Source of the DNA: Tetraselmis striata
Lineage: Eukaryota; Chlorophyta; Chlorodendrophyceae; Chlorodendrales; Chlorodendraceae
Reading direction: 5' to 3'
DNA length: 64,000 nt
Assembly: GCA_006384855.1 (NCBI GenBank)
Contig: VCJN01002503.1
Span: forward strand, 116,001-180,000
In this document: positions 1 to 64,000 of the stretch, one piece after another
Layout: every line of letters begins with the position of its first letter
Position numbering within the stretch: the first letter of the stretch is position 1
Position numbers and translations under genes: made by a program
The notes under the pieces: generated by a model
Database searches by the model: none
What the model saw: the letters and a program-made list of their open reading frames with translations, nothing else
Told to the model about the DNA's origin: nothing

Positions 1-231
1 GGAGAGGACGAGCATAGCAGCGACTCAGGGGCTTGGAGACAGGAGCCGGAGTGCCCTGAGGGATTCGCAACGCCATGCAGCGGGAGGAGTCAGCTGGTGG
101 TCAGCTCGGTCTGACCCTGGACAGGCGGCTACAACGACGAGGCGCGCTGCGGAGGCGAGCGGCGCGTGCGCGAGCAGGACCGGCCTGCCGACCGCGGAGC
201 GACGACACACGGACTGGGGGGGGGGGGGGGG

Positions 232-600
232 GGGGGGGGGCAAGTCCGACGCCGAGCTTGCTCAGCTCATCCGCCGGACGTTCGACGTCACCCCGGCCGA
301 GTAGCGTTACTCGTAGTACACCATGGTAGTTTGCGACATCCTCCCCGCTATCCCCGACTCGGCTGTCTACGCCGTCGAGGGTGCCGCCCGCCGCGCCAAC
401 GTACAGCTCGTGCCTACGAGACTGTCATGCGCGCCACCTCGAGGCCGTCGGCATCGAACACAACGGTGGCAAGATGTGCCTAAGCCCTGCCGATCCTAAG
501 ACTAACCTGAACAAGTACATCCGTCCCGGCGCTTGCTCATCTCCTATGGCCACTGCCCTGCCGTCCGCCCTCAATTGTCCCCCCTGCTCCCACTGCCCTC
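232..600 (+). pseudogene. gag fragment of LTR retrotransposon (inverted copy)
   Basis: The plus-strand translation from about 241 (SDAELAQLIRRTFDV) matches the minus-strand translation of 880-1205, so this is a second, inverted copy of the same Gag segment. Stops are present near 301 and beyond about 490. A poly-G tract at 217-240 abuts it. It has no LTR of its own in the window. The match to the neighbouring copy is visible base by base; calling it Gag rests on the zinc knuckle in that copy. Confidence 0.65.
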
Positions 601-619
601 ACTGAAAATCGAATGAATT

Positions 620-1317
620 ACAATACGATTCGTCACGGCCCGCCCCAAACCGTCATTTGCGGTTGAGGGACAACTTATAAATCCCGGTAGTGGCAACCTT
701 GGCAGCCTCGGAGGTGGCCTCCTTGTCGGCATGCGATGTCACACGGCAATTCATATTAGAGTGTGGCCCCTGGCAAGTTTCGCATGGGCCTTTGCAGCGG
801 TCATACCCGGTCGGGGCAGTGGGGAAAGTCCGGGGGGGGGGGGGGGGGGGCGCGAAGCAAGTCCATGTGGCCATAGGACATGGGCAAGCGCCGGGACGGA
901 TGTTCTTGACTGTTCGGCGGGTCAGTCTTGGGGTCGGCAGGGCTTGGGCGCTTATTGCCACCGTTGTGTTCGATGTCGGCGGCCTCGAGGTGGCCCGGGA
1001 CATTCTCGTAGGTGCGAGCTGCTCGTCGGCGCGGCGGGCGGCACCCTCGACGGGGTTGACAGCCGAGTCGGGGATAGCGGCGAGGATGACGCCGACAAGG
1101 GTGTACTACGAGTAGCGTTGCTCGGCCGGGGTGACGTCGAACGTCCGGCGGATGAGCTGAGCAAGCTCGGCGTTGGACTTAGGCATGAGGGGGTCACGGT
1201 GGGGGCAGACGAAGCAGGATCATTTGAGTCGCCGGGTTGCGGCGGATGGTCACCGGCATGCGGCGGAAGCGGGGAGGGCTGCCGTCAGGGGTTCGAACTA
1301 GAGCTAAGCGAAACCAA
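620..1317 (-). pseudogene. Decayed gag of LTR retrotransposon, copy A
   Basis: On the minus strand, downstream of the LTR at 1318-1659, lies a Gag-like reading frame broken by frameshifts. Its most telling part, near 748-815, reads CETCQGPHSNMNC, a CCHC-like nucleic-acid-binding zinc knuckle. The segment before it (VGVILAAIPDSA) matches copy B (VGVIQACLPNSA). A poly-G run at 833-850 interrupts the frame. Gag would package element RNA; this copy cannot be functional. The element class (Copia or other LTR type) is unresolved because no protease, RT or integrase is visible here. Confidence 0.6.
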
Positions 1318-1659
1318 TGTGAGGCGCGGTAGTGCGGTGCAGTATTGGGACATAGACAAGTGGTTTGAGCAGACGGATTCTGGTTACATGCCGGTTGGCC
1401 GTCGGCTCATAATTGGGTTGTTGTGGCAGATCGGGATAGAGGTCACGAATGACCGGGCGGCCAGATGACACCATGCGTAGTATATCAGATGTGGGCGGCC
1501 GCGGGGATTACCCTCGGGCTTTGGGCGCATGCGAGCATACGAGTATTGTCGTAAAGACAATGAGGATGGTTTACAAGTACTACGTACGCAGATTATATAT
1601 GTAACAGTGGTGCGGGTATTTGTGTATGCATAGGTAGGGTTGGGGAACATGCCCTAACA
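1318..1659 (-). repeat. LTR of retrotransposon copy A (diverged)
   Basis: It is bounded by TGTGAG on the left and CCTAACA on the right, at the same position relative to the conserved AAACCAA box as the LTRs of copies B and C. The last 50 bases (GTGCGGGTATTTG to GCCCTAACA) match those LTRs; the middle is strongly diverged. Confidence 0.5.
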
Positions 1660-2045
1660 TCGACGGAGCTGTCGGCGAGGTAAACATCCACGATCCAATT
1701 GGTTGGTGGCATAGGCAGGTCGTCAGTGGCAGATGTGGCAGTGTTAAACAGATAAGTGCCGGCGGGGTATGAGTGGATGAGGCGCTATTTAGACAAGCTG
1801 GGGCGCCATTATTGTCCGAGGTCGCTATTATTCCCGCGGGGTAAAACAATAATAGCTCGGGTATCATAAGGGGACTCCTGACGATGAGCTTCAAAGTGCT
1901 CAAGTAAAGGTTAGGTAGATTCATCATGATAAATACGGTATGACCGACAGCCGATGTAGAAGTAAACGGATTATCGTGTGAACAAAAAATCGGACACACC
2001 GCGTCAAATGCAGAAGCGCAATCATCAAGGGCAACTGCGCCGTAA
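1660..2045. other. Spacer, no gene seen
   Basis: About 385 bases between retrotransposon copies A and B. I see no conserved frame, repeat or RNA gene here. Confidence 0.5.
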
Positions 2046-3627
2046 TTGAAATTAAGGCGGGCAAACTCATCACGTCAAAGGCTGTGGAGTCGGGTGCGCA
2101 TGCAGTTGGCCGGGCAGGTTTGTTTTTATTGCCAAAACCGGGGCGGCGGCGGTAAAACTTCCGAACAGCGGCGCGTTCTTCAATCTCGGATAACTTGGTG
2201 GTGGCTGTGTCAGCCGGGACGGCAAAGTCGGCAGATGCTAGCAGAAATCGGCACAGCTACTCGTGCGACGAAGACAACGAGTGTGTCGACTCGACAAGCA
2301 ACGGGCATGAAGAGGAGGCCCCGCATGCGCAGACACCGGAACGCAGAGCTCGGCCGCGCTCTTAGGAGTTAGTTCGTTCACTAGGGGCAAGCCAATAGGC
2401 ATAGTCTCAGGGATGGGGGACAGACTCGGCAAGTAAGAAAGATTGTCGATTGATTTGCAATTCGAGATCGAATCTAGACTGGCCCAAAACCGTCACTGGC
2501 CGGCATGGCGGTTCAAGTACAACTTAGTGATACCCTTAGCTGCCTTGTTGGCGGCCACTGTCTAGCGCCAAGCATGCTTGTCAGTCGTGCTCATCGACGA
2601 GCAATTCAGGATGGTGTGGCCCATTCAGCGGCCACAGCCATCGCATTTGCCGCCATAGCGGTCATAGCTAGAGAGGCGTAGGGGGTGGCGGGTGTGGGAA
2701 CGGGATGGGGGGGAGGGGGGTGGATGGGCTGGCGGGGGGAAACGGGCCGGCATACCGGCGGATGTAGCGGTGGGCGGGGGGGGAGGGGGGCGTCGGCAAC
2801 ATACTTGCGCTTGCTGTTGGCGGCATCGGCGAACTCGATGGCCTCAAGGTGGCGTCAGATGGGGGAATAGGAGTCGATCGGCTCGTTGGCGCGACGGCCT
2901 GCAGCCTCGAGGGCGGCTTGAGCCGAGTTGGGCAGGCACGCTTGGATGACGCCAACGACGGTGAATTCGTCGTACCGGCGATGCGCACCAGGAGCGGGTC
3001 GAAGGTGCGCCGCAGGTGCCGGGCGAGCTTGATGGCAATGCCCGGCAGGTGGGGATGGTTGGGGGCGATGCAGAGGCCAATGGCGTAACGCATGATGATG
3101 CCGGGTAGGTTCCAATTGGAGTGGAAACATGCCACGAGCATGGACTGAAAGTCGTCGATGGCCGCGAAGGTGGTGGAGACGCTCACGCCGGGTGCGAGCT
3201 TGCGGGATACATGGGGGGCTGTCGGCACTGAGACCACGATAGGCCATGCCGGCGTCCGACTCCGGAGGGGAAAAACGGAGGATCCACGCCTCGAGAGCAA
3301 CGGTCCAGTACATGCCGGCGATGAGTTCACAGAGTTCAGTAAAAAGCGATGAGTTGACGGACCTCACGGCGGTCGCCGAGGATGCGGGAGGCGTTGATGA
3401 TGCCTCTAGTCAGGACGAGGGTGTTAGTCTTGGCATGCTCCACTTGGATGACGCGCGCAACGTGGGTGTCAATCTCCCTAGCGTCGATGCCGACGGCGGC
3501 GGCGGCAGCGGCGGCAACCGCAGGAGCAGCTTGGTCGGTCATCGTAGCGGCGGCGGCGGCGCGGCGGGTGATGGGCATACGCAGCGGGAACGCAGCGGGG
3601 GATCTAACCAGAGCCCAACGAAACCAA
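2046..3627 (-). pseudogene. Decayed gag of LTR retrotransposon, copy B
   Basis: The minus-strand coding remnant starts at ATG 3578, just inside the LTR, with an Ala-rich N-terminus (MPITRRAAAAATMTDQ). It continues through VGVIQACLPNSAQAALE around 2900 to a zinc knuckle (CDGCGR, in-frame TGA, then GHTILNC) near 2605-2660. The stretch 2050-2440 translates to IPETMPIGLPLVNELTP, matching IPETMPNAMSPVNELTP in copy C at 50.3-50.5 kb, so selection once acted on this region too. Several frameshifts and stops make it a pseudogene. No protease, integrase or RT follows, so the copy is truncated. Confidence 0.65.
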
Positions 3628-3984
3628 TGTAAGCTTTAGACGGGATACTTTAGCGTAGGCAAGGAAAAAGTTTGCAGCAAATATGAACTTGTTATAGTGT
3701 ATCCGGGCGTACACGGCTTCATTCAACTATCGGCTTGGCAGCCGGTGGCATGTAGGCATTTAGGTTTTGGTATGCAATCCAGGCTTGTTGTCATCAGGTA
3801 GTCATCGGGGCGTAACGGCTAACGAGGGTATGACGTGTAACAAGTACGCGGCATATGTGTGTGGGCGGATGAGCAGTTTGGTCGCATGTAGTTGCGTTTG
3901 TACAAGGAAGTGAGTGGTACGAGTATGAATGTACATGTGTGCGGGTATAGGTATGCATGTAGGATTATAGTGGTAACCCTAACA
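3628..3984 (-). repeat. LTR of retrotransposon copy B (5' LTR, minus strand)
   Basis: Runs from TGTAAGCTTTAG to ACCCTAACA, so both ends follow the TG...CA rule. It aligns along its length with 51047-51419 and 41157-41573. Next to the gag side is AAACGAAACCAA-like sequence (minus strand TTGGTTTCGTTGGGCTCTGG), the position of a primer-binding site. Confidence 0.75.
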
Positions 3985-4514
3985 CCACGACTATTGGACA
4001 AATACGGTGAATCATGCGGGAGAACAACGAGCTCACCTTCATGATTGTGATCCATATCAGAGTGCAAGTCGTGGGTGAATCATGCGGGGGGGTGTGTTGG
4101 TGTAGTCGTAGATGTCGTCCGGGCGTTAGCCGTCGTACTTCACACATGTGAGGTGATACTTGAGGAGCTTGTCGGGCTTCACAGTCTTGAGGATGCGAAC
4201 CTAGTGAGGCATTATGGTCTTTGCGGAGTCCATGTTGTCAACTTCAAAGAAGAAGAAGTTTCCCTAGCCAAGGCGCGACTTGACGACGGCGTTGTTCATA
4301 TCCCTTCGTTCCTGGCGCACTCTCTCGAGGTGGACCTTCTGCTCGGCTCAACTCAACTATCCAACTTGACGCCTCACGAGTTGCTTGTGTTGACGGTTCA
4401 CTTGACGTTCCAATGGCGACATGTTCTTTGTGCAAATCTCACAAGCCTTGTCTCTGGGCGCTATGCCCGCCGCGCGAATTGGGCAATGGCTGAATCGCTT
4501 CACCTTTGGCGTAG
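3985..4514 (-). pseudogene. Minus-strand coding remnant, unknown
   Basis: The minus-strand frames between 4060 and 4450 give long protein-like runs (KSRLGKGNFFFFEVDNM; TVKPDKLLKYHLTCVKYDG) separated by stops and shifts. A 148-codon plus-strand frame overlaps but has less protein-like composition. I recognise no family. It may belong with the Pro-rich ORF upstream on the same strand. Confidence 0.3.
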
Positions 4515-4665
4515 AAATTGAAATTGAAATCGAGTTACAACATGCTAATTCGCTGCTCTCCGCCGCCCGAACCGAGTTATTCTTAGGGCATGCCATCTCT
4601 AACCATAGTAGGGACACATATGTGTATTTCAGCTCCGGCTACCGGCCTTTCTCTTCTGTTTCCGT
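4515..4665. repeat. Interspersed repeat end, shared with 15838-15975
   Basis: The segment with GAAATTGAAATTGAAAT, TTATTCTTAGG and CCATAGTAGGGACAC aligns with 15838-15975 (GAAATTGAAATTGATTACAAC, TTGTTCTTAGGAAATGC). It is probably the terminus of a dispersed element. Confidence 0.6.
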
Positions 4666-5606
4666 CCCCGCCTCTTTCCGCTGCAGCCTGCGGCGCCAGG
4701 TGGGGGCCCGTTGACGCGTTGGGCCAATGTTAGCGCAGGGTGTGGGCGGGAATAGAGGGTTGGGCCGTTGGGGGCGCCCGTGGGGTTGTGGAAGGTCCGG
4801 CCGAGCCCGGGTCTGTTGGCGGCGGAGCCGCGGGCGCTAATGGAACTGGGGTTTTGCCTTTTAGGGCTTTTTGTAGGGTAGCGGCCGCCTTGGCGACCAC
4901 CTCGCGCAGAATTTCGGGGGTGGGGCGCGAGGGGGGGGGAGGGGGGAGGCGGCGCCGGCCACATGGGCGGCCGGTCCGGCTGGCGGTTCTGGATCAGAGG
5001 CGGCCGCGGTCGCAGCGCCCTTGGGGGCCTTGCTGAGACCGCGTTTTTCAGGAAGCGTTGTATTTTGGTTTTTTGGTTTTGCCGCTGCCGCGAGGGGCAG
5101 CGGCAGCCGGGGTGCGTTGGGTGTGGGCCTTGGTGCCTGCGGCTTTTAAATCCGTAAGGTTCTGAGTGGGGCGCGGAGGGTGTGATCAGCCGGCGCGGTC
5201 GGGTTCGCACTGCCCGGGGGGCGTGTGCGGCCTGAACGGTCGGGATTTTGTCCGCCTCGACCTCCACTGCGTCTCCCGGGAGTAGGGTGTGTGGGTCCGC
5301 GGTGGCCGGGTCGGCCGGTGCGTCATGTGGGACGTGCCGGTGAGTTGTGTATGGCGGCGGGGTGGCGGGGCCGCCGGCTGGTGGGGGCAAGTCTGCCGCG
5401 GCCTGACCCGCTTGCGGCCGCTGCGGATCCCCCAACGACTCCTCGCCTTCCGCCTCCATGTCCTCGTCTGAGGGCTGACCGGGGGGTCTGTCCTCCCGAC
5501 TGTCACGGGAGGACTGGGGGGAGGCAGTTGGTGGGCTTCGCATGGCAGGAGCAGGAGGCGGCAGGCGGCGCTGGCCAGCGCGTGGCGGGGTAGGAATTTC
5601 GGCCAC
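4629..5606 (-). CDS. Pro/Arg-rich ORF, unknown, probably transposon-borne
   Basis: An uninterrupted minus-strand frame of 325 codons, rich in Pro, Arg and Gly, with a highly basic C-terminus (KRRGRKQKRKAGSRS). The only in-frame starts near its 5' end are GTG-type, so either the true start is internal or this is an exon. The stop lies inside the dispersed repeat at 4515-4665, suggesting an ORF at the end of a transposon, perhaps a nucleic-acid-binding ORF1. GC-rich sequence gives long open frames by chance, so coding status is uncertain. Confidence 0.3.
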   Translation of the reverse strand: MAEIPTPPRAGQRRLPPPAPAMRSPPTASPQSSRDSREDRPPGQPSDEDMEAEGEESLGDPQRPQAGQAAADLPPPAGGPATPPPYTTHRHVPHDAPADPATADPHTLLPGDAVEVEADKIPTVQAAHAPRAVRTRPRRLITPSAPHSEPYGFKSRRHQGPHPTHPGCRCPSRQRQNQKTKIQRFLKNAVSARPPRALRPRPPLIQNRQPDRPPMWPAPPPPSPPLAPHPRNSARGGRQGGRYPTKSPKRQNPSSISARGSAANRPGLGRTFHNPTGAPNGPTLYSRPHPALTLAQRVNGPPPGAAGCSGKRRGRKQKRKAGSRS

Positions 5607-5929
5607 TCTGTACTTTAGCCCTATGGTGGTAGGGCGACGGCGGGGGGGCGGGGGGGGGGGGGGGATTTTTGAATGGTACAGGTATTGGTGATTTCATCGT
5701 TTGATGCTAATGGTGACCGTCGGTACGTACCAGTACCATGCTGTGAGGGAAAGTAGAGAGTTTGGCGTGGTGACATCCGGGATGAAAGCTTCCCTCCAAG
5801 TCTTGCGGAAAGTGTCGAACGAAGCGAGCTTTACTTCGCTCTAAGCCAAATCTACAAATTGCTTGGTAGTTTAAAAGGGTTGGTTCGCGACATTGTCTGT
5901 CGAAATCGGGAAAGGCCTATCGATAGCAG
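5607..5929. other. Spacer with poly-G tract
   Basis: Contains a G-rich run at about 5640-5665 and no supportable gene. Confidence 0.5.
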
Positions 5930-6925
5930 GATAAAAATGTCATACGCTCAAACCGATAATAGCCGGTCGGAGTAGGCAAGAGTGGACAAATCGACGTCAG
6001 GCGGACAAATCGATGAGCAATTAGCGGGATAAGATTGGCCTGCCAACAGCCGGACAAAATCGATACTTATTCGAATGAAGAATTGAGAGGTATCGGCATC
6101 GGATCATTTCTTGGTCGGCGAAACGGGTGCCTATCGGTCTGTCAACATTGGGACGAGTAGCTAAGTCATCAGCGGGACAGACTAGTTCGGTCTACAATGG
6201 GACAAAGCATGTCTCACAATGGGCGACCCAAAAATGTTCGGTCTACAGCGGGACGAAATAATTCCGTCATCGGCGGGACAAAGTAGTTCGGTCTATGGCG
6301 GGACAAAATATGTATGACATCAACGGGTCATACAGTTTGGTCGAGCTGAACTGAATTATTGTTTCATCGTCAACATAACAAAGTAGTTCGGTCAACTGAT
6401 GGACCAAAGTATTTCTATTAGCAGTGGGATGAAATACTTCCGTCATCAGCGAGACGAAATCGATATGTCATCAATGTGACATAATACATCGGCCAACCGC
6501 ATGAAACAATGCTTTTGTCATGGGCAAAAATCGTTATATCATAAGCCGGACAAAATTGTTTTGAAATGAGCGGGACGAAACCGTTTTGTCATCAGAGGGA
6601 CAAAATCGTTATGGCATCAGCGACACAAAAAAGTTATGTCATCAACGAGACGAAATAGTTCTGTCATTAGCGGGACGAACTCGTTCTGTCATGAGCGGAA
6701 CGATCTCGCTCTGTCATCAGTGGGAGCGATGCGAAATAGTTTTGTCCTCAACGGAACGAAATAGGTGTGTCCAACGGGATGAAATAGTTTTGTCATCAGC
6801 GGAACACAATTGTTTTGTCATCAGTGGGACAAAATAGGTTTGTTTGTCATCAGCGAGATGAAATAGGTCTATCACTAGCGACACGACATAGGTCTGTCAT
6901 CATCGGGACAAAATGGGCCTCACCA
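5930..6925. repeat. 25-bp palindromic tandem repeat, array 1
   Basis: Degenerate from about 5930 and regular from about 6170. Each 25-bp unit approximates GACAAAATCGTTTTGTC followed by ATCAGCGG. The 17-base core is a palindrome with a 3-base loop. Spacers between cores are constant, so this is a minisatellite and not CRISPR. The short ORFs across it are by-products of repetition. Confidence 0.85.
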
Positions 6926-8885
6926 CGGAAAAATCGCGTTTTCGTCCTCAACCCACGATCAGTAATAATAGTAGACGCAAATCTTGGTCATCCAAAGAGA
7001 TAGGTGCTACTTGAAGTTCTCATTGTTGCCGTTGTGGAAAGCCATGATCTCGACATGACCGAGGTCATCGGAAAAGAAATGCTCGAGGAACATGCGCACG
7101 TGCTCCTTCGGTCCGGCATGTCTGCTCTCGTCTGCTTGCGCTACGTGATGTACGTGGGTTCGTTATCTAGTACCGAACGCTAGAGGACGTGACGTCTGCG
7201 TTTCGAGACGTCATGCAAGACCTCTCATGCACGGCCGCACATGTAGATGGGCCCTCGATGATCGAAAGAACGCAAGCAACCTCCGTGATCAAACATATAA
7301 TCGAACTTGTCGGATGACAAGTCGTAGCCACCCACGAGAACCTGAGCTAGCCGGTCAAAGGAACGGTTCGAATTGCCGGACTATACGGTCAACGCACGGT
7401 CCATCACTACATCAACGAGAGCCTCTCCGCACTCATTCTACATCTAGTGCACGCACTTCCGCGAGCAACACGGCGACTGCTCGCTAGCCTCCTTGGCGAG
7501 CATGAGGCGGATATGTCCCGAGAGGTGCGCATGCTGATCAGAGACGAGCCCATGCCAGTCTCTTTGTCGGCGACCTCATCGTAGTCCTTGCCCCAGGTGT
7601 GCTTTCTTTTCTAAACCTCCTTACGATCACTGGCACGCGCGTCGCAATCTCACGAGTACATGCCGCGCCACGTACAAGGCCGCACTGATGTAACTGTGGT
7701 GTCTGACGCGCCGGATCCTTGATAGGAGGCAATGCTGTCTGCTGCCGCGATGCTGCAGTGTCGTGCGAGTGAGGGCGGTGGAGTACTGTTATCTGTAGTG
7801 AGGAAAAGCGGCGGCGGATGACCGTTCTCGGACGGGCCGTTGACGTGGGTGCATAATATTAAACCATGGGTCAAAATACTTGACCGAGCTGCTGGATAAA
7901 ACATTGCCACAATACATGATCATGTACAAAGGAGTTTTTTGTAAATTGTACTGCAATAGACCCATTCGCGATAAACTTCCTACAATAACTAATTCCGTGG
8001 TAGTATTTAAGGATATTAAATACTAAATACTAGTTATTTCTATTATTTCGTAGTACGTACATTATTTTGTACTAGGATGTATATACCGGAATCCAATCCA
8101 AGGAATATATCATCCCATACTTGAATATTTTTGCCACGTTATCGTACTCTCGTACCGTTACGACTCTCGAGTAGGGAATATGTCATCCCATACGGGGGTG
8201 CCATTGATCGTAATTTACAGTCGCAGTAGTTTGCCCTTTACATTCGTCGCGGTGCAAAATTGATGCACCTGATGACAACGACGAGCGAGGTCGGTGCGCA
8301 ATAGTGCGCGCAGCTGGTCTAGCAGGCGTCGGAACGGCGGCAAACGGTAATCAGGTCATTCCTACCTCACTCTCACTGCTACCGACCTAGAAACCCGCTC
8401 ATATGTCGCGCTGCCGCCAGGATAGCGCCGAAGAAGAACGCGCCTGTCAAGGGGAAGGAAGACAAGGACGACGCCACCCCAAGTGAGTTGCGCGCACGTA
8501 CAGTAGCTGCCCGCCTGCTCGACGCCTGATGCGGCCATATGTGCTAGCGAGTTCGGGTAAGGTTCTTTCTAGCAGCGGTGTAATATAGGCCCGCTCGAGC
8601 CGGATAGGCATACGAGTCGGTAAGAATAGAAACCCGAACGAGACGGGCGGTGTCATGGTCATGCCAAGAAGTGTTACATGTCCCTTCGAGGCCGCCGAGG
8701 CGGGAGCAGTTCAAGATGCTTGGTGGTGGTGATGGATGGGGGGGGGGGAGGGGGGCAGGTGGAGCTTTTACCCAAATATATTCCATACACAATGGCCGTC
8801 AAGAGTGGTTCCATATTGTTGTCAAGCGCGGGTACTTGAGGACTTATCATATTAAAACCGCATTACTTAAGGACAAGAAGGAAAT
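6926..8885. other. Inter-array region, no gene recognised
   Basis: About 1.96 kb between repeat arrays 1 and 2. It changes from mixed composition (7000-7900) to an AT-rich stretch (7920-8220), then a GC-rich part with a G tract at about 8740. Small ORFs at 7227-7487 and 8650-8898 have no recognisable domain. A Lys-rich run with a following GTGAGT near 8425-8495 could be an exon, but I cannot support it further. Confidence 0.4.
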
Positions 8886-9632
8886 AATTTTGTCATGAGT
8901 GGGATGAGATCGTTTTGTCATGAGCGGGACGAAATCGTTATGTTATCCGGGGGACGAAAACGTCAGTCATCAACGAGACGAAATACTTTTGCCATCAATG
9001 GGACGAAATCGTTCAATCATCAGCGGGACACAATAGTTATGTCATCAGCGGGACAAACTCGTTATGTCATCAGCGGGACAAAATCGTTTTGTTTTAAGTG
9101 GGACGAAAACGGTATGTCATCAGTGGGACGAAATCATTATATGTCATGAGTGGGACGAAATCGGTATGTCATCAATGGGACGAACTCGTTTTATTGTCAT
9201 CAGTGGAACGAAAACAATATGTCATTTGAAGGACGAAAACGAACTGTCATCATTGGAACGAAATCATAATTGTGCCATGTGTGGGACGAAATCGGTATGT
9301 CATCAGTGGGACGAACTCGTTTCATCATCAGTGGGACGAAATCGTCATGTCATCAGTGGGACGAAAACGTTATGTCATCAACGGGACGCAACATGTATGT
9401 CATTAGCGGGACACAATCGTTATGTCATCAGTGGGACAAATTCATTATATGATCAGTGGCGGGACAAAATCGTTTTGTCATAAACGGAACAAAATCGTTT
9501 TGTCATGAGTGGGACAAAATCGGTCAGTCATTATCGGGACGAAATAGGTATGTCACCAGTGGGACAAGAATATTTTGTCATTATTGAGACAAAATCGTTT
9601 TGTCATCAGCGGGACAAAAGTTCTTGACGTAA
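8886..9632. repeat. 25-bp palindromic tandem repeat, array 2
   Basis: About 30 units of the repeat seen at 5930-6925, in the same orientation. Perfect palindromic cores occur near 9472 and 9586. Because 25 is not a multiple of three, any frame through it cycles through all three repeat frames, giving a 25-residue super-repeat that is very unlikely to be real protein. Confidence 0.9.
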
Positions 9633-9661
9633 TATGATTAATCCATAGGTCGAAGGTCCAT

Positions 9662-10920
9662 GGGGACATCAAAATCTACTGAGAAAGCAAAAGAGTTCGA
9701 CGCGCCTGGATCGGTGGTTGGGAGAAAACATAAGGCACCACCTTCTATCCCCAAGCAGCCGGCGGCGTAGAAGAGCCGTGCATCCTTAGCTCATGTCGCT
9801 AAACCAGGCGAGTAATCGGCAGGTAACCCATGGAAAAGCATGTTTTACAAGAGGTAGTGTGCCGCCTTACGGTGTCAACTCGCAAGGAGCAAAATCGGGC
9901 GCTGCTCGATTGAGGGCCAAAATCAAGAGCGGGCATGTCCTCTCAGATTCTCAAATGCGGACATCGCGAAGGTTGATCGATTGCGAAAAGCTAATGCAAG
10001 CTTCTTTTAAACAATCATGTCCTTTCCTCACCTACGATTTGATTTGCGTGTGTTGTGGTATCTGAATATCATGAAACTAAATGTTTTTTTAGAGGTCCTC
10101 CGAAAGGACGCGTAGAGGAGCCGGCAACGCCTCAAGCTGTTGAACCAGAGGTCAAGACATCTCACAACGGCGACATCAACATGTTATTTGCCGACATAGA
10201 CAATATGGTCACCAACGAGAATTCCGGGCTTCCTGTCATTTTCAGCTTCAGATCCGACTTTTTTCGTCGCCCCGCCGCCGGAAGTTTGATCATTATGTTA
10301 TCCAAAGCTACAAGACTGCAATATGGCGGCGCAAAGCTACAAGGTAAGAAAAACCAACCAACTTGCATGATGTACCTCTCCGGATCAGGTGCGAAAAATC
10401 CGAATATACAATGCGGCAACTGACATGCCTTTTTGCATTCTTTTACTATGGAGGAACCCTTCCCTATCCGCCAACAACTTCTATGTGTCTTTTTGGTAGT
10501 CCCTAAGCAAGAAGTTTTCCGCTATCGGTACGAGCCCCTCGCTCTGACCTTCGCCGCCTTCAAGGACCAAGTCGCGACATTCGAAGGCGAGGAGAAGCCG
10601 AGGTTGGCGGATGCGAGTTCCTACAAGCCAGTAGTCGACGTCATCGTCAAGTTCCCGGACTTCGACGGCGTGTGTCACGGCAGCATCGACGCAACCATAG
10701 ACGAAAGGCGAAGCGCATGGTGAAGGAAAGTACCCGGAAATCTACGATAACAAAAAAAGCATCCTCTTTGCGTCGGACAAGATGTACATCGGCCTCTCAC
10801 CGGAAGTCTTCCGCTACATGTCGATGAGGCGGGTCACACCATCGTGGGGGACAGATCCATGCACAAGCTCCTGGCGAGCGACAATGCTAGTATTTCCCAC
10901 ACCAGTATCCAAGTTTAGCG
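9662..10920 (+). pseudogene. Decayed multi-exon gene, part 1 (unknown)
   Basis: A series of plus-strand exon-like segments: MGTSKSTEKAKEFDAPGSVV from 9662; RVEEPATPQAVEPEVKTSHNG with acceptor TTTTTTTAG near 10092 and donor AAG-GTAAGA near 10345; FRYRYEPLALTFAAFKDQ to VKFPDFDGVCHGSIDATIDE at 10500-10710; KYPEIYDNKKSILFASDKM; and GHTIVGDRSMHKLLASDN to about 10915. The segments sit in different frames with internal stops (for example TGA after RRSAW), so the gene is broken. I recognise no family. The order continues on the far side of repeat array 3. Confidence 0.45.
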
Positions 10921-10935
10921 TATAATTGCGGAATT

Positions 10936-11227
10936 TCAAAGTAGCGTTGTCCCGGGGACAAAATCGTTATGTCATCAGCGGGGGAAAATCGTTATGTCGT
11001 GAATAGGACAAAATCGTTATGTCATCAGCGGGATGAAATAGGTGTGTCATCACTGGGACGAAGTAGGTTTGTCATTAACGGGACAGAATAGGTGTGTCAT
11101 CACCGGAACAAAATCGTTCCGTCATCAGCGGGACGAAATAGGTATGTCATCAACGGGACGAGATATATAGGTCTGTCATCAGCTGGACAATATCGTTCTG
11201 TCATCAACATGACAAAATCGTTCGGTA
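10936..11227. repeat. 25-bp palindromic tandem repeat, array 3
   Basis: About 11 units of the 25-bp repeat, same orientation as arrays 1 and 2, lying between two coding-like blocks of the decayed gene and so probably intronic or inserted. Confidence 0.85.
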
Positions 11228-11848
11228 TATTTGCAATTGGATTCTTTGTGCAGAACCTTCGCATATCTTTCGAGACCAGGTATGCCAAACATGCTTCAGG
11301 GCGTCCGGGTTTGGCTTCACTTCCGCACTTTAGAGTAGTGACGGAGTTCAAGAAGTATGAATAACTTCAAGTTGAGCTGGAGAATATCAGCATCAAAGAT
11401 GCAAAGTTGGGCAATGAGTTCTCAGATTTGATTGACCTGCTCGCGCCCACACCAAAAGTTGCCGTCATTGTGAAAATTTGTTTTTTTGTTGTTACTGCTC
11501 AACCGCTGCCAGGTTTTGACTCAATTAATTTCCCCAACGATTCTGAGCCACTTCAGGCGTTTTTTGAAGGGGTCCGAGGATGAAAGGAAGCCATAAGCAT
11601 ACTCGGGGACCTGGCCGCATACTACGATCAAGAGCACGCTAGACTCATCAAGCATCTCCAACACAGTAGACCACTTTCCCCCCAAGGTTGTTGTGGAGAA
11701 AACTTACCTATCTATTAAGAAGGTGATGAATGCTGAAATTCTCAATGAAAAAAAGTGCAGCTTCGGCAAGACAGAGCATATCACTTCCGAGTCGCCGTCA
11801 TGGATTTAAGTTGCGACCTACCCCATTATCCATTAATCCCCTGAAATA
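11228..11848 (+). pseudogene. Decayed gene, part 2 (unknown)
   Basis: Protein-like plus-strand runs: QVELENISIKDAKLGNEF to LIDLLAPTPK (11360-11450), FDSINFPNDSEPLQAFFEG (11515-11578), then one frame over EAISILGDLAAYYDQEHARL (11585-11660). The composition is convincing coding sequence, but stops and a frameshift near 11580 separate the pieces. A TIR element begins at 11849. Confidence 0.4.
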
Positions 11849-13197
11849 CACCCCTCCACATAAGTACGGGGTTTGCAAATTTGATCCACATGCCCATGCG
11901 CGGCCACTCTGAGACCGTGCGCGCGTGCATGCGTGTTACTCAGGGTCGTACGGCTGGGGGAAATGCCGCGATAGCGCGATACACCCCATATTGCCATGCG
12001 GTGGCCGTTGCCGTCAACGTTTTCATTCAGGCAAAAACAGGGATTGTGGCGCTAGCGCTTCAAAACCACAAATTGCGCCACTTGTGTGCACAAATAGGCA
12101 TAGGACATCACAGCCCCCGTACTCATACCACATCACCCTTGGTATGGTCACTATCCACCACACACGTAGGGCATTGAAATTATGTCATTAACGACCTGGA
12201 TCAAGCCCTACGTGTCGATGGCGGTGGTTTATGGCCAAAATCATAGACAAAATGCGGCTTTGATCGTTGCACGCGCAGGCGGGAGAAGGGTCTCGCGGCC
12301 TCCTTGCCGTTGGCCAAAGCTTTTCCATAGCAGTGCATGGCCGCATGCTCATAGCGCGCCATGGTGAGCCCAGTGGGGCGGCAATGGCGTGCACCTTAAT
12401 GCGTCGATGCTGGAGGAAATAATGTTGTGAAAGGGGGATCCGGCATGGCGGCCGTGACCATAGCTCAAGGGGGTATGTGCCAAGTATGAGTAGTCCGTGC
12501 ACAAGTACAATCAACACACTGTCTCCGCCACCGTGTATCAGATTTTGAGATCCCCTTGGCGTAAAGTTTCACGCCATTGTGTTGACCACGCGCTTACACA
12601 GACGTCATATTTCGACAAATTATTTCGAAAAAATCGAAAGTGCCTAAATGGCCTCGGACGACCGTGTTGTTACTGTGAAATCTGTAGCCCTGCTCGCGTA
12701 GTTTTTATTAGTATTTCTTTCACATTTTTCGACGTTTTCTCGCAACGCACTGAGCGATACCGCGGGTTTGAGAGCTGCACCACAAGGCGGCACTGCAGTG
12801 GCGATGGTATCACGCCACATCCTGCACGGGCGCACGCCACTATGGCCCCACCCCGCCAAGCAAAAATACCCTAGCCTTTTTGCCGACATGTTTCCTCGCC
12901 CCACCCATGGCCATCCCACCATGCAATGGTCTATCCATTCGCGACGGGACATGCGGGCGGGCACAACCCCCGTTGTTGTGGGGGTACTGGAAACACTCAA
13001 TGTGGCGCAAATGCCACTCGTGATGGGCACTTATTGTTCGGGCGCCAAAGGGGCTGCTTAAACCCTATGGTGGTAACGCCTGAGCATAAATGTGCAATCT
13101 TCCAGGATTTCAGGTCATAAACCCTATATTCAGCTGCCCTAATATTCGTAAGCTCGGATTCGGCGAGAAAGGGGCTTGGGACTTATGTGGAGGGGTG
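11849..13197. mobile_element. TIR DNA element with TA target duplication
   Basis: The left end CACCCCTCCACATAAGT is repeated exactly and inverted at the right end (13181-13197, read on the minus strand). Each end is flanked by TA (11847-11848 and 13198-13199), the target duplication of Tc1/mariner-type and some other transposases. The 1349-bp interior has no convincing transposase, so it looks non-autonomous. A relative with the same left end begins at 54337. Confidence 0.75.
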
Positions 13198-14260
13198 TAA
13201 TATCGTCCCTTTCTGCCTACTGTTTGACCTTGGATGCTGGCTTTGGCCCCAATCTGCCCCGGCTTGACGAGCCGTCTCTTGCGAAGCAGAGCGATATCGC
13301 GGCTCTTTCGGTAGGCCAGATGGACTTGATGGTTGGAATGCTTATCCAAGGCGAGCACTATGCGATCCGAACCTCTACAAGTTGATAGAGGACGTAAAGC
13401 GTGCCGGCGATGATGACCCCATGGCTGTTACGCACGACAACGCGGAGTGGCTCGCGATTATTGAAACCTGGAGGTTTCGCGGCCTCCATCGTCGGGCAAG
13501 CATCAAGCTCATGAATGCCATTCACACGGCCAAGGGCATGGAGGCAATCTAACTGTTGACGCCAAACGAACCGGCATAGCAAGTTGGTAGAGGACGTAAA
13601 GCGTGCCGGCGATGATGACCCCATGGCTGTTACGCGGAGTGGCTCGCGATTATTGAAACCTGGAGGTTTCGCGGCCTCCTTCGTCGGGCAAGCATCAAGC
13701 TCATGAATGCCATTCACACGGCCAAGGGCATGGAGGCAATCTAACTGTTGACGCCAAACGAACCGGCAAGGGACTGGGCGGACTTCCTCTTGGACCACAT
13801 CATCGAAGAGGATGTCGCAGTCAACGTGTCTGATGAGCAAGCGGCCGCTCACCTTGACGCCATCACCAAGTTTCGAGCCAAGGTTGATGACCTCACCTCA
13901 GTTGGCTTCCCCAGAATGTTCCAGAAGTTGCTCAAAGTAGGTGCTCATGGCTCCGACCCTTTGATGGTCTTGATGACCCCCCCCCCCCTGCCATATGGGG
14001 GGGGCATGAAATACGCCGATTGCCTCACCCCTTTACCGGCTCGAGAGCACATCGCGGCCACCAACACCAGTATCATGAATGATGCGTACCGCATCAAGAG
14101 CCAGCTGCCAGACTTGGTTATCTCCTTCTTCGACGAGGTTTTGCTCTTTTGGCATGTGCTCCCGAGCTTCTCGCGATTTCCACTTCGATTTTTTCTGAGG
14201 AGCTGCGGATATCGATGAAGGTAAAGTTTTGATTCCAGCAATGTTTCTTGAAGTTTCATC
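13198..14260 (+). pseudogene. Decayed gene, part 3 (unknown)
   Basis: Plus-strand segments run LDAGFGPNLPRLDEPSLAKQ to MVGMLIQGEHYA, then one frame over NLYKLIEDVKRAGDDDPMAV to KLMNAIHTAKGMEA followed by TAA, then NEPARDWADFLLDHIIEED to FPRMFQKLL and INDAYRIKSQLPDLVISFFDE-like sequence to about 14150. A 190-bp part is tandemly duplicated, and a C/G homopolymer at 13977-14007 lies inside. No recognised family. Frameshifts and stops indicate a pseudogene, although some breaks could be unmodelled introns. Confidence 0.45.
13379..13769 (+). repeat. Tandem duplication within decayed gene
   Basis: 13379-13578 and 13581-13769 are nearly identical. The second copy lacks about 10 bases around the CACGACAAC stretch of the first, which shifts its frame. 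Confidence 0.9.
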
Positions 14261-14289
14261 ATTTGCGAGCTAATAACCCGAATTGGCTT

Positions 14290-15120
14290 CTTTACGTGTC
14301 ATGTAGAAGAATTTCCGGTGATGCCAAAGGGCGAAGGGGTCGGCAGAGATGATATAGTCTATTTGAACACGGAGCTTTGCAAGACTTGCATCGTGGAGGG
14401 AGACTTTAATAAGGCTCCCGCGACAAAAAAAATCGTCACGGAAGTCATGTCGAACGTTCATTGGTGCCACTAAAGCCACATTGTTCATTCCTTACGCGAT
14501 TTTCGGGGCCGGCTCGCACACATATGGGACTCGAAGGATGGTGCGTGGAGCACGGACGACTTCACCGACGTGTTTGCTTTCGCCAGTCAAGATACACTCC
14601 CTATCCGTGGTACGTTGATGACTGTGCTTTCAGGTATCCGATTTCCGATTTTCCCCGTTGGCAACTGAATATCGTGTCTGGATTTTGTGACACCTACACT
14701 ACTCTAGATGGGTGCAATTTCTTCATTCATCTCTCGGACCAACAACGTGGATCCGCAATCGCAGTCGTTCAAAAATAAGGTGAGGGCATTGTCCATAATG
14801 TCATGACTTGGGCCAAAGATTGCGGGATGAAGATGGGCAGTTATCAGCGTCATGACGCTGAGTACTACCTCTACGTCAAGAAGCCCCCGCCCATCATCGT
14901 AGCTGGCAAAATTCGTGCGAATGATCCCCGAAGTTGAGATCTGATTCGTGGGGAGGAGCCATCTTGTTTATAGCATCACTCGCTGAGCCACTTGTGCCTT
15001 TCCATGTTCTCTACATCCATCATGCCGGGCTATTTCAAAGACAACGCGAAGTTGAAGAACGAGCGAGAGCCGACAGACAATGAACAAGTACTAAAATCCT
15101 ATCGCTATATCATCTAAGCA
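14290..15120 (+). pseudogene. Decayed gene, part 4 (unknown)
   Basis: Coding-like plus-strand pieces: EEFPVMPKGEGVGRDDIVYL to VTEVMSNVHWCH (14310-14470), FRGRLAHIWDSKDGAWSTD to SQDTLPIRG ending at a GTACGT donor-like site (14495-14610), and WAKDCGMKMGSYQRHDAEYY to IIVAGKIRANDP (14805-14930). They keep the strand and order of parts 1-3. Function unknown. Confidence 0.4.
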
Positions 15121-15469
15121 CCTGAAGATGGCGGCAACATCATACGGGACAACAATTGTCGACACCACAGCCGAAACCTGGAAAGTGGAAACCGCGGTGT
15201 GTGAGGGGTGCAACCCGGGTGAGTGACATAACAATGTGATCAACATAAAACTCAACGCCTTTTGCAGTTTGCCACGCCCTCAGGTCGCGGCGGCCTTTTG
15301 TGTGTAATGTGGTCGTCTATTTTCTAATCTAATGTCTAGTAGTGTAATATAGTAGTCATGCGTCGTGGGACCTGATGCATCCGCCCCACTCGTTCACACA
15401 CAGGAACTTGAAGACGGTCTTCATTAACAACCGGAAGACGCAAATCGCTGGGATGAAATCCATGATGAA

Positions 15470-15740
15470 CTCATGGTTCAAAGAGAAGCCATGAATGATA
15501 CTTCGAGAATGCGTCCAGATAACTTCGAGAAGTGGCCGGATCTACCCCTACCAATGGCCGTGGAAGAGGAGCGGGAAGAACTCATAGCGGCGGAGAAGAG
15601 GAGACACCAAGCGGCAAAGCGCCGAGGGGATTTTGTGGTCCACGATAGTGCTGATGATGATTTTCTGAAGTACACTTTTCCACACAAAATTAGCCTTATT
15701 GAGCCACTTGTATGTTTTGTTCCGGCTTGTTTTGTTCCAG
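15470..15740 (+). pseudogene. Decayed gene, part 5: charged exon
   Basis: Frame with EAMNDTSRMRPDNFEKWPDL and EEEREELIAAEKRRHQAAKR, then DFVVHDSADDDFLKYTF. The region is charged and probably helical. The frame runs on into repeat sequence after about 15720, so the natural end of the gene has been lost or lies at an unseen splice site. Confidence 0.4.
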
Positions 15741-15837
15741 CTTGGACGGAGTTTCAGCCCCCGACGGCACAAAGGACTTATTGTAACTATCAAGTTTACC
15801 TCGCCCTCATGCTTTGTCCGAACCTAGACTCACGGAA

Positions 15838-15975
15838 ATTGAAATTGATTACAACTGCTAGTCTGCTGCATCCACTGGCCCAGACTGAGTTGTTCTTAGG
15901 AAATGCTATTTCTTACCATGATAGGGAACACTAGGTGTAATTACAGCTCAAGCTAACGGCCTTCCTCCAGTGCGC
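15838..15975. repeat. Interspersed repeat end, second copy
   Basis: Aligns with 4515-4665. A motif just upstream at 15740-15770 (GGAGTTTCAGCCCCCGAC) recurs at 16668-16686 and 16750-16766. Confidence 0.6.
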
Positions 15976-16257
15976 CCAAGCCCCTCCTCCTTCCAGCGGG
16001 CTGAAGCTAGGACAGCAGCGCCCCCCTGCTGTCCCTACCTAAGTCATGCCTATCCAATTAAGAGCTCATCAGGCAAGCTTAGGCAGCCGAAGCGTCCCGC
16101 CTGCAGCTACCAAGGTGAGATGCGGGAAGGGGGCTGACCGGAATAGCTATGTGGTGCTCAGTATTTATCCACCGCTGAGCCGGCTAGTGATTCGTGGGGG
16201 GCTGCGATGCTCTCCGACATGTAATTGGGTAGGTGTTGCCTATTGAGGTTGTGGGAT

Positions 16258-16668
16258 TCAGCGGTGTGTGTTCTTTGTGTGTGGTGAGTTTCCGGGTGTG
16301 TGCTGGTGTATGAGCTGCACCGGGCACATGGTTGGTGGTGGGCGGTGGTCTTGAGTCAGCTGGCTTGGTTGTTGCTGCAGTGGCTCGCTCAACAGCCTAC
16401 TGGTGCGAGCTGCTAGACGGGTGGGCTGCATCATCGTCCGTTTCCCACTCGTTGTCTGAGCCGTGGGTGCCAGAGAGGCATGGCTTGCTCCTGCCGCGGT
16501 TGCGGGTGGCGCCGTCCGAGCGGCTACGGCCCCTGGGCTGCTTCTTCTTATGTTTGGTTGTTGTGGCTGCCTTGCCCTTGCCTGCTGGGGTGGGCTGGCT
16601 GGGGTGACGTTCCAACCGGATGGAGAGGCACGTACAATGGGTAGCGCAGCTGGTGCGACTAGACTCAA
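16258..16668 (-). other. Basic/Ser-rich open frames, coding uncertain
   Basis: The minus strand carries overlapping open frames, one with KHKKKQPRGRSRSDGATRNR and an acidic tail. They resemble the basic C-terminus of the ORF at 4629-5606 only in composition, and both lie near copies of the same dispersed repeat. No domain recognised. Confidence 0.2.
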
Positions 16669-16830
16669 GGAGTTTCAGCCCCCGACGGCACTAACTACTT
16701 GTAGCCATCACGTTCCCCTTACCCTTGTGTTTTGTCCCAGCTTGGACGGAGTTTCAGCCCCCGACAACACAAACCATCACGTTTCCCTCAACCTTATTAT
16801 GTTTTTTTCCTACTTGGACGGAATTATTTC
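16660..16830. repeat. Short direct repeats and diverged copy
   Basis: GGAGTTTCAGCCCCCGAC occurs twice (16668 and 16750) and once in diverged form near 16815, each followed by an ACAA-type stretch. With the copy near 15750 this looks like tandem duplication of an element end. Confidence 0.55.
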
Positions 16831-16917
16831 CCGGCTTGGCACAAATGAACAAACCGGCATAAATGGTAGCTATCAATCCCATGGCCGACCCTTAACCCCA
16901 ATTTAACACCGAAAAAT

Positions 16918-16976
16918 ATCCTATATGTATATATACACATATATACAAACAGAGGGAGAGAGAGAGGGAGAGAGCA
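16918..16976. repeat. AT and GA microsatellite
   Basis: (TATA/CATA)n followed by (GAGAGG)n. Confidence 0.8.
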
Positions 16977-17099
16977 ACAGCTAAAAATTTATACACGAAG
17001 AGGCGAAATAAACCCGAAATGTGACGTCATCATGGTCGCGCGGTTGTGGTATGCTGGTCGTGGTCTCACTTTATTCGGTCATATTTGCGAGCAAAAAAC

Positions 17100-17299
17100 T
17101 GTAGGGTTTCCTTGGGAGGAACGACCTAGGAAACCCTGGTTTTCGCAGCGCCGTGCGTCAGGGTTAAGTGACGACCCTGCCGGCCCGGTACGCCAGTACC
17201 GGCCAGCGCCGGTCCGGCGGCGCCCTTTAGCCGAGTATAAAGGGCGGCCGCGGACCGGGGGCACCTTCAGTTGTTGGAAGGCACCCGACTATATTGTCT
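17100..17299 (+). repeat. E1 split direct repeat A1 (promoter-bearing)
   Basis: A 200-bp repeat, identical to A2 at 20057-20252 apart from a few substitutions and a 4-base insertion. It starts with an inverted repeat AGGGTTTCC ... GGAAACCCT and contains a TATA box. Confidence 0.9.
17236..17241 (+). promoter_or_regulatory. TATA box of E1, inside a hairpin
   Basis: TATAAA lies about 150 bp upstream of the gag ATG. It is part of a perfect inverted repeat, CGCCCTTTA ... TAAAGGGCG. The same arrangement occurs in the A1 repeats of E2 and E3 and in the A2 copies. Confidence 0.6.
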
Positions 17300-17389
17300 T
17301 CTACGACTGGTACATTTGCGTTTCGTCTTCGACTACAAAAATTCAAATTTCTTCTGCGTTCTGTAGTGTGTTTGATCCCGGCACTCACC

Positions 17390-18442
17390 ATGGCTCGCTC
17401 CGCGAGTACGTCTTGGGCGTGGCTTTTTGTCTCGCTCATGGTGCTGTCGCCTTGCTTTCTCGTCTCAGTTTTAGCAGTAGACAAGTTTGAACTCGTTTGG
17501 AACGAGTTACTGGACTCCCGTAAAGCTCTTCGTGAGCAACTCGTTACGCGCGAAAATCATCTCACTGTCCTAGGCGGCGACACTCTACCTGCAGACGGGG
17601 TAGCTGAATCTCCCTCTCTCGTCGCCGCTAGACAGGCAGTAGCGGATACTTCTGCTGCTCTACTCCGTATCGAACGAGAGGTTTCTGAGCTTAGGCAGGC
17701 AGTCGCGTCGTCGAGCGGTCCGTCCACTTCGGCTTCGGCTTCGAAACGCGTTGCGGAGGGGGACGCCGACTACGATCGCAAGGGCAAGAGATCAGCTCAA
17801 CCTCCGGCTATGGAAGCACAGTCTCGCTCCATCAACGCACCCGAGGATTGCTGGCTGGACAAAGAGGGTAAGGTTCACCGCCGCCATACCGCTGATGCTC
17901 GTATTCTTCAACGCGACCTAGACGACGTCTTCCAGATCTATGACCTTTTGGCACCGGCGGAGGAGCCTATGCGTGACTTCGTGGAGGACGGCACCGATCT
18001 TTTTGCTTCCTCGCCAGCGTCGTCTGCGGAGCTGTTCAAGACGATTACCGCGGCCCTGGCTTTGTGTACCACAGTGGCTCTTCGGATTAACAAGCGTGGC
18101 AAGAAGCTGCATGTGGAGCACGAGTACGGCGCGGAAGTCGCCAAGGAGTTCGATGCAGTGGACCCTCTCGGCGAGAAGGGCTCAGCGGACTACAAGGAGC
18201 TGAAGAAGGCGATTGAGAAGGTCAAGGCCAAGAAACCTTCCTCTTCCTCTTCTTCGCGCGCAGAGCCTTCTTCCTCTTCTCGCGAGCCCGAGTCTTTTCA
18301 CCGTGGGAGCGACAACGGGAGGGAGGGCGGCCGTCGCGAGGAGAAGTCTCCAACTGGTCGGTCTTCTGCTGCGGACATCACCTGTTATCGCTGCCAGAGG
18401 AAGGAACACTTCAGTAGGGACTGCCCGAGTGCACGTCGATGA
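17390..18442 (+). CDS. gag: E1 Gag-like protein with CCHC zinc knuckle
   Basis: The start ATG at 17390 has a strong context (CACCATGG), giving 350 codons. Residues 1-30 are hydrophobic (SWAWLFVSLMVLSPCFLV), unusual for a nucleocapsid protein and resembling a signal or membrane anchor. A coiled-coil-like charged region and a Ser-rich stretch follow. The C-terminus has a CCHC knuckle, CYRCQRKEHFSRDC, where Glu replaces the Gly before His seen in E2 and E3. It probably binds element RNA. The frame is intact. Confidence 0.85.
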   Translation: MARSASTSWAWLFVSLMVLSPCFLVSVLAVDKFELVWNELLDSRKALREQLVTRENHLTVLGGDTLPADGVAESPSLVAARQAVADTSAALLRIEREVSELRQAVASSSGPSTSASASKRVAEGDADYDRKGKRSAQPPAMEAQSRSINAPEDCWLDKEGKVHRRHTADARILQRDLDDVFQIYDLLAPAEEPMRDFVEDGTDLFASSPASSAELFKTITAALALCTTVALRINKRGKKLHVEHEYGAEVAKEFDAVDPLGEKGSADYKELKKAIEKVKAKKPSSSSSSRAEPSSSSREPESFHRGSDNGREGGRREEKSPTGRSSAADITCYRCQRKEHFSRDCPSARR

Positions 18443-18895
18443 AGCTGTGGAGTCTGCAATCCTCCTGGCCTGGCCAGTGATGGTGTTTCATGTAGCTGCA
18501 GTTAAGCCTCCGGGCGACTGTTAGCCCTCCTCCGGGAGCTGAGCTCAGGCTCGTGTCATAACAGCTCTGATCTTCTCAGGGAGAGTCACCTGTTAAGTGG
18601 TGTTTCTCCGAGAGATACCTCGTGTGTAATACATATGATGTCCCTGCGACTCCGTGCTGCCCCTGGCAGTTGTCTCGGCAACTTTCCATAAGTCAGCCGG
18701 CGATGCATTCGTGTAATGGGCGGCACACCCTGTGTGACGATTCATATCTCCCGTCGTGTCGGAGCGAGATTAATTTGAAAATACTGTTATTTTCAGTTCA
18801 GACGATTTCGAGTTCAGACTCACTGTTTGATTCATGCAGCAGTCATCCAAGCTGCTTGCTGATCACTATGATGCTGTCTGTGGCGTTGGCATTTT

Positions 18896-19843
18896 GTGAC
18901 GGTTTTAACGTCAGCTGATTTTGAGCTTCCTCATGAGCCGGCTCTGGACATAAATTCTCCTGTGGAATCAGCCGGTGCTATCCGTAAAGGCTGGCAATTT
19001 TGGGACAGCTTCACTGACTCAATCAGAGACAGTCAAGTCATAGATTGGGTCAGGCATAGCTGCCGTATGAACTGGGCTGATGGTCCCGCTCCACCCAGTC
19101 ATCTGCCAAATCACCCTTCCGCGCTGCAGCACCCCGATTTTATTGATGGGCAGATCGCTTTGTTGTTGCCACTGGGCCATATTAGAGAAGAACCTATGCG
19201 TCCTGTGGCGCTGAACCCTTTGGGTGTAGTTCCCAAACCCCATGGTGGACTAAGGCTGAGCTGCTATCAGCGTCATGTCGACAAACACTTGGTTTACACT
19301 CCCTTTAGGATGGGGTCGTTATCTAAGTTGTCAGACCTGGTGAACCCCGGCGACATGCTGACCAGCATAGATATGACTCAGGGCTATTACCATGTCCGCC
19401 TCCATGACCCAGCTGCTCCTTACAGCGGAACTGAATGGAGAGGAAAATTCTACACTTGGCGAGTTCTATGCTTTGGGCTGTCTGATGCCCCCCCGCTGCT
19501 TTTCTACAAGTCATGGGAGTTCTGGTGCGACACTGGCGCAGTAGGGGCATCAAAATGCTATGCTATCTGGATGACTAGCTGTGCATCTCTGACTCTGTCA
19601 GTTTGGCACGTAGTAGGTGCTTCCGCCGCCGCTAACGCAGACATCCCGCTCACTACATGGGGCCAGCATGGTGGCTGGAAGTCAACCTCCACTCAGCTGT
19701 GCTATATGGGGCTGCATGAGGAGCACGGTCTGTCCGTGTCGCGTGCGATCCTGTCACTTGCCGAAGAGGACGAACTGGACGATAGTGACGGTGACAGTTC
19801 ACCATCCGACACTGACTCGGATACCTCCCGGGACGCAACTTAG
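18896..19843 (+). pseudogene. pol: E1 pol remnant: RT joined to recombinase tail
   Basis: The N-terminal part carries reverse transcriptase motifs: VVPKPHGGLRLSCY, SIDMTQGYYHVRLHDP and FGLSDAPPLLF. The catalytic YLDD is encoded at 19564-19575 but in the next frame and followed by a stop, so a frameshift lies just before it. At about 19615 the sequence jumps to the C-terminus of the tyrosine recombinase (GASAAANADIPLTTWGQ, then CYMG with the presumptive catalytic Tyr). The RT end, RNase H and recombinase N-terminus are deleted. The apparent start codon is GTG, so the true start is uncertain. Confidence 0.8.
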
Positions 19844-19988
19844 GTCCCGTTCTAGTGGCAATTCTATACCGTGTTGGTGATCCCCCGTTCCTGTGTTTGT
19901 TCCTGATTGAATATAATTCCCGGTATAATTTGGCTCACATATGTCCGTGTACGGGCCCCGCCAGACCGGCCACTGTTCTTTCATCTGT

Positions 19989-20056
19989 TGGATCTTTCGG
20001 TCCCAGCCGACCCCGTACATTTTGATGCAAAATCTACGCTGTCTAGCTGCGAAAAC
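19989..20056 (+). repeat. E1 split direct repeat B1
   Basis: A 68-bp repeat ending CTAGCTGCGAAAAC, matching B2 at 20613-20681, and directly abutting A2. Confidence 0.9.
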
Positions 20057-20252
20057 TGTAGGGTTTCCTTGGGAGGAACGACCTAGGAAACCCTGGTTTT
20101 CGCAGCGCCGTCAGGGTTAAGTGACGACCCTGCCGGCCCGGTACGCCAGTACCGGCCGGGTCCGGTCCGGCGGCGCCCTTTAGCCGAGTATAAAGGGCGG
20201 CCGCGGACCGGGGGCACCTTCAGTTGTTGGAAGGCACCCGACTATATTGTCT
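20057..20252 (+). repeat. E1 split direct repeat A2
   Basis: Second copy of A1, immediately after B1. After TATTGTCT it diverges from A1 into element-specific 3' sequence. Confidence 0.9.
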
Positions 20253-20612
20253 CCCACCCACCCGCCCGGAGATAGTTATTCGCTTGTGTGGTACGTTTCC
20301 GGATGCTGCTCGATTTAGATTAGGGATAGTCTGGTTAGTTGTGAAAGCGCCTGAGGTGGGGAGTGAATATCATTTTGATATACGCCATCCCACAGGGGTG
20401 TTGCGTGTCCGATAAGCCCAGGTGCGGCAGCAATTAGTCAGGCTTTCCCAGCGTCTTAGCCGTGATGAGAGGCCGAGAGCAGCATAGCGGAATGTACTGT
20501 CCTGATGAGCCACGTGATCGCTGGTGGCATGTAATTTACAAACACCGGCGGGGGCTCGGGACGTGCGGCGCCTTTCCGAACACCATCCGGTCTGGCGGCC
20601 CCGTACCAGTCG

Positions 20613-20681
20613 TGGATCTTTCGGTCCCAGCCGACCCCGTACATTTTGATGCAAAATCTACGCTGTCTAGCTGCGAAAACT
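20613..20681 (+). repeat. E1 split direct repeat B2 (3' end of element)
   Basis: Matches B1; host sequence starts after CTGCGAAAACT. Confidence 0.85.
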
Positions 20682-21165
20682 TCATTATCTATCTGCAACA
20701 GTCGAGTGAACGGGACCTGGGTACTTTACCCTCCCGCCGCCTCGAATGGAAGCACCTACCCCAGGTACGGCAACACTGGAGGCCCTAGAATATGAAGCGA
20801 CGCGCCCAACAGCCGGGTCATCACTGAAAACCATGCTCAAGGTGAACGGGCTGAGCCCACAATATGATCCCGCGATCCTGATGGCAAGCAAGCTAATACA
20901 AGAACCCACACACCCATCCTCTCGATACCACCATCTCGAGTCACTTCAAATTTGATCCGGCGTTTCGTTATCTCGTGCAGACGCAGGGCGCCCCTACTGC
21001 GCGCCACACCAGGATCTGCAGGAGTAATATTATATAGGAGAGAATTTTTGTCTCGTCGCCACGAGCGCATAGCACAGGTTCGACTGTCGCGTGCTCTAAT
21101 CCTGAATCCACTCTTACGCGTTGCCAGCTGGCCTCGATCTGATTGTCACCGACGGCGCCAGCACC
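20682..21165 (+). other. Upstream region of ubiquitin-like gene
   Basis: About 480 bases between E1 and the start codon of the next gene. An open frame from 20746 (ATG) could be an upstream exon, but I see no domain and no phase-consistent join. The promoter is presumably here; no clear TATA box was found. Confidence 0.3.
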
Positions 21166-23106
21166 ATGGACTCGAAGCCCGCTATTTCTGTGCAGTCTAA
21201 AGCTTCCCGACCTAACATGTTCGACCTGAGCGAGCTCTCTGGTCGCCCCACAACCTGGGAAATGAAGGAGGCCTTTTACAGCCTCGAGGAATGGGCGAGT
21301 GAAACAGTGATAACGAGCGGGGGACTGTCCAAGTACAATCCCACCCCAGGTACGTCACGCCACTGCCCTAATTCCCTTCTTGGAAACCACTATATTGATG
21401 CAGGCATGTTGCCAAGCTCCGATCCACTATACTACGTTTATCATTGATTGTTAAAGCTTATTCCCGAGCCCAACTCGCTGATTTATCGGGCATAGTTGCG
21501 TTTCTGGTACTGGCGTGTTGATCTCAGAGGCAGCCCATGTGCCGTTATAAGCGCACCCTCGGCAAAAAAACCCTCAGTGCGACGAGAGAGCGCGAACCGC
21601 GCGGCAAGAAGCTCAATCGATCATCGCGACTCGACAGTTTACTGCCGTATATAAGAGAGGCTTTGTCGTCGGAAGATGCCGTCGCATTGACTATATTATA
21701 AGTTTCAGTGCTGTTCAAGGGTTGGTGTTTCAGGGTTACCAAACTCCCGCGACATCGATGGCATGCTGTGGCCGTGCTGTGCTCCAAGGTGTCAACGTCG
21801 GAAGATTTCAAAACAATGTGACACAAGTCGCCGTTTGAAACACAGATACTTGCTATACATTCGATGACTCAGGTAGTGGGCATGGCTTGAATCCTACCTG
21901 CTCAAATCGCTGTGGCTCACTAGCAGTGGCATGTGCTTGACTTTCAGGCCTCGGGCGCACTGCCTTCACCGCCGTTCCTCCAAACAACTACCCGTTCTAC
22001 CAGGAGCATGAGAAGTATGTACCAGTGATGCAAAGCGATGGGGCTCAACTCTCAGGTTGATGGCAGAGCGGATGTTACCGTCGCTGCTGTATGCATGCAT
22101 ACGTATTAACTCACCAATTCGTGTAAAATGTCCGGCATACTCCCCAGACATCAAGTATATGAGAATGTCACTGAAAAGATACTGTGGCGCGCCTCATTTG
22201 AGTAGAGTGGAAAGAACGCTATGCACCAACACAGGAGCAGGAAGACTTGGACCGGAAGAAAGCCTACGAGTCCGGCGTCCCGCATGGTCAGCCCCCCACC
22301 TGCTGCACACTGTTTCAGAGAACACATATAGGCAGCCATTCTCACAACAACTGGGATGCAAATGCTGTGCTATCTAGGCTATGTGCCTTCTGGCGATGTG
22401 TACAAGGGCCTGCCAAGAGTACAGCTCCTTGTCAAGAGCGAGCTGGTACGGGAACAACATTGCATGCGATGCCTTTCTTCTATCTGTCATATCCTTTCCA
22501 TTTCTGAAATAACTGACTGCGACCAGGGCTGACTGCCTTTTGGATGCCACGCAGCACGATGAGACAGAGTACGGGGAGAAGAAGGACCCGGCCACAGGGG
22601 CATTTTATGGCGGCCCGTTCTGGATTGAGGTCCCCCCTGAGATGCGGGTGGAGCATGTCCGGCTGGCAATCTACGTGAGTTTCAGTCGCAGTACCGAGCT
22701 GTACCAAATACTTCCCGCCTTCTTCTCACCACCGTTTCGTTGCCCCACAGGAGAAGTGCGGCATCATCCCCGGGCTGCAGAGGCTTATGTACGCCGGGAA
22801 AAGAATGAATGATGATCAGCGCACCCTGGCACAGTGCGCCCCACTGCCACCTCCCCACACCTGCATGATCTCCTGCTGCCAATAAAACACGGCCAAAACT
22901 GAATGTTCCAGCGGAGGAAGAACCTAACCATCTGTTGATACGGACGCAGCTACGGTGTGGCGTATTGGAACAAGAAATTTCCCAACTGGCCGCTCATCAT
23001 CACTCGCTGTAAGTTGTGCATGCAGGAGCCACGCTGATTGCATTTTCCCGCTCACGGAGACTCAGTCTTACCTAATCGTGCGTGTATTTGTTGCTGCGCA
23101 GACTGA
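21166..23106 (+). CDS. Ubiquitin-like-domain protein, multi-exon
   Basis: Eight exons joined by GT-AG introns in consistent phase: 21166-21349, 21948-22014, 22148-22286, 22378-22445, 22555-22674, 22751-22833, 22950-23008 and 23102-23106 (stop). The product would be about 241 residues. The C-terminal ~65 residues are a ubiquitin-like fold: FWIEVPPEMRVEHVRLAIY, then QRLMYAGKRMNDDQRTLAHY aligned with [20 protein letters not shown] of ubiquitin. It ends ITRY with no diglycine, so it is probably an integral domain and not a conjugated modifier. The N-terminal ~170 residues match no family I know. Exon 3 needs one extra base near 22200 to stay in frame, so there is a 1-base deletion, sequencing error or unmodelled intron. 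A TGTAA motif lies near 23369. Convergent with the glutaredoxin gene. Confidence 0.8.
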
Positions 23107-23482
23107 TCCTTTGGAAGCGTGAAGCAATAAATGGCTGCGAGTGGCTCGCACTGAAGAATAGGGCTTTGATGAAAAGACAGAGGGCATCGTCAGTAGGCAG
23201 CTCTATGTGCGCAGCGGACTACGTAAACCTGCAAAATAGATCAAGAAATCAGACAAGCAGCCGCAGCCAAGGACGGAGCTGTAGGCATTTGGCCTTCCAA
23301 GGGAAGAGGGGAAACAACCAACTTAGGATGTAGCATGCTGTGCATTAAACATGGGTCTCGCGACCTAGTGTAAACCTTCCAACACCGATGCCGCACTGAC
23401 GCAGGCCGGCCACGCCATGCCGGTGCTGTCCCGGCGAACATTATTTGCACAGGGCGAAGTGGCTTGCTGCCAACGGCCCACA

Positions 23483-24981
23483 TCAGTTGCTCACGCTGAC
23501 GCCAGCGCCCTCCAGCATGGTCATGAGCTTGCCGGATCGGTGAGCCGACATGGTGTCTGCAGAGCCCGGGGCGCGGGAGCCGTCAGGTACAAATTGCCTA
23601 TGCATATGTCCTGAAAGAGCAATCCAGGGATGCAACGGACAAGCCGGCGCGCAAGTCGAACAAGGATGACATGCACATGCAAGACAATGCCACTCTCTGC
23701 GTGTATGATTATACGCTTGCCCATGTCCATGTCCGCAATCGCTGGGGGGAGGGGGGGGGGGGGGGGGGGTGATAGCCGTACCGTCGCAGCCCCCAAGGAA
23801 CTCCCCACCTGGTATACGCAACAGTGTAGCTTAGTGCATTTTCAGCCCGCACAGGCGGGTGGTGGAGGTCAGGTACGCCATGTCAGGGTGGTTGCTGTTG
23901 CCTTATTGGGCAATGTGTAGTGTGCCCCTTACCGATGAACACCTGTGGGACAGTGCTCGATCCCGACACAGAGGACAGGGCGCCCTGCACTTCGTTTCCA
24001 TCAGCTGCAGCGGACACACCCAAGAATTGTGAGGCATAGCTTGCAGCGCGGTGGCGTGGTGATTGCTGAGTGCGTTCAGGCATATCCTGTAGGCGCAGGC
24101 AGGCAGGTGTCGGTGCCGTTGCGGGGGAAGTGGGGGGTGGGAACTTACCGAGGCTATCCAGCTCCACAACTGTGGCATCCACTCCGAGCTTGCTGAACAA
24201 GCTCTTCACTTCCATGCAGAACGGACACTGTGTACGGACCGTTGTGGTTTTGGACCATCGCACAGCGCAGTCAGCTGAGCACTGGTGGCGGATTCTAAGG
24301 AGGGATGGAAGGAGGGGGGGGGGGGGGGGGGGGGGGAAGGGGGTGGGGAGGGGGCAGGTGAGGCAGGCTGCGCACGTAGGTCTTGCTGTAAACCATGACA
24401 GGGTTGGCGTTGTTCTTTTCAGTGATCATGTCCTCCTGTGGGCCAAATCAGGCAACACGGGATGGGACGAGCCGAAATGTCAGATATTCCTGACCACCGT
24501 TTAGTGCGAAGCCGCCTATGCAGGTACAGCCCCCACTGCGGCAGCTGCCCCCACTGGAGTGCGTGTCGCACTGCCCCGATCGCGATACAGCCCGTTTCCC
24601 TGCAGGGTGGCTATGGCACTCACCATGCCCCCGGCCATACAGACGAGAGGACGGCGCCCTGCACACCATCAGCGACCAACCGTGAGTGCGACGGGGAACA
24701 CAGCTCGTTCAAGCGTTGTCGGGACTGTCGCGAGAAGATGGTACAGCCCGCCGTCCACTTCTGTACTGCCGATCCACTGGGCGAGAAGGCTACGTACCGG
24801 CGGACGCCATGGCGAGGTTGTTGCGCAGGATCGATGGGGTGTAGGGCGTCAGCTGGCTACTGGCGGGCGGCGTGGCTTTCGAGCTTCCGACCAAACGGGA
24901 GCACATCAGCCGCGAGGACGGCGCACCGACGCGCTGGCTGAACGCCAGGCGGAAACCGCAAGACATGCGCAAGGTCGCCAT
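23483..24981 (-). CDS. Glutaredoxin (CPFC), probably organelle-targeted, seven exons
   Basis: Minus-strand exons in order: 24981-24798, 24658-24624, 24435-24376, 24227-24149, 24004-23933, 23808-23782 (27 bp) and 23556-23483. All introns are GT-AG and all phases agree, giving 176 residues. The core has SKTYCPFCMEVKSLF (redox CxxC), TVPQVFIGGEFLGGCDD (cis-Pro TVP and the glutathione-binding GG-CDD motif) and the terminal helix SAHRSGKLMTML, so every class I dithiol hallmark is present. The first ~60 residues are Ser/Arg-rich with few acids, typical of a plastid or mitochondrial transit peptide. It would reduce disulfides and glutathionylated proteins using glutathione. The start is the first ATG before the transit-like region; the frame is open further upstream. 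Poly-G/C runs lie in two introns. Confidence 0.92.
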
Positions 24982-25640
24982 AGTATGTAGCACTAGGGAG
25001 CGAGTACGTCCCGAATACGGTCGGAGTGTTGTGGAAAGGATCGATGTGGGGCTGCGCTGCGTCTGAAATTGTTGGCGGGGTGACAGGTGCCGTGCCGTAT
25101 CGTACGGGTGATGGCGCGCTTGCTGGATTTGTATGGGACCAGTGGGTTTTACACGCGCGCCTGCTGGGGCGACCGAGCCGTCCGCGCCCCCCCCCACCCC
25201 CCCCAAGGGTACCAGTACCAGCAGTCTGAGTAGGCCAGTAGACAAGTATCAATACGAAGCCTGCACGAAATAAGCATCATCACAGCATATTAATAATACG
25301 CAGCACAGTGGGATTCGTACGTTTATTACGAGTTTGGTGCGATTATTTAATATTGGGGGTCAGCATGCATTCGTCCGGCGAGTCGCATCCTACCATATCA
25401 GGCCTGTATGACACGGGACGTGCCCTACCTGGGTACAGGTAGACCGCTCTACCGCCGTAATTTATTCTACATGCACAGCGCGCCACGTCGCAACAAGTGC
25501 AATTCGGCCGTAGAGCGGTAGACCGGATTTCAAGCATTTCGGCGGTAGGGTGGCGTCGGTAGCTACCGATGCCAGCCCCCGTTCTACCGCTCTACCGCTC
25601 TATTTTGAACGCGGCACCCTGTCGATGGCGAATCCACTTT
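24982..25640. other. Upstream region of glutaredoxin gene, with hairpin
   Basis: Presumed promoter and 5' UTR of the minus-strand glutaredoxin, including a C-rich run at 25188-25206. At 25441-25527 an inverted repeat (GACCGCTCTACCGCCG against CGGCCGTAGAGCGGTAG) forms a hairpin with a ~55-base loop. CCGCTCTACCGCTCTA recurs at about 25585, suggesting a small foldback element. Confidence 0.45.
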
Positions 25641-25698
25641 CATCGCGCTACCCCTCGCCCGCCGCTCCATGTAGTCGCACCGAAAGCACTGGAGGTAA

Positions 25699-26690
25699 AT
25701 GGATTCCACGCCTCACAGCCATGGCTGCGCGCCCGGAATCGCCCCGCAAGGCGCCGCGGGCGGCCGGTCAAGCGGCCAGTCAAGCGTGTCCTCTGTCTCC
25801 ACCCGGACGATCTCGCCGCGTAGTCGTTTGAATCCTGCCTATCCCCTTGGCACGTTCGCATCCGGAGGGCCACTGCCCGTTCGCCCACAGACAGTGCGCC
25901 TTGGCAATGGCGCCAACTCGGCGTTTCAGGCGCCGTGGACGCCGGGCGCCATGCCGTTGTCCCAATGGCACGTCTCGCCATCCGGTGCGCCCAACGGAGC
26001 GTTGCCGCCTCCTAGCGTGTTTCGACCGGAAGGGCATCGCCCCGCTGGCCTTGCTGACCCGTCTCCCTTTGGATCTCATGTCGCGGGCGGACAACGCTCA
26101 ACCTCCGCCTTGAGCCCAGGAGACCGACTGAGCAACACGTGCGGTTGGTCATGCTGCGATACTCGGCGCCCCGGAGGACCCGTCAGAGGCGCCGGAGCCG
26201 GAGCCCATGGACCCAAGCGACTACTTTACGAGGAGCCCATAGTACATCGATGATGAGGATGACGCGGCCGCGAAAGCCTCTGAGCAAACAGACAGCAACG
26301 GCGAGGCTCGCCTGCCGGCGCATGGGGTTGTCCGTGTTCGATGCTGCGTGCCGACGTGCTGCATGGTGAAATCGCCGCTGTGGACCAACGTTCCAGCGAC
26401 GGATGGTGGCTCGCAACAGCGTTGCAAAGTATGCCACGGCCACTTTCACCCGCCTTGCTCGTACCACTACTACGGAGTCGCGGAGATGGGCCAATGCGGC
26501 TGCGGCGGCACAAACACTGCCATCCTAGCTAGTGCTGGTGCTGCCAAGCTGGTGGTGCTGCCCTGGCACCACCCTCCACAGGGGCAGACACAGACCATGC
26601 CATGGACAGCGATGACGGCTTCCTTGACGAGAAGGCGCCCCCTTTTCCCATGCTGCAAGTCGAGCATTATTGTTGTGCTTCGTAAATAGT
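25699..26690 (+). CDS. Cys/His-rich ORFs, possible zinc-binding protein (unknown)
   Basis: A Pro/Ser-rich frame from ATG 25699 to 26253 is followed, in another frame, by an acidic stretch (YIDDEDDAAAKASEQTD) and a Cys/His cluster at 26330-26510: RCCVPTCCMVKSP, then QRCKVCHGHFHPPCSYHYYG and QCGCGG. The CxxCxxxxxHxxC spacing suggests a PHD- or ribbon-like zinc-binding module. No splice sites joining the two frames could be confirmed, so they may be separate exons or a frameshifted gene. Confidence 0.35.
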
Positions 26691-27142
26691 TATTGTGGCA
26701 CATAATTATGGTTGTGCATGGTGTGCGAGAATTGCTTACATGCTATGCGCCGCATATGTAGGAGGATCCATGAAAGCACATGTCGTTTGATGACCTCATT
26801 GCAAAAGACAAGTGGATGTGTCGTCAACTGTATGACGTACCAATCCCAGAGCAGTTTAGGGAGGACCCAAAACGGGTGTTAGCGTGGAGGTCTGCACATT
26901 CTTATGCCCTAGATCTGAAATCGAAGAGGAAGCCGATACGTACGTACATTGGCCAGGTTTGCGATGCGTGGTTCGAGGCGAGGGATGTGCGCGACCAGTT
27001 GATGGAGAAGAAGAGGAACCTCAAGAAGCATGGCCAGTTGATCGTTGACCCAGATGGTAGGGACATGCGGCCAACATGGTCCAAAGACCAAGCTAATCAT
27101 GTGCACGCTGATGCATCTTATTATGCAGCGGTTGCAGGAAAG

Positions 27143-27603
27143 GTACGCCCCCCCACTCCCCCCCTCTACCGCCTTCTCCCATGGGTCTTTGCTCCTCTCA
27201 ATTACAAAGGTACATGAAAACATTCCAATCACATGTTTGGTGTTGACCTATTACACAGAAGTTCAACAAGAGTGGTGCCTCATCTACGCTGGGCGCACAC
27301 GAGATCGTTCGCATGGTGCATGTGATGCACCATCCTGATGCATCACCTGTCATGAAGCTCATCATTCTCGGCAAGACCAGGGAGATGATTGACGACAAGC
27401 GGGGGTGCCTCAGCCTCCCCCCACCCCCCTCTACCGCCTTCTCCCATGGGTCTTTGCTCCTCTCAATTACAAAGGTACATGAATACCAATCACATGTTTG
27501 GTGTCGACCTATTACACAGAAGCTCAACAAGAGTGGTGCCTCATCTACATTGGGCTCACACGAGATCGCTCGCATGGTACATGTGATGCACCATCTCGAT
27601 GCA
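27143..27603 (+). repeat. Tandem duplication of intron plus exon
   Basis: 27143-27415 and 27416-27603 share the poly-C/polypyrimidine intron (CCCCCTCTACCGCCTTCTCC), the sequence ATTACAAAGGTACATGA and the exon that follows. The second copy continues at 33337 after the insertion. Confidence 0.85.
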
Positions 27604-27942
27604 CGGTACATGGCACATTTTTGAGTCAAAACGGTCCTATTCCTGGACTCAAAAAAATGTGCCCCCCACGTGATCGCCTAGGCTGGGATATGTACCCACT
27701 TTTTGGGCACGTTTCAGGTGCAATGCAATACTATACGAGAGTACTAAAAATGACAAATCGGCGTGTCCTCTTCGCGCCCTCAGTCGCGTAAAATACTATC
27801 CGCCTCACCTAGGAAGATTGCGGACGCAAAGGCGTGGCGACTGGCGTAAGCCCGAAAACAGAGTCTCACTCGCGCAGAGAAGGGGTCCCGGGCCTACGAG
27901 TCTATCGCCGACCTTGGAGATTGTGTTCGTCGCAACGAGATG

Positions 27943-28539
27943 CTACCTCTGAACTCTGCTCATAGCGACGCGGCGTTGCGGCGAGATGTCGGCGCAGGCG
28001 GCGGTGCGGGCTTCGCGTCCCGAGATGAGGCAGGGCTCCTTAGGCGGAGATGCGGGTCGGGGAGGCGGAGATGGGGCACCGCCACGGGAAGATGTGGCCT
28101 TGCGACTCCCACCAGCGGCACCCGAAGGCGCCTGGCGGCTTGATGTGGCTTCGCGTTTCGGCTTAGGCGCCTGGAAGGGGTCGTCGGCCTCCAACTCTTT
28201 CGCCATCTTAAAAGGAGGACTCAGCCCGCGCTTCTTGGAATGCTTCCCACGCAGCTTAATGGGCGACAAGGTGCTCTTGCCTCCCGTGCTCAACGCACCG
28301 TGCGAGCGCTTCGTCGCACTCGAAGGCTGAGGCTCAGTCGGCAGCTTGAAAGTCTGCGAGGGACCAAGCCTGCTCGGGGGAGGGGGCAGAGCTGCTCGAA
28401 GCTCCAAGAGACCTGTTGCAACGCCGTTTTGGGAGCCATCTCCGCCGGACCCCGCTGGCGGTGGTTGAGATGCGGGCTTAGAGGACCCGCCAGCCTGACG
28501 CGGCGCCGCTACGACCTGGTAGTAGCGGTCGTCGACCAA
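27943..28539 (-). CDS. Pro/Ser/Lys-rich ORF within the insertion
   Basis: A minus-strand frame of 198 codons, low complexity, with basic motifs (KLRGKHSKKRGLSPPFK; PKPKREATSS) that could be nuclear localisation signals. The best ATG is near the 5' end (MVDDRYYQVV). No domain. It lies on the same strand as the other coding segments of the insertion. Confidence 0.35.
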   Translation of the reverse strand: MVDDRYYQVVAAPRQAGGSSKPASQPPPAGSGGDGSQNGVATGLLELRAALPPPPSRLGPSQTFKLPTEPQPSSATKRSHGALSTGGKSTLSPIKLRGKHSKKRGLSPPFKMAKELEADDPFQAPKPKREATSSRQAPSGAAGGSRKATSSRGGAPSPPPRPASPPKEPCLISGREARTAACADISPQRRVAMSRVQR

Positions 28540-28603
28540 GACGGTGGGGGGTAGAGAGCCGGCTCGGCATGGCTGGCATGTGTTGGTGGACTTCGTGTAG
28601 CGT

Positions 28604-29030
28604 TAGCGGTTCTTGATGTGTTGAATGCCGCGCCGCATCTCGTTGTCGTTGTGCCATTCGCGCACGCTACGAATCGAGTAGCCACAGCTTCCGAACTCCA
28701 CTTGCATCAGTGTGAGAGAACACTTTGGTCGGCACCATGTCGAGAGCCGACGCAATCTTGTTCGCGGCTGTGTCGGAGAAGCCAAGGTGCCTCATAGTTT
28801 GCGCCAAAATGCCCACCATGAAGCAGGTAGACTTTGAGGTCAAAGGGAAGAACTCGATGGGGAATCTCATGAGCTTCGTGGGCCAGTCTGTGCAATCTCT
28901 GGGCAATCGTGACTGTGCAATCTTCCGGAGGCGGAGAAAGCTGACCTTGTGGATGAAGACGATCCATGCCTCCTTGCACATCTGCGTGATGCAAGTCGAC
29001 GTTCACACATTGATTGCTACAGCGTTGAAC
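28604..29030 (-). pseudogene. Coding segment within the insertion (unknown)
   Basis: The minus-strand frame 28981-28667 reads CKEAWIVFIHKVSFLRLRK, then MRFPIEFFPLTSKSTCFMVG and TAANKIASALDMVPTKVFSH, protein-like and without low complexity. It abuts the satellite array, which probably replaced or interrupted its upstream part. Confidence 0.35.
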
Positions 29031-29034
29031 TGCA

Positions 29035-30616
29035 GACTGCTGCCTTTAGGCAGGATATAACGGCATAGTAGATGGCTGCCAACCTTTTAGTATGCGGATT
29101 TATATGACAAAAAGGGAATTTAATTGCGCATATGCTTTACAATACCATACAATTGCAATGCAGCACCTCTAATACCTAATATTTCCTGGCGGCACGCCGC
29201 AGATTGCTGCAGCGCTGCACCGCAGATGCTGCCTTTAGGCATGCTTTTAGTGCCTAGATGGCTGCAAACCATTTAGTATGTGGGGTTGCATGGCATAGAA
29301 GGGATATGAACACGCACCGGCTTGACGATGCTATACAAATTGCAAGGCATTACCTCTAATACCTAATATTTCCTGGCGGCACGCCGCAGATTGCTGCAGC
29401 ACTGCACCGCAGATGCTGCCTTAAGGCAGGCTTTAAGTGCCTAGATGGCTGCACACCATTTAGTATGCGGGGTTGCATGGCATACAAGGGATATGAACAC
29501 GCATCGGCTTGACGATACTATACAGATTGTAAGGCAATACCTGATATTTCCTGGCGGCACGCCGCAGATTGCTGCAACACTGCACCACAAATTGCTACAA
29601 CGCTGCACCGCAGATGCTGCCTTTAGGCATGCTTTAAGTGCCTAGATGGCTGCAAACCATTTATTATACGGGGTTGCATGGCATAGAAAGGATATGAACA
29701 CGCATCGGCTTGACGATACTATACAAATTGCAAGGCATTACCTCTAATACCTGATATTTCCTGGCGGCACGCCGCAGATTGCTGCAGCACTGCACCGCAG
29801 ATGCTGCCTTAAGGCATGCTTTAAGTGCCTAGATTGCTGCACACCATTTAGTATGCGGGGTTGCATGGCATACAAGGGATATGAACACGCATCGGCTTGA
29901 CGATACTGTACAGATTGCAAGGCATTACCTCTAATATACCTGATATTTCCTGGCGGCACGCCGCAGATTGCTGCAGCATTGCACCGCAGATGCTGCCTTA
30001 AGGCATGCTTTAAGTGCATAGATGGCTGCAAACCATTTAGTATGCGGGGCTGCATTGCATAGAAGGGATATGAACACGCACCGGCTTGATGATACTATAC
30101 AAATTGCAAGGCAATACCGCCAATACTGATATTCCTGGCGGCACGCCGCAGATTGTTGCAGCGCTGCACCGCATATGCTGCCGTCAGGCATGCTTTAAGT
30201 GCCTAGATGGCTGCAAACCATTTAGTATGCGGAGTTGCATTGCAAAGAAGGGATGTGAACACGCGCCGGCTTGACAATACTATACGGATTGCAAGCCAGT
30301 ACCTCTAATATACCTGATATTTCCTGGCGGCACGCCGCGGATTGCTGCAGCGCTGCACCGCAGATGCTGTCTTTAGGCATGCTTTAAGTGCATAGATGGC
30401 TGCAAACCATTTAGTATGCGGAGGTGCATTGCAGAGAAGGGATGTGAACACGCGCCGGCTGGACAATACTATACGGATTGCAAGCCAGTACCTCTAATAC
30501 CTAATATTTCCTGGCGGCACGCCGCAGATTGCTGCAGCGCTGCACCGCAGATGCTGTCTTTAGGCATGCTTTAAGTGCCTAGATGGCTGCAAACCATTTA
30601 GTATGCGGGGTTGCAT
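29035..30616. repeat. 187-bp satellite, about 8.5 copies
   Basis: The marker TTCCTGGCGGCACGCCGC begins at 29183, 29370, 29548, 29758, 29947, 30132, 30321 and 30508, spacings of 187, 178, 210, 189, 185, 189 and 187. Units also share GGCTGCAAACCATTTAGTAT and GAACACGC-CGGCTTGAC. Short ORFs through it are repeat by-products. Confidence 0.95.
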
Positions 30617-30632
30617 GAATCACCAACATGAT

Positions 30633-30738
30633 CCCCGGCCGCGGCGCGTTGGCGCCGCGCTGCCCCGGCCGCCGCGCGTTGGCGCCCCGCTGCCCCGGCC
30701 GCCGCGCGTTGGCGCCCCGCTGCCCCGGCCGCGCTAGC
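30633..30738. repeat. 30-bp GC minisatellite, 3.5 copies
   Basis: Unit CGCCGCGCGTTGGCGCCCCG plus CTGCCCCGGC; the reverse complement is the unit of the array at 57898-58577. It directly follows the satellite. Confidence 0.9.
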
Positions 30739-30889
30739 AAAGGAAATGCGGTTTGTGATATCGACGGACAGGAGTGGATTCAAGTCTTATCTGCGGTCGA
30801 AAATGATTTGTTATGATCGCTGATTATGATTCATGGGGTCTTGCCCAGTGAGCTATGGCAGCGAAGCTAAAGCTGCGTGAATCCCTTGT

Positions 30890-33030
30890 CACGGAGCATA
30901 AACGAACTTACGTTGCTTGCCGAGGTGCTCCGAGAGATGCGCCGTTAAAGTCACGGAATCTCTTCCGACGACAAACCACAAGGCGCGTCTGTTGGTGTTG
31001 GGGTTTCTTGGTTGCTTTGACGCGAGGATAAGTACACGACCCGCTGTCATCAGACTGTCGAGGTAGTCCATTCGCGGGAGTGGCCCTTGCGTCCAAGTCG
31101 GTGCTCGGAATCTGCACGCGACATATTTCTGCCGTGGAGGCCGCCAGCAGCGGTAGGAGCAAATCCAGGTGAGTGAACCAGGGCGACGTGACAACGACAA
31201 AGGGCTCCTTGCACATGGCAGCGTTACAAGAGCTAGGAGCGACAGTACACGGGTTTGTACGCGAGAGATGCGGGCGTTCACCTGCCCCCACTGCGGAGAT
31301 GCGGGTAATCCCACCTCTCACGGTTAATTCGCTCCACCCTCCGCATCTCTTGCTCGTCAGTCTTGCCAGCGGTGGCCTCAGCCACCGCTGCTTTGACGTC
31401 CGCGTGGAAGAACTCGTCGTCCACAATGTGGGCCTCCGGGTTCCAGTGCCGCATCACTTTCGCCGCCGCCATGGTTCTCGCTGTCTCGTGCTTGCGATGG
31501 CGGGCCTTGTCCTCGTGGTCAACTTCATGCAGGAAGGCATACATGCCGGGGACGTGATAGGACAGAATGTGCCACTCCGGTCCCCGCATCAGCGCGCATG
31601 TGTTGGGGTGCATGCTCTCGAAGATGCGGAAGCAAGGGGTGACACCCGCGAGGTCCTTGCATCTCGGGCATCTTGCTGCGAACGCATGGTTGACGCCTCC
31701 CTTGGGCGGGCTGGCGTGGACATCTTGAGCATGCAAGAGGAAAGCAAGGCCGAGTATGTCGCGGCGTCCTCGTTTCCTTGGCAGACGTCCGTGCGGTAGC
31801 GGTCATCCGCGACGCCGAGGGGGATGAGAAATTTTCTCTGCGCCATGCGCCCAGTAGTGCAGAGATTCCGGACCTTCCGGAGCTCGCCATGGACCTCCGG
31901 CCAATTATGCTCCAGCCACGGCACGGCGCCAAGCGGCGACGCTGCAGTGACCTCCCACTGGGCGGAGATGCAGGTAGAGACATGCGCGAGGGTGAGATTC
32001 CACCCCGACTAGCGTCTAAAACACAATGGCACTGTGGAAGGCGAAGGGGGGGGGGCTCACCATTCCAGGTGCAGCCTACTTCAAGGCGTCGACAATTGTC
32101 ACATCTCGCCCCCCTCCGGACGGCAGTGAGTGGCGCGCAGCAGTTGAGAAAGATGATGAGGAGCAGCCCCCCCCCGCCACGCCGTCGACATGGGCAGGAC
32201 CCGAGCCGCAGTCCGGGTCTGCCATGACGAGGGCCTTGTGCCGGGCAATGTAATCAAGGGATGAGATTCGCAGCTGCCGGTGAGCTTCTTGGACATACTC
32301 GTTACAATTCCCCCGCAACTCGTTGTACAGAAGCCGGTGGTCTTCGGAGGCCAGGAAGGCCCGCATATTCACCGTGCTCTCGTCCCCGCCCCTCCCCTGC
32401 AGTCTGAGGTCATCGGGTCCTGCGGATTGCGAGGTATTAAGAGGTCGTTGGCATACAAGGACGAAAACCGGAAACGGATGGGAAACGGGTGGGGGGGGAC
32501 ACCACTCATGTCGAGATGCGCGACGGCGAGGTGCGCTTAACGCAGCCCGATGAGAGATGCGAGCGAAGATGCGAGTCCACATACCGTTAGAGTCGCTCCT
32601 GGAAGAGGGTCCAAAGGTGGCACACCTTGAGGCTGGGGGTCAGGCTGAGGCTCGCGGTGAGGTGAAGGCTTCGAATCTCCGGCACCATACCATGGCGGTC
32701 CGCTTCGATATTGCCCACCGCTCGGTTGCAGGTGCCTCAGGGGCTGAGTCGTGGGCATTGGCGCCTGGGACGTCCTCCTGCCCGAACGCAAGTGCATATG
32801 CGGAGAATCTTGCGCCATGGGGGTCACTAGCAATGTGTCGAGAGCCCTCGTTGGTTCAAAACCAAGTGCAGCCGCAGATGCCCCCGCCACAAGACTCTGC
32901 AGGCGGGCAGAGGCGCGTTTTGCTCTGCGAGGACGGTCTGCCATGCTTTTGTGCACCGAGAAGCGTGAAGATGCCTCGAAGAATACAAATGCGAGGGTGT
33001 ATGCGAGTGGTAGATGAGTGAAAAGCACAG
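30890..33030 (-). pseudogene. Minus-strand multi-exon gene of the insertion (unknown)
   Basis: In minus-strand order: an N-terminal exon from about 32945 (MADRPRRAKRASARLQSLV), basic and Pro-rich, ending at a GTATGT donor near 32585; an exon after acceptor GACTGCAG near 32400 (NMRAFLASEDHRLLYNELRG to YIARHKALVMADPDCGSG); an exon after GTCACTGCAG near 31955 (WLEHNWPEVHGELRKVRNLC to RYRTDVCQGNEDAATY); and, after a 1-base shift, FAARCPRCKDLAGVTPCFRI to YHVPGMYAFLHEVDHED and EQEMRRVERINRERW near 31300. The pieces are clearly protein-like, with one visible frameshift. I do not recognise the family. Probably the insertion's own gene. Confidence 0.4.
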
Positions 33031-34428
33031 TGGCGGAGTAGCATTCGAGGCAACAACGGTTAGCATGGAAGGGTAGCGACGCATCTCGTCAAAGGGCGGT
33101 GGACAGACGTGTAGTACATAGTGCAGGTTCATTTCACCAGCTAGGTGAAGACTACCCTCGTACAGTGTTGGCAAGAAGAGGAACGTGTCAAAGGCCGGTT
33201 TCACAGTACATTTGTACAGTAATAGGCGTAACTCAAATTTGCACCCCCAAAAGGGGTACAATTTTGAGTTAAAGGGGGGAGGGTAATTTTGAGTCCAAAA
33301 ATGTGCCCATTTTGACTCAATAATTGCCCTTTTTCTTTTGATGCACCACATGTTGTGCAACTCATCATGCTCGGCAAGACCAGGGAGTTGATTGACGACA
33401 AGCGGGGGGTCTCAGCCCATGGGTGTTCATTGACAGCATTTTCTGTGATCCAACCTTCATGCCGAACAATTACTTCATGGATAACATCAAGTATGGCAAC
33501 ACCACCAACAAGAGCGTGAACCCTCCTGTGTGGACGCCGGGGCGCTCAGACGAGTGCCTGAAAACCAACTTTATTCGCATCCGTCTGACTAGGTGACTGC
33601 TATCATTTATCAAATGCATGTGTATGTGTACACACACACATATGTAGATAACAAATAACGATGATTGCATATTTCCGTACTCGCTGACCCACTGCAAATT
33701 TGCATAAATCATGCCGGTATGAGACAAACTACTCTAACAGCGGAGGTGGGGACCCCTGCCCGCGACCCAAGTTCATGCGTTGTGGGCCTGCCGGCAGGTG
33801 CGCGCCAATCGCATACCAATAATATGCATTCAAATTGCTGCATAAGTTGCGCACAAACATAACTTTTTAATGCGGACACTTCGTTTCTGTCGTAGGCCGT
33901 ACTTTTGGCAATATGCTCACATCCATGGCCTTTGGGATATGGTGACCCGCATCATGCCTGATGACTACGCGATGGAGATGGACTTCACTGGCAATGGGTT
34001 AGGTGCTAGCAAGGCATTGCCTGGCCCACGGCACACGATCACTCAGGGGGGCTCCACCTAAGATGCAGTAGGCACCGTCTAGCAACGCAAGCATCCCATC
34101 AAACTTATGGACAGCTGTGACTGAGTCTGTCCAGAAGGAAAACATGCATCCTCGCAGCGGGGTGGCGACTAACACCCTGTCCAGTAACACCATGTTCATG
34201 CCTGAGAAGGAGCTCATGATGGTGAAAGCCGGCAATGAGAAGAAGAAGGGGATGCGCTACGATCAGAAGCTTCGGCACTCTGAACAACGTACGGCGGAGA
34301 AGGGGAAGAGGCGCAAGTGCGACCTCATTTCCAACATAATGCGTAGTGACGCCGCGCAACTCCTGACAGAGGACAACAAGGCGGCTCTCCCTGAGCGGAT
34401 CATGAGCATCATGATGCATGATGACTGA

Positions 34429-34696
34429 CCCCCCTCCCCCGCCAGTTGCATAGCTCCCAATGCTGCCCCCAAACAACAATGTAAGCCACCGTTCTGCCGC
34501 TAGGAATGCTCATTATAGCCTCTACCCCAATACTGCATGGAATGATGCGCACTACTGCTGGCAAGGGCTCGCGCATATTCTGCGCCCTGCCCCACCTGCG
34601 GTGTTGCGTATGATGCACACAAACAACATGAGCTACTACATATTCATATATGAAATTCACAGCTTTTACATTTCACGATTTCAGTCCACAGCAAAC
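34429..34696. other. 3' flank of unknown gene, left flank of E2
   Basis: No gene seen. It ends CAGCAAACTG, which resembles the B-end of the element inserted here. Confidence 0.5.
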
Positions 34697-34892
34697 TGAA
34701 GGGTTTCCTTGGGAGGAACGACCTAGGAAACCCTGGTTTTCGCAGCGCCGTCAGGGTTAAGTGACGACCCTGCCGGCCCGGTACGCCAGTTCCGGCCGGC
34801 GCCGGTCCGGCGGCGCCCTTTAGCCGAGTATAAAGGGCGGCCGCGGACCGGGGGCGCCTTCAGCTGTTGGAAGGCACCCGACTATATTGTCT
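34697..34892 (+). repeat. E2 repeat A1 with TATA box
   Basis: Matches A1 of E1, with the TATAAA hairpin at about 34829-34838. Confidence 0.9.
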
Positions 34893-34981
34893 TCTACGAC
34901 TGGTACATTTTCGTTTATCTTCGACTACAAAAATTCAAATTTCTTCTGCGTTCTGTAGTGTGTTTGATCCCGGCACTCACC

Positions 34982-36031
34982 ATGGCTCGCTCCGCGAGTC
35001 CGTCTTGGGCGTGGCTCCTTGTCTCGCTTGTGGTGCTGTCGCCTTGCTTTCTCGTCCCTGTTTTAGCAGTAGACAAGTTTGAACTCGTTTGGAACGAGTT
35101 ACTTGAGTCTCGCAGAGCTCTTCGTGAGCAACTCGTTTCGCGCGAGAATCATCTCACTGTCCTAGGTGGCGACACTCTTCTTGCAGACGGGGTAGTTGAA
35201 TCTCCCCCTCTCGTCGCCGCTAGACAGGCAATTGCTGATACTTCTGCTACTCTACTCCGTATCGAACGAGAGGCTGCTGAGCTTAGGCGGGCAGTCGCGT
35301 CGTCGAGCGTTCCGTCCACTTCGGCTTCAGCTTCGAAACGCGTTGCGGAGGGGGACGCCGACTACGACCGCAAGGGCAAGAGACCAGCTCAACCCCCGGC
35401 TGCGGAAGTGCCGTCTCGCACCATCCACGCACCCGAGGATGGCTGGTTGGACAAAGATAGTAAGGTTCACCGCCGCCATACCGCTGATGCTCGTATTCTT
35501 CAACGCGACCTAGACGACGTCTTCCAGATCTATGACCTTTTGGCACCGGCGGAGGAGCCTGTGCGTGACTTGGTGGAGGACGGCACCGATCTCCCTGCTT
35601 CCTCGCCAGCGTCGTCTGCGGAGCTGTTCAAGAAGATCACCGCGGCACTGGCTTTGTGTACCACTGTAGCTCTTCGGATTAACAAGCGTGGCAAGAAGCT
35701 GCATGTGGAGCACGAGTACGGCGCGGAAGTCGCCAAGGAGTTCGATGCAGTGGACCCTCTCGGCGGGAAGGGCTCAGCGGACTACAAGGAGCTGAAGAAG
35801 GCGATTGAGAAGGTCAAGGCCAAGAAACCTTCCTCTTCTTCTTCGCGCGAGAAGCCTTCTTCATCTTCTCGCGAGCCCGAGTCTTTTCACCGTGGGAGCG
35901 ACGACTGGAGGGAGGGCGGCCGGCGCGAGGAGAAGTCTCCTTCTGGTCGGTCTTCTGCTACGGACATCACCTGTTATCGCTGCCAAAGGAAGGGACACTT
36001 CAGTAGGGACTGCCCGAGTGCACGTCGATGA
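34982..36031 (+). CDS. gag: E2 Gag-like protein with intact CCHC knuckle
   Basis: ATG 34982 in the same CACCATGG context as E1, 349 codons, about 90% identical to E1 by eye. It keeps the hydrophobic N-terminus (SWAWLLVSLVVLSPCFLV), the Ser-rich stretch and the consensus knuckle CYRCQRKGHFSRDC. This is the best preserved gag of the three and could be functional. Confidence 0.88.
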   Translation: MARSASPSWAWLLVSLVVLSPCFLVPVLAVDKFELVWNELLESRRALREQLVSRENHLTVLGGDTLLADGVVESPPLVAARQAIADTSATLLRIEREAAELRRAVASSSVPSTSASASKRVAEGDADYDRKGKRPAQPPAAEVPSRTIHAPEDGWLDKDSKVHRRHTADARILQRDLDDVFQIYDLLAPAEEPVRDLVEDGTDLPASSPASSAELFKKITAALALCTTVALRINKRGKKLHVEHEYGAEVAKEFDAVDPLGGKGSADYKELKKAIEKVKAKKPSSSSSREKPSSSSREPESFHRGSDDWREGGRREEKSPSGRSSATDITCYRCQRKGHFSRDCPSARR

Positions 36032-36485
36032 AGCTGTGGAGTCTGCAATCCTCCTGGCCTGGCCAGTGATAGTGTTTCATGTAGCTGCAGTTAGGCCTCC
36101 GGGCGACTGTTAGCCCTCCTCCGGGAGCTGAGCTCAGGCTCGTGTCATAGCAGCTCTGATCTCCTCCGGGAGAGTCACCTGTTAGGTGGTGTATCTCCGA
36201 GAGATACCTCGTGTGTAATACATATGATGTCCCTGCGACTCTATGCTGCCCTGGCAGTTGTCTCGGCAACTTCCCGTCAGTTGGCCGGCGATGCATTCGT
36301 GTAAAGGGCGGCACACCCTGTGGGACGATTCATATCTCCCGTTGTGTCGGGGCGATATTTAATTTGAAAATACTGCTATTTTCAGTTACAGACAATTTCG
36401 AGTTCAAACTCATTGTTTGATTCATGCAGCAGTCATCCAGGCTGCCTGCTAACCACTATGATGCTGTCTGTGGCGTTGGCATTTT

Positions 36486-36803
36486 GTGACGGTTTTAACG
36501 TCAGCTAAATTTGAGCTTCCTCATGAGCCGGCTATGGACGTCAATTCTCTTGTGGAATCGGCCGGTGTTATCCGTAAAGGCTGGCTATTTTGCGACAGCT
36601 GCTCTGAATCAGTCGATCGGAGAAAGTCGAGTCATAGATTGGGTCAGGCATGGCTACCGTATGAACTGGGCTGATGGTCCCGCACCACCCATTCATCTGC
36701 CAAATAGCCCTTCCGCGCTGAAGCACCCCGATTTTATTGATGGGCATATAGCTTTGTTATTGCCACTGGGCCATAGCAGAGAAGAACCTATGCGTCATGT
36801 GGA
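36486..36803 (+). pseudogene. pol: E2 pol remnant (N-terminal only)
   Basis: Matches the start of E1 pol (ADGPAPPIHLPNSPSAL, HPDFIDGHIALLLPLGHS) and stops at the deletion before any catalytic RT motif. A small insertion near 36610 shifts the frame. Confidence 0.8.
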
Positions 36804-36894
36804 TTATATATGGATATTCCCTGTATAATTTGACTCACATATGTCCGTGCGCGTGTACGGGCCCCGCCAGACCGGCCACTGTTCTTTCATCTGT

Positions 36895-37158
36895 TGGATC
36901 TTTCGGTCCCAGCCGACCCCGTACATTTTGATGCAAAATCTACGCTGTCTAGCTGCGAAAACTGTAGGGTTGCCTTGGGAGGAACGACCTAGGAAACCCT
37001 GGTTTTCGCAGCGCCGTCAGGGTTAAGTGACGACCCTGCCGGCTCGGTACGCCAGTTCCGGCCGGCGCCGGTCCGGCGGCGCCCTTTAGCCGAGTATAAA
37101 GGGCGGCCGCGGACCGGGGGCGCCTTCAGTTGTTGGAAGGCACCCGACTATATTGTCT
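36895..37158 (+). repeat. E2 B1-A2 junction
   Basis: B1 36895-36962 directly followed by A2 36963-37158. The inverted repeat across the junction is retained (A2 has GGGTTGCC in place of GGGTTTCC). Confidence 0.9.
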
Positions 37159-37517
37159 CCCACCCACCCGCCCGGAGACAATTAGTCGGTTGTGTGGTAC
37201 GCTTCCGGATGCTGCTCGATTTAGATTAGGGTTAGTCTGGTTAGTTGTGAAAGCACCTGAGGTGGGGAGTGAATATCATTTTGATATACGTCATCCCACA
37301 GGGGTGTTGCGTGTCCGATAAGCCCAGGTGCGGCAGCAATTAGTCAGGCTTTCCCAGCATCTTAGCCGTGATGAGAGGCCGAGAGCAGCATAGCGGAATG
37401 TACTGTCCTGATGAGCCACATGATCGCTGGTGGCATGTAATTTACAACACCGGCGGGGGCTCGGGACGCGCGGCGCCTTTCCGGACACCATCCGGTCTGG
37501 CGGCCCCGTACCAGTCG

Positions 37518-37585
37518 TGGATCTTTCGGTCCCAGCCGACCCCGTACATTTTGATGCAAAATATACGTTGTCTAGCTGCGAAAAC
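37518..37585 (+). repeat. E2 repeat B2
   Basis: Matches B1; host sequence resumes with CAGTCCTC. Confidence 0.85.
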
Positions 37586-37789
37586 CAGTCCTCATCATTA
37601 CATTCCCGGCTTACGCTTTGAGTGAGCCGGGCGACGCTATCCACCGTCATAGATCTGCTTTGCAACCGTATTTCTGAGCATGCTAAGACAGCCCTTCTTG
37701 AAGTCCCGAGGGGGATACGCCACGCGATGCTGGTGCACCGGCAACATCTCATCTCCATTAAGGACATCACACTTCAGGGGCTTAAGTGC

Positions 37790-38290
37790 ATGCACCCCAG
37801 ACTCATCAACGCATATATTAATGGAGCTTTATGCACACTGAAACTGCAGCCACAGTGTGAGGGAGGTTGGTAATCAGTGGCCCGCGTAGAATGCCTAACC
37901 GTTTAACCAGCTCTCCACATGCGCACTCGACGTTGATTCGGTATCTGCTCTGGCAGTAGTTGAAGCTGTCCTTCTAGATGTCCATAATGCCATGAGAAGA
38001 GTACGGCACCAACATATACTGTGATGCCACATATGCCTCGTCTTCGGCAATCAAGTAACCTCACGGCAGTGGATGTTCACGCAAGAGTGAAGCCAGAATA
38101 GTTGACTCCCAAGCCAAGGAGTCGTGTGTGCCTCCGGTACATGCCATGCTCCACCACAAGAACTTCCGCTCCGCCGTTGCAAGCGCATGCAAGTTGATCG
38201 CGAAGAAGTTCTTCCTGCACATGTAAGCCATGGGGTTGGGAGTGTCGCGGCGGCTCGGACGCCCGATCTTCACTGCCATGCTGACTACAT
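37790..38290 (-). pseudogene. PIF/Harbinger (DDE_Tnp_4) transposase fragment
   Basis: Minus-strand translation: PNPMAYMCRKNFFAINLHAL, KFLWWSMACTGGTHDSLAWE, then IAEDEAYVASQYMLVPYS and FNYCQSRYRINVECACGELV, the DDE_Tnp_4 pattern in which HD and EDEAY hold catalytic Asp residues. The first catalytic Asp upstream of AVKIGRP is missing. A TAG follows IMDI near 37990 and a frameshift lies near 38063. Truncated and inactive. The reverse orientation and different composition separate it from E2. Confidence 0.85.
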
Positions 38291-38934
38291 GTACCGACTA
38301 CCGGTACAGGTACCGGCCACCCCGCCGCCGGTCGGGTCGGTCGTCGCCGTTCGTCAGGTCTACGGGGCGGACATGGCGCGAAGCGCCGAGCCTGCCGCGT
38401 GGACCGGACCCGGACGCCGGACGACCGTCGCCCGTCTGCCCCGCCGCCCGTCCGTCGACGGTCGCCGGGCCCCGGGTCGGCGGATCGGCGGACGCGGGGA
38501 TCTACAATGTAGCGACTACAGTACGCACGATAGGTCCTTGCGGCTCTCTGGATTCCACACTCTTACAACGGTGCTACTTATATCGACTAAATGGAAGTAC
38601 ATCTTGACAAGTAGTACGAGGTTGGTACATGAAAACGGGTACAACATCCACATCGCTTCCCGATACAACCCGTACTGTAGTTCGCGCTCCGATAAAACCC
38701 CGAACATAGGTACAACTCACCGCCGCGCGCGCCTGCGCGCTCACCCCCTCGCCCGCCCGCCCGCCTACAGAGCCCGCACCAGCGCATCTACCCATCAACA
38801 CGTCCGCACCTCCTTGTCCCACGCTAGCGTGAGACAAGGAGCCGTGACCCTCTCGGTAGGCTACTGACACCCATTCCTCGGAGATGCGGGATGGTCGTGG
38901 GGTTTTGGTTGACCAGGGGCATGTGAGGGTCCTG
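38291..38934. other. GC-rich then mixed spacer, no gene
   Basis: 38291-38500 is very GC-rich with short inverted motifs (TACCGGTACAGGTACCGG). 38520-38710 is mixed. No coding or RNA feature can be supported. Confidence 0.4.
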
Positions 38935-39690
38935 ATGAGGATGTGGCCGCTCCGCTAATCCTTGCGACTTCTCAATCCATCCCCACGTCAACACGGTTTC
39001 CCGACGATACACGGCATTAGAGCCAAAAGTGCTGGGATAGAACGCTAGTTTAAGTCAAGTAGATGGCCTAGGGCGTTTACAGCTTCACAAACCGTGCACG
39101 ACCGAGTCGGCGACATGGGCGCCTTTTTTCGTTAATTGGCTCGGCGCGTATCTGCTGCACGGCTGCTGCAGGGTCCCCACCAAGATCTTGCAGCACGCCA
39201 CCTTCGGGGCAAGGGTAGCCGTGAAAATCACACCATAGCTGCAAGAGGCATATCTCTTGGGGCTACGGGTGGTCGCACATAAAAAGATGTAGATATGGGA
39301 CGACGTGGGCGGAGCGTCGGAAGCGATGCTATCGGGTGTTTGGGTCACGCGCCTGTTTGACCCATCCCCACGGAAACACGTTTTCCCGACCGCACACGCC
39401 AGTAGAGTCCAAACCTCTCCGTCAAACTTTAGTTTACACCATGTAGATGGTCTAGACAATGTACGTTGTGAGCTATTTTGCTCGGTGGAGTTAGGGTTAT
39501 CCGTGGCTTTTGGGTGATGGGATTGGGCAGCGGCGGGGGTTATTTGCTGCTGGAGGAACGCTACCGAGATCCTGCATCAAGCCGCCGTCAGGGCAAGGGT
39601 ATCCGCGACGCGCCCACCATAGCCGCAAGAGGCATACCTCTTGGGGCGACGGGCGGTCGCACCGTGAACAAGTCAGATATGGCACGGCAG
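38935..39690. repeat. Diverged ~390-bp tandem duplication
   Basis: 38955-39280 and 39355-39690 share CCATCCCCAC..AACACG-TTTCCCGAC, GTAGATGG-CTAG, GGGCAAGGGTA-CCG and GCAAGAGGCATA-CTCTTGGGG in the same order. Divergence is high, so the duplication is old. Confidence 0.75.
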
Positions 39691-41156
39691 GGGGCTCGTG
39701 TGCGATGCTACTGGATGAGCATGTCGCGCGTCTCGCTGCGCCGCAGCTGCCGTGTGTACCAACGGTACAAACCGCAAAACGGTATAACAGTTTCGTGTAG
39801 TTTTCGCACTATCGTACGGGTTAGTTTGGGAAGCGATGTGTCATCACGCGATAATATATTTCTTACATTTGCACACAGGCTAACTAAATCACTGTAGTAT
39901 CGATGATAAAGATAATGCGACAATGACCCGATGCCTACTCGGCAAATATAATGCATTGATGTGGTGCACCAGTGCACCACGATATGCGCTAATTGACGAA
40001 CACCGATATTATAACAAATCGTAAACGAAATCGCAGCACACGAGGGATTCGTATGTTTTATAACGTCGAACTTTATTCGGCACGTACCTGTAACTCGGTC
40101 GTCTAGTGCAGGGGGTCAGCGTAGCGCAGACGAATCGCGACGCGCCCCTGCGTCTTAGGTACTTAGCGTATGGTACTTACCAGGGTTGCGGTGAAAGGCC
40201 TGAAGTACTTCATGATACTTCACCCTGAAGTCCCAACTTCAGTCGAATTCAGTTCAGCCTGAATACCTCCCGGAAAGGGCCTGAATACCCCATGCCGGAA
40301 GTCTCCTTAAAAATACAAGTTTTAAGTATGGGGCCCGGCTATAGGACTGACTACCTCTGAATAGTCCGAATCCGTAGAGATATTGTGCCCTGCCGCACAT
40401 GATGGTGTCCTACGTTTTTTGCCCGCTCGATTGAGCGGTCGCCTCGTATGCGAGCGGGGTCCCGGCATCGATTCCTGGTCGATTTATTTCGGCAATATCG
40501 TCCCGGCGTGTCCTGGGTTTACCCGGTTGATGCATTAGCCCCTGGGGGTTAGAATAAGGCAATGGTCTACGGGCTATATGCCAAATTTTCGACTGCTGTT
40601 GGCGCAAGAGGTCGAGTGCAGGGGCAGCTTCGTCCGATGTCCCGGGGCGAACTTTACTGTTACTTTTATTACTACATTCGTACGGGTAGTCGCTATTCCG
40701 ACGGGAAATAGCCGTACTTGCGGCGGAAATTTGTCGAAATTCTAGTTAGCCAATTAAGCTTGCGGAATGCTTTTGGCAATTTGCATTATGACCACCCATG
40801 GCTTTCCATAACTTGATCGCTGCCAAATAAAAGGCCGTCGTAGAGACGTTGCAAGGGTTGCATTGTTGCCATTCGCGTGTCCGCCCGTGCCGAAGATCAA
40901 AAATTGATACTCGTACATGTATCCGTACAATCAGCAACAACGCGTACGGAGTACTCGAGCGGGAGCTGGCATGCTAGGGGTCTCTTTCGATACCTCCACG
41001 AACGGCACCGACACCAATCCGGTGGTCATCGATTTCCCGGTTGCGGAGCTCTTGCGCGACTGCTCAGTATATCATGACGCCGCGGCAAACGAAGCGGCGC
41101 GCTTCTATGAGCGAAGATGTAGTGGCTAGGCGGCGCAAAGCATGCTCCACCTCCCA
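39691..41156. other. Spacer with tRNA-like sequence
   Basis: About 1.5 kb without a convincing gene. Contains the tRNA-like segment at 40421-40490 and repeated TGAAGT/CTGAAT motifs at 40195-40300. Confidence 0.4.
40421..40490 (+). other. tRNA-like sequence, possible SINE head
   Basis: GCTCGATTGAGC resembles a shortened D-arm, TCGCCTCGTATGCGA a four-pair anticodon arm with loop CTCGTAT (anticodon CGT), and CCCGGCATCGATTCC a T-arm with a near-consensus B box. The D-loop is too short, the T-stem has a mismatch and no acceptor stem pairs, so this is not a functional tRNA gene. A tRNA-derived SINE or pseudo-tRNA is likely. Confidence 0.4.
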
Positions 41157-41573
41157 TGTAAGCTTTAGGTGAGAGGCGTTAGCGTAGATAAGGGAAAAAG
41201 TTTGCGGCAAAAGAATTGTTACAATGTACTGGGGCGTACACGGCTTTATACATCTAATATCATCGGCTTGGCAGGCGTTTGCATGTATGCACTATACTTG
41301 CTTTGGATATGCAATCTAGGCTTGGAGTCAATAGACAGTCATCAGGGCGTCATGGTAGTTTACGAGGGCATGACGTGTAACAAGTAAGCCGTATGCGTGT
41401 ACGGGTGCATGAGCGGTATAAGTACATGTAGGTGCATGAGTAATTGTGAGAAGTACGAGCATGATTGGGTATACATAGGTGTACTTGTATAGGTGAGTGG
41501 GCTGTATGAGTATGGGTGTATACATGTGTGCGGGTTTAGGTATGCTGGTAGGGTTATGGTGGCAACCCTAATA
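41157..41573. repeat. Solo LTR (copy D)
   Basis: TGTAAGCTTTAG to AACCCTAATA, aligning with the LTRs at 3628-3984 and 51047-51419. Flanked by TCCCA (41152-41156) and TTCCA (41574-41578), an imperfect 5-base target duplication. No gag lies beside it, so it arose by LTR-LTR recombination. Confidence 0.8.
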
Positions 41574-42039
41574 TTCCATCCCGGCCTCAAAAAGAAGGCC
41601 TACGGGATACGCATGAATGCGGGCGGGGTATTGGGGGACAAGGCACGATAATCTGTGTGCGCAAGCATCCGCCGGAGGGAAGGGCTGTTTACGGGCACAA
41701 TCATGCAGCAAATAAACACTTTTCAGGTCAGCATATGGCTCCCATGAATCATGGAACATACGGGAAGGCAATCCATAGCAAGAGGCAGACAGAGTTGGCG
41801 GGACTTGACATGCGGAGTTGACAGGCTGATTGCAAAGCAATGTATTGCGTTGACATCTAGACTCTATCGTCGTCATGCAATTTATCGGGGTGAGTTCTAT
41901 ACGGTTGGCACATGCTACGTATGCATTGCTTAGGTATTGGCGAGACCTAAGTTTTATTTCTGTATTTCTGCATAAAATATTTATGTACGATATCAATGCG
42001 ATCCGCGGGGTCGACTAGTTGGCATAAGAAGCTAGCGGG
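41574..42039. other. Spacer, no gene seen
   Basis: Short frames only; nothing recognised. Confidence 0.4.
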
Positions 42040-43110
42040 TTAGAGCGGGTTCATGCTGTAGCGGGCGTCAAACGGAGTGCATGTAATTCCGGAGTGGTAG
42101 GCATCGTGGTATGTGAAATCGGCGAGAAATAAGTTATTGGGCCAATCGTCATTACGTAATGAGCATGCTGGTGGGCGGGACAGATTTTGCCAAAACCGAG
42201 GTGAAGCAGGAGTCGATGTCTTATATTGTTGCGCGGCTGACCGTGGTGACGGAAAATATTACCGATAAATAGGAGGGCGAGCTGGCCGGGGGGGGGGGGG
42301 GGGGGGGGTATGAATGCTATGTGGGATGAAGTGGGCATGTTTCGCATAAATGCATAAATGCAGTAAATGTGGCGATCGTATCGAAGCCATTCTGAAGGGG
42401 CATGCCGGTGATGAAGTCCACGGAAATGTGTGCCTTTGTGCATGGGGGGCAGAGAGCTGTTGCGTTGATTTTTTATGCGTTGGCGAGTCGCGGGACATTA
42501 CGGCAGTAAGTTTTGATCGTTTTGCGCAAGTTGGGCCACCAACATTGGGGTGGCCGGCATCGGGGTGACCGGCATCGTCGTGAAATTCCTGTAAATACCG
42601 AAATAAGGGATTTATCCGAGGTTCGCAGGCAGACTTTATCACCCATCCAGTATGATTCGTCGTCGGAATCATATGTAACGCCATTGGGAATGTGGCTGCC
42701 ATAATAATTTGCATCGGTCTATGGCCACGGCGGATGCGATGATTGAACAATTCCGGATTAAATTGCAGGTGGCACATGGTTGAGAGGATGAAATGATGCA
42801 CACCTTCTAGATCCCTATCAAGGAGCTGGGTGTCGTGGCCGATTAAGTCGTGGTATAAGTCTGGACGGCGAGGCAGGGCATTAGGTTCATTTTGAGAGCC
42901 TTTGCGATATAATATTTCGAGTATAAGTTTTCCCGGCGCGGGGTTGATTGGCAAGGCGGTATAGAAATATAATGCTAAGCCATAGGGAGTGTCGGTGGCC
43001 TAGTGCGAGTTGGTCCGGCAAGTGCCGTAGTGTGACATAGTTAGTTATGACCGTGATTTCAGAACTGCCTTTTATATAACAACGCCATTTGTTCAAAGCG
43101 TAACACTACT
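42040..43110 (-). pseudogene. pol: Ty3/Gypsy pol remnant: RNase H and integrase
   Basis: In minus-strand order: RNase H end (EITVITNYVTLRHLPDQL, WLSIIFLYRLANQPRAG, YRKGSQNEPNALPRRPDL), then the integrase zinc region (FHDDAGHPDAGH), a core segment equivalent to DFITGLP near 42420, DIDSCFTS near 42200 (the second catalytic Asp region), and DWPNNLFLADFTYHDAYHS near 42110, matching WPELLPLAEFAYN-type sequence in Ty3 integrases. A poly-G/C insertion at 42288-42308 and many frameshifts break it. RT, gag and LTRs are absent. Confidence 0.75.
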
Positions 43111-43302
43111 CGTATAGCGCTTGGGCATAGGCGAGGTATATGGTATGGGTACTTGTAAACGGTAGGTATATCAAGCGCACGGTTTGAGGCGACCCTCGGA
43201 ATCTTGCTGAAGTAAGACAGCGGCTAAGGCATGCTAGCAACATATCTATTTGATATATGAGTGCGTAAAAATGCAATATGTATGCGTTGTTTTACAAATA
43301 TT

Positions 43303-43681
43303 ATCCAGCGGAGCGTCGATTTTTCGGCGGTGAGTTTTATTGCCGTACGGGTACCCGTATAGTGCAGCGGGTCGGGCCTATAGGTGCATGACTGAAGCGC
43401 TTATCTACTGGAATGTACTACTAAGTACTATAATCCACCCACCCACCCGCCCGCCCACCCACGGTCCTTAATTACACAGCCATCCGATACGAACTCACGG
43501 TTGGGAGGCTATGAGTACTGGTACTCGCTACTCGCTGCTGGTAATGGAAAAAACAACTCTAGTACTTCAAAGCGCTGGCAATGCGAACGCTCGTTGCTGG
43601 TATTGGTACTCGCTACTCGCTGCTAGTACTGCTGGTACTGGTATTGGTACTCGCTACTCGCTGCTGGTAATGGAAAAAAAA
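43303..43681. repeat. Duplicated host segment, left part (occupied copy)
   Basis: From GAGCGTCGATTTTTCGGCGG to GGTAATGGAAAAAAAA, matching 49267-49692. Includes a (CCCA/CCCG)n microsatellite and repeats of TACTCGCTACTCGCTGCTGG. The segment is interrupted by E3 and resumes at 48585. Confidence 0.9.
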
Positions 43682-43873
43682 TGTAGAGTTTCCTTGGGAG
43701 GAACGACCTAGGAAACCCTGGTTTTCGCAGCGCCGTCAGGGTTATGTGACGACCCTGCCGGCCCGGTCTGGACCGGCTGGCGCCAGTCCGGCGGCGCCCT
43801 TTATCCGAGTATAAAGGGCGGCCGCGGATCGGGAGCGCCTTCAGCTGTTGGAAGGCACCCGACTATATTGTCT
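43682..43873 (+). repeat. E3 repeat A1
   Basis: Same repeat as in E1 and E2, slightly shorter, with TATAAA near 43812. Confidence 0.88.
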
Positions 43874-43962
43874 TCTACGACTGGTACATTTTCGTTTTAT
43901 CTTCAACTCCGAATTTTAAATTTCTTCTGCGTTCTGTCGTGTGTGTGATCCCGGCACTCACC

Positions 43963-45017
43963 ATGGCTCGCTTCGCGAGTCCGTCTTGGGCGTGGCTCTT
44001 TGTCCCGCTCGTGGTGTTGTCGCCGTGCTTTCTCGTCCTTGTTTTAGCGCGCGCGGTGGACAAGTTTGAACTCGTTTGGAACGACTTACTCGAGTCTCGC
44101 AATGCTCTTCGTGAGCAACTCGTTACGCACGAAAATCATCTCACTGTCCTAGGTGGTGACACTCCACCTGCTAACGAGGTACATGAGTTCCCCCCTCTCG
44201 TCGCCGCTAGACAGGCAGTAGCCGATACCTCTGCAACTCTACTCCGTATCGAACGTGAGATTTCAGAGCTTAGGCAGGCGGTCGCGTCGTCGAGCGGTCC
44301 GTCCACTTCAGCTTTAGCTTCGAAACGCGTTGCGGAAGGGGACGCCGACTACGATCGCAAGGGCAAGAGGCCAGCTCAACCCCCGGCTGCGGAAGTGCCG
44401 TCTCGCACCATCAACGCACCCGAGGATGGCTGGCTCGACAAAGATGGTAAGGTTCACCGCCGCCATACCGCTGATGCGTGTATTCTTCAACGCGACCTAG
44501 ACGATATCTTCAAGATCCATGACCTTTTGGCACCGGCGTAGGAGCCTCTGCGTGACTTGGTAGAGGACGGCACCGATCTTCCTGCATCCTCTCCGGCTTC
44601 GTCTGCGGAGCTGTTCAAGGCGATTACCGCGGCTCTGGCGTTGTGTACCACAGTGGCTCTTCGGATCAACAAGCGTGGCAAGAAGCTTCATGTGGAGCAC
44701 GATTACGGCGCGGAGGTTGCCAAGGAGTTTGATGCAGTGGACCCGCTCGGCGAGAAGGGCTCGGCGGACAACAAGGAGCTGAAGAAGGCGATTGAGAAGG
44801 TCAAGGCCAAGAAACCTTCTCTTCTTCTTCGCGCACGAAGCCAGCTTCCTCTTCTCGCAAGCCTGCGTCGTCTCGCCGTGGGAGCGACAACCGGAGGGAG
44901 GGCGGCCGTCATGAGGAGAGGACTCCACCTGGTCGGTCTTCTGCTGCGGACATCACATGTTACCGCTGCCAGAGGAAGGGTCACTTCAGTAGGGACTGCC
45001 CGAGTGCACGTCGCTGA
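43963..45017 (+). pseudogene. gag: E3 gag, nonsense and frameshift mutated
   Basis: ATG 43963. It aligns with the gags of E1 and E2 throughout but has TAG where they have GAG, near 44540, after DLLAPA. A further base loss in the Ser-rich stretch near 44820 shifts the frame, and the terminal knuckle (CYRCQRKGHFSRDC) is again in the original frame. Not functional. Confidence 0.88.
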
Positions 45018-45487
45018 AGCTGTGGAGTCTGCAATCCTCCTTGTTTGTCCAGTGATGGTGTTTCGTGTAGCTGCAGTAAGTTCGGCCTCCGGGCAACTAT
45101 TAGCCCTCCTCCGGGAGCTGAGTTCAGGCTCTTGTCGTGGCAGCTCTGATTCCCCTGAGGGGGAATCACCTGTTAGTAGTATATCTCTGAGATATACTTC
45201 GTGTGTAATACATATGATGGCCCCTGCTATCTTGTGCTGCCCCTGGCAGTTGCCTCTGCGACTTTTCATAAGTTGGCTGGTAATTTCATATGTCTGAAAA
45301 GCGGCACACCCAGTGTGTCGGTTCAAATCTCCCGGTGTGACGAAGCGATATTTATTTGAAAATCCTGTTCTTTTCAGTTACTACAGAAAATTTCGATTTC
45401 GAACTCCCTGTTTGATCCATGCATCATTCATCCAAGCTGCTTGCTGACCACTATGACGCTGTCTGTGGCGTTGGCATTTTGTGACAG

Positions 45488-47744
45488 TTTTAACGTCGGC
45501 TTATTTTGAGCTTCCTCATGAGCCGGCACTTGACATCAATTATCCCGTGGATTCTGCCGGTGTTATCCGTAAAGGCTGGCAATTTTGTGACAGCATCACT
45601 GACTCAGACAGAGACAGTCAGATCAAAGATTGTGTCAGACATGGCTATCGTATGAACTAGGCTGATGGACCCGCTCCATCCAGCCATCTACCAAATCACC
45701 CTTCTGCTCTTCAGCACCCTGATTTTATTGATGGGCAGATCGCTATGATGCTGCCGCTGGGCCATATCAGGCACAGCAGCCTGCCCGCTTTGTTTTGTCG
45801 AGGTCTACTCTTTGTCCTGAAGTCCCTGTCACACCTGATCCCATGCATACGAGTAGTGCAGGTCCAGGTAGATAATAAAAGTATGCTACCAGTTTGCCGG
45901 CACGGCTCACGCTCGAGCCTGTCGCTGGACTCTGTAGCTCAACAAGTCTACCTCCTATGTCTCTCCTTGGGAGCGTCACTCTCTATTGTGTGGGTCTCCC
46001 GAGAGGAGAATCCGGACTCTGACGAGATCTCTAAGATGCTCGACAAAGACGATTGGCAGCTGCTGCCCAAGTTTTTTCGGCGCCTCAGCTTGAAGTGGGG
46101 CATTCACCATATTGACCGGTTCGCATCTGATCTGAACCATCAAGTATCGAGATTCTACTCACGGTTCTGTGCCCTGGATGCGAAGGCGTTGATGCTTTCA
46201 GCCACTTCAGGGGCGGTAATGTGAACAACTTGATTAATGCTCCATTTAGTTGCATTGGCCGGGTTATGCGCAAGCTGAAGTCCGATACGATCGCGCGGTC
46301 GCTACAATTATAGTGCTTTTATGGCCTAGTCAGTCTTGGTGGACATTAGTAGCTCCTGACGGTAGGCATCTAGCTGACTGTGTGGTCGATTGGGTCATGC
46401 TCGACAGCGGCGAGGAGCTATTTAGTTCTGGCGAGGGCAGTGGTAACAGCCGCCCGAGCTGCTCAAGGAACTGGAGCGTCCTCGCCTTGCGTGTCGACTG
46501 CCGGCCTGGCGCGTAGCGCACCCCGGCACGCCACCGCTGCCTCCACCCAAGGTGGTGTGACCGTCACAGCTCATGATTCGGCCATCACCCGTGGGTGTTC
46601 CTCCGCCTGGCCGAGTAACCCGGTGGCATCCTCCGATGTGACCGGCACATCACTGTTTAATGCTTTGATCACGGCGGCTCCACGGCAGTGGGCAGCTGGC
46701 TGTAACCGTGGCTATGCCTACATATGGAATCGATTTGTGATGTTTTGCGAAGCTCGGACACCCCCCATGTGCCCTATGCCAGCGGCTCCGATTGTGGTGG
46801 CTATTATTTTACAAGCTCGGTTGGACGCCCCGTCTACCAACAGTTATTCCGTGATCAGGTCCGCATCTGCGGCGGTATCGCAGATGCACCGGCTGAATAT
46901 GCATCCCAGTCCTACCTTATCACCGTGCTGTTGCGCGTCGGTCCGGGAGGCAGCCAAGCGCACCCTGGGGCTCGCCGTGAAGATCGCCAATGAACCCTTC
47001 GCATGGCCTGACATCGCGAAGCTCGTCCGGCTTCGCTGCCGGGACGACTCAGGTATTTGTTCTTGGATAGTAGCAGTCGCCGCAGCCGTTAGTTTTGCCG
47101 GCTTCTGCCGCTACAGCGACCTCTGGGTCCTTCGGTCTGAGGACGTCTCCTTCCTCTCGACTTACCCTCGAATTCCGCTTCGTGAAGCGCAAGAACGACC
47201 AGCACCGCCTATGTGGCAAGGTGCGTGTCGCTAAGATGCCCCGCGCAGTGGTGTGCGTCTATGGACTCCTGCGCCGGTATCATGCCGTCATGATCCGCTG
47301 GGCTACACCCACCGTGCCAGTTTTCCCGGGGTTCAGCGGCACAGTCCTGCGGCACAAGGGAGAGCTAGGGATGGTCCCCTCCTCCTCCCCTATTGAGTAC
47401 CCCACGTTCAGACGCTACCTCGGGCGGTGTTTCAGCAGCCCGCTGCTCGCCCCTGCGATGACCGAGGCCGCTTTCCTGACCCGGTTCGGCCCCCAGTCCA
47501 GCCGGACTGGCGGCGCTTCCGCCGCCGCTAACGCGGACATCGCGTTTGCAACATGGGGCCAGCGCGGTGGCTGGAAGTCAACCTCTGCTCAGCTCCGCTA
47601 TATGGGGCTGGATGAGGAGCACAATCTGTCCGTGTCGCGTGCGATCCTGTCACTTGCCGAAGAAGACGAGCTGGACGATAGTGACGCACGGTGACGGTTC
47701 ATCACCCGACACCAACTCAGATTCCTCCCAGGACGCAATTTAGG
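45488..47744 (+). pseudogene. pol: E3 pol: RNase H and tyrosine recombinase
   Basis: After a short pol start, a deletion near 45765 leads into RNase H (VVQVQVDNKSMLPVCRHGS, LSIVWVSREENPDSDEISKM, then WGIHHIDRFASDLNHQ). The recombinase follows: AAAVSFAGFCRYSDLWVLRS holds the presumptive first catalytic Arg, SSRTGGASAAANADIAFAT the second Arg, and AQLRYMGLDEE the nucleophile Tyr. Frameshifts lie near 46260-46290, near 47160 and near 47690. It would have synthesised DNA and integrated the circular product. This copy is inactive but shows the full C-terminal order of the family. Confidence 0.85.
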
Positions 47745-47888
47745 TCCCGACCTAGTGGCAATTTTATACCGTGCTTGTGATGTCCCATGCCTGTGTCTGT
47801 ACCTAAATGTATGTAATTCCCTGTATGATTGGACTCTTATGTGTCCGTGTACGGGCCCCGCCAGACCGGCCACTGTTCGTTCATCTGT

Positions 47889-48152
47889 TAGATCTTTCGG
47901 TCCTAGCCGACCCTGTACATTTTGATGCAAAATCTACGCTGTCTAGCTGCGAAAAATGTAGGGTTTCCTTGGGAGGAACGACCTAGGAAACCCTGGTTTT
48001 CGCAGCGCCGTCAGGGTTATGTGACGACCCTGCCAGTCCGGTCCGCCTAGACCGGCCGGCGCCAGTCCGGCGGCGCCCTTTATCCGAGTATAAAGGGGGG
48101 CCGAGGATCGGGAGCGCCTTCAGTTGTTGGAAGGCACCCGACTACATAGTCT
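47889..48152 (+). repeat. E3 B1-A2 junction
   Basis: B1 47889-47956 followed directly by A2 47957-48152. The junction reads GCGAAAAATGTAGGG, and the 5' host junction likewise ends in AAAAATG-type sequence. Confidence 0.88.
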
Positions 48153-48516
48153 CCCTCCCGCCCACCCGGAGACAATTATTCGCTTGTGTGGTACGTTTCC
48201 GGATGCTGCTCGATGTAGATTAGGGATAGTGTGGTTAGTTGTGAAAGCGCCTGAGGTGGATGGGGAGCGAAAATCAGTATTGATATACGCCATCCCACAG
48301 GGGTGCAGAGTCGCCGATAAACCCAGGTGCTGCAACAATTAGTCAAGCTTTTCCAGCGTCTTGGCCGTGATGAGAGGCCGGGAGCAGAATAGCGGAATGT
48401 ACTGTCCTGATGAGCCACGTAATCGCTGGTGGCATGTAATTTACAACACCGGCGGGGGCTCGGGACGCGCGGCGCCTTTCCGGACACCATTCGGTCTGGC
48501 GGCCCCGTACCAGTCG

Positions 48517-48584
48517 TGGATCTTTCGGTCCCAGCCGACCCGGTACATTTTGATGCAAAATCTACGTTGTCTAGCTGCGAAAAC
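48517..48584 (+). repeat. E3 repeat B2
   Basis: Matches B1; host sequence resumes with TCTGGTACGTACTTCAAAGC. Confidence 0.85.
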
Positions 48585-48765
48585 TCTGGTACGTACTTCA
48601 AAGCGCTGGCAATGCAAACGCTCGCTGCTGGTACTTCATATCGCTGGCAATGCAATTCATGGAACTGTAGGCCAGTACTAGTGATATAGAACCCGTCCTT
48701 TTAAAATTTTCTGAAAAATCGACGCATCGCTGATTAAACTGTCAAGTTACTTCATTTTGTATATT
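48585..48765. repeat. Duplicated host segment, right part (occupied copy)
   Basis: CTCTGGTA to CAAGTTACTTCAT matches 49697-49862, completing the segment that begins at 43303. Confidence 0.9.
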
Positions 48766-49266
48766 GCGGCAAATGATATAAAAGGGTGCGGCCATGTGCG
48801 AGCATTTATGTATATATACTACGAAATAAATTGCAAACTTTGAGAAAACATTATATATGTTGTACAATGTTTGTCGGGGCTCAAGTGCGAATTGCATCAG
48901 CACGACAACATGGCAAAGGCGCGTGCCTTATTGGCCAATCCTAGGGGCCGAATACCCGAATTTGATCTTGGAAAAGAAGCATTTAGGCAATCGCACTCGT
49001 ATGTTTACATCGGCAAGCAAAACCAAGCGTGGTATTCAGGTACTGAGTGTTTAGTTAGGAGGGAGTGACTAAATTTCAAAACGTCGTTAAGTTAGTCAAC
49101 AATAAAAGTGTATTATGCGGCCTTAAAATAGTGTATCCATCGTTGAAACAACGACGGGGTATTGGACAGGCAAGGTGGCATGACTGGGAATTTATATTGA
49201 ACTGGCCGAACTGAGTTATGAACGTAGTTTTTGGGACGTCCGAATCCATGATGATTTCAAGTTGGT
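48766..49266. other. AT-rich spacer between duplicated segments
   Basis: Short overlapping frames at 48857-49068 (LANPRGRIPEFDLGKEAF) are weakly protein-like. No gene can be supported. Confidence 0.35.
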
Positions 49267-49865
49267 GATCCAGCGAAGCGTCGATTTTTCGGCGGTGAGC
49301 TTTATTGCCGTACGGGTACCCGTATAGTGCAGCGGATCGGGCCTATAGGTGCATGACTAAAACGCTTATCTACTGGTATGTACTACTAAGTACTATAATC
49401 CACCCACCCACCCGCCCACCCGCCCACCCGCCCACCCGCCCACCCGCCCACCCGCCCGCCCAGTCCTTAATTACACAGCCGTCCGATTACGATCTCACGG
49501 TTGGGAGGCTATGAGTACTGGTACTCGCTACTCGTTGCTGGTAATGGGAAAAAAACTATGGTAGCGACTACTTCAAAGCGCGGGCAATGCGAACGATCGC
49601 TGCTGGTATTGGTACTCGCTACTCGCTGCTGGTATTGATAGTATTGCTGGTACTGGGACTGGTACTCGCTACTCGCTGCTGGTAATGGAAAAAAAAATTC
49701 TGGTACTTCAAAAGCGCTGGCAATGCAAACGCTCGTTGCTGGTAATTCAAAGCGCTGGCCATGCAATTCATGGAATTGTAGGCCAGTGATATAGAACCCG
49801 TTCTTTTAAAATTTTCTGAAAAATCGACGCATCGCTGATTCAACTGTCAAGTTACTTCATATAGA
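49267..49865. repeat. Duplicated host segment, empty copy
   Basis: Uninterrupted counterpart of 43303-43681 plus 48585-48765. The unoccupied insertion point is at about 49690-49699 (ATGGAAAAAAAAATTCTGG). Contains a (CCCACCCG)n microsatellite at 49400-49462. Confidence 0.9.
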
Positions 49866-50149
49866 TCAAAACAAGAGGGCGGAGTACATTGCAGCGCCGG
49901 AGAGCATACCTAAGAGCGTGGCGGCGTGTGGGACTTGGAATGTAATATGTTGGTAGCTATCATTATAGTTAGTTATTGATAGCAGGTATTGCACATTGGC
50001 ATGCCGTCATTGTCTTGTTGGGTAAATATGGTAGATGCGCATTAAGTGAGCCGTAGTTGTAGTCGCTAGTTAGTCCTTCAGTTGTGATCCGTAGTCGCTA
50101 GGTGGGCATCCTGTATAGTCGCTAGATGGTCACTAAGGCGGGCAAGTCA
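49866..50149. other. Spacer, no gene seen
   Basis: Repeated TAGTCGCTAG-type motifs at 50055-50130; nothing coding. Confidence 0.4.
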
Positions 50150-51046
50150 AGTCATCACGATCAAATTAAAGCGGTGGAGGCGGGGGGCAGACATGTGGCC
50201 GGGCAAACTTGGTTTTCTCGCCAGTACCGGGTGGCGCCGGTAATAATCCGGGTAGCAGCGCGCTTTTAATTGCGGATCATTTGGCAGTGTCGGTTGGGAT
50301 GGCAAAGCGGGCAGTTGCTAATAGGAACCGACACATCTCGCGCGTGAACGAGTGTGTCGACTCGACATGCAACGGGCGTGAAGACGAGGAGGCCCCGTCA
50401 TGCGCAGACACCGGCTCGAGGGGCTCGGCCGCGCTCTCAGGAGTTAGCTCATTCACAGGGGACATGGCGTTGGGCATAGTCTCAGGGATGGAGAACAATA
50501 CGGAAAAACAGACCGTCGAGCGATTTTCAATTTGAATTCAAATCTAGGCTGGCCCCAAACCGTCGTTAACCGGCAAGGCGGTGCGAGTTCAGCTAGGTAA
50601 TGCCCTTAGCTTCCTTGGCATCCATTGTCTGGTGCCACTGTTCCGGTGCTCTACCCGTCGACATGCATTTCCGGATGGAGTTGCCCGTTCGGCCACATGC
50701 ATCGCATATGCCGTCATATCGGTCATTTGCCGAGGGTTGGTGGCAGTGGGATGCATGGCAGCGCAAGGGAGCCGCGCGGGGGGGGGGGGGGGGGGTAAGT
50801 GACGTCCACTGGCGATGCACGGATAATGTCCATGGTGAGGGCGCGGGTCATGGGTTCGGTCATCTCGGCCCGGATGACACGGGCCACCTGGCGGTGTTCA
50901 TCGTTACTTCGGTGGTATCAGCAGCGGCGGCGGCGGAAGCGGTGGGCTACTTGTCCATGATGGCGGCAGCGGGGGGAGGGGGGGTGACCGGTCATACGCG
51001 GCGGAAGTGCGGCGAGGATCTTTCACCATAGCTCGAACGAAATCAA
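50150..51046 (-). pseudogene. Decayed gag of LTR retrotransposon, copy C
   Basis: Same order as copy B. The minus strand downstream of the LTR carries a degraded Ala-rich N-terminus, a zinc knuckle near 50650-50700 (YDGICDACGRTGNSIRKC) and the post-knuckle region (IPETMPNAMSPVNELTPESA to CRFLLATARFAIPTDTAK at 50277-50498). A poly-G run at 50779-50796 disrupts the middle. No protease or RT follows. Confidence 0.65.
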
Positions 51047-51419
51047 TGTAAGCTTTAGACAAGAGGCTTTAGCGTAGGTTAAGGAAAATGTTTGCAACAA
51101 AGGAATGGTTACAGTGTACCAGGGCGTGCATGGCTTTATACAACGACAATCGGCTTGTCATGCGGTTGCATGCATGCATTAGTCTTGGATACGACGCAAT
51201 ATAGGCTTGGAGTCATGGGGCAGTCATCGCGGTGTATATTTGCTGACGAGGGCATGACGTGTAACAAGTATACGGTATGCGTGTACGGGCGCATGAGCAA
51301 TAATATGTGAATAGGTAGGTGCATGAGTAATAGTAAGTGAACAATACGTGTATGGGTGTCTACATGTAGTAGTGTGCGGGTCTAGGTATGCAGGTAGGGT
51401 TATGGTGGTAACCCTAACA
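51047..51419 (-). repeat. LTR of retrotransposon copy C
   Basis: TGTAAGCTTTAGAC to ACCCTAACA, aligning with copies B and D. The terminal GGGTTATGGTGGTAACCC forms a short hairpin inside the LTR end. Confidence 0.78.
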
Positions 51420-52620
51420 TCCCCACTCAGTTAAACGGAGCCGGCATCCGTCGTATGGCTACCGTCAACGATGCCGCCTTTATCGGTTTTATGAACGACG
51501 TCTTTCCCATTTTCCTCACTAGGAACTCCGATACCAAAACTCATACCACGGTTTCTTTGAAACACAACTTGAGTCCGTACTTGCTTGGCCGAGGCAGCTT
51601 CAACTGCCCATTCCACAACTTGAGTCCGTACTTCAGCGCAGCTTCTTCCGCCCGCCAGCACTATGACCACGTCCTCAACGGCGCTCATGGATCAGCCCGC
51701 TAACTACGCCACGGTATAGTGCGGGAGGCGTGAGAGGGCCTTTATTATGAGGCTGCTGATGGCGAGTTGATCACCTTGGCGATGCGGACGCGTGATGTAT
51801 GGAGCCGGATGCAAACATTGCGCCGGGCTCGGAGAAGGAGCCGACAACCATCTTGGACCATGCCAACAATACTTGGCTCTGGAATATGAGGTGGGCATTC
51901 TCCTTGTCACATATTCATGGAACGGATATTGTTTGGCCAATTCGATTTGGCGTCGGGCATATACACGGTGCGTGGCCAGCCCGAACGCGTGCATGACGGC
52001 CATGACTCCGCATGAGCTGCAAGAGGCCGCCGCCAACCGCTAGGTTAGTACTTTTTTTTAGCCAAGCCCATGCTTGGCCCAAGTCGTTGGGAGCCAAATT
52101 ATCATGCCCTTGACACAACAATACAATAATGTCGCTTTCGATCTCTCTGACGACGCACTCATGCACCTCCCGGCACCCGGCGACGTTCATTGGCGCTTGC
52201 ATCACGACGTCATCGCTAACGTTTTTTGCGATCATCGTGTTCACGATCTAGGCATCCATGTAAGTGCGCTGGACGACTTGTTCCATCATGCGGTGCCTCC
52301 GGGCAGCAATGTACCCATGGATGATGCTGCGAGACGCAGAGCTCTTCTTCCCGGCGTTCAACGTCGTGACCGGGAGCTATGATTCCCGGAGCGTGAGCCC
52401 ACGCGGTTGGAGTTCAAGACCACGTGGTGCGATGTCAAGTACACGTACACCACAGTGCGGTTTGAGCGCGATTAGAAACCCGGGCCACGGCAGTGGATCG
52501 GTTTGAGCACGCTACCATGTTGAGCGATATGCAACGGGGATGGCGGTACGGGATGCGGAGCCTTGACACGGAGCCTAAAGAAAGAAGGGCCAACTTTGAG
52601 ACATCTTGGACATGTCGGAG
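51420..52620 (+). pseudogene. Coding remnants, unknown
   Basis: Plus-strand frames: ATG 51455 (MATVNDAAFIGFMNDVFPIF, about 80 residues), and from 52100 FDLSDDALMHLPAPGDVHWR to DLGIHVSALDDLFHHAVPPG, continuing with stops into PTRLEFKTTWCDVKYTYTTV and KPGPRQWIG near 52490. They are protein-like but interrupted; no family recognised. Confidence 0.35.
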
Positions 52621-52944
52621 AACACGGGCACTGTCTTTGGATTGGGTGAGGTGAGCAAGGGGGTGCGCCGCACGAAGCGTGTTGTCGCATGTTTGATTGT
52701 TTGGCAACGGCGGATAGGGGCGCCCTCGCATCGCACCGAGGCACCCGGTGCATCACCCGACGTCGTTGGGAGCATGCCTTGCTCGCTGGCGATTTCATCA
52801 GAGTGCTGAGCTTCATGACAGTTAGAGATATTAGTGCTCGCTGTCTTATCTACAACAGACGACGTAGAATCGTCCACTATCCAGTTGCTTGTTTGCCGGA
52901 GATGCACAACATTGTCATGGGCCACGCTCGCACGCACATGCACG

Positions 52945-53051
52945 GCCCGGCCTCTCAGCCGGGCGCGCATCATTCACCCGTCCCGCCTCACGCGGGTTTC
53001 ATGCCGCTTCGAAGCGGCTTGTATTGATATCCTAATACTGCTTTTAGCAGT
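52945..53051. other. Cluster of four perfect short hairpins
   Basis: GCCCGGC-loop-GCCGGGC (52945-52964), CCCGC-CTCAC-GCGGG (52982-52996), GCCGCTTCGAAGCGGC (53003-53018) and ACTGCT-TTT-AGCAGT (53037-53051). All stems are perfect, within 107 bases. They could be a structured RNA or transcript 3' end; no known family recognised. Confidence 0.6.
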
Positions 53052-54336
53052 GGATTTGTGATACAAGCGCTTTTATTGCAATTCACACGAGAACTCGTAC
53101 AATGAAGTTAGTAATATACCGGTGCCGGCGCACCTATCGCACCTACGACCGGGTGTATGGCGGACTCGCCCGTATATTATAGGATGTAGATCGGGCATTT
53201 AGAAAGAAAAGAAGAAAAAGCGAGACGAGCAGGCGGCCTAGCCGCTTGGCCGCCGCCGGTGGAGCGCAGCGCTGTAGCACGCTTCTAGGTATGGGGGCAT
53301 AGAAACGGTGGGAATACGCAAATACGGCGGTCACGTAGTGGTCGCGTGTCTGTACGGACGTGCGTCGTGAACATCCGGTGCGGGTGGCGCATACAATCTG
53401 GCACCATGTTGTACGCAATTACGCATGTTGTCATCCCCGTATGAAACACGAACCGTGTACGCGTACATTGATGATGATTAGTACCACTGTATTGCAACAT
53501 AGCCACGTGGCATACACATGGTCCGCCCTACGCGCTTAGATTAGCGGACCCTATGCGGGTTGGTCAGGGGCGGGCCCTTCCCTGATGTTGGCTGAGTAAA
53601 GACAACTTGTCTCGACGAAAACTTGTCACAATTCTCAAATTTCAAATTTACAACTAGGCACTTACGATTAAATGTTACGTTTTAGATACCGGATTTCCGG
53701 AGAAACTGAGGGGGGGGATCTTTGGTTTGGGGTCGAAACTTTCATTTCAGTACTTAAGCAGTGTTGGGCGGCTGGTGGCCTGAGCTAGGTCTCGCACCTC
53801 CGCACCGCGTGCGCTGGCAAAGGTATCTATAGCATCCAGCAAACGAAACCGTACTATAAAGCGGCGACATACAGCAGGTCGGGGGCAGCATGGCACTACT
53901 TGGAGGGGTGGATAGGGCCACCATATGGTTGGGTTGCCTTGATGCCGACTGTAATTTGTTGATGGTTCCAAAAAGTGCCCCACCCCCTCTCCGTTTTATG
54001 CTTGCATATAGCAGGGAACACCCTCATGCACACAGCCATGCATTGAAAGAGTTCAGAAAAGTCATGCCAGTGGGAGTTTTTATGTAGCTGATGGCATGTT
54101 ATACTAAGTACTGTCATGCCAAATAAAACATAGTTGGGGGCCGGGGGGGGGGGGGGGGGGGGGGTAGAACATAACATAATAAAGTTGAGGGGAGGGGACC
54201 GAAAACATAACATTTAATCGTAACTGCCTTATTATCATCAGGCATTCATCGATATTATATATCGATTATCAACGACGAGAATCCTAGGTCGTGTCAGCTG
54301 TGGTGTCGACTGTCTGGATATCCTGCGCGTATAATA
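53052..54336. other. Spacer, no gene supported
   Basis: Includes a poly-G run at 54141-54164. Short frames only; nothing recognised. Confidence 0.4.
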
Positions 54337-54900
54337 CACCCCTCCACATAAGTCCGGGTTTTGCATTTTCGATCGCAAAGCGCATGCATGGGCGAGGATA
54401 ATGCCGGCTGCATGTGCATACATGCTAACTACAGTGGGAATAGTTCGGGCAAACGCCTATTGTGCGCTTTATATTCACCCGCGCGACAACACGACCATTT
54501 GTGGGCGCCCTTATAAAACGCGAAATCAGTACATGATGCGTTCGCGCTAGAAAATTGTGGGTTGCGCAAACCGTCCAAACCTGTGGAAATCGCGGCACTC
54601 GTCGCCCCAAACTCGGTGAATACGGCCCTTGGCATAAGTTGCACACACCGTGCGTGTAGGCCACTGAAAGCATGTCGCCATAGGCACGACGTGACACCCC
54701 AACGACAAGTTGGCCACTATGGGGAACCGTTTTGGGGTGAAAATGCTGATGTTTCTGTGGCGAACGCACGTAGGAGAAGCGCTCGATGGCCCCCTTGGCG
54801 TAGGGCAATGCTCTACTATGGGGGCGCGTGGTGGAATGCCAGTTGCACCGTTTCGTGGGCGGGGTGGCGCGGTAGGGGCGTAGACTTAAATTAATATGAA
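54337..54900. mobile_element. Truncated TIR element related to 11849-13197
   Basis: Begins CACCCCTCCACATAAGTCCGG directly after TA, the same left end and target as the element at 11849. The interior has comparable words (GGCCACTATGG). No matching right end was found, so it is truncated or its right end has diverged. Confidence 0.6.
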
Positions 54901-56403
54901 ATTCCTTGAAAAATGCTGTCTAAAACGGCATTTTGGCTGGTAGATGTGTGTATCGCTAGGAGGCGGCACATGCCAAATGTTGGTGATCCGTGGTCATCCA
55001 CACACATAACGCTCTCGCGCAACCGAGTATGTGGCTTAGACACGCACTTGGCGCAAAGCCACGCGCCCGACATGGGTGGGCACATGAGGTAGTGAGGGGC
55101 AACTTGGATGATCATCTTTGGGGATTTTTCCGGGGCCCCAAACAATAGATTTTTGGATTTTGGAATATTGGATTCGACGTAAATTTGAACAAGAAATTGC
55201 GTGGTATTTTTTAAAAGGTTTTCCGAGCAAACCCTGAGAAGTTATAGCGTTCTAAAGCCAAGGGGGTGTTAACATTGAGTCAAAATAAATGTTAGGTTAA
55301 CCAAAAGTTTCATGGTTGCGGTGTTAAGCAATGTTGGCCTCAAAACCCTTGTTTTCAGGGGACCAGACACACGCCAAAAAATAATCTAAGTGCCGAGCGA
55401 CGTCTTGCCCCCGGGCTAGCATGGATGGGTCAACGTGATGATCATGGATACAACTTGGTACAGATGATGATCACGGAAATAACTTGGCACTGTATTGCCA
55501 AGTAACTAACGTGGGGCGGCCGCGCTGTGGTGTTAGTATGGCTAACTAAGTCTGTAATAGAAATGGTCTATCATCCTTTGAAACCATAACATTGCCATTG
55601 CTATTTTCATGTAAACTATGATCAAAGCTAGCATGCAGCAAAGCATGGATGGTAATAAAAGCAATGCAAGAGAGTAAAGTTCCATAACATAGACAAGCTC
55701 CGAAACCATCATGTTTGTCATGCAGCCAAAAGGCATGAAGTGAGGACATGAATAATATGCAGATGATTGCTCCGAAACCAATTGCGGTAACACATTCACT
55801 GTGAGATTCAGATGTGACGTAAATGTGCCCTACTGGTGACGAACGACGACATACGGGGACGATACGGGACGGACGAGGGACGTGGATTTCATACCCAGTA
55901 GCGACGACTATCGCGCGCGACCTGTAAAGTACTATATGAATTTCTCGTTTCCATAATTTCATCAAATTGATATGCGCACGCGGGCTCGCGTGTCGCCCGC
56001 CGACGCGGAGCACCCGGGCTAAGTACAGGCGGATGTACGCACTCATTGCACATCGCCGCACATCGCTGACCGCACATCGCTGACCGCTGACCCCGCGGTG
56101 TGCCGCGATGTGCGGCACGACGGGCGGAGGTGTGGGCGGATGTAGGTGGTACGGTAGGTGGTAGGCGGTAGGTGGTGTTCGTAGGTGCGCGTTTTAATGC
56201 AGCCGCCCTAACTGCTGATGATTGTGTAACGCCCCAGCACGCGCATGAAGTATGGGGTCGCCTCACGGTCACCGCCGCTCACCGTTGAATCAAGCGCGGA
56301 CAGCCGCGCACTCGCATCTGTGTTGCCTGCCGGTGGTGGGTTACATCCACCCCAACTCTCAACCCCCCCCCCCCCCCCCCGCCCCTCGCGCGCGGCAGCA
56401 GGC
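54901..56403. other. Spacer with short inverted repeats
   Basis: No supportable gene. At 56045-56115 CACATCGCTGACCG is tandemly repeated and faces an inverted GTGCCGCGATGTGCGGCAC. 56110-56200 is a (GGTAGGTGGT)-like purine-rich stretch. Confidence 0.4.
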
Positions 56404-58641
56404 ATGCCGGCAAAGGGATGGATAGCGAGTGTGTCGAAGGATGGCGTGTACTCATGCAAGCACTGCCGGGGCAACGTGACGGGCACTTGTGAGAAGATGG
56501 CGCGAGAGCGGCACTTCCTAAAATTCCCGAACTGTAGCCACTCGTTGAAGCGTGCGGCTAAGTTGCGCCGCAAGGCCGCCTTATCACAAGCAGCAGCAGC
56601 AGGGGCGGCAGCAGCAGCAGCAACAACAACAGGGGCGGCAGCAGGAGTAGCTGCAGCCGTCGGAAACGGCCCGCCGGCGCCGGTCTCGGACGACGGCGGC
56701 TCGAAGGTGGACGATGTGATGGGCGTGGGGGAGGACCCCGTTGGCGAAGACGGTATGGACATCGACGCGCCTGCGTGGCCGCCGGCGGGCGTGGAACCCG
56801 CGATGAGGGCGTGATATGGAAAGGCGATTCCGGCGACTTCTACATGAAGGTTATCGCCAAGAAGTTCCGGGGAGTATGGCACTACGGCGTGATAACCGGC
56901 GTCGTTACCGAGTGGGTGTTGGAGGACTACGGCGGGGCGACCCAGTGGCGCGCTGTTTTCGAGGACGGGGGCATTGTGGGCCTTCTGCGTTCAGAGGTGA
57001 GTGGGCCCGGCCTGCGTGCTGGTGGCACCACTCAACTGCGGTTGTATGGAATCACACGCACCCGCCCGGTCGGCGTGGCAGGTTGTGGAGGCTATGACGG
57101 CTGCCCAGGAGCACCCCCCTGTGGATGCGGACGGGGAGGCTCGCTTGGTAACCGTCCATGAAGGCGATGACTTGTCCAGTGAATCACGCACCTTGCCCGG
57201 CGTGCGGTCAACACAACCCGGCTGGCGGAGGCCAAGCAGAACACTGGCTGCCATGGCGTGTGCCATGTGCATGTGGTCCGGGGCTATGTCAGCATGGTCA
57301 ACCTCTTCCCCCTCGCGCCGTTCCACCTGTTTTTTTTTGGCTTGGGAAGGGACTTCTGGAGGAAATTTGTCACCGTGCAGGGCCACATTGGATTCCGAGC
57401 TATGAAGCAGGAAGACCGGCGCCAGGCTTTAGTCCCGATACCCAGCAACTTTGAACGCGGGTTGCGCCCTTCGTTTGCAGTGTCCAAGAATCGAAAGGTA
57501 AACCCCTCCCCCCCCCCCCCCCCCGGGCGTGGGCGTGGGCGTGGGCGTGACGGCATTCCCCTCCATGACTGCAGGGTCAGGCAAGGTGACGGTGCAGCCC
57601 GGCTGGGTCATGGAGGACTGCTTGCACCACATGGAAACGTTTTCCATTCTTAACGCCGGTCCGCTCCTCGAGGAGGCCCGGGTGAAGGCGATCATGCCCG
57701 AGAAGGAGCTCGCGTCCCCAGCGGTGGTGCGTTCGGTGTCACGACTGGCGGTGCTTGGGCACATGTACAAGCGCCTGCAAGGAGCTGCGTGGTTCGTCAC
57801 GCGGCGGGGGTTGCAGAATGTGGTGACGGAGGAGGACGGCCCCGAGCGCAAGGCGCAGGTGGACGCGCTCACCAGGGAGGGGAGGACTCGATACCCAGCG
57901 CGGCGCCAAGGCGCGGCGGCCGGGGCAGCGCGGCGCCAAGGCGCGGCGGCCGGGGCAGCGCGGCGCCAAGGCGCGGCGGCCGGGGCAGCGCGGCGCCAAG
58001 GCGCGGCGGCCGGGGCAGCGCGGCGCCAAGGCGCGGCGGCCGGGGCAGCGCGGCGCCAAGGCGCGGCGGCCGGGGCAGCGCGGCGCCAAGGCGCGGCGGC
58101 CGGGGCAGCGCGGCGCCAAGGCGCGGCGGCCGGGGCAGCGCGGCGCCAAGGCGCGGCGGCCGGGGCAGCGCGGCGCCAAGGCGCGGCGGCCGGGGCAGCG
58201 CGGCGCCAAGGCGCGGCGGCCGGGGCAGCGCAGCGCCAACGCGAGTGGGATGGGCGGGGCAGCGCGGCGCCAAGGCGCGGCGGCCGGGGCAGCGCGGCGC
58301 CAAGGCGCGGCGGCCGGGGCAGCGCGGCGCCAACGCGCGGCGGCCGGGGCAGCGCGGCGCCAAGGCGCGGCGGCCGGGGCAGCGCGGCGCCAACGCGAGT
58401 GGGATGGGCGGGGCAGCGCGGCGCCAAGGCGCGGCGGCCGGGGCAGCGCGGCGCCAAGGCGCGGCGGCCGGGGCAGCGCGGCGCCAACGCGCGGCGGCCG
58501 GGGCAGCGCGGCGCCAAGGCGCGGCGGCCGGGGCAGCGCGGCGCCAACGCGCGGCGGCCGGGGCAGCGCGGCGCCAAGACAGCGCATACAGCGGAATCGG
58601 CGGAAAGGGATGCATTACAAGTTGTGGACGGCAGGCGCTGA
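56404..58641 (+). CDS. Zinc-finger/Tudor-like protein with minisatellite C-terminus
   Basis: Exon 1 from ATG 56404 has a possible BED-like finger (SCKHCRGNVTGTCEKMARER, then FLKFPNCSHSLKR) followed by Ala-rich and acidic linkers. A shift into the next frame near 56810 gives a Tudor-like segment (KKFRGVWHYGVITGVVTEWV, WRAVFEDGGIVGLLRSE) ending at donor GTGAGT, 56997. An exon from 57082 (VVEAMTAAQEHPPVDADGE), one ending at 57497 (QGHIGFRAMKQEDRRQALVP) and one from 57598 (PGWVMEDCLHHMETFSILN) follow with GT-AG sites. The last exon runs in frame through the minisatellite to a stop at 58639-58641. The join in exon 1 and the start of the third exon are unresolved. Tudor-like folds read methylated residues; the role here is unknown. 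Confidence 0.5.
57898..58577 (+). repeat. 30-bp GC minisatellite, about 22 copies
   Basis: Unit CGGCGCCAAGGCGCGGCGGC plus CGGGGCAGCG, with CAAGG/CAACG variants and two longer units containing GAGTGGGATGGG. It has no stop codon in any of the six frames. It encodes RRQGAAAGAA in the frame of the preceding exon. Confidence 0.97.
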
Positions 58642-59170
58642 AAACTATGCGGTCATGCCGCAACAACCCCAGCACTGGCTTCTGGATACCTCTGATCTGG
58701 CTGGCGGCGGCGGGCTGCGGGATGCAGGGCAGCATGACTGAGGTGGCGGTGCTGGTGAGCTCGGAGAGTCTGCATGCGGCGGAGGCGGCGCAGCCGCATA
58801 GGCACTAGACAATGCTCTGAAGCGAGCCCCAATTGTCTGCCCAGCGCCTGCCCCAATGTAACGCACCAGCTTGGCAGCAATTGGCAGCTCTTTTGCCCCC
58901 CCTCCACCCCACAGACACACTACCAATACCAGTTTCTCATCCCGGCGGGCAGTTGATGCGTATACCCAGGCTTGTGCGTCCGCGGTGCGGGGGGGGGGGG
59001 GGGGGGGGGGGGGAATCACTATAGCTAAGCTAGTGATGTGAGATATGAGTGCAGCAACAGATATTGTGCAAGATATAATACGATGGCATGCAAGCGGGTC
59101 CCCGCTCTTCCACAATAATCATTGGCCCTGCTCCCTCTTGCCCCGCCCCCGGTGCCCTTTAGCTGCTCTC
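58642..59170. other. Spacer with poly-G tract
   Basis: An uninterrupted G run of about 24 bases at 58989-59012. No gene supported. Confidence 0.5.
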
Positions 59171-59174
59171 AGCA

Positions 59175-59495
59175 TCCCGAGTGGGATGGGCGGGGCAGCG
59201 GTTGCTACCGAGTGAGGCGTAGCATCGTTTGCAGTAGCAACGCAGCCTTTCCGGTGTGACGCCGCCTGGATGTAACCCAGCAGTACGCGCAAAGTGCAAG
59301 TGCAAGCTGCTGATGGCGGGGATCCCGCGCGCGGGGGGGGTGGGGGGGGGGGCAGCGGCTGTGGGATAGGCGGGGCAGCGGTTGCTACCGAGTGAGGCGT
59401 AGCATCGTTTGCAGTAGCAACGCAGCCTTTCCGGTTGCATAGTGTGACACCGCTTGGATGTAACCCAGCAGTACGCGCAAAGTGCAAGTGTTACA
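59175..59495. repeat. ~190-bp tandem duplication
   Basis: GGGCGGGGCAGCGGTTGCTAC to AGTACGCGCAAAGTGCAAG occurs at 59187-59300 and 59369-59488. A G-rich insertion (59331-59352) lies between the copies. Confidence 0.9.
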
Positions 59496-59532
59496 CGTCC
59501 GTGTGCCCCACCCAATGACATTGCGCCCGACC

Positions 59533-60141
59533 TCACTGACGGCATGTCTCGCTCTCCTTCAGCTCCTGGGCCGTCCGCCGCCTCACCCTGCGCACCCTAC
59601 CAGCCGCGCGTGCCTTCTCGGAAGCCTCACACACGGCGGCGCGAGTCGCGTCGTGGAACGCGTCCCTGACATGGCGGAACTCCGCCCTCACCGTGGCCGT
59701 GGTCGGGCAGAGGACTGCCCGCTGATGGGTCGCCATGCATGGGTACTTGGGGCCGCACAAAGCCGGGGTGCCGTCGCAGCAACACTCCCAGTCCGTCCGT
59801 TGGCCGCAGTCCACGCATGACGGGCGTCCGGCCAGGACACGCACATGATAGTGCATGTGGCCACCTCCCGCCACTGCTCGCAGTGCTCCGGTCAACATGG
59901 CGACGAGCAAGTCGGCATGTCCCGCAGGTGGCTGCGGGGCGGGTGGCGCGAGCGCAGCCTCGCTCGCCTCGACAACCCCCTCAGCCCGATCAGTCGCCTC
60001 GACCACGGCCTCCTCCGCCTCCTGACGCGGCGCACCAGGTGCATCATCGTCGCCTGGCAGGGCGTCCCCCCCCGCAACGGCGCCGTCGGCGGTGGCCGAC
60101 GCCGTCGTGGCGGGGTGTTGTGAGGAGGTGGCCCTAGACAT
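59533..60141 (-). CDS. Cys-rich zinc-ribbon-like ORF, possibly transposase C-terminus
   Basis: ATG 60141 on the minus strand gives about 202 codons. An acidic/Ala-rich N-terminal half precedes HYHVRVLAGRPSCVDCGQRT, WECCCDGTPALCG and CMATHQRAVLC. The order CxxC, RT-W-C and terminal CxxxH resembles the C-terminal Cys-rich domain of PiggyBac-type transposases. The tail is basic (GRVRRVRRRTAQEL). The catalytic domain is not seen in the neighbourhood, so identity with a transposase is tentative. Confidence 0.4.
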   Translation of the reverse strand: MSRATSSQHPATTASATADGAVAGGDALPGDDDAPGAPRQEAEEAVVEATDRAEGVVEASEAALAPPAPQPPAGHADLLVAMLTGALRAVAGGGHMHYHVRVLAGRPSCVDCGQRTDWECCCDGTPALCGPKYPCMATHQRAVLCPTTATVRAEFRHVRDAFHDATRAAVCEASEKARAAGRVRRVRRRTAQELKESETCRQ

Positions 60142-60474
60142 AGGTGGGGCCGGCACCGCCATGTGTTGCTCCACATGCGGTGCGGTTCCTGACGCGACAG
60201 CTCCGTCGCACCAGTACCGGCGCCGGCACCCCACGCCTGCTGGGATTACCACCAACCGGCATGTTTCCTTTGGGAGGCGGTTCATCCGCGTCGGAGGTGA
60301 GCGGCGGTGCCTGTGTGGGTGTGAATACTGCCCGGCCATTAGGGCTCCCGCCGCCTGCCGCTCCGCCGACCCAAGCCGCGGCGTGTGCTGCGCCCCGCAT
60401 AGTCGCCTCGAATATAATATACATGACGCGGGGACGGGGGGGGGGGGGGGGGGGGGGGGATTCGTGCGTTTCGT

Positions 60475-60777
60475 ATGTCGGCGGAAAGGCGTGCGAAGCT
60501 GCGGCTGGCGAAGGTGGTGGAAATAAGCGTGGCGGCGTCGGCGGCGTATTACCGTGCGTGCATGCGTGCGCAACCCCGCGGCAGCAAGCGCCGGACTCGG
60601 CGTGTGCCGGCGGCAGAGCTGCGAAGCCATGGACACGGTACGGGATGCCAAGTCTGGCTAAGCAACTGCCGAGGCTGGCGGCTTAACCCCCATGTCCGGC
60701 GGTTAAGGGACGGAAAGTGCGTAGAAGTTGATCGGCAAAGCGGGCATATAAGCCTGGCTGTGCCAGGTTCCTATTAA
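60475..60777 (+). CDS. Small basic ORF, unknown
   Basis: ATG 60475, 100 codons: MSAERRAKLRLAKVVEISVA, then YYRACMRAQPRGSKRRTRRV. Preceded by a poly-G tract of about 25 bases. Its Tyr-Tyr-Arg and Lys/Arg clusters loosely recall the N-termini of Harbinger-type transposases, but this is weak. The frame after about 60650 is less protein-like. Confidence 0.3.
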   Translation: MSAERRAKLRLAKVVEISVAASAAYYRACMRAQPRGSKRRTRRVPAAELRSHGHGTGCQVWLSNCRGWRLNPHVRRLRDGKCVEVDRQSGHISLAVPGSY

Positions 60778-61168
60778 GTAATGGCGGTTTGTGCTAAGTA
60801 ATTCGTAGGGGTGGACCATGCAGCGCAGGTAGGGGGCGGTATAAATGAGGCCGGGCACATATACTGCTCCACGAAACGACACTGTCGCACGTGTAGTTGA
60901 ATAGACGCCCCCCCCCCCCCCCCCCCCGCCGGGTCGGCCCGCCGGGTCGGCCCGCCGACCCGCCACGGCATGTAATATCTGTCATGCATCGCCGGGGTAT
61001 GTGTGAGTGGATGCCCCGCCGCCACACACCCCCCCCCCCCCCACCCCCCCCCCCCCCCCATTTACACTTGTGCACTCATTAAGTTTGGGCTGGTTTCGGA
61101 GCAGTACATGTACGTATGTATATACATACAATGGAACGTAGGACCTGCGCGGAAAGAGGCGGGGCTGG
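60778..61168. other. Spacer with poly-C tracts
   Basis: Poly-C at 60907-60927 and C-rich runs with single A interruptions at 61029-61060; a CGGGTCGGCCCGCCGGGTCGG repeat-like stretch near 60930. No gene. Confidence 0.5.
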
Positions 61169-62300
61169 CGGAGTGCGTTGGGGGTGCGTAGAGTAGCGTG
61201 TTGGTGAGATTCGGGGTGCATCGGACGCCGGATGCCCATCCACCCAGCGTAAAAGACGCGTACGTAATATTCACACTATATATATTCACACGCAAATGTG
61301 TGAAAACCGGACATACCGTGCCGGATGGGTGGGAATACGGCGTCCGATGCAGCCAAAACCCCAGCACCACGCTATTCCATGCACCGCCAATGCACTCCGC
61401 CAGCACCGCCTCATTCTCTGTCGATTTCGAAAACGCCTTCACAATATCCACCGCGAATTGCAATTGCCACCGTGTAATGTTGTGACGATGTGCGCACACA
61501 ACAACACTTACTACCGGTTCCGACGCGGATGGAGGCGAGGCTTGCGGAGTGCGTTGGGGGTGCGTAGAGTAGCGTGCTGCAAATAATTGGGGTGCATCGG
61601 ACGCCGGATGCCCATCCACCCGGCGTAAAAGACGCGTAATATTCACACTTTATTAACACACAAATGTGTGAAAACCGGACATTCCGTGCCGGATGGGTGG
61701 GAATACGGTGTCCGATGCAGCCAAAACCCCAGCACCACGCTATTCTATGCACCGCCAATGCACTCCGCCAGCACCGCCTCATTCTCTGTCGATTTCGAAA
61801 ACGCCTTCACATTATCCACCGCTAATTGCAATTGCCACCGTGTAATGTTGTCACGATGTGCGCACACAACAACACTTACTACCGGTTCCGACGCGGATGG
61901 AGGCGAGGCTTGCGGAGTGCGTTGGGGGTGCGTAGAGTAGCGTGCTGCAAATAATTGGGGTGCATCGGACGCCGGATGCCCATCCACCCGGCGTAAAAGA
62001 CGCGTAATATTCACACTTTATTAACACACAAATGTGTAAAAACCGGACATTCCGTGCCGGATGGGTGGGAATACGGCGTCCGATGCAGCCAAAACCCCAG
62101 GGACACGCTATTCTATGCACCGCCAATGCACTCCGCCAGCACCGCCTCATTCTTTGTCGATTTCGAAAACGCCTTCACATTATCCACCGCTAATAATTGC
62201 AATTGCCACCGTGTAATGTTGTCACGATGTGCGCACACAACACTTACTACCGGTTCCGACGCGGATGGAGGCGAGGCTTGCGGAGTGCGTTGGCGGTGCA
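61169..62300. repeat. 368-bp foldback tandem repeat, three copies
   Basis: The marker CGGAGTGCGTTGG begins at 61169, 61545, 61913 and 62281 (periods 376, 368, 368). Within each unit the first ~110 bases are imperfectly complementary to a later segment (GGTGCATCGGACGCCG against CGGCGTCCGATGCAGCC; GGAGTGCGTTGG against CCAATGCACTCC), so each unit is a long degenerate palindrome. Confidence 0.93.
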
Positions 62301-62733
62301 CAGACTAGCGGGAGACTAGATCCATTGTCGCTTATTTACAAGCACGGGCGGTGCTGCCAGACCTGATCGTCTACGGCCGATATAATATTCACACTAAATT
62401 AACATCGGTGCACACCGCCGCACACCGCCGCACACCGCCGCACACCGCTGCGCGCGCACATTCGTCGCACACATTATCCCGGATTCACTCGCCGTATCCA
62501 TTACGCCGTGCTACTTCAACAATAAACATTGCGAAATTACACCGACACAATGCCGCACCGACTAGCTCTTGACAATACGTGCATATAAATAGTAGTGGCG
62601 CGCTGCTCCTCGCCTCCGATGTGTCGTTGACTGCTGCGGAAGGCGGTCGTCGACTGGGTGTTAGTTTCTCCACCTCGGCCGCCCCCCCCCCCCCCCCCGG
62701 CGCGCCCCCCCCCCCCTTCACCGCTCACAGCGC
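62301..62733. other. Spacer with short CACACCGCCG repeats
   Basis: (CACACCGCCG)n at 62410-62450 and poly-C runs at 62681-62698 and 62705-62716. No gene. Confidence 0.5.
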
Positions 62734-63003
62734 CATGGCCGACCTCGCCCCCCCGGGCAAAAGTGGGCGGCGAGCCTTGTTGTCTCGCGTGTCCGCGCCG
62801 CCGGCATCGAGGAGGACGAGAAAGACATGAGGAAACGCGTGACAAGGTGGGCGCGCAACAAAACACTCCATCCTCCACATTAGCACGCACCCACTCGTGG
62901 CTAACTTGTGCCGCGCGCAGGTTCGTCCGGGAGCGCCGTTAAGGCCCACCTCAACGCCAAGGCTTCCACAGTGCCAGCGGCGCAACTCGTGGTGGCCGAG
63001 GAG
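62734..63003 (+). pseudogene. Possible exons of a small gene (unknown)
   Basis: ATG 62734 (MADLAPPGKSGRRALLSRVS), then one frame over GIEEDEKDMRKRVTR ending at a GTGGGC donor-like site, then after acceptor GCGCGCAG near 62920 a frame KAHLNAKASTVPAAQLVVAE. The phases do not all agree, so the model is uncertain. Confidence 0.25.
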
Positions 63004-63096
63004 GCCGCATCCTCAGCCGCTTAAAGGCGAAACGATTGTGGCTTGTTGTGGGTGTCTGGGCACAGGGGGCGTCCCGACGCGAAGGTAAGGAAGCTC

Positions 63097-63324
63097 ATGG
63101 CGGCGTCGTCGACGGCACAGCCTCCCGGGGTGGTGAAGACACTGACGGATGACAAGAAGCGGAAGAGGCCAGTGAAGAAACGCCGAGGTAAGAAACTGAC
63201 GGTCGCGGAGTCGGAGGCGGAGTCGGAGGCGCAGGCGGAGGCGGAGGCGGAGGCGGAGGCGGAGGCAGCGAGATCGTCGAAGCGGAGGGTCCCGCGGGCA
63301 CGCAAGAACAAGAACAAGCAGTAG
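63097..63324 (+). CDS. Lys/Arg-rich small protein with Glu-Ala repeats
   Basis: ATG 63097, 75 codons. Contains DDKKRKRPVKKRRGKK, a strong nuclear-localisation-like cluster, a (GAGGCG)n-encoded Glu-Ala run (AEAEAEAEAEAA) and a basic C-terminus (RARKNKNKQ). Possibly a chromatin-associated tail or the last exon of the gene starting near 62734. A GTAAGA within codon 30 could be a splice donor, so the frame may not be continuous. Confidence 0.35.
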   Translation: MAASSTAQPPGVVKTLTDDKKRKRPVKKRRGKKLTVAESEAESEAQAEAEAEAEAEAARSSKRRVPRARKNKNKQ

Positions 63325-64000
63325 CCCCCGCCCCCTTACCCCCCCCCCCCCCCCCCAGGCGGGAGCGGCTGGCGGCGAGGGGGGGCGGGGGGGGGCGGGG
63401 CGGGCGTGGTCCCCCCGCCCCCGCACCCCCCCCCCCCCCCCCCGCCGGGCCACATTCCCCGATGGCAGCTGTCGCGAATATTGTAATTCAATCATTCTTC
63501 GGCAAACCGCCGCCTGCCCCCGCCCTCCCCCTCGCGAATATTTATGTAACGTGAGCACTCTTTGGCAAAACATGGCAGCCAAACCGCCCATCTGATGACC
63601 TTTGATCGGACGGCTGGCAGGCCCGTTCAGCAGTACTAGCTATAATGTACACAAAATTCCCCACTTTGGCCGAATAGTACGGCTGAGATTTGCGCTCCCA
63701 TGTACTAATAGTCGTAGTTATCCACAGGACCACTGTCCATCGTGCCCGGGTACCGGGTACCGGGTACTACATACCCGGTACCGGCTCAATAAATATATCG
63801 CGTACTACCCGGTACTGCACGGACAACCTTGTACCTTGTACGTCAGTGCCATGTAACATTTTACCGGGCTCGTACGACTACCAGAATGATGACAAAAAGG
63901 ATTTATCGCCCGCCGGCAATAACGCCGGATGTACTCGCACGTAACTGGATGGACGTGCCGCCACCAGCAGCAGCCTTCACGGATAAATAATAGTCGCTAG
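63325..64000. other. GC homopolymer tracts and AT-rich end, no gene
   Basis: Poly-C and G-rich runs at 63340-63445, and palindromic GGTACC-rich sequence at 63748-63784. Nothing coding is supported. Confidence 0.5.

Follow-up and report, generated by a model that had tools for sequence, protein, structure and literature searches.

What is an inverted repeat doing at the point where two repeats of a retrotransposon meet, and has it any part in bringing the element into a chromosome? The question is raised by a junction at position 20056 of the window (the whole 64-kb stretch of DNA analysed here, part of a 224-Mb assembly), which a first-pass annotation had read as the recombinase site of a PAT-like element. 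To our knowledge, the way in which DIRS-type cDNA enters chromosomes is unsolved; published reports or proposals involve circles, single-stranded cDNA and a 3-bp junction, and we know of no physical attachment site for elements of this type.

The elements and their repeats

Three elements in the window, E1, E2 and E3, belong to one family (family 1) with the layout A1-body-B1.A2-tail-B2:

17099..20679, + strand: element E1 (family 1, PAT-like, truncated body), from the first C of CTGTAGGG to the last A of GCGAAAA
17099..17299, + strand: A1 repeat of E1, left end, from the A1/A2 alignment (inner end approximate)
19989..20055, + strand: B1 repeat of E1, from the B1/B2 alignment
20056..20252, + strand: A2 repeat of E1, from the repeat alignment (inner end approximate)
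20613..20679, + strand: B2 repeat of E1, right end, from the repeat alignment
34696..37584, + strand: element E2 (family 1, non-autonomous), junction crossover between 36961 and 36962
43681..48583, + strand: element E3 (family 1; RT and YR pieces with breaks), junction crossover between 47955 and 47956

Aligned over E1–E3, the A repeat measures about 200 bp and the B repeat about 67 bp. Genome-wide we collected 396 A-starts (A1 and A2 pooled, at most three mismatches) and 227 B.A-type matches (at most two mismatches), the latter including some left ends with a B-like host flank (e.g. C73:60242). The split direct repeats A1 ... B1A2 ... B2 are found in 35 complete copies, E1–E3 included (37 rows minus one duplicate listing, L013_777 = L014_4977, and L056, which has no internal junction). 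The copies fetched all share the same ends, and the full site is present only where B meets A: left outer ends consist of A with host DNA replacing CTGCG, and right ends of B only. On these points, the PAT-like layout included, the first-pass annotation is borne out. A candidate promoter, TATAAA, is seen at 20189-20194 in A2 and at the same place in A1.

A longer copy, L024, has the inverted repeat intact. It is 5.8 kb end to end, with uninterrupted Gag, RT and YR (tyrosine recombinase) frames, and encodes a zinc-knuckle Gag, RT, RNase H, a Dam-like domain and then a 459-aa frame at the recombinase position. Its Pfam matches are RVT_1 (3.9e-16), RT_RNaseH (5.4e-6) and a Dam-like methyltransferase (PF05869; E-value 3.5e-5, 24 bits, below the curated cut-off of 28.1); the YR frames of L024 and of a second family (described below) had no Pfam recombinase match. 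The YR frame carries a box-I Arg, (H/Q)xxR, a later His and a Tyr, which we take to be the catalytic residues of a tyrosine recombinase and by which the 459-aa frame was assigned (the second family has R...HxxR...H...Y; family 1 has QxxR, with Q replacing the H of HxxR). A phmmer comparison of the family-2 YR with PDB chains returned two unrelated matches only (E-values 0.27 and 1.1), with no IntI likeness by sequence, and the predicted YR structures had pLDDT values of 38.6 and 32.9, both below 40 and unusable. Among 125 YR-search matches there are 40 family-1 places with a stop-free YR frame of at least 450 codons, and an exact 32-base junction (a pattern that leaves the right arms uncovered) lies at most 250 bases downstream of at least 13 of the 40 uninterrupted frames, among the places listed. 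Searches of viral contigs and genome contigs gave no confirmed relatives.

On sequence grounds the family is classed as a PAT-like element of the DIRS order, its YR being assigned from motif and position. It shares with the PAT-like, TOC and kangaroo elements the A1-B1-A2-B2 split direct repeats (as set out in PMC4157794 and PMC3266345), the order Gag-RT-RNaseH-MT-like-YR-like and the lack of target duplication at the sites examined. However, the YR is forward in the present elements, unlike kangaroo; the present Gag has a zinc knuckle, stated in PMC4157794 to be absent from TOC and kangaroo; and a B1.A2 hairpin with an off-centre crossover is not described in the parts of PMC4157794 and PMC3266345 consulted.

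We also observed head-to-tail A-body-B arrays joined at B.A (L050/L051 on C2224, L052/L053 on C1942 and L021 on C1135), with five junctions 2244 bp apart, four junctions about 3541 bp apart and, in L021, the order A-B.A-B.A-B2 with a spacing of 2946 bp. We did not accept these arrays as proof of recombinase-driven insertion at the junction, as a private T in B1, which has no counterpart in B2 and is found at all three junctions read on C2224 (of five internal ones), fits local duplication. In another case, a segmental tandem duplication of about 4.74 kb contains a family-1 insertion (L013 and L014 on C547, L034 and L035 on C779).

Hairpin and crossover point at the B1.A2 junction

In E1 the junction can be divided into the following parts:

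20046..20056, + strand: left outer arm GCTGCGAAAAC (R'-like), from complementarity and fold; spans the B1/A2 boundary
20057..20059, + strand: TGT opposite a single G (20095), from the fold; partly extrahelical, beside the crossover
20060..20072, + strand: left inner arm AGGGTTTCCTTGG (L'-like), from arm complementarity
20069..20085, + strand: hairpin end loop (17 bases; the core of the first-pass annotation), from the fold
20082..20094, + strand: right inner arm CCTAGGAAACCCT (L''-like), from arm complementarity
20096..20106, + strand: right outer arm GTTTTCGCAGC (R''-like), from fold and complementarity; wholly within A

The arms reported earlier at 20047-20068 and 20086-20105 were recovered, and a further G-C pair (20046/20106) lengthens them outward. 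Complementarity is 11 of 11 between the outer arms (20046-20056 with 20096-20106) and 12 of 13 between the inner arms (20060-20072 with 20082-20094). Folded as single-stranded DNA, the + strand reaches −24.7 kcal/mol (z −7.55) and the − strand −22.3 kcal/mol (z −6.69), a difference of 2.4 kcal/mol in favour of the + strand, and none of 200 shuffles was as good for either strand. The same arrangement is found at the junctions of E2 and E3, as had been claimed, with one inner-arm mismatch in E2 (AGGGTTGCC) and a C to A change in E3 at the last base of the left outer arm, which is the crossover base (X). With X counted as C, 20 of the 29 distinct junctions have two perfect arms; the arms are also intact in the longer, partly broken copies L022, L023 and L025 (X is A in L022 and T in L025). 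Nine perfect inverted repeats (arms of at least 11, gap 20-60) were found in the 64-kb window, two of them the E1 and E2 junctions, against 0-2 such single-arm repeats in each of 10 block-shuffled windows. Since the window holds other single-arm repeats of such size, the unusual feature of the junction is its two stacked arm pairs.

The position of the crossover was worked out from the ends of family-1 copies and from related sites without an insertion:

20055/20056, + strand: crossover point AAAA^C, inside the left arm, placed by 39 left ends, 36 right ends and unoccupied paralogues
43500..43620 (repeat region about 43488-43700), + strand: unoccupied paralogue of the host repeat of E3, from repeat comparison
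49500..49760 (region from about 49488), + strand: two further unoccupied paralogues of the host repeat of E3, from repeat comparison

The family-1 termini and the unoccupied sites together put the exchange at AAAA^C, within the left arm beside the bulge and about 21 bases from the symmetry centre. The first-pass annotation placed the recombination site correctly, at the B1-A2 junction; the 17-base stretch proposed as its core is contradicted by the host/element boundaries and unoccupied sites, which point to the left arm.

In the 39 family-1 left flanks the first, second and third bases before the cut are A in 37, 38 and 38 cases, and the fourth is A in 28, G in nine, T in one and C in one. 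After the cut come C (37) or A (two), then TG (the selection filter for family-1 left ends), then T (36), A (two) or C (one). The left-end candidates L053, L055 and L056 were left out as spurious or junction-like, and two of the 39 flanks derive from one duplicated insertion (C547 and C779). At the right ends (36 alignable out of 39; L037, L045 and L049, which are indel-shifted, were left out) the AAAA of the element is followed by C and then by host sequence, mostly C or T. The left flanks vary as host DNA does, with a strong preference for A; immediately before the cut some copies have another host base (C in L023, T in L026 and, in the second family, G in L091). The earlier remark that host DNA left of the insertions resembles the B-end holds for the last three or four bases (AAA/AAAA) and fails beyond them; the likeness is a target preference.

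An unoccupied paralogue of the L041 site matches the joined flanks at 80 of 91 positions over 91 bp and reads GAAA^CCAAGG, with one single-base gap four bases right of the point and neither duplication nor loss at the point itself. At L023 the host AAAC is kept at the left end and the right end reads GCGAAAA; two unoccupied repeats related to this site have the same C in one and T in the other, and A in neither. The three unoccupied repeats of the E3 site read GGTAATGG(A/G)AAAA..., followed by sequence resembling the right flank of E3, and differ by small indels at the point (AAAAAACAACTC, AAAAAAACTATG and AAAAAAAAATTC; one of the three has no C after the A-run), so that they support the place of the crossover and not its exact base. 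No target duplication was seen at the sites examined (the L041 paralogue, with which the E3 repeats agree, apart from the small indels at the point). A search with the joined flanks of E1 matched only E1's own two flanks and gave no unoccupied site.

The internal crossover base itself varies. X is C in 21, T in five, A in two and G in one of the 29 distinct family-1 junctions (8/29 non-C, for comparison with about 0.6-1.1 changes per column outside the search patterns; a few of the comparison columns touch a search pattern), and genome-wide exact-flank matches have C in 106 cases and another base in eight. In the window X is at 20056, 36962 and 47956. Both termini are C in six of seven distinct complete copies in which X is not C (L010, the two C547-duplication copies, L022, L028 and L030), and E3 has A at both the left end and the internal junction. 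The three C547 duplication copies differ at X (T, T and C). This variation could come from untemplated addition, mutagenic nicking or a selection of C-bearing intermediates.

A second family

The YR search led to a second lineage (family 2), whose recombinase has 37–42% identity to that of family 1 in the search (about 40%; 40–41% between the two YRs) and of which 116 A-starts are found in the genome. Its B.A junction reads ...GGGCACGGCTCGGAAAA^CTGAGCGTTTTCAATTGCCG...CGGCATTTGAAAATGCCGGTTTTCCGTGCCGTAGCCC, and apart from GAAAAC/GTTTTC its arms have little in common with those of family 1. The parts of the fold follow the order seen in family 1, with the crossover at the same place beside the bulge and a long stem of about 40 pairs; for L063 it reaches −48.4 kcal/mol (z −11.09, 0 of 200 shuffles as good). 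Twelve family-2 left ends (L087/L093, one duplicated left end, are not among them) show host nAA^CTG: the first base before the cut is A in 11 and G in one, the second A in all 12, the third A in nine and T in three, the fourth A in five, T in four and G in three. Of 15 family-2 right ends listed, the spurious one of L059 was excluded; the 14 counted have AAAA, followed by C in 13 and by T in L068. L099 and L100 were considered as a third family and rejected; the YR of L102 is a frameshifted relative of that of family 2, and two families are therefore counted.

Over 25 junctions, 94.9% of 1232 cells pair across the B/A boundary. Eight pairs have two-sided changes, against a shuffled mean of 1.7 (0 of 500 shuffles reach eight). 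The structure scores 0.074 for covariation, and slid structures score 0.016-0.023; the number of further pair types is no higher than in shuffles (312/500) for the same 25 junctions. Five of the eight two-sided pairs come from L099 alone, an old frameshifted relative (fold z −3.50, 2/200 shuffles as good), and without it three are left, a number reached by 18 of 500 shuffles. Covariation support without L099 is modest; the stronger argument is that the same structure, in different letters, is present in two families with 40% identical YRs.

The two families also bear on how sharp the exchange is. The fourth base left of the cut is variable at the left ends (11/39 in family 1 and 7/12 in family 2) and invariant at the right ends (0/36 and 0/14 variable). 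Under random resolution, P for an overlap reaching this base is 0.0042 for family 1 and 0.0080 for family 2 (their product is no formal combined test; the unbiased-column mean was recounted as 28/25, with the same conclusion as 27/25). As the right ends carry no host letters at the fourth base, any exchanged overlap is probably no longer than 3-4 bp; for the third base P is 0.097, which leaves room for an overlap of about 3 bp (the AAC triplet). One host repeat (..GGTAATGGAAAAA..) received insertions of both families, E3 of family 1 and two copies of family 2 (L094, seen at its left flank, and L070, at its right flank), at approximately the same A^C position.

Possible modes of integration

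The z-scores of the hairpin, the AAAA^C cut in its outer arm, the same anatomy in family 2, the pairing, the sharp exchange and the attC layout suggest to us that the inverted repeat may be the attachment site of a PAT-like tyrosine-recombinase retrotransposon, used as a folded, attC-like single strand. Both the folded single strand as substrate and the element's own YR as the acting enzyme would be part of this reading. Inverted arms suit double-strand binding equally well; it is the attC-like layout, together with the linear single-stranded cDNA reportedly described for DIRS by Malicki in 2020 (cited in PMC9210276), that makes us favour the folded single strand, at just under an even chance.

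The site is whole only where B meets A, that is, within the element, and would be so too, according to the published model, at the joined ends of the cDNA (a circular intermediate is the DIRS model of PMC3266345). A single strand could fold into outer arm ...GCGAAAA^C, small bulge, inner arm, loop, inner arm and outer arm; the recombinase would recognise the folded shape and cleave the A/C step at the outer arm's inner end; and the cut strand would be joined to a host AA(A)^C site, with the shared triplet as microhomology. One strand would be exchanged at a single point and replication would complete the integration; the left side of the cut would then be host sequence, the right end would carry the bases of the element, and the target would not be duplicated. 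Once integrated, the element has its site divided by the cut, R' lying at its right end and the remainder at its left end, like an integrated cassette. The variability of X and its mismatch with the termini go unpredicted by the folded single-strand model. That a eukaryotic retrotransposon integrates its cDNA through a folded single-stranded site as integron cassettes do (one-strand exchange at AA^C, then replication, with the split repeats preserving the hairpin) is a wider proposal, which we put forward more tentatively.

In attC the bottom strand is cut between A and C of the AAC in the R' box, the palindrome is conserved and the sequence otherwise is not, recognition is of the folded single strand, and the exchange involves one strand and is resolved by replication (as described in PMC2727003 and PMC4792948). 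A palindrome with two arm pairs, an unpaired spacer and a loop, as in attC, is present in families 1 and 2. The layout of outer arm, spacer, inner arm and loop is shared (on the + strand from R'-like GCTGCGAAAA^C to R''-like GTTTTCGCAGC), as are the A/C cut of AAC at the inner end of the outer arm, the triplet shared with the target and the otherwise free sequence. In contrast to attC, the present site is in a eukaryotic retrotransposon, its spacer is a bulge of one or two bases, there is no IntI-like sequence match and the targets are dispersed host sites, not attI. We do not class the B.A site as attC; our claim is that it may work like one. The attP of CTXphi-type phages (PMC5357621, as far as consulted) is similar in that a fold of the element's own single strand is proposed as substrate, but there the host Xer acts at dif, whereas here the sites are dispersed and of AAC type and the YR is presumably element-coded.

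The reading could be replaced by an ordinary double-strand reaction, in which a double-stranded circle carries the B.A site, recombinase protomers bind to the arms, and recombination takes place between the 3-bp AAC junction and a host triplet of the same sequence, following the published DIRS1 scheme; we judge this quite possible, if somewhat doubtful. The DIRS1-like 3-bp circular junction (AAC, AAT or AAA) is described as recombining with an identical genomic triplet without duplication (PMC3266345), circular DIRS-1 intermediates are stated to be verified (PMC5633606), and the host AA(A)^C targets and lack of duplication found here fit. An AAN-type triplet joins element and host without duplication in both systems; however, the DIRS1-like junction is, according to PMC3266345, the meeting of two inverted terminal repeats, whereas the present termini are not mutual inverted repeats and the crossover falls inside a single arm of a palindrome. 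In canonical tyrosine-recombinase sites a spacer of 6-8 bp separates the inverted binding domains (PMC4792948), but here the crossover is about 21 bases off the symmetry centre, the arms fail to flank it and there is no sign of a 6-8 bp exchanged overlap; the long family-2 stem (about 40 pairs) and the bulge beside the cut in both families also argue against it. The double-strand reaction explains target and termini as well as the folded strand does, and the hairpin less well.

The hairpin may instead serve cDNA synthesis or act in the RNA (in pausing, in packaging or in a template switch between B1.A2 and the termini), and fall at the recombination point by coincidence. With split direct repeats, B1.A2 is the sole place with the full terminal sequences, and the ends have to be restored from it. 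If the TATAAA noticed by eye some 133 bases into A were a promoter, transcripts started in A1 would lack the A1 hairpin, and the variable X is also in keeping with such a role. Yet both families, whose arms differ, have the crossover at the inner end of the outer arm, and the bulge asymmetry, which snap-back copying would presumably erase, persists, and we regard this role as unlikely. Snap-back copying as the origin of the arms is likewise disfavoured by the persisting bulge difference. A reading in which the repeat arose by chance or descent and plays no part in mobility could draw on the likeness of family-1 copies to one another, which makes conservation within family 1 say little, and on the single-arm repeats of such size in the block-shuffled windows; it is very improbable, given that family 2 keeps the pairing with different arms and that 0 of 200 shuffles were as good in both families.

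Among the papers listed by literature searches, in a literature largely without subscription papers, no title or abstract links DIRS or PAT elements to a folded single-strand attachment site. The folded single-strand reading offers a defined site whose crossover is resolved to the base and whose structure recurs in two diverged families, and it makes a prediction that can be sharply tested; if it is true, folded single-strand sites for tyrosine recombinases would have arisen in eukaryotes as well as in integrons and CTX-type phages.

Other repeats were observed in the window. A 30-bp GC-rich tandem array (57806-58652) is matched in inverted orientation, over at most 100 bp and at up to 97%, some 27 kb away (30633-30732). 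Repeat arrays at 6200-11139, 29183-30620 and 61148-62318 have spacings of 25, about 187 and 368 bp. An interrupted inverted repeat (242-507 with 920-1180) has three arm pairs of 78-94 nt that are 87–93% complementary, and is perhaps a foldback element.
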